A DNA stretch of 26,032 nt, taken from IMG/VR virus record IMGVR_UViG_3300007510_000060, positions 1-26,032 of that record. The stretch is one strand, 5' to 3'. Source of the stretch: a virus. The notes under the pieces were generated by a model. It did not search any database. It had not been told where the DNA came from and saw nothing but the letters and a program-made list of their open reading frames with translations. Positions 1 to 26,032 of this stretch are shown here, piece by piece. The position numbers and the translations under genes are program-made. The stretch's first letter is position 1. Every line of letters starts with the position of its first letter.

Positions 1-1
1 T

Positions 2-361
2 ACCATAGGAGACAAGGGTGTAAAAATTGATGGAGTTTGTGCGGTGCATGTTGTGGGTCAGGCTGATTTTTACTGTGAAAGTGATATCAAGGTAAAGACA
101 GAAAAAAACGCAACCGTGAACACAAAAAATAATATGTATGCTGTGGTTGAAAATTATTTAAATGCGAAGGTGTCTAAAGATGCATTGGTGACAGCAGAGC
201 AAAATGTTGATATTATCGCAGGCGGGAGTATGAGTATTCAGGCTGGGGGAGAGATAGAATTTTCAGACTCTACTGCAACGGCATCTAATGTAGATGAGAT
301 TATCAAAGATACTGTTGATGGTTTTGGTAATTTAAGAATCCGGGTTGATGACCCAAGTTAG
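2..361 (+). CDS. Baseplate central spike / hub protein, gp5-type, C-terminal end (5' truncated)
   Basis: The frame is open from the window edge (first full codon at base 2) to a TAG at 359-361, so about 120 C-terminal residues are visible and the true start lies upstream. The segment from about residue 30 to 100 is a run of short strands with alternating hydrophobic residues and regular turns (KVKTEKNATVNTKNN, KVSKDALVTAEQNVDIIAGG, SMSIQAGGEIEF). This is the look of the intertwined triple beta-helix that ends T4 gp5 and VgrG spikes. In T4-like phages gp5 forms the membrane-piercing needle under the baseplate hub. The position directly before gp25 and gp6 supports the call. Whether a lysozyme domain exists upstream cannot be seen. 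Another beta-helical structural protein is possible. Confidence 0.6.
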   Translation, partial: TIGDKGVKIDGVCAVHVVGQADFYCESDIKVKTEKNATVNTKNNMYAVVENYLNAKVSKDALVTAEQNVDIIAGGSMSIQAGGEIEFSDSTATASNVDEIIKDTVDGFGNLRIRVDDPS

Positions 362-377
362 TTGCCTAAATAAATAG

Positions 378-384
378 AAGGAGG
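378..384 (+). promoter_or_regulatory. Strong Shine-Dalgarno deciding a TTG start for gp25
   Basis: AAGGAGG lies 8 bases before the TTG at 393, and the gp25 frame has no ATG near its beginning. An ATG at 386-388 is followed at once by TAA, so it cannot be the start of a protein. The ribosome-binding site therefore supports the TTG at 393. Confidence 0.7.
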
Positions 385-392
385 AATGTAAC

Positions 393-782
393 TTGCCGAT
401 AGCAAAGCGATGGTCAGACTTTGATTTGGATTTTGTTGCTCATCCAAACACAGGAAAACTAAGCATGAAGCAGGATGCCGATGCAGTTGTGCGGTCTGTT
501 CGTCATTTGTTACTCACTAATCATTATGAACGACCCTTCCACCCAGAAATCGGTTCAAATCTATCTGCGCAATTATTTGAACCTATGACATATGCCACTT
601 CACTTAGAATTAAAAGTGATATAATCGAAGCAATAAATAATTTTGAACCGAGAGTTAGTCTGACGAATATTGAGGTTACGCCAAATGAAGCTGAAAATGC
701 ATATTATGTTTCTTTGCGATTTTTTATTATCGACGAAGAGGTAGAGCGCCAAACAACATTTTTGCTAGAGAGAACAAGATAA
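393..782 (+). CDS. 25: Baseplate wedge subunit gp25 (GPW/gp25 family)
   Basis: A 129-residue protein, close to the 132 residues of T4 gp25. It carries the family pattern: a short leader, a helix with DADAVVRSVRHLLLTN, the segment ERPFHPEIGSNL followed by a helix, then NNFEPRV around residue 83-88, and a final strand pair ending in a charged tail. The EPR triplet is the conserved core motif of gp25 and of its type VI secretion counterpart TssE. The protein joins gp6 and gp53 in the inner baseplate and helps nucleate the sheath. Start is TTG with a strong ribosome-binding site (378-384). The stop TAA is directly followed by the ATG of gp6, implying translational coupling. Confidence 0.92.
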   Translation: MPIAKRWSDFDLDFVAHPNTGKLSMKQDADAVVRSVRHLLLTNHYERPFHPEIGSNLSAQLFEPMTYATSLRIKSDIIEAINNFEPRVSLTNIEVTPNEAENAYYVSLRFFIIDEEVERQTTFLLERTR

Positions 783-2675
783 ATGTCGGATTACATAACA
801 ACAACTAATAATTTAAAAATTACTGAACTTGACTTTGATTCGATCAAGACTGCACTAAGAACATATCTTCAGGGGCAGGATGATTTCAAGGACTATGATT
901 TTACCGGATCTGCATTAAACATTCTACTTGATGTTCTTGCATATAATACGCATTATAACGGATTTTATATCAACATGCTCGCGAGCGAAATGTTTATGGA
1001 TAGCGCAAGCCTACGATCCTCGGTCGTGTCTTTAGCCAAGCATCTTGGGTATGTTCCGTCTTCCAGAAGAGGAGCATCGGTTCATGTGGATTTTGATATT
1101 ACCAGTTCAGCCAGATCGGTGACTATCCCAAAGAATTTTAAATTTACTTCAAAGATCGGAACGGACACGTATACGTTTCTTACATCCAAAGCTCATGTTG
1201 CACTATACAACGCAATCACCGAAACTTATCAGATTCCTTCTATTGAGATAAAGGAAGGTATTGCTGCCACAACGTCCTATACTGTTCTGGGCACCAATAA
1301 CGAGATATTTGAAATTCCAAATGAGAACATTGATACAACTACTCTGGGCGTTTCTGTGGAAGGCGAGACTTATCAACTGGCTGATGATATTACAGAAGTA
1401 ACTTCAACATCTAAAGTATATTTTCTTCAAGAAGGCGATCAAAATAAGTATCAAATCTATTTCGGAGATGGTTCAGTTGGCAAGAAGCCTAGCAATGGCG
1501 ATCAGATTCTAATTACATATAATGTTTCGATTCTCGGTTCGGATGGAAATGGAGCATCTACATTTTTTCCGGCGGACACTGTGGCAGGAATGACAGATTC
1601 ATCAGTGACCTTGAGCCCCGGTTTTACCCGAGCCTCCGGCGGCGCAGAAAGAGAGACTACTTCTTCAATTAGAGTTCAGGCACCAAGGCAGTTTGGGTTA
1701 CAGAAGAGAGTTGTTACTGCAAACGACTATAAGACCCGTTTAGAAAATGATTATAATTTAGTGGATGCGGTTCGTGTATGGGGCGGTGAAGAGAATTATC
1801 CTCCAGAATACGGTAGGGTGTATATTTGTGTTAAACCAAAGACTGGTTTTGTTCTTTCTGAAGCAGAAGAGCAAAGGATTGGTGAAGATATTTTGAAGCG
1901 AAGAAATGTAGTTTCAATAAGACCAAAATTTGTTGATCCAGATTATATGTTTATTGTGCCGGATATTAATTTTGCGTATGATCCAAGGAAGACGACGAGA
2001 ACGCCAGATCAATTGAAGGAATTGGTTAAGGCAAATATATTAACCTATGCTTCTAATGATCTTAGTAAATTTGATCAGTATTTTAGATACTCTACGTTAT
2101 CTAGAGTTGTTGATGATACGGAAGTGAGTATTATGAACAACAATATGACGGTTGCGATGAAGAAGAGATTTAAGCCCGTGCCCAGAGTTCAGGGTGAGTT
2201 TACTATTCTTTTCGATAATCCAATTCATAGACCACATGAAGATCATATGAGAGTTGTTCAGTCTACTCTGTTTAAATATAAGAATGTGGATAATTGTATG
2301 CTTATAGATGAAAATGGTATAATGAAAATTGTTGCTGCGAGTACAAAGGTGGATTCATTGGTTCCAATAGAGCAACCAAAAACAAATCCAAGGGGTTATC
2401 GTGGCAGCGGCTTGGATACATATTCTATGGATTATCAAGTTGTTGAAAAAAATGTTGGTACGATAGATTATGGTGTGGGAAGCGTGAGGCTTAGAAAGTT
2501 TGTCTCGATGGAAATTAAAGACGGGTCGGATTATGTCTACATTCATGCGAAGCCAAGAATTCAGGATATTATACCAAAGAGAAATACAATCATTACAATT
2601 GAACCTGATGATATTATAATAAATTGTGTTGATGACACTTTGCGGGTTGTAGAAGATAAAGTACGATCATACTAA
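783..2675 (+). CDS. 6: Baseplate wedge subunit gp6 (baseplate J-like)
   Basis: A 630-residue protein, similar in size to T4 gp6 (660). Near the N-terminus is LLDVLAYNTHYNGFYINML followed by SLRSSVVSLAKHLGYVPSS, a typical gp6 / baseplate J signature. Around residues 300-360 the sequence NDYKTRL...VDAVRVWGGEENYPPEYGRVY is the segment most conserved among T4-like gp6 proteins. The product forms the dimer that closes the wedge ring and clamps gp7 and gp25. The ATG abuts the gp25 stop (TAAATG), so translation is probably coupled. Gene order 25-6 with no gap, followed by a gp7-like gene, supports the call. Residues ~430-630 are less recognisable but fit the family length. Confidence 0.92.
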   Translation: MSDYITTTNNLKITELDFDSIKTALRTYLQGQDDFKDYDFTGSALNILLDVLAYNTHYNGFYINMLASEMFMDSASLRSSVVSLAKHLGYVPSSRRGASVHVDFDITSSARSVTIPKNFKFTSKIGTDTYTFLTSKAHVALYNAITETYQIPSIEIKEGIAATTSYTVLGTNNEIFEIPNENIDTTTLGVSVEGETYQLADDITEVTSTSKVYFLQEGDQNKYQIYFGDGSVGKKPSNGDQILITYNVSILGSDGNGASTFFPADTVAGMTDSSVTLSPGFTRASGGAERETTSSIRVQAPRQFGLQKRVVTANDYKTRLENDYNLVDAVRVWGGEENYPPEYGRVYICVKPKTGFVLSEAEEQRIGEDILKRRNVVSIRPKFVDPDYMFIVPDINFAYDPRKTTRTPDQLKELVKANILTYASNDLSKFDQYFRYSTLSRVVDDTEVSIMNNNMTVAMKKRFKPVPRVQGEFTILFDNPIHRPHEDHMRVVQSTLFKYKNVDNCMLIDENGIMKIVAASTKVDSLVPIEQPKTNPRGYRGSGLDTYSMDYQVVEKNVGTIDYGVGSVRLRKFVSMEIKDGSDYVYIHAKPRIQDIIPKRNTIITIEPDDIIINCVDDTLRVVEDKVRSY

Positions 2676-2693
2676 GAGGAAACTGAATACATT

Positions 2694-5600
2694 ATGGGAA
2701 ACGTTGTAAGGACATCAAATGGTCATCAGACTTCATTGCAAGTTCGGCAAAATATACCCGAATTCGTAGTACAGGATCATCCTAAATTTGTAAACTTTAT
2801 TGAAAAGTATTATGAGTTTATGGCAAACAATTCCCTGATGGCAACAACATCAAATTCCAGTGTATATTATTATGGTGCCGATACAGCGGCAAAAATTTTG
2901 CAGGATATTAGGGATGTAGACAAGACGGATTTTGATAATTTTGTTGAGATGTTTCGTCGTCAGTATGCATATGCTTTTCCACAAGACCTTTATTCAGAAG
3001 CAAATAAAGCCACATTATATAAGAATCTTGTAAATTTTTATCAGGCAGTTGGCACAGAAGATTCTTTTAAGATGTTATTTCGTTTGCTCTATAACGAAGA
3101 TATAGAAATTTATTCTCCCAGTAAAGATATATTGATTGCAAGTGGCGGCGACTATGTAAAAAGGGCTAGAATACGAGTTAATTATGTTGATGGATTAAAT
3201 CGAATAGAGAATAAAAAAATTGTGGGTGCCAACTCTGGTGCGTATGGAACTGTTGAGAGAGTTGAAGTTATGCCGAAAGGCTCTGATACTTTTATAACAG
3301 GAAGGGTTGCAAATACAATAACAAATTTTTCGCCTAACCTCCTTTCTTTTTCTAATACCATTCCCAACCCCCTAACTTCAAAATATAATGAAGTAACTCA
3401 TCCCGAAAAAATATTAGAAAACACTAAAGAAGTTGCTCATGTATATTTGTCAAATTATTCGGGAACATTTGATATTCATGAGGATGTTTATTATTCAGAA
3501 GCAGGATCTGCAAATACGTCTGTCTGTGCAAACACAGTAATTCTTCCTGTTACAAAGAAATTGCTTTTGTTTGATGGATTTCAAGGGCCGGAAACTGCCA
3601 ACGCGGTTGTTTCTGTTTACGATTCCAGACATGCCTATCGGGCAAATAGCACCAATCCTCCTTGGGGTCATGCAAATGTTATTTTAGGACATGCCAATAC
3701 TCAGGAGTCGGGAAATTATATATTTTATTCAAATACAGGATTTTGGCACACTACTGGAGATGGTGAGGGGCAAATAAAATTAGTGACCAATAGTGTTTTT
3801 GGTTCCTTTGGAGGAAAGGCACTTCAAATAGGGAACAACAGTGTTGCGTCTGGTAATGGAGATTATCGTCAACTTGTATACTCTAACAGATATGGATATG
3901 GAGGCGAGAATCGTGTTTATCGACTGACTGTCCGAGCAAGAGACATAGGGGGGAATTCTGCCTTTTCTACGGTGGCAGGAAATCGTTTTTCCGCGGGCAT
4001 TGTAGCATACGATACCAGTGAAAGAATTATTGATAATGATCAATATACAAATCCGCTCACCCCAGATAGTTCAGGATCATATGAAAAGGCATTTTGGTTT
4101 GCCTCGGACAACCAATCTATTGATGACGAGTTTTATAACTATGTTGCATACTTCAAGGGCCGAGAAAAAGAAGCAAAGAAATCTGGAATTCCTTTTTCAG
4201 AATTAAATCGCGGAAATGGCGGAAGATTGAATCTTCCCAGCGGAACTAGACATTACAATTCTTTACAAAAGGCACTTGATGGTAAGGTCAAACTACCTCA
4301 TGGTACTTTGTGGTTTACTCCAACGATAAAGGTTAATCAGCCTGCAAACGGAGCAACTTTCTCACAGGGTATTACTCAAATTGATTATATTGCACTAGAT
4401 GAAATATCCTCTATGCAAAAACAAGAAGGAGCAAGACCCGGTGCATATCGAGAAGATAGCAGCCTTCTTTCGTCTTCATCTAGATTGTACGATGGAAAAT
4501 ATTGGCAATATAATGCATATGATATTCGTTCTAAGCAACAGGTAAAAGATTATAAGACTGTTGTTCGTGAGTCTGCACATCCGGCAGGTGTGGCAATGTT
4601 TGGTACGAAGATCACAGAGTCTTCAGCCAACGGGTCATATGAATCCGTAGAAAACAATTTAACAGACACCTTTACACCCGACCAACTAGACTCACTCGCT
4701 GCATGGTGGAGAGCCGATGCAATTGGTCCGCAGAATATTGAATATAGAAGATATGACGCCGCAACATCAAACGGAACATACGGCACAGAAAGAAATCGTT
4801 TCCCAGTTGGTTGGTCGGATTTTGAGGATTTGGATGAAGATTATGATATCAAAACTTTTGCTTCTGTTGATGTAGTTGCCAAAGGGACCGACGATTCATA
4901 TTTTGGTGGAAGGGCTTTGAAGATTATTGACGAGCACACTTCCACAGGACCAAATTTTGACTTTCCCACTACATTAGGATTAGGCACCTCGCCGTTCTTC
5001 GGTGGCGGCGAGATGGGAAATTATCCTGATGAAGAATTCCCAATTATCATTGAGCCTCATAAAAAGTGGTTACTGAGTTTTTATAGCAAAGTTAGTAATA
5101 CAACTATAGATAACGGGGATTTTAATTCTCTTCTTGTATACACTGCTTTTGCAAATAATGCCGGAGCAGATCATAGTGGCATTGGTTTGATCGGCAGTCA
5201 AGCTGTGGGAAATTCTTATCCAACACCCTCCTCTTCAACTGTATTTAAAGACTTCTCGGCAGAGAATGTCTGGGAAAGAAAATCAATGGTGTTTGATCTT
5301 TCATCAAGCCCACATACCAGAATCGGATTTAGATTTCAGTTACCGGACAGATCAAAATTTTCACAGGCAACTGGAAATACTACTTATCATTTTGACGGTT
5401 GGGTGTTGGAGGAATATGATTCGGCACTACACGGAACTGAATGGGGAAACCATACACCCTCGCCTTATATTGAAACTGGGATGAATGGTAGTAATGTTAT
5501 TTCTTGGTTTGATCAGAGCCCAAATAAGCATCATGTCTATGCAAACACGTATGGTGGAATTTTCTATGCCCCCCAATATATTGCCAATGCAGTCGGCGGA

Positions 5601-7085
5601 AAGCCTGCCGTTCGTTTCTCTGCAAATACTGCAAGAAACACGAGCAACGTATATGAATATAGCAGTATTGGAGGAACCGCAAAATCAGATGAATTAGAAT
5701 CGGGAGTAGCAACAAACTTCAAGCCGCCGACATCTGGCTTTCAGGCAAAGATGACATCAAATTCACTATATGAATGGCATGGTGGAACTCTTGCAAACCC
5801 TGCACTAGCTCGACCAGTCACAAATACTTGGACGATCATGGCAGTGGTCAGATCCAACATGGCAATCAATGCCACATCCTACAACGCAATCCCCGTTCCA
5901 ACGATCATTAATTCTGGTTATGCAAATAACCCATCTGGATCAATTGATCGAGTCGAAGGCGGAACCGCATTTGGAACTTTGAATCTTGGATACAACGCGC
6001 TTGGGGAAACAGGCTCACTTCAATCATATGTAGTAAATAGTCTACCCGGCGTTGCCTCTGTTAATACATCACACGTAGATACTTTTGGGTCATTGGCTTC
6101 TCCTGCAACAAATAATTCTTTTAGGATTGTTGGTGTTTCAGTTAATGCATCAACCCTCGGCACTTCTTCGGTAGATGATCTCTTGAACTTTCATATTGAT
6201 GGTAGGCGGTTTGCCAACTCTGAAATCAATAATGTCAACAATGTGACTCCTTATTCTGGAATGAGTTCTTTTGCCCAAAATAATTATGTAACATCAATTG
6301 GTAAGTGGAGAGCAGCGAACACAACGGCAAATCAGGTTAATTCCGTTACAAGTATCTATAGGCATGGAGTTAAAGATTGGGACGGAGATATTGCAGAAAT
6401 TCTTGTCTTTAACGATAAACTTGCCAATGTAAATATTGCAAAGGTCGAGGGATATCTTGCACACAAATATGGTCTTCAGGAAAACCTCAAACACAAGGAC
6501 GATGATGGAAATGGTGGACCAGAAGTAGAGAAGTATAGATGGGAATTTTCAAACACAACAAACGGTTGGGATTTTCGGAATGACGACGATCCAACTGACA
6601 AAGCCACGCTCGCATGGGTCTGGGAGCCGGGAGAAGCTAATGGTGCAATCCATATAATTGCTCCGGGTCGTCATTTTGGTATGCTCGCAGAAAAAAATAC
6701 TTCTGTTCAGTTTGATGGATCTGCATATGATAAGTTTGCAATTCGGCATATGACTAAAATCTATCCGACATGGTTTGGTCGTGGTAGATTGATCTACGAG
6801 AATTCAGAGGGAGATGTTGTGAGTCTTGAAAGTCATCAGCTTGGACCAACAGACATAACCGCTACAGATGTGTGGCATGAGCATTATATTGATCTATCTG
6901 GTCAATCGACATGGGTAGGAAAAAAAATAACCAAATTGAAGTATCTTTTTGATGAAGATTTTTCTGGATCTGGTCAACAATACTATGTGGATTGGATTTA
7001 TATTTCAGGAAACAATCACCCGCATCCATATAGACATAACGCTCCACCTGCAATTGGCGCAAATAGCTGGAATCTGAATTATTAA
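2694..7085 (+). CDS. gp7-like baseplate wedge protein fused to lectin/CBM-like modules
   Basis: A 1463-residue protein between gp6 and gp8, the place of gene 7 in T4. Residues ~20-230 include a helical region (PKFVNFIEKYYEFM, then YQAVGTEDSFKMLFRLLYNE and DIEIYSPSKDILIASGG). From memory this resembles the C-terminal third of T4 gp7 (KGIEASYKFLFKVLYNEEVEI). The rest is unlike T4 gp7. Residues ~287-570 look like a beta-sandwich binding module (GGKALQIGN, YRLTVRARD). Residues ~663-1261 are LamG/concanavalin-like (LAAWWRADA ... VISWFDQSPNKHHVYA ... GDIAEILVFND ... YLAHKYGL), apparently interrupted at ~680-930 by another sandwich (FGGRALKI, WLLSFYSK). Residues ~1283-1440 form a last sandwich (WEFSNTTNGWDF). 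GAGGA lies 13 bases before the ATG, a somewhat long spacing. The likely role is a wedge protein carrying surface binding domains. Confidence 0.7.
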   Translation: MGNVVRTSNGHQTSLQVRQNIPEFVVQDHPKFVNFIEKYYEFMANNSLMATTSNSSVYYYGADTAAKILQDIRDVDKTDFDNFVEMFRRQYAYAFPQDLYSEANKATLYKNLVNFYQAVGTEDSFKMLFRLLYNEDIEIYSPSKDILIASGGDYVKRARIRVNYVDGLNRIENKKIVGANSGAYGTVERVEVMPKGSDTFITGRVANTITNFSPNLLSFSNTIPNPLTSKYNEVTHPEKILENTKEVAHVYLSNYSGTFDIHEDVYYSEAGSANTSVCANTVILPVTKKLLLFDGFQGPETANAVVSVYDSRHAYRANSTNPPWGHANVILGHANTQESGNYIFYSNTGFWHTTGDGEGQIKLVTNSVFGSFGGKALQIGNNSVASGNGDYRQLVYSNRYGYGGENRVYRLTVRARDIGGNSAFSTVAGNRFSAGIVAYDTSERIIDNDQYTNPLTPDSSGSYEKAFWFASDNQSIDDEFYNYVAYFKGREKEAKKSGIPFSELNRGNGGRLNLPSGTRHYNSLQKALDGKVKLPHGTLWFTPTIKVNQPANGATFSQGITQIDYIALDEISSMQKQEGARPGAYREDSSLLSSSSRLYDGKYWQYNAYDIRSKQQVKDYKTVVRESAHPAGVAMFGTKITESSANGSYESVENNLTDTFTPDQLDSLAAWWRADAIGPQNIEYRRYDAATSNGTYGTERNRFPVGWSDFEDLDEDYDIKTFASVDVVAKGTDDSYFGGRALKIIDEHTSTGPNFDFPTTLGLGTSPFFGGGEMGNYPDEEFPIIIEPHKKWLLSFYSKVSNTTIDNGDFNSLLVYTAFANNAGADHSGIGLIGSQAVGNSYPTPSSSTVFKDFSAENVWERKSMVFDLSSSPHTRIGFRFQLPDRSKFSQATGNTTYHFDGWVLEEYDSALHGTEWGNHTPSPYIETGMNGSNVISWFDQSPNKHHVYANTYGGIFYAPQYIANAVGGKPAVRFSANTARNTSNVYEYSSIGGTAKSDELESGVATNFKPPTSGFQAKMTSNSLYEWHGGTLANPALARPVTNTWTIMAVVRSNMAINATSYNAIPVPTIINSGYANNPSGSIDRVEGGTAFGTLNLGYNALGETGSLQSYVVNSLPGVASVNTSHVDTFGSLASPATNNSFRIVGVSVNASTLGTSSVDDLLNFHIDGRRFANSEINNVNNVTPYSGMSSFAQNNYVTSIGKWRAANTTANQVNSVTSIYRHGVKDWDGDIAEILVFNDKLANVNIAKVEGYLAHKYGLQENLKHKDDDGNGGPEVEKYRWEFSNTTNGWDFRNDDDPTDKATLAWVWEPGEANGAIHIIAPGRHFGMLAEKNTSVQFDGSAYDKFAIRHMTKIYPTWFGRGRLIYENSEGDVVSLESHQLGPTDITATDVWHEHYIDLSGQSTWVGKKITKLKYLFDEDFSGSGQQYYVDWIYISGNNHPHPYRHNAPPAIGANSWNLNY

Positions 7086-7091
7086 TTGGAT

Positions 7092-7099
7092 TATAAATA
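7092..7099 (+). promoter_or_regulatory. T4-type late promoter (TATAAATA)
   Basis: This is an exact match to the T4 late promoter octamer TATAAATA, in the 38-base gap before gp8 and 24 bases ahead of its TTG. A transcript starting about 6 bases downstream would keep the AGGAGA ribosome-binding site at 7112-7117. T4-like phages read such sites with the gp55 sigma factor and gp33/gp45, but none of those genes is in the window. The motif is short and AT-rich, so chance occurrence is possible, though its place is right. Confidence 0.6.
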
Positions 7100-7123
7100 C
7101 TAAAGTATTATAGGAGAATATTC

Positions 7124-8860
7124 TTGTCAGCATTATTAGGAAAAAATTTTAGGATTTATAATGCAAATACTTTTGCGAGTTCTTTTGCAAGAGATTCTAT
7201 ATATTTGTATGTTGGTAAAATTGTATCCTGGGCTGATGATACTTCACCTCCAGCTCCAGAAGATACGACGCAGTATTATAATAGTGTTTATGACAAGATG
7301 GCAGGAATGGTTCGGGTTAATAAAAATCAAGTTTCTTTGGGTATTAAAAGAAACAATTGGACTTCTGGTACAAAATACGGAAGATATCACCATGCCAATA
7401 CTACTTTAGGCTCTGATTTTTATGTTCTTGCCGGTCACAATGACAGAGATGTTTATAAGTGTCTCGATAACAACGGATACTCTAAGTCTACATCAAAACC
7501 AACACACAAAAATCTTGGAGTAACCCGAGAGCTTGATGGCTATGCGTGGAAATATATGTATAGCATTTCTGATACTTTATTTAAAAGGTTTGCGACTGCC
7601 AATGTAATACCCGTTAGAACAGATCGGGATGCTTCTTCTTTGTCTAAGTCAAGAACTATTATACATCTTCCAATTGAAGCAAATAATACAACTGGCCTTG
7701 GAGAATATTATCGAGGGCTTGGTTTTGTAAACACTACATATTCAACTTCGGCAGTAAATGCAACCATAGCCACGACAGTAGACGCAAATACTTCAACAAA
7801 TGAAGTGAGAGTTCTTGCGGATTCTGGTCTTGCACTACAAGCAAATTATTATAACAATTCTGCATTTTATGTTACTTCTGGAAGAGCGAAAGGAACATTC
7901 CGAAGGATTCTTTTATCCAAGGCAGGAGATCGACCGGCAGATATTGACGTTGGATATAACCAAGACAAATCAAGCAATTTGGTGCTTTCTAGTTCAGTAA
8001 CTAATTTTGCAAATGGAGACACCTTTATCGTTGGTCCAATTGTCACGGTAAACGAAAAAAATATTGACGGTAGAGGATTCTTGGCAATAGGAAAAACAAA
8101 TCGTTATGGAAATATTACTTCAGTCGATGTTTCGTCTGTTGGTTATGGATATGCAAATGGGTATGCAAACGTAACAATTAATGGAATTTATAATCCGACA
8201 TCCCAAACCGCGACCATCACGCCAGATGGTTCTGGTGCAGACGTAGAACTCATTATTCCCCCTTCTGGTGGAGGTCACGGTTATCATCCATCAATGGAAT
8301 TAGATGCCAAGTATGTAATTGTTGTGCCAGAAACAACAATTCCGAGTGATCATGAGTCTGGAAAATTTATTGGATACGGTAATGATATTCGTCAAATTGG
8401 TCTGATTAGAAATCCAATTGACATATACACATCTCAACAAGCATATAAACAGTCTTACGATTTAAGAACTACCCTATATTTTGCTCACCCAACCGCAGTT
8501 AACTTTGAGGTGGATCAGAGAGTTTATACAAGTCTGCTTGAGGGAGAGGAGTCTGCCTCGGGTTTAGTTTTCTCTGTTTGCGGTGAAGGGACATACCAAT
8601 ACTTATCGCTAGTTGATGTTCGGGGGCAGTTTGCAAACGGAGACATTGTATACAATAGGCTGGGGGACAGTGCTACTATTTCAAGTGCAAGTCTTATTCA
8701 ACATCAATACCCAGTCGGCAGCACTATTACTCCCAAAAATTCCGTTATCAATGGTAGTATTGCTAAATATACTGGAGAGATACTTTATCATGAGAACATT
8801 TCTCCGATAACAAGACGATTAGATCAAAAAGAAGAATTTAAGTTTGTTTTTGAGTTCTAA
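7124..8860 (+). CDS. 8: Baseplate wedge subunit gp8, enlarged
   Basis: A 578-residue protein against 334 in T4. The two ends match T4 gp8 as recalled: SIYLYVGKIVSWADD ... YNSVYDKMAGMVRVNKNQVSLGIKRNNW near residues 25-90, DGYAWKYMYSISD near 140, and DIRQIGLIRNPI with TGEILYHENISPITRRLDQ plus KEEFKFVFEF at the C-terminus. The extra ~240 residues lie mostly in the middle (about 190-410), including a GNITSVDVSSVGYGYANG segment of the kind repeated in marine phage structural proteins. gp8 bridges wedge arms of gp7 and gp10 in T4. The start is TTG, supported by AGGAGA at 7112-7117, with no early in-frame ATG. A perfect late promoter motif precedes it. Confidence 0.88.
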   Translation: MSALLGKNFRIYNANTFASSFARDSIYLYVGKIVSWADDTSPPAPEDTTQYYNSVYDKMAGMVRVNKNQVSLGIKRNNWTSGTKYGRYHHANTTLGSDFYVLAGHNDRDVYKCLDNNGYSKSTSKPTHKNLGVTRELDGYAWKYMYSISDTLFKRFATANVIPVRTDRDASSLSKSRTIIHLPIEANNTTGLGEYYRGLGFVNTTYSTSAVNATIATTVDANTSTNEVRVLADSGLALQANYYNNSAFYVTSGRAKGTFRRILLSKAGDRPADIDVGYNQDKSSNLVLSSSVTNFANGDTFIVGPIVTVNEKNIDGRGFLAIGKTNRYGNITSVDVSSVGYGYANGYANVTINGIYNPTSQTATITPDGSGADVELIIPPSGGGHGYHPSMELDAKYVIVVPETTIPSDHESGKFIGYGNDIRQIGLIRNPIDIYTSQQAYKQSYDLRTTLYFAHPTAVNFEVDQRVYTSLLEGEESASGLVFSVCGEGTYQYLSLVDVRGQFANGDIVYNRLGDSATISSASLIQHQYPVGSTITPKNSVINGSIAKYTGEILYHENISPITRRLDQKEEFKFVFEF

Positions 8861-8863
8861 ATA
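8856..8863 (+). promoter_or_regulatory. Possible degenerate late promoter (TCTAAATA)
   Basis: Seven of eight bases match TATAAATA. The site overlaps the gp8 stop codon and lies 30 bases before the ATG of the next gene, leaving the purine-rich AAAAGGGA ribosome-binding site (about 8877-8884) downstream. Spacing resembles that of the perfect motif before gp8. In AT-rich DNA a one-mismatch octamer is weak evidence by itself. Confidence 0.3.
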
Positions 8864-8893
8864 ATAAAAAGTATTTAAAAGGGAATATTTTAC

Positions 8894-11800
8894 ATGCCCA
8901 TCGACTTCAATCGCTTTCCATATTACGACGATTTTACAAAAGACAATCAGTTTTATCGTCTCCTGTTTCAGCCAGGAAGATCCGTTCAGGCCAGAGAGTT
9001 AACCCAAATTCAAACCCTCCTTCAGAGTCAGATTGATAATTTGGGAAAGCACTTGTTTGACGAAGGTGCTCGCGTTCATGGTGGAACTTTAAATTATAAA
9101 AGAGACGCGGAAAAGTGGATAGCAGTTAAGGCACAAGATGCCCATGGCAATCCGGTTCGCATTAGAGATATAACACCAGGTTTGTTAATTAGAAAACCAA
9201 AGAATGCTGACGACGTAAATGCAGTACACGGAAAAATTACTTCGATTATTCCCTCAGAGGCAGAAGACCCCAATACAATATATTTTCAGTGGGTGATTGA
9301 GCCGGACAACCCAAATGTGGATGGGTTTTTGCCAAATGAGATGCTTCAGATTTGTGACCCGACAAGCGGAGCAGTTCGCTATAATGTAACTACACTAGAT
9401 GTTAATTCTGTAGGAGCTTCGATTCATTATGGAACTTCGGCTTCTATTTCGGTAGAGCCAGGACTGTATTTTTATAATGGTCTTTTTGTTCAATCTGTCG
9501 GCGGAAGCGTCAGGCTTTCCAAGTATACCAATGCGACAACTTATCGGGTTGGGTATGCCGTACATGAAGAAATTGTTACAGATGATCCAAGAAGTCTTGA
9601 TCCGGCACAGCAAGCATCGAATTATTCTGCTCCGGGTGCCGATAGATATAAAATCCATTTAACGCTTATTAAGGTAGGTGATGGGCTCGTAATAGACGAC
9701 AGATCAGTTCCTAATTTTATTGAGGTTTGCAGAATTATTGACGGAAATCTTATTGCTGCAAATGATGGGACAAATGATCTATATAATATTCTTTCTGAGC
9801 AGATGGCAAGAAGGACTTATGAAGAAAGCGGAAATTATGTGGCGAAGCCCTATGATTTAGTTTTGTCGGACAAGACTAGCGTAGACAATCCTGAAGTTCA
9901 AGCAAGGATGGCAGAAGGCGTTGCGTATGTTCGTGGATTTCGACACAGCTTAAATCAAAAAAGTGTTTTTACTTTTGATAAGGCGCGAGAGGCTATACGG
10001 GAAGAAGGAAATTTATCAAATTGGTATGGCGACAACTTTTTATATATTTACGATCATGCAAATACTAATGTAACGCATCCCGAAAATGCAAATGGAGTAT
10101 TTACTGTCGGCTCTGGTGCCGGAGAAGATGTTTCTACTGCTCCTTATGCGTTAAGAGGCGAGGCAGTCGAGATTCATTGTGTCCCTCAAGAGTTGGTTAA
10201 GAACCACTCACTCGCTTCAAATGACACTTGGCATTCAACTTTGGTAGGTACTGCACGGCCCATTCAACAAGTTTATAATAGAGATAAATCACTTGTTTCA
10301 AGCGCACACGGCCGAACAGGCGATGTTTATAATTTGTGGATGGGGGATTTTAAGAGTTCTCCAATTTCAAACACATTGTCTGTTACTAATATTATTGAAA
10401 ATGTTTCTGCGTTAGCAAATACGAACTATATTACATACAAATTTGCAGCGGATTCAACACATGGTATTACCGCAAATGATAGAATTTCGGTGACGGGCTC
10501 GACTGATTCATATTGGAACTTGGATTTTGCAAAGGTTAGCGGAACAAATACAACAGCAATATGGATTGCTGGAGGAGATGCTTCCGACCCTTCTCATAGT
10601 ACACGTTCTTTAACCGTGTATAGAAACACAGGAAATACAGATCCACTAAAAAGTGTTGTTCTGGATCAGGATTCATCTGCTGCATGGAACGGGTCTTATG
10701 TTGGAGCAACAATTCAAGTAGGAAACTCGGCTCCGAGAAAAATTGTAGACTACATCGGAACGCATTCTACTGCCGAAACTCTTTATCAACAAAGGTATGG
10801 ATTTTCAAAGAGAGGCATGGCAATTCTAGACAAGCCCCTAGATGAAGTGCCAAGGTCTGGGGATAAGTATAGGCTTGGTTTAACAATGAAGCAGGCAAGG
10901 TCTGTTGTATTTAATCAAAATAAATCTGCGACTGGCGTTAATCAATTCCCGGCAATATTAAATCAGTCTTGGAATGTTGATCCAATCAGTGGCGTCCAAA
11001 GAGGTTCTCTTGAGAAGCTAGTTGACGATGTTTATGGCAAGAGAATTGATGGTGATGCCAGATATAATGTATTCGGCGACAGCTCCGCGGGCGAGGATGC
11101 TTTACTCTTTGAGCCAAACAGGGCTGCTGTTAAGACATACGAAACATATGGCGCGCTTGACTCTGGGTTATCCAGCAACACAAATGTAGTCTACACAGAA
11201 TATGTTCTGAAAGAGAGAACAGGAACTGATGATTCCGTGGAAACCTTTGAAACTCCCAGTGCGCCAGCCTATAAATTTTATAATAGACCAAAGCCTTGGC
11301 CCTTTGATGCGAGCTTCAATAGTGATGATCATGGTCTTGATCATGTTAAAGATAATTTCATTTTAATCAATCGTACAAAGGGCACGATCCTGACAAATGA
11401 AATTACAAAACTTGTGGTTGATCCAACTAATCATAGTATTGAAATAACATCTGATACCAATTTCATACAGAATGACTTTTACTTGTTGCTATTTCCCGTA
11501 AGAGCAGAGTATGTTACTGCTGCATATAAGAAATTAATTAAAGCAAACACCACACATTCAATTGCTTCGGGAATTGCTCGTAATCGTGAGACAAGTCTGT
11601 CTGATTTTGATAACGGGCATGTGTTCTTTGCCAATGCAACGTATGATACCGGACCCGGCGCAAGGCTGTCTTTAATGAAGCCGGATGGGTTTAAATTACA
11701 TGCAGTTATTCAGAATCTTCCAAATGCAGATGCAAATAATCAAATCGCAAACACGTTTGACCAAAGTCTAGAAACGCCCTTTTATCACATCACAGATCAT

Positions 11801-14800
11801 TTTGCTTTCAATACTGGTCAGCGTGACATGTTCTATGATAACGCATACATTGAACTAAAGAACGGTTACAATGCGCCAACCGGAAACGTTCTGGTGATTT
11901 TTGATCGTTTTGAAAGAATGGATAAGCCCAAGAGTGATGATACAAGAGTTAAGGATATAAGTAGCCCAAGTTTCTTTAGTGTTGATTCATACCAATGGAC
12001 GACTGACTTAACACTGGATCATGTTCCTGGTCAAGCAGCAATTCAAATTGGAACAAAGGTAATATCTAATACAAATGTCGTTGGGTATGCAGTTGACTAT
12101 GCCAATACAGGCACAGGCGGAGCATATTCTAAGGTTAGGTTGCAAAGTGTTACTGGTCCGCCTGGCTCAAATGGCGAATTCCAAGTCGGCGAATATATTA
12201 GTTGGTTTGATGCAGCATCAAGTGCCACCTTACAGGCTAAAATTAAGACAGTTGTTGCTGCCGATTTGAGTTATAGTGAAATTCCTACCTACAGAAGCGC
12301 AAGTCAGAAAGGTTATCCGCTCAGAAACGTGCTGGATTTCCGACCTTATGCTGTGACGAATAACATGGTGAGTGATACGTTGGCTGATGCATCGATGCCT
12401 CCAATTCCGACTCAAAAGGGAATTCTTGCAGGTAGGTGGGACGGTAGCACAATATTGCCAATGACCGAAAAATTATCTACTCCAACTGTATATGATCATT
12501 TTGCGGGGAGAATTGATAAAATTGTTGTGACCAAAGACGGAAACTACACTAACATCAAGGGAAATCCTGCTGTTGTCCCGTTCCCACCAAAGGATGCTCC
12601 AAGCGATGATTCATTAACTCTATTCCAAATTAATATTCCTCCATATACGTTTAGCCCCAGAGATATTGAAATTAAGCCTACGTTTGCCATGAGGCACACG
12701 ATGAAAGATATTGGTAGGTTGGCAAAGCGTGTAGAAAACCTTGAATATTACGTTGCATTGAATGCTTTGGAAAAGTCAGCATCCGATATGGATATTCGGT
12801 TTAAGTCAGATGGAACATCAAGATTTAAGAATGGAATTGTTGTTGATAACTTTATGGGCAGCATGGTTATGGATTTCCATGAGTCAACTGCTGCTGTGGG
12901 AACAGGAGTCTTAAAGCCGCAGGTTGAGCAGCACGATAATAACAATAGTGCAGGAAGTTATCATTTCCAACCAGAAACTTCTTTTTTGGGATTAAAACAC
13001 CATTATCGAGATTATACAGTAGATGGTGGCTCTGTTGGTCCTTCACATGGAATAATAACGACACTAGATTATACTATTGAGCCAATGATCACTCAGGCAA
13101 GTGCAACAACAACAGAAAGCGTCAATCCATTTGATCTTCAAAATTTTACAGGAGATTTGAAATTAACTCCAGATAAAGATACGTGGTTTGATATAACCAA
13201 GGTTCCTGAATATAATTCTTTTGTCAATAACACACTTGACAGCATTGCTGGTGTGGATGAAAATTCACCACTACCAAGGATTATGAATGCAATTAGATCC
13301 ATAGACGAGTTCTGGGTGGATATTGCAGGTAATAAGCCAATCGGAGATGATCCCGCATTGCATGGAACTAGCTTTTATCGTGCGGACCTATCTTCTCCGG
13401 GGAGTGATTTTTCTAGGGATATTTCTCTTGGAAATGTTCGTGATCAATATTTTAATACAACGTCCATTGATGCTGCAATTTCGCAACATGGTATGATGGA
13501 TGGGGTCGCAAAGAATATTAAAATTTTGCCATATATTCGATCCCGTGATGTTATTGTCAATGCCAAAGGTCTAAAGCCCAACCATCTTAATACTTTATTT
13601 TTTGATGGAACAAGTGTTGAGAATTATTTTGCCCAGGCAAATCGAATTTATATGAATTATGATCCCCAAAAGATTCGCATTCAGAATTCTGATTTAACAG
13701 GAAAGCTATTCCAGCCGGATATTGATGGTACATATGAAAAGATTAAGCTGTCTAATGGTGGCAAAACTGCAAATGCAATCCTTCTTGCTGTCAGAGAAGC
13801 AGAGCTTCAAAACAAAATTACAAATGGACCAAATTCAAGATTCATGGTGGGCTATATTGTTCCAGAATTTGATCCAGATACCGGACTGATTGACTATGAA
13901 GCCTTTGGTGATGGTTATTATACTGGTTGGAATGATTCAGAAATTAGATCATGGGGTTTCCAGGGGTCGTCTGCTACAATAACTGGATATAGTTCTGAAG
14001 CCACGGCTACTCTTATTGCGCGAGGCGGATCTTCAACACTTGAGGCACAGGAGTATAATGGTCATTATACGGGCACTGCAAGAAATACTACCTCAAACAC
14101 AACACATATTGTGCTATCGCCAGATGCACATCGGTATAGAGCCGGAAACTTTAGGAAGGCAGCAGCAGGATCTGTTTCTACTTATGATGAAGCTATTCCT
14201 GAAAAATCTGTAATTAATATTGTTGGAGGGGCAGGGGCTGGTCAGCAATGTGTTGCGAATGGTCTTATATATTTTGATTCAAGTGGAAGACCAGTTATTG
14301 AACTAAGATCGACGGCATCTGGTGAGACTGGCATTAGCCCTAATAATCCAATTGATGGCTCAAGTGTTTATACGATCGGAATGCGCCATGTTAATCCTAT
14401 AAACAGCAGATATAATGGAATTGCCAAGCTTGGCGATACGCCCTCCCGCTCAAATCATTATGGAGAAAAGATGGGTATTCTTCGTATTCCATCAACGTCT
14501 AAGGTTAAGTTTACCACCGGAAGAAAACTTGTAGAGGTTGCAGACAGGTTTGGAAGACAGGAGTGGTTAATTACGAGCTATGCGTCTGCAAATTATTCGG
14601 CTGATGGTAAAGAGCTTGAACAGGTAGAAGCTTCGCCCGAAAGGCTAGAACTGTTACAAGAAATCAGAAGCCGATCAAATATGTATAGGGTTCTTGATCA
14701 CCCAGACGATACGGGTATAATTCCTGCTACAAACAATGACGACGGAAGTTCTGGTATCTTGGCAGTAGTAACTGGCCTTGAAGTTGCAAATGGAATGTGG

Positions 14801-14968
14801 ACGGCAGAAGCTACTCACGGCATTGAATTTGTTTCGGGCGGCGGTGAATATGGAGAAGTTGATTATGCTGAACAAGAATACTTATCAGGAGTTCTAATGG
14901 ACGTGTGGAAGAGGCTAAGGGACGATTATCCTGAGATTTATAATAGATATTATTCTAAGTTTGGATAA
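8894..14968 (+). CDS. Giant DUF4815-type virion structural protein, N-terminal part of a split protein
   Basis: A 2024-residue protein. The N-terminus (MPIDFNRFPYYDDF, then LLFQPGRSVQARELTQIQTL and VHGG) is the signature of the DUF4815 structural proteins of T4-like cyanophages. Near residues 1270-1300 is a short coiled coil, LAKRVENLEYYVALNALE, also typical. Near 1545-1575 is LPYIRSRDVIV ... GLKPNHLNTLFFDG. Near 1861-1890 is GILRIPSTSKVKFTTGRKL. In relatives, as recalled, the chain then goes on into a DPIAQTF... region. Here it ends after an acidic, aromatic tail (DDYPEIYNRYYSKFG), and that region is found in the next gene. The likely role is a peripheral baseplate or fibre-network protein, by position in place of T4 gp9-gp12, although no sequence likeness to those is seen. 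The start ATG has AAAAGGGA upstream. Confidence 0.75.
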   Translation: MPIDFNRFPYYDDFTKDNQFYRLLFQPGRSVQARELTQIQTLLQSQIDNLGKHLFDEGARVHGGTLNYKRDAEKWIAVKAQDAHGNPVRIRDITPGLLIRKPKNADDVNAVHGKITSIIPSEAEDPNTIYFQWVIEPDNPNVDGFLPNEMLQICDPTSGAVRYNVTTLDVNSVGASIHYGTSASISVEPGLYFYNGLFVQSVGGSVRLSKYTNATTYRVGYAVHEEIVTDDPRSLDPAQQASNYSAPGADRYKIHLTLIKVGDGLVIDDRSVPNFIEVCRIIDGNLIAANDGTNDLYNILSEQMARRTYEESGNYVAKPYDLVLSDKTSVDNPEVQARMAEGVAYVRGFRHSLNQKSVFTFDKAREAIREEGNLSNWYGDNFLYIYDHANTNVTHPENANGVFTVGSGAGEDVSTAPYALRGEAVEIHCVPQELVKNHSLASNDTWHSTLVGTARPIQQVYNRDKSLVSSAHGRTGDVYNLWMGDFKSSPISNTLSVTNIIENVSALANTNYITYKFAADSTHGITANDRISVTGSTDSYWNLDFAKVSGTNTTAIWIAGGDASDPSHSTRSLTVYRNTGNTDPLKSVVLDQDSSAAWNGSYVGATIQVGNSAPRKIVDYIGTHSTAETLYQQRYGFSKRGMAILDKPLDEVPRSGDKYRLGLTMKQARSVVFNQNKSATGVNQFPAILNQSWNVDPISGVQRGSLEKLVDDVYGKRIDGDARYNVFGDSSAGEDALLFEPNRAAVKTYETYGALDSGLSSNTNVVYTEYVLKERTGTDDSVETFETPSAPAYKFYNRPKPWPFDASFNSDDHGLDHVKDNFILINRTKGTILTNEITKLVVDPTNHSIEITSDTNFIQNDFYLLLFPVRAEYVTAAYKKLIKANTTHSIASGIARNRETSLSDFDNGHVFFANATYDTGPGARLSLMKPDGFKLHAVIQNLPNADANNQIANTFDQSLETPFYHITDHFAFNTGQRDMFYDNAYIELKNGYNAPTGNVLVIFDRFERMDKPKSDDTRVKDISSPSFFSVDSYQWTTDLTLDHVPGQAAIQIGTKVISNTNVVGYAVDYANTGTGGAYSKVRLQSVTGPPGSNGEFQVGEYISWFDAASSATLQAKIKTVVAADLSYSEIPTYRSASQKGYPLRNVLDFRPYAVTNNMVSDTLADASMPPIPTQKGILAGRWDGSTILPMTEKLSTPTVYDHFAGRIDKIVVTKDGNYTNIKGNPAVVPFPPKDAPSDDSLTLFQINIPPYTFSPRDIEIKPTFAMRHTMKDIGRLAKRVENLEYYVALNALEKSASDMDIRFKSDGTSRFKNGIVVDNFMGSMVMDFHESTAAVGTGVLKPQVEQHDNNNSAGSYHFQPETSFLGLKHHYRDYTVDGGSVGPSHGIITTLDYTIEPMITQASATTTESVNPFDLQNFTGDLKLTPDKDTWFDITKVPEYNSFVNNTLDSIAGVDENSPLPRIMNAIRSIDEFWVDIAGNKPIGDDPALHGTSFYRADLSSPGSDFSRDISLGNVRDQYFNTTSIDAAISQHGMMDGVAKNIKILPYIRSRDVIVNAKGLKPNHLNTLFFDGTSVENYFAQANRIYMNYDPQKIRIQNSDLTGKLFQPDIDGTYEKIKLSNGGKTANAILLAVREAELQNKITNGPNSRFMVGYIVPEFDPDTGLIDYEAFGDGYYTGWNDSEIRSWGFQGSSATITGYSSEATATLIARGGSSTLEAQEYNGHYTGTARNTTSNTTHIVLSPDAHRYRAGNFRKAAAGSVSTYDEAIPEKSVINIVGGAGAGQQCVANGLIYFDSSGRPVIELRSTASGETGISPNNPIDGSSVYTIGMRHVNPINSRYNGIAKLGDTPSRSNHYGEKMGILRIPSTSKVKFTTGRKLVEVADRFGRQEWLITSYASANYSADGKELEQVEASPERLELLQEIRSRSNMYRVLDHPDDTGIIPATNNDDGSSGILAVVTGLEVANGMWTAEATHGIEFVSGGGEYGEVDYAEQEYLSGVLMDVWKRLRDDYPEIYNRYYSKFG

Positions 14969-14984
14969 TAGGAATAGGATAGGC

Positions 14985-14990
14985 AGGAGA
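14985..14990 (+). promoter_or_regulatory. Ribosome-binding site separating the two DUF4815-type genes
   Basis: AGGAGA lies 9 bases before the ATG at 15000, inside a 31-base gap after the TAA of the 2024-residue gene. It shows that the second half is translated from its own start, rather than being the product of a sequencing frameshift. Confidence 0.65.
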
Positions 14991-14999
14991 ATATAAATT

Positions 15000-17987
15000 A
15001 TGCCGATGCACACCGCAGATACTAGATTAAGTCACTTAGATTGCCTTCAAAAGTTGGGCTGGCTTTCTTTTGACGTTACACATATGGGAGAACCTGACGG
15101 TTATTTGCTATCTCCATGTTGTGAACATGGCTATCGTGCTGTATGGAGTCCGCGACCAAAGATGGAATGGACCCGCGCGTTTACACAAATAGGCGGGCAA
15201 GTCGTTCGACAAGGTTTTAATGATTTTACACCCGGAGCCCAATATTTGGAGCCGGGTCTTGGAGGTTCTGGTAGTGTTCTAGAAAGTGTCTGGAACTGGA
15301 GTGATGCTTATGGCGGCGATCAGGCAAATTTCTTTAACGTTGAACAAGCCATGGGTAGGGAAGGTAGCTGGGTTCTTGTTGCAGGGGCTCGTCAAGATGG
15401 GGATGGTCCTCCAATTGATGCAGAAGCAAAGTGGTGGACGACTACACAAAACGATGCCGATTCTCTTGAAGAAGAGCTTTCCTGGTGGGGCGGACCTCAC
15501 CTGGGTTATGCTGCTTTTGGAGGGGGTGTGAATCCGGCTTCACATTTGTACGGTGGGCAAGGTCCAGGTGACTATGGCTCGTGGGGCCACCACCTCGGTC
15601 TTAAGCACCACGAGCTGTCGAACATATACGATACCGTAACACATCCGGCACATCAAGGCTTGAGAAGATGGGTTAAAAATGAAGATCCTGTTACTGGCTC
15701 TGAGAGTGGTCTGGGCATTGAAGATCCCGGTCTTGGGCAAGCGAGCGGTCTTCCTAATTTAGATGCAGGATTCGCAACAGATACAATTTGGTGGATTAAG
15801 TATGGTAACAGATCATTTTTGGGGGTCAATAAGTGTAATGATCCTTTAGGAGCAAATCAAGAACGGGATGATCATGATATACATGGCTCGGGTTCAAATT
15901 GGAGGGGCATAGGGCTTCCTGATATCAACGTAAATGATATCATTTCTGCACAGGCATCTGCTCGCGGCGGATACACTCCGCATATTGTATTTTATGGCGG
16001 AGATGTGCGGGGAGCAAAGGGAACTGCAATTGTTGACGATAGTGGTAATATTACTGGTATTAATATAACAGATCCGGGTGCAACGGTCATTACAGATGCA
16101 CAGCAGGATAGTATCGAGGCACCCTTAACTGCTGTGTCCATGCCAAATCATTATACGGGATTTGATGCGAAAGCAAAAATATCTACAAACCCCGCTGAGA
16201 TTAAATCCGTACTTCCAGATTTGTTTAAAAGTAAATATGAACTTCTTTCAGAGTGTTCTGGTGGATACAATGATCCAATTGCACAGACTTTTATGGTAAG
16301 TGCCAGACGGTATCCAGATGGAATTTTTGTTCCGAGTATTGATATTTGTTTTGCGTCTCGACCAAGATTTGGTATATATGATCCAGTATATCTAGAGTTA
16401 AGACCAACTCTTAATGGTTTTCCTTCGGCTGATAAAATTATTGCGTCCAAAGTGCTTTATCCACACTCCGTGAATGTTAGCCCCGGAGTTGATTATGACG
16501 AAATGCCATTTCCTCCTTGGGAAAATCCAATTCATCATAGTCTCGGGGGCTCTAGAGAACGTAGAGCAGATTATCCTGCTTTTGATAATGCATTTGGGTA
16601 CACAAGGTTTGTTTTTAGATATCCAATTTATTTAGAAGCTGGTCAGGAATATGCGATTATAGTCCGTTCAAATAATACAGATTACAAGTGTTGGATTTCT
16701 GACACCCGTGGCGACCAAGTAGTCAAGGGACAAAGCCTTTCTGATTATGACAGCGATGGTTATAGTAAGGTGACTGCTGTTCATAAAAAACAATATGGCG
16801 GTTCATTTTTTAGGTCGCAAAATGGAAGAACATGGACGCCGGATCAATGGCAAGACTTGATGTTTCGGGTTAATAAGTGTAATTTTGGAGGAACAAGAGC
16901 TTCAGCCGAAACCGGAACAGGTGTCTATCGAGCTGGGCTTTTTACTACATCAGACTTTCTTTATGATAAAATGAATTTAAATTTTCATTCTGTTCTTATG
17001 CCGGGTAGTGATACTTCACTTGAAGGAGTATTGAAGACACAGAAAGAATCTGACTCCGAAGGGACATTAACAGAAGTTACAGGTCTTTCTGGAAAACTTG
17101 CTGATAAGTCTTTCTCCGAAGGCACAACACAAGCACTTTCAGAAAGAATGAAAATCCACCAAAACAAAGGCCCCCATAATGCTTCAATTAAGTTGGACTT
17201 AACCTTTGGTACGGAAAATCCAGATGTTACTCCAATTGTCGATACCCGAAATATGTCAGTTCTTTTACATAAAAATATAATTGGGGCTGGTGATCTTACT
17301 GCATCTGATATTATTATTAATACTCCCGGTCAAAACTATTCTGATGCAGATGTTTTTAAAGTGACGGGTGGCGGTAGCGTACAGGATGCGGAATTTACAA
17401 TTCCAAACAACGGGACCGACGCTGCTGGTAGAATTCTAAAAATTGAGATGACTTCTCCGGGGAGAGGTTTTCATAAGAGCACAGACCCAAATGATCCTAT
17501 TGTTATTACACAAACATCCACTCCTACCGGGTCAGGTGGAACATTCTATGTTCTAAGCGAAGAGGGTCAGAGTGGAGGAAACGGTAAAGCAAGATACGTC
17601 ACTAAAACAGTAAACCTTGCTCCGGGTATGTCTGCCCGAGCAATTAAGGTATTCTTGACTGCAAGGCAGCCGTATCAAAGTGATATTCACGTTTATTATA
17701 AAGCCCTTGCCGAAGAAGATGATGAATCAATTTCTCAGAAGAGATGGAAGTTGATGGATAGGACAAGCCCAGATGAAGATAAGTTCTTTGAAATGGCATC
17801 TTCATTCAATAGTAGTGGCGGATTCCATGAATATGAATTTGATACCGATGAGCTTATAGAATATACTAGAACCGATGGAAAAACTTTTGATAGCTTTAAA
17901 TCCTTTGCCATCAAGATTGTAATGTCTGCACAGAACCCAGCCAAGACTCCAGAGATTAAAGATTTCCGAGCTATTGCTGTATTCTAA
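15000..17987 (+). CDS. DUF4815-type structural protein, C-terminal part, with an unfamiliar N-terminal domain
   Basis: A 995-residue protein. From residue ~425 on it reads like the C-terminal third of cyanophage DUF4815-type proteins: DPIAQTFMV, VYLELRPTLNGFPSADKI, YLEAGQEYAIIVRSN, then GGSFFRSQNGRTWTPDQWQD-LMFRV near 600-620, MNLNFHS, RNMSVLLHKNIIG, and a last domain (~870-995) ending FKSFAIKIVMS ... EIKDFRAIAVF. Residues 1-330 are unfamiliar: rich in Trp, Gly and His (SPCCEHGY, WGHHLGLKHHEL, DDHDIHGSGSNW) with several Cys near the start. Segments such as GNITGINITDPGATV (about 350) and GRILKIEMTSPGRGF (about 820) are the G.I..I.ITDPG.. linker type common in phage baseplate proteins. It is probably a partner of the preceding gene product in the virion. 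Confidence 0.7.
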   Translation: MPMHTADTRLSHLDCLQKLGWLSFDVTHMGEPDGYLLSPCCEHGYRAVWSPRPKMEWTRAFTQIGGQVVRQGFNDFTPGAQYLEPGLGGSGSVLESVWNWSDAYGGDQANFFNVEQAMGREGSWVLVAGARQDGDGPPIDAEAKWWTTTQNDADSLEEELSWWGGPHLGYAAFGGGVNPASHLYGGQGPGDYGSWGHHLGLKHHELSNIYDTVTHPAHQGLRRWVKNEDPVTGSESGLGIEDPGLGQASGLPNLDAGFATDTIWWIKYGNRSFLGVNKCNDPLGANQERDDHDIHGSGSNWRGIGLPDINVNDIISAQASARGGYTPHIVFYGGDVRGAKGTAIVDDSGNITGINITDPGATVITDAQQDSIEAPLTAVSMPNHYTGFDAKAKISTNPAEIKSVLPDLFKSKYELLSECSGGYNDPIAQTFMVSARRYPDGIFVPSIDICFASRPRFGIYDPVYLELRPTLNGFPSADKIIASKVLYPHSVNVSPGVDYDEMPFPPWENPIHHSLGGSRERRADYPAFDNAFGYTRFVFRYPIYLEAGQEYAIIVRSNNTDYKCWISDTRGDQVVKGQSLSDYDSDGYSKVTAVHKKQYGGSFFRSQNGRTWTPDQWQDLMFRVNKCNFGGTRASAETGTGVYRAGLFTTSDFLYDKMNLNFHSVLMPGSDTSLEGVLKTQKESDSEGTLTEVTGLSGKLADKSFSEGTTQALSERMKIHQNKGPHNASIKLDLTFGTENPDVTPIVDTRNMSVLLHKNIIGAGDLTASDIIINTPGQNYSDADVFKVTGGGSVQDAEFTIPNNGTDAAGRILKIEMTSPGRGFHKSTDPNDPIVITQTSTPTGSGGTFYVLSEEGQSGGNGKARYVTKTVNLAPGMSARAIKVFLTARQPYQSDIHVYYKALAEEDDESISQKRWKLMDRTSPDEDKFFEMASSFNSSGGFHEYEFDTDELIEYTRTDGKTFDSFKSFAIKIVMSAQNPAKTPEIKDFRAIAVF

Positions 17988-17990
17988 TCT

Positions 17991-18224
17991 ATGGACAAAC
18001 AATTGGTCAAAACAGACAATCCTGATTTTATGAAAGACGAAGAGACAGGGGCATTGGTTTCTTCTGACCTTATTGCATTTCGTAAATTTAAAGCTGAACA
18101 AGATCGCGCAGAACAATTAAAAAATCAGAAAAACGACCTAAATAATATTAAGTCTGAAGTGTCCGATCTCAGAAACGAGATGGGAGAGATAAAGGATTTA
18201 TTGAAACAGCTTTTGAATAAATAG
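17991..18224 (+). CDS. Small coiled-coil protein between the baseplate and fibre genes
   Basis: A 77-residue, charged protein. From about residue 30 to the end it is a heptad-like helix (FRKFKAEQDRAEQL ... NNIKSEVSDLRNEMGEIKDL-LKQLL) that should form a coiled coil. The first 27 residues (KTDNPDFMKDEETGALVSS) look like a short extended leader. The start ATG lies 3 bases after the upstream stop with no clear ribosome-binding site, so it is probably translated by coupling. Its TAG overlaps the AGGA that serves the next gene. Small coiled-coil genes of this form follow the DUF4815-type gene in other marine T4-like phages, as recalled, but no function is known to me. A trimerising connector or an assembly helper is possible. 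Confidence 0.7.
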   Translation: MDKQLVKTDNPDFMKDEETGALVSSDLIAFRKFKAEQDRAEQLKNQKNDLNNIKSEVSDLRNEMGEIKDLLKQLLNK

Positions 18225-18237
18225 GACGTTTTGATTA

Positions 18238-21200
18238 ATGCCCAAGTTTAAGTCTTCCATAAAAGTAGGCGCGCTCGAAAGTCTTACTGGCAATACCACG
18301 CTGTTGCATCTAGGTACAGATAATCGTGTGGGTATAGGAACAACCAAGCCGGAAACCAAATTGCATGTTGATGGTGCAATTACTGCGACTGGTTTGGTTC
18401 TTCCTCCTGCTGTGCTTTCAGACCAAGGAGACTCTGCTACTGCATTTGGATTTAATCCAAACTTCACTGAATGGAATGGTGCAGTAGCAAATGGATACAT
18501 TCAAACAGGCGACGGAATAGTTCAGGAATCTTCTGATTCTAATTTGGGTGGAGCATCTGCTCGCTTTAATGACGCAGAAGCAATATGGACAAGGCAAGTT
18601 GAATTTGCTTCTCCTTTGTATGCTAATGTATTCTTTCAGGGGACGATGACCTATAAGTATGAGAGGCACTCTGACGGAGAGCCCGGTCTTGCGATTACAT
18701 TAACACACAGAGCAAAGGGTGACACCAGTGGAAGCACTGATGATACCACCTTCATCGTTCCCACATACGACACAAACCGAGCCCCAGCCTCTGGCTGGCA
18801 GACTGTTCCTTGGAGAGCGTACACGCCCCCAAACAGAGAAATAACACATTTACAAATACAAGTTGTTTCTACTGAGGGCGATGTTAGTGGAACCAATGAT
18901 GGTGGAGGCGGAACCGCAACTACGCTTGGTGGTGGAATTGATTATGATTGGTATATAGATGGATTTAGCTTTGCATTTATGCATCCTGATATGCGTCTTG
19001 ATCAGCTAGGTAGGATTACAGGTGCGTATATTGCTTTTGCTGCAATTGATGATGCTCATATTAAGAATTATATCGCATCTACGAGTTCAAGAATTTATGA
19101 TAACCCTTCCGGTCAACCAACTGCATTGCCAGAGGGTCATCCTAATTATCCAGAATTTGGTACAGATGGAACTGGGTTTCTTAGTGATGCCTTGGTCGCA
19201 AACAGCAGCTATGCTGCTGGCTGGAGTATTGATAAGTCAGGAAGTATCAAGGCAACTAATATCAATATCTATGGTAGTGACGGGCAAATTCTTATTCGCG
19301 GAAGCGGAGTCGATACTGACGGAAGAAATAATCCTTTCTTCGATTGGGTCAATAGCCCAACACCACCAAGACTTTCTGATCTAGACCCCGGAGCATCAAC
19401 ATATCTTTATGGGCTTGCTTTTGAGGAGAGCAACAAATCCGATCTCAGAGCCAATGTAGGATATTTGGCAGAGAGTGGTCTTTCTTCTGAAACGATTAGT
19501 GTAAATGCACATTCAACGTATTTTGCCAATGTTGTGACTGGACCAACGGGCGGTTTGGGTAGCAATCTTGCCAATGGTGTGATTACATTTAATGGAATTT
19601 CAACAAATGCTCCTCCGGGCTCTATTGTAACAGGTGAAAATAAAAATGTCATTAAAAACCAAGATGGATATATTCTATTCCTTGCAAACACTGAAAAATG
19701 GGATACCAATATTGGGGCCAAACAAAAATATCATGCAAACACTTTGCTTGGTGAGTATGGTCTTTATGTTTTAGGTACTCCTACGGTTGGCGGGTGGCTT
19801 TATCATCCTCACGGAAATAATACATGGTACACAATTGATTCCACACAATCGGGGGATCGTCTACATGAAAATGATTTCTTGGTTGTTGGTCGTATTGCAA
19901 CAGATGGTGAAGGTAAGATTCGTAAAGATAAAACTTTTGTTCAGCCACCCAGGCACCCGGATTCAATTACCTCTCCAGAAGCGCAGGGTTCTTATCCTCC
20001 AATTGGAATTACTGCTGGCGGTATTCTTTTTGCAGACATTCATATAAACCAATGGAACCATACAGCAAATGCCGGTGAAGTTCAATTTACGAACCAGAGA
20101 AATCTTCCTAATACACGATTTACATTCATTCATCCGGGCACAGATGATCCGTCAGATAGCGTTCGATATACAGTCAATGGTGCCTATGGTGTTCTTACAA
20201 GCCTTGAAGATTTTCCTGGCAGTCGATATATTACCTTTATTGGCGGAAATAAAAATAGAGCAATGCCCGGAGGTGGGTCTGGGTTTTCTTTGGATACGGG
20301 TCATTCTCCTGACTTTATTGCAGCCTTTCCTCTTGGTGATAAGTGGTATTATAATCAAGATGAAGGAGAATTTGCAGAGTTTATTCCTGATTCCAAAGAC
20401 TGTATTGTTGCCCGAGTAGATGCAAATGGTTCTGTTGGTCAATTGACCAATCTATATCGTTATGCGGACAGAGAGGCTGTAACTGCGGAGGGTGCAACGC
20501 TTTCAGATATGATCATTGATCCCCCGCTCGGAATTGATGCGGGCGGACTGGTCTTTGCAGACCTAACGATAAATAGAGAATTTGTAACAGACGATGTGTT
20601 CAAACAAAATTCTGGATTTATTGCTATCACAAATTCAGAAAATGTTCCTAATCAAAATGAATTCTATGTAATTCATCCCAATAATGGAAACAACTTCTTC
20701 ACTGCGAATGTTGGAAGGGGTGTTGCAACAAGTCTGAATCCAGATAATGATGTATATGGCACAAGGCATATTGCGTTTGTTGGTGGAGACAACAGAACCT
20801 TGCCTGGATATGTTCCGCGATTTCCTGAAATTTTATCTCATTATAATGTAGCAAATGATTTTATTGCGGTTTCAAAATATGACGATCAAGGAAACCCAAG
20901 ATTTGATGGCAAGTGGTATTATGATCCGGGTACAGGCATCTCTGAATCTCACACATTCACGCCGATTGCAAACGACTTTATTATTGCTACAATCAATTCA
21001 TTCAACCCGGATACTGTGGGTATTGACCAAATTAATAGATGGGCAGCAAAAGAAGGCACACTGATTATTAACGGGGTCGAAACAACCATCACCAGTCTCC
21101 GTGATTTATTAAACAATAGAATTGATACCACAAATAATTATGTGACTACTGCGATTGATCTTGCTCAGAATGCATATTCAAATGCAGTTGTGGCACAAGC

Positions 21201-24200
21201 CAATGCCGCACAGGCATTAGGTCTTCTAGATGGCGGAATCACTATCTATGTTGGTGAGGAAGGCGATGAGGCAGAAGGTGTCCCCGGATCTGTATTAGGT
21301 AATACAATATACAATTCGGCATTTGATTATAATGATCTTTGGATTAATACACATCCCGATAATGAATTTGTCGATGGTTCTTGGTCAACGAATGCAATTT
21401 TTAGATATTCAAATTCGTTGGGCGGTTGGGCACATAGCACAGAGACAGAAGTGTCTTCTGGAAAACAAAGAGGTCTTGGTTGGAGACACGATCGAACCAA
21501 TCCTCAAGGTCGTGCCTATTTGAAATCTTTGGAGTCGAGAGGATTTGCTGACCGAGCAACCGTCATCTATTATAGAGATCAAGCGGTTGCGGGTTATGGT
21601 CCAAACGTGGCAGTTATTTCTACAGATCCTAGTGATGTTGGATTGTTGAATTTTAATCCAGAAGGCGATCTTTGGTACGACACAAAAGATAATGATAATC
21701 ATCCTTATGTTTATAGAACAAATTCGTGGTTTAGTAAGAGCAATACCACACATCATGGATATGCAAATGGTATTGCAACAAAGGGTGAATGGGCACAGAC
21801 AGTTCATGGTCAGGTCGGCGGATTTGTTTATACGACATCTCCAACGGGATGGTACGATACTCGGGATAAAACATTCACCGAAGCGACTGACCAAACAGCA
21901 AGAGATTTTGCTCAAAATGCACTTGCCCTTGCAGCTAATTCTCAAAGCGCAGCCGATCGGGAAATACTTGCATTCTTTTCACCATACACAGGAACTGTTC
22001 CTGAAGCAACGGGTAATGGTGATGTTTGGATTCATACGGATAATGCTATCGTTGAAGCCACGGGAGCAAAGAATACTGCCTCTATTCATGTTGCCAACAA
22101 CCATACAGTTGGAGGAACCTGGGACGGTGTTGATCATCGTTGGTACTCTTCTCCTAACAATGCCATTGGTCGAATGTACCTTGACAGTTACTCGGCAGGC
22201 GTAAGGGGTGACTTTGATCGTGGTGGTTCAAATTATATGCCTCGCGGTTACTCTACGTTTGATGAACCCGCACATCTTTATAACTTTATTGATACGATGG
22301 GCTATGATAATTCAGAATCAACAGCAAGGAACGCTGCCAGAGGGGTTGCTCAGGGGTCAAAAGACCCATATCCAATTTATACGGAATCCCACACCAGCGG
22401 CACAGATATGTATCTCGAATTCGATCAGGATCGTTCTGCTCCCTCTGGCGGTCAGTATAGTCTAAAGGTAAATACAGGAACAACTACTACTGGTCCTTCA
22501 ATTCGCTATGGTGTATTTGCGAACACTGTCGTATTAGATACAACAAATCTTTATGATAAGTTTGGTATTGATATTCCAACTGGAAAGAAATGGATTCTCT
22601 CTTGGTATCAGAAATCCAACACTGCCCTTTTGGATGCAATGACCCAAACCGGATCTGATGGAACCGGGCTGTCGTTTGATTTATATTTGGCAAATTCTAC
22701 AAGCTACATGGGTTATACTACGAAGGGATATAACCTGCTCAATGCCGGAACTACGATGGACATTCAAACAAAGGATGTCTGGCAAAGAAACTATATTATA
22801 TTTGATTTTACTTCGGGAACCGCAACGGGTTCCGATTACAGTGATACAGGCTCTCCAATAGGGCATGGCAACTTAAACACAATCAACCGAGTGATTCCAT
22901 ATTTTAATGTTAATGCAAATACTTCAGCAGGCGCAGTAACATATTGGCTCGATTCGGTTCAGTTAGAAATGGTTCCGAATACTGTATTTACCCCATCTTC
23001 ATTCAAGGAGCCCTCAGATAAGAATGCGATTGTCTTTGGTCGTGAGATTTCTGATGGTAAGGTTGTTACTCATTATTATAATACAAGCGAAACCGGATAT
23101 ACACATGGGCCCCAAGCAAACGTAACACCATCCGGTTATCCTAATCCAGAACCACATGGGGATTTCCTTGTTGATACCAGTAACAACAATATTATGTATC
23201 GGTATTATCAAAAACATCCAAGTGCCAGAACATTTGACGCATTAGAGTCTACCTTTGCTCAGACACTAAACTATTCGCCACCAACGGATTCTGATGGGGA
23301 TGGTTGGTATATTATTGCAGATGAAAGAACTGCCAACGCACTCTCTACTTCCCATGACGCTCTTGCAAATGCAGCAACAGCACAGGCTGCTGCGGATCGA
23401 GAGATACTTGCCTTCTTCCAGGCAAGCGAACCAACAGCATCGGGTAACGGCGACATCTGGATTGATACTGATAAGTATGCTACTCTTAATACAAGCGCAA
23501 TTAATATTTGGAATGCAGGATATAATTCGGGAGTGGGTCAATGGGAGGTATCGACAAATAGCGCAATCGGTCTTGTATATCTTAATGCCTATCTTGCTGA
23601 TCGAAAGGCATCCCGAGCAGAATCGCTCGCGTTTAACATTACTGGAGCCTCAAACAATTTCCCAATTTATCCAGATGCAAACGGCATTTATGTTGGCGCA
23701 ACGGGTAATGTCGCATTCTATCGCAACAGTAAGACAGAGTATCTTCAGGATCAACCACTGTCTGGTGATAACAAAGGCGCAGTATATGCTTCAAGTCGAG
23801 GGTCGGATTTAGTTGGACCCAACGGAAAGATATGGTATCCTTATAGTTCAGGTTTTGGTGTCCCAGAAGTTGGGCATGTTTCGACATCATACTACTCTCC
23901 CGCACCCGCCTCGCCCGGGGATCGGACAGTAACAAACTCAACATTTTCTTCTGTATATCTCATGTATACCAATATGAATGCATCCACACGATTTTCTATT
24001 GGCGGTGAGACTTTTGGTGAGCATGATCACTTTATTCCTGTCGTGTGGGATAAACAGTTATATAATGGCGGTGGGTCTTGGAGGGCGCAGACGAAGAGTG
24101 GAACATTCTTTGATTTTGCTCCCGATCCTGCAAATGGCGACTTTATTGTTGCGCAGCTCCATAGACCTGAAACAAATCCAGAAGGTATTGCTGATATAGA

Positions 24201-26032
24201 TTCGTATGTATTCAGAACACTTCCCGTTCAGACTCAAACTTATACAGACGGAAAGATCGTTACTCATTATTATAATACAAGCGAAACTGGATACACACAT
24301 GGACCCCAAGCAAACGTAACACCAACTGGGCTATTGAATCCAGAACCCCATGGCGACTTCCTTGTTGACACCAGCAATAACAATATTTTGTATCGGTATC
24401 ACCAGAAGATTCCAAGTGCCCGTGCCTTTGATGCAACAGACTCCACGTTTGCACAGACCCTAAACTATTCTTCACCTACATCAATATCTGAAGATGGTTG
24501 GTATATTATTGCGGACGATAGAGTTGCAAACAATGAACGGTACGCATCAAATACACATGTATGGCTTGCAAACACGTCTAATTGGGCTCGCGACATTCAG
24601 ACGGATCTTTCGCCCGGCGGCAATACATTCGTGTGGGTCAATCTTGCACTTGCAAATGCCCAGTACGCGAACGGGCAGGCATTTAATGCAAATGCCGCTG
24701 CGTACCTTGCTTGGGCAGCAGCCGATCGTGAAATTATAGCGTTCTTTGTACCATACACTGGCACGGTTCCTGAAGCAACGGGGAATGGAGATGTGTGGAT
24801 TCAAACTGATAATGCAATTGACAATTACGGGGCAATTAATACAGCCGCAATTCATGTTTCAAATACTCGTCATGGGGGAACACAGGACGCCGGAACTCCT
24901 CCCCATTATTGGTATACTTCGCCAAACAATGCAATTGGTTTAATATATTTAAATGCATATGCACAAGGTCGAATAGTCTCGGACGACAAACAGGTTGTTC
25001 ATTACGATACTCATTATCCAACTGATGCCTCTCCCGGCGATACTGTATTTGGTCCGCAAGCAAATACAACACCAACGGGTCGGGGGAACCCGCAGCCACA
25101 TGGTGATCTTTGGATTGATACTGGCAACAATAATATTATGTTCCGGTATCATCAAAAAGATCCCTCTGTTCGGATTTATAAAAACGACGGTGCCGATGCA
25201 GATTCTGATTTTGCTCAGACTGCATTTTATGGGATAGCAACTCCGGGCACATCGAAGGACGGTTGGTATGCTCTTGAAGATCCTCGTATCGCAAACAATC
25301 AACTTTATACAAGCAATCTTCAAATTTGGTTGGCTAATACCGATGCATGGGCTCGCGACATTCAGACGGATCTTTCGCCCGGCGGCAATACACATGCATG
25401 GATTAACTTTGCGTTTGCTAATGCCATATATGCAAATGGCGTTGCCTACAATGCAAACGCAGCAGCCTATCTTGCGCAGGCAGCAGCCGATCGTGAAATT
25501 TTAGCATTCTTTAACAATTACACAGGCCCAATTCCGAATGCAACAGGCAACGGTGATGTCTGGATTCAGGTTGATAATTTAATTGCATCAAGCGGAACGA
25601 TGAATGCTGGTGCGATCCATGTTGCCAACAACCATACAGTTGGAGGAACCTCGGACGGGGACGGGCATCGTTGGTACTCTTCCCCCAACAATGCAATTGG
25701 TTTGATGTATGCGCAAAGCTATGCGTCAGGAATCTCTGGTTCTTATCAACGCGGCGACAACATCATGCCTCGGGGATATTCTTTGTGGGATGCTCCTCTC
25801 ACAGATTATCTACCAGCCACTTTTGATGATATGTATAGCAATAAAAGCTCATTACCCTCACCCTCTGGTAATATACCCGAGCCCTATCCGCTTTTGTATT
25901 ATGATGATCCGTACTTTAAAATTAGCGGAGGCACTCGATATCAAGATTTATCAAATGTTGCAATTGACACTTCTGGTGGTGCCAATTCATATATTGGAGG
26001 TTCGAGTCTAAGAATAACAACCGCAGTACAGC
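18238..26032 (+). CDS. Giant modular tail-fibre / central-fibre protein (3' end outside the window)
   Basis: Reading every codon from the ATG at 18238 (just after an in-frame TGA at 18232-18234) shows no stop before the window end, so at least 2598 residues are encoded. The N-terminus has GIGTTKPETKLHVDG (about 31-46), a common phage-fibre opening. A beta-sandwich-like region follows (about 60-250), then ITGAYIAFAAIDDAHIKNYI (about 260-280) and AGWSIDKSGSIKATNINIYG (about 327), the style of lambda J-like tip and DUF1983 fibre proteins. Residues 589-921 hold two related D repeats. From ~1109 on come B, A and C repeats built round GD-[VLI]-W-[IY]-DT motifs, with a sandwich module at ~1382-1590 (WILSWYQKSN, YWLDSVQLEM). 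The role is inferred to be host-surface contact. AGGA at 18223-18226 is the probable ribosome-binding site. Confidence 0.8.
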   Translation, partial: MPKFKSSIKVGALESLTGNTTLLHLGTDNRVGIGTTKPETKLHVDGAITATGLVLPPAVLSDQGDSATAFGFNPNFTEWNGAVANGYIQTGDGIVQESSDSNLGGASARFNDAEAIWTRQVEFASPLYANVFFQGTMTYKYERHSDGEPGLAITLTHRAKGDTSGSTDDTTFIVPTYDTNRAPASGWQTVPWRAYTPPNREITHLQIQVVSTEGDVSGTNDGGGGTATTLGGGIDYDWYIDGFSFAFMHPDMRLDQLGRITGAYIAFAAIDDAHIKNYIASTSSRIYDNPSGQPTALPEGHPNYPEFGTDGTGFLSDALVANSSYAAGWSIDKSGSIKATNINIYGSDGQILIRGSGVDTDGRNNPFFDWVNSPTPPRLSDLDPGASTYLYGLAFEESNKSDLRANVGYLAESGLSSETISVNAHSTYFANVVTGPTGGLGSNLANGVITFNGISTNAPPGSIVTGENKNVIKNQDGYILFLANTEKWDTNIGAKQKYHANTLLGEYGLYVLGTPTVGGWLYHPHGNNTWYTIDSTQSGDRLHENDFLVVGRIATDGEGKIRKDKTFVQPPRHPDSITSPEAQGSYPPIGITAGGILFADIHINQWNHTANAGEVQFTNQRNLPNTRFTFIHPGTDDPSDSVRYTVNGAYGVLTSLEDFPGSRYITFIGGNKNRAMPGGGSGFSLDTGHSPDFIAAFPLGDKWYYNQDEGEFAEFIPDSKDCIVARVDANGSVGQLTNLYRYADREAVTAEGATLSDMIIDPPLGIDAGGLVFADLTINREFVTDDVFKQNSGFIAITNSENVPNQNEFYVIHPNNGNNFFTANVGRGVATSLNPDNDVYGTRHIAFVGGDNRTLPGYVPRFPEILSHYNVANDFIAVSKYDDQGNPRFDGKWYYDPGTGISESHTFTPIANDFIIATINSFNPDTVGIDQINRWAAKEGTLIINGVETTITSLRDLLNNRIDTTNNYVTTAIDLAQNAYSNAVVAQANAAQALGLLDGGITIYVGEEGDEAEGVPGSVLGNTIYNSAFDYNDLWINTHPDNEFVDGSWSTNAIFRYSNSLGGWAHSTETEVSSGKQRGLGWRHDRTNPQGRAYLKSLESRGFADRATVIYYRDQAVAGYGPNVAVISTDPSDVGLLNFNPEGDLWYDTKDNDNHPYVYRTNSWFSKSNTTHHGYANGIATKGEWAQTVHGQVGGFVYTTSPTGWYDTRDKTFTEATDQTARDFAQNALALAANSQSAADREILAFFSPYTGTVPEATGNGDVWIHTDNAIVEATGAKNTASIHVANNHTVGGTWDGVDHRWYSSPNNAIGRMYLDSYSAGVRGDFDRGGSNYMPRGYSTFDEPAHLYNFIDTMGYDNSESTARNAARGVAQGSKDPYPIYTESHTSGTDMYLEFDQDRSAPSGGQYSLKVNTGTTTTGPSIRYGVFANTVVLDTTNLYDKFGIDIPTGKKWILSWYQKSNTALLDAMTQTGSDGTGLSFDLYLANSTSYMGYTTKGYNLLNAGTTMDIQTKDVWQRNYIIFDFTSGTATGSDYSDTGSPIGHGNLNTINRVIPYFNVNANTSAGAVTYWLDSVQLEMVPNTVFTPSSFKEPSDKNAIVFGREISDGKVVTHYYNTSETGYTHGPQANVTPSGYPNPEPHGDFLVDTSNNNIMYRYYQKHPSARTFDALESTFAQTLNYSPPTDSDGDGWYIIADERTANALSTSHDALANAATAQAAADREILAFFQASEPTASGNGDIWIDTDKYATLNTSAINIWNAGYNSGVGQWEVSTNSAIGLVYLNAYLADRKASRAESLAFNITGASNNFPIYPDANGIYVGATGNVAFYRNSKTEYLQDQPLSGDNKGAVYASSRGSDLVGPNGKIWYPYSSGFGVPEVGHVSTSYYSPAPASPGDRTVTNSTFSSVYLMYTNMNASTRFSIGGETFGEHDHFIPVVWDKQLYNGGGSWRAQTKSGTFFDFAPDPANGDFIVAQLHRPETNPEGIADIDSYVFRTLPVQTQTYTDGKIVTHYYNTSETGYTHGPQANVTPTGLLNPEPHGDFLVDTSNNNILYRYHQKIPSARAFDATDSTFAQTLNYSSPTSISEDGWYIIADDRVANNERYASNTHVWLANTSNWARDIQTDLSPGGNTFVWVNLALANAQYANGQAFNANAAAYLAWAAADREIIAFFVPYTGTVPEATGNGDVWIQTDNAIDNYGAINTAAIHVSNTRHGGTQDAGTPPHYWYTSPNNAIGLIYLNAYAQGRIVSDDKQVVHYDTHYPTDASPGDTVFGPQANTTPTGRGNPQPHGDLWIDTGNNNIMFRYHQKDPSVRIYKNDGADADSDFAQTAFYGIATPGTSKDGWYALEDPRIANNQLYTSNLQIWLANTDAWARDIQTDLSPGGNTHAWINFAFANAIYANGVAYNANAAAYLAQAAADREILAFFNNYTGPIPNATGNGDVWIQVDNLIASSGTMNAGAIHVANNHTVGGTSDGDGHRWYSSPNNAIGLMYAQSYASGISGSYQRGDNIMPRGYSLWDAPLTDYLPATFDDMYSNKSSLPSPSGNIPEPYPLLYYDDPYFKISGGTRYQDLSNVAIDTSGGANSYIGGSSLRITTAVQ
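20002..20424 (+). repeat. Fibre repeat D, copy 1
   Basis: Pattern: IGITAGGILFADIHIN ... FTFIHPG ... YGVLTSLEDF ... RYITFIGGNKNRAMPG ... DKWYYNQDEGEFAEFIPD ... CIVARVD. Copy 2 at 20527-21000 has the same order of motifs. The DNA is clearly diverged, so this duplication is older than those downstream. Confidence 0.65.
20527..21000 (+). repeat. Fibre repeat D, copy 2
   Basis: Pattern: LGIDAGGLVFADLTIN ... FYVIHPN ... RGVATSLNP ... RHIAFVGGDNRTLPG ... GKWYYDPGTGISESHTFTPI ... FIIATI, parallel to copy 1. A fainter relative may lie near 23950-24240 (RFSIGGETF ... GGSWRAQTKSGTFFDFAP ... DFIVAQL). Confidence 0.65.
21562..21876 (+). repeat. Fibre repeat B, divergent first copy (B0)
   Basis: VIYYRDQAVAGYGPNVAV ... 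PEGDLWYDTKDN ... YVYRTN ... GWYDTRD lines up with the order of motifs in the later B copies (HYYNTSETGYTHGPQANV ... PHGDFLVDTSNNN ... YRY ... GWYIIADER). It is much more diverged than B1 and B2 are from one another. Confidence 0.5.
21949..22200 (+). repeat. Fibre repeat A, copy 1
   Basis: AADREILAFF ... TGNGDVWIHTDN ... SIHVANNHTVGGT ... HRWYSSPNNAIGRMYLDSY. It shares a 34-base exact run with copy 4 (22087-22120 against 25618-25651). It is followed, as copy 4 is, by a segment with MPRGYS and then a beta-sandwich start. Confidence 0.85.
23053..23340 (+). repeat. Fibre repeat B, copy 1
   Basis: DGKVVTHYYNTSETGYTHGP ... PHGDFLVDTSNNN ... FAQTLNYS ... GWYIIADER. It is very close to copy 2 at 24247-24531, with exact DNA runs of 29 bases (from 23065) and 21 bases. 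Confidence 0.85.
23389..23604 (+). repeat. Fibre repeat A, copy 2 (shortest)
   Basis: AADREILAFFQASEPTASGN followed by GDIWIDTD ... WEVSTNSAIGLVYLNAYLAD. The HVANNHTVGGT stretch of the other copies is replaced by a shorter segment. It directly follows B copy 1 with an Ala-rich linker (ALANAATAQA). Confidence 0.75.
24247..24531 (+). repeat. Fibre repeat B, copy 2
   Basis: DGKIVTHYYNTSETGYTHGP ... PHGDFLVDTSNNN ... FAQTLNYS ... DGWYIIADDR. It is the nearest relative of copy 1. It begins the first complete B-C-A unit (24247-24969). Confidence 0.85.
24583..24717 (+). repeat. Fibre repeat C, copy 1
   Basis: WARDIQTDLSPGGNTFVWVN followed by LALANAQYANGQAFNANAAA. The first 45 bases (24583-24627) are identical to 25348-25392 in copy 2. 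The Ala/Asn-rich second part is probably helical. Confidence 0.85.
24718..24969 (+). repeat. Fibre repeat A, copy 3
   Basis: AADREIIAFFVPYTGTVPEA, TGNGDVWIQTDN ... AAIHVSN ... HYWYTSPNNAIGLIYLNAYA. It directly follows C copy 1 without a linker. Confidence 0.85.
24982..25299 (+). repeat. Fibre repeat B, copy 3
   Basis: DDKQVVHYDTHYPTDASPGD ... FGPQANTTPTGRGN ... PHGDLWIDTGNNNIMFRYHQ ... DGWYALEDPRIANN. It is intermediate in divergence, with an extra DASPGD segment. It begins the second complete B-C-A unit (24982-25731). Confidence 0.8.
25348..25482 (+). repeat. Fibre repeat C, copy 2
   Basis: WARDIQTDLSPGGNTHAWIN, FAFANAIYANGVAYNANAAA. Its first 45 bases are identical to C copy 1, after which the DNA diverges abruptly while the protein pattern is kept. 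Confidence 0.85.
25483..25731 (+). repeat. Fibre repeat A, copy 4
   Basis: AADREILAFFNNYTGPIPNA, TGNGDVWIQVDN ... AIHVANNHTVGGT ... HRWYSSPNNAIGLMYAQSYA. It is closest to copy 1, 3.5 kb upstream, rather than to its neighbour copy 3. After it come MPRGYS and the beginning of a sandwich-like segment (IGGSSLRIT), cut by the window end. Confidence 0.85.

Follow-up and report, generated by a model that had tools for sequence, protein, structure and literature searches.

The window, by which we mean the whole stretch of DNA analysed, is a 26,032-base virus contig (IMG/VR record IMGVR_UViG_3300007510_000060) from an uncultured T4-like phage. It holds a baseplate operon of the T4 type, and the place of the gene for the baseplate protein VrlC, after gp8 and before a small protein of the family phrog_473, is taken by two adjacent genes, called A and B here. 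The conserved blocks in the following list are those of five profile HMMs, namely nterm, mid, FxTG, cterm (the DPxAQ block) and cend.

393-782: gp25, T4-type baseplate operon
783-2675: gp6, baseplate operon
2694-7085: wedge protein at the gp7 position, 1463 aa
7124-8860: gp8, directly ahead of A in the operon
8894..14968, plus strand: gene A, 2024 aa, assigned to the N-terminal, anchoring part of VrlC (phrog_358), with the whole DUF4815 domain inside
8894..9898, plus strand: module nterm, the conserved first ~335 aa of A (HMM survey)
12479..13222, plus strand: module mid, the second conserved block (HMM survey)
14444..14638, plus strand: module FxTG, FTTG here and FRTG in relatives, last module of A
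14639..14965, plus strand: lineage-specific tail of A, ~109 aa, ending in predicted helices (low confidence)
14966..14968, plus strand: stop codon TAA of gene A
14985..14989, plus strand: AGGAG, Shine-Dalgarno-like, 10 nt ahead of B's ATG at 15000
15000..17987, plus strand: gene B, 995 aa, assigned to the C-terminal part of VrlC
15000..15179, plus strand: first 60 aa of B, its most conserved part and a candidate docking element
15000..16271, plus strand: N-terminal 424 aa of B, a new region that single-chain relatives lack
16272..16895, plus strand: module cterm, DPIAQTF...FRSQN...WTPDQ, predicted lectin-like fold
17568..17984, plus strand: module cend, the last C-terminal beta domain, matching the end of phi812 ORF65
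17991-18224: phrog_473 protein, 77 aa, after B, short and coiled-coil-like

The arrangement at the break is just as the sequence-only reading described it, with two open reading frames of 2024 and 995 residues, a stop, a gap of 31 nt (14969-14999) and a good ribosome-binding site. A sigma-70-type promoter or terminator-like site was looked for between A and B and none was found, so a single transcript is likely. The operon order, gp25-gp6-gp7-like-gp8-VrlC-phrog_473, is the one seen around the single VrlC gene of Pelagibacter phage HTVC008M, and the small protein downstream of that gene is homologous to the phrog_473 protein of the window. Whether VrlC is split or not, the phrog_473 protein adjoins its C-terminal module (as in L012) and, by analogy with A511 gp107, mentioned in PMC9863714, is a possible chaperone or partner.

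Two other long genes of the window have features of their own. The wedge protein at 2694-7085 has a Pfam Baseplate_wedge match near its N-terminus only, and the PHROG wedge families cover approximately its first 200 aa; most of the long sequence beyond is unrecognised, and a LamG/concanavalin-like stretch is visible there by eye (LAAWWRADA...GYLAHKYG). Downstream of the phrog_473 gene, an open reading frame of more than 2598 aa (18238-26031) continues past the end of the window, has no Pfam match and is repetitive, with two copies of a 300-nt block, 765 nt apart (70%), three of a 114-nt block and two of an 83-nt block (89%). It looks like a modular tail fibre that has grown by repetition, and the contigs L004, L006 and L019 have open reading frames of more than 3240 aa at the equivalent position.

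A and B are recognisable as parts of one protein. Both match phrog_358 (3e-176 and 5e-79, respectively) and the single VrlC chain of HTVC008M (AGE60391, 2001 aa) is hit by both, in collinear order; the FTTG end of A aligns on the FRTG of single-chain proteins and the DPIAQTF of B on their DPLAQTF, which bears out the claim that the two regions belong to one chain in relatives. All five modules are present and collinear, nterm, mid and FxTG in A and cterm and cend in B, and they thus sit on adjacent separate genes in the manner of a two-gene VrlC.1/VrlC.2 arrangement. The description of the locus as a DUF4815-type protein split in two, however, needs some refinement: the full-length VrlC chain is divided, but the DUF4815 domain itself is whole. 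Pfam DUF4815 (PF16075) matches A only (171 bits, E 3.4e-50, cut-off 30), the last matched stretch ending at residue 1436; as the domain lies wholly within A, the cut must be downstream of it, and a division of the domain in two is ruled out. A DUF4815 match above the cut-off was also seen in the genome of Synechococcus elongatus, where it suggests a resident prophage or tail-like particle.

The closest known systems share the modules and differ in the number of chains. The VrlC proteins of HTVC008M and the cyanomyophages (phrog_358) have the same module order and the same operon position as A and B but are single chains of 2001-2820 aa. In phi812 ORF65 (PDB 9EUF), A matches the N-terminal part and the B core the C-terminal part, whereas Listeria phage A511 gp106, Staphylococcus phage phi812 ORF65, phage K ORF65 and SPO1 gp16.2 are each one chain of ~1150 aa. 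We consider it likely that A and B together are a VrlC of the A511 gp106/phi812 ORF65 type, belonging to a double-layered baseplate and made as two chains after a fission in the linker between FxTG and DP[IL]AQ.

The sequence-only reading took the split for a stable fission rather than an error and proposed looking for it in related contigs. The same cut was indeed found in two further lineages of IMG/VR, at ~48-62% protein identity and with different gap lengths: L004-L006 have 2008 + 986 aa and a 29-nt gap, and L018/L019 have 2017 + 1053 aa and a 37-nt gap. B starts MPMHT[AS]DTRL behind an AGGAG in the window and in both of these lineages. Metagenomic contigs can carry errors, and one phage genome discussed below, that of KFM-TASP06, looks like such a case; a break present in contigs from several samples and three divergent lineages is another matter, and an assembly or sequencing error, or the decay of a broken gene, would not add a ribosome-binding site, a conserved start and ~530 aa of conserved new sequence. 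We find this explanation hardly conceivable. It is also very improbable that a programmed frameshift or readthrough fuses A and B during translation, so that the virion still holds some fused chain: the genes lie close together in one operon and nothing like a terminator or promoter was seen between them, but B is preceded by its own ribosome-binding site and its start is highly conserved, inspection by eye showed no slippery site, and the A-to-B frame offset differs among the three lineages (+1, +2, +1), which argues against a programmed frameshift. Likewise, no frameshift that would restore a single frame was found, both A and B being open over their full length.

Each half had been said to have gained sequence at the break, and the comparison agrees: the spacing from FxTG to DPxAQ is ~36 aa in HTVC008M and ~10 aa in phage K, whereas the window has 109 aa in A, a stop and another 424 aa in B. 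Among the three lineages, identity is 54-62% in the A core and 51-59% in the A tail, 75-82% in residues 1-60 of B and 48-58% in the B core, and the nucleotide changes are commonest at third codon positions, the A tail and the N-terminus of B included. With the protein identity of the new tails close to that of the cores and an excess of third-position changes, the new sequence is under selection as protein. Within the first 60 residues of B, C15, C40, C41, H4, H12, H28 and H43 are unchanged in all three lineages. The N-terminus of B has no match in Pfam or, by sequence, in PDB; its first 324 aa have none in cultured phages (tblastn, E up to 1), and a comparison with the inserts of other VrlC proteins gave no convincing homology among all open reading frames of the loci compared. 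A search of genome contigs with B found no relative, so no host is indicated.

A shows variation away from the break as well. An insert of ~260 aa just ahead of FxTG (13664-14443) is common to L004-L007, L018/L019 and L021 and missing from most of the single-chain relatives aligned. L021 (3253-9267) is a member of the window clade at 49% identity that keeps the A tail; its contig ends before the stop.

To place the cut among its relatives, an IMG/VR search with the alignment of A gave 52 loci, cultured phages were added, and the modules were surveyed with the profile HMMs. VrlC is one chain in most cultured phages and in many contigs, and it is so in the cultured Kyanoviridae, Ackermannviridae, Pootjesviridae and Herelleviridae sampled. 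The 15 named single-chain phages (HTVC008M, S-SZBM1, S-MbCM7, S-RSM4, ACG-2014f, Melnitz, CBA120, Menlow, Kuja, Ea2809, phiM19, OLIVR5, SPO1, phage K and LP-048) support what the sequence-only reading said of the cyanophage relatives. The recurrence of splitting, on the other hand, had escaped that reading, as had the intactness of the DUF4815 domain. A cut between FxTG and DPxAQ is found in the window clade and in L048-L050, and a cut ahead of DPxAQ, with FxTG undetected, in L059/L066 and L062. The chain is cut between mid and FxTG in L026, L028-L032, L035, L036, L060, L061 and the cultured Caulobacter phage Cr30, and it is spread over three genes in L039/L043, L053 and L054-L056/L069, the first cut of L053 lying inside the mid-profile region, where relatives carry an insertion. 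Several of the layouts recur in contigs from different samples. With few exceptions the start codon of a downstream gene lies 9-48 nt past the stop, and many of these genes have an AGGAG-, AAGGA- or AAAAAGG-like site. Most breaks fall in two inter-module linkers, a concentration that is only suggestive, as the module blocks were chosen by us and the events are few. The linker between FxTG and DPxAQ would tolerate a cut because the modules on its two sides fold independently.

Two known phages also have a split VrlC. Cr30 carries VrlC in two genes of 1201 + 787 aa (AGS81093 + AGS81092), cut one joint earlier than in the window, between mid and FxTG. Wolbachia phage WO has a multi-gene VrlC, with adjacent genes and the lectin-like module on a gene of its own, but it is very distant (branch 2.2), its modules are short, and it has no long new N-terminus. 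The names VrlC.1 and VrlC.2 were published for it (PMC3235987), so splitting is already known there; the passages that name them do not discuss the function of the split. Only the later of the breaks in WO agrees with the published pair; the nterm|mid break comes from an unverified record, in which the two open reading frames overlap by 43 nt, and may be an error. In one more phage genome, the partial one of Klebsiella phage KFM-TASP06 (L073, 5980-11035), there are two abutting open reading frames with a break between cterm and cend, and the annotation of VrlC consists of short hypothetical genes, some of which are placed on the wrong strand. We do not count it as a true split; a sequencing frameshift combined with mis-annotation is the probable explanation.

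A tree of 49 representatives (683 columns, IQ-TREE) requires 7 changes between the single and split states, at least 6 of them forced by well-supported branches, and the separate trees of the N-terminal and C-terminal modules (the three longest rows left out) require 6 each. VrlC has been cut into two or three genes independently on about seven occasions, and nearly every cut lies at one of two joints. One clade (100/100) unites the window with L004 and L018, and L059 and L062, both on long branches, join it (97/89); the Cr30 split is an independent event. That the halves might ordinarily be separate genes in relatives is a concern the sequence-only reading had raised itself. Separate halves do occur within the window clade and about six further lineages; these are nested among single-chain phages, however, and fission stays the cheaper account.

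The opposite polarity, with a two- or three-gene state ancestral and the single chains produced by later fusions, draws on the split layout of the deep-branching WO phage and on the scatter of split layouts over the tree; we think it unlikely. From a single-chain ancestor, 7 fissions are enough, while fusions alone would have to number 15. Not all lineages are cut at the same place (mid|FxTG, FxTG|DPxAQ or both), which fits separate cuts and not one old boundary. The sampled Herelleviridae, Ackermannviridae and Kyanoviridae are all single-chain, and split lineages have single-chain sisters nearby, L045 for L048 (99/95) and L033 for the eight-member mid|FxTG clade (L026-L061; 100/100), nested in single-chain clades. 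When a fission and a fusion cost the same, a single-chain root saves one step (7 vs 8); if a fission costs twice as much as a fusion, a split root becomes marginally cheaper (10 vs 11). The single chain is the cheaper ancestral state, and the polarity of the root depends on the cost weights.

What the cut separates can be read from the structure models and the published work on homologues. The predicted model of the first domain of the B core (B 424-627) resembles the lectin-like domain of Cwp84 (Z 11.0, 126 aligned, rmsd 2.8 Å), and that of the B core matches phi812 ORF65 to its C-terminus (Z 16-17; 360 residues at 3.7 Å, 9euf_0). The fold of the B core is thus predicted to be of the lectin type, and sugar binding is suggested by this resemblance of fold. 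Trimers of A511 gp106 form the pyramids of the double-layered baseplate (PMC9863714) and, once the receptor is bound, turn to the cell wall (PMC9863714, PMC11406892); the homologues in Deep-Blue and Vp4 go under the name 'Tail fiber/VrlC' and have two carbohydrate-binding modules near the C-terminus (PMC11406892), and a survey of pelagiphages counts VrlC as integral to the two-layered baseplate (PMC7029224). From the lectin-type fold of B and the published role of gp106, the cut would part the wedge-anchored modules from the lectin-type end.

A working model would then run as follows. A and B would be made from one late operon; A would attach to the wedge and tail-fibre network, and the carbohydrate-binding end, which turns to the cell surface when the phage adsorbs, would belong to B. 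The A tail and the N-terminus of B, above all its residues 1-60, would form a non-covalent joint in place of the covalent linker. This joint is a guess from sequence conservation and the weakest step of the model, as neither region could be usably modelled (pLDDT mostly <45 in the AlphaFold model of the 424-aa N-terminus of B; pLDDT 52.7 and no credible PDB match for the C-terminal model of A) and no relative of either was found outside the clade.

Alternatively, the fission could have come with a real change of function, in which B, instead of being fixed to A, is a separate host-recognition subunit, present in a different copy number or exchangeable between phages: it has gained a 424-aa N-terminus that starts with its most conserved segment, the cut divides the anchor from the lectin-like end, and recurrent cuts at these joints suggest some advantage. 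A and B, however, have the same relative identities and the same branching, (window,(L004,L018)), with L006 closest to L019 in A and B alike, and no swap of B is visible within the window clade. With no sign of exchange between phages there, we regard this explanation as quite doubtful. For the fission of VrlC in general, we tentatively suggest that each cut may free the host-facing lectin end as a subunit of its own, docking through the gained termini, with a copy number or placement that could vary independently of the baseplate.

We found no account in the open-access literature of recurrent splitting at the same two joints, of three-gene forms or of long conserved new termini. For annotation, the finding is a warning that a 'hypothetical' gene following a DUF4815 gene can encode the C-terminal half that the latter lacks. 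For the phages themselves, it means that a large baseplate protein can be cut at two joints, apparently without loss of function, and that evolution has made use of both, about seven times in all. The cut joints mark the border between the wedge-anchored and the host-facing part of VrlC, and the split lineages provide natural two-chain systems in which that joint can be studied.
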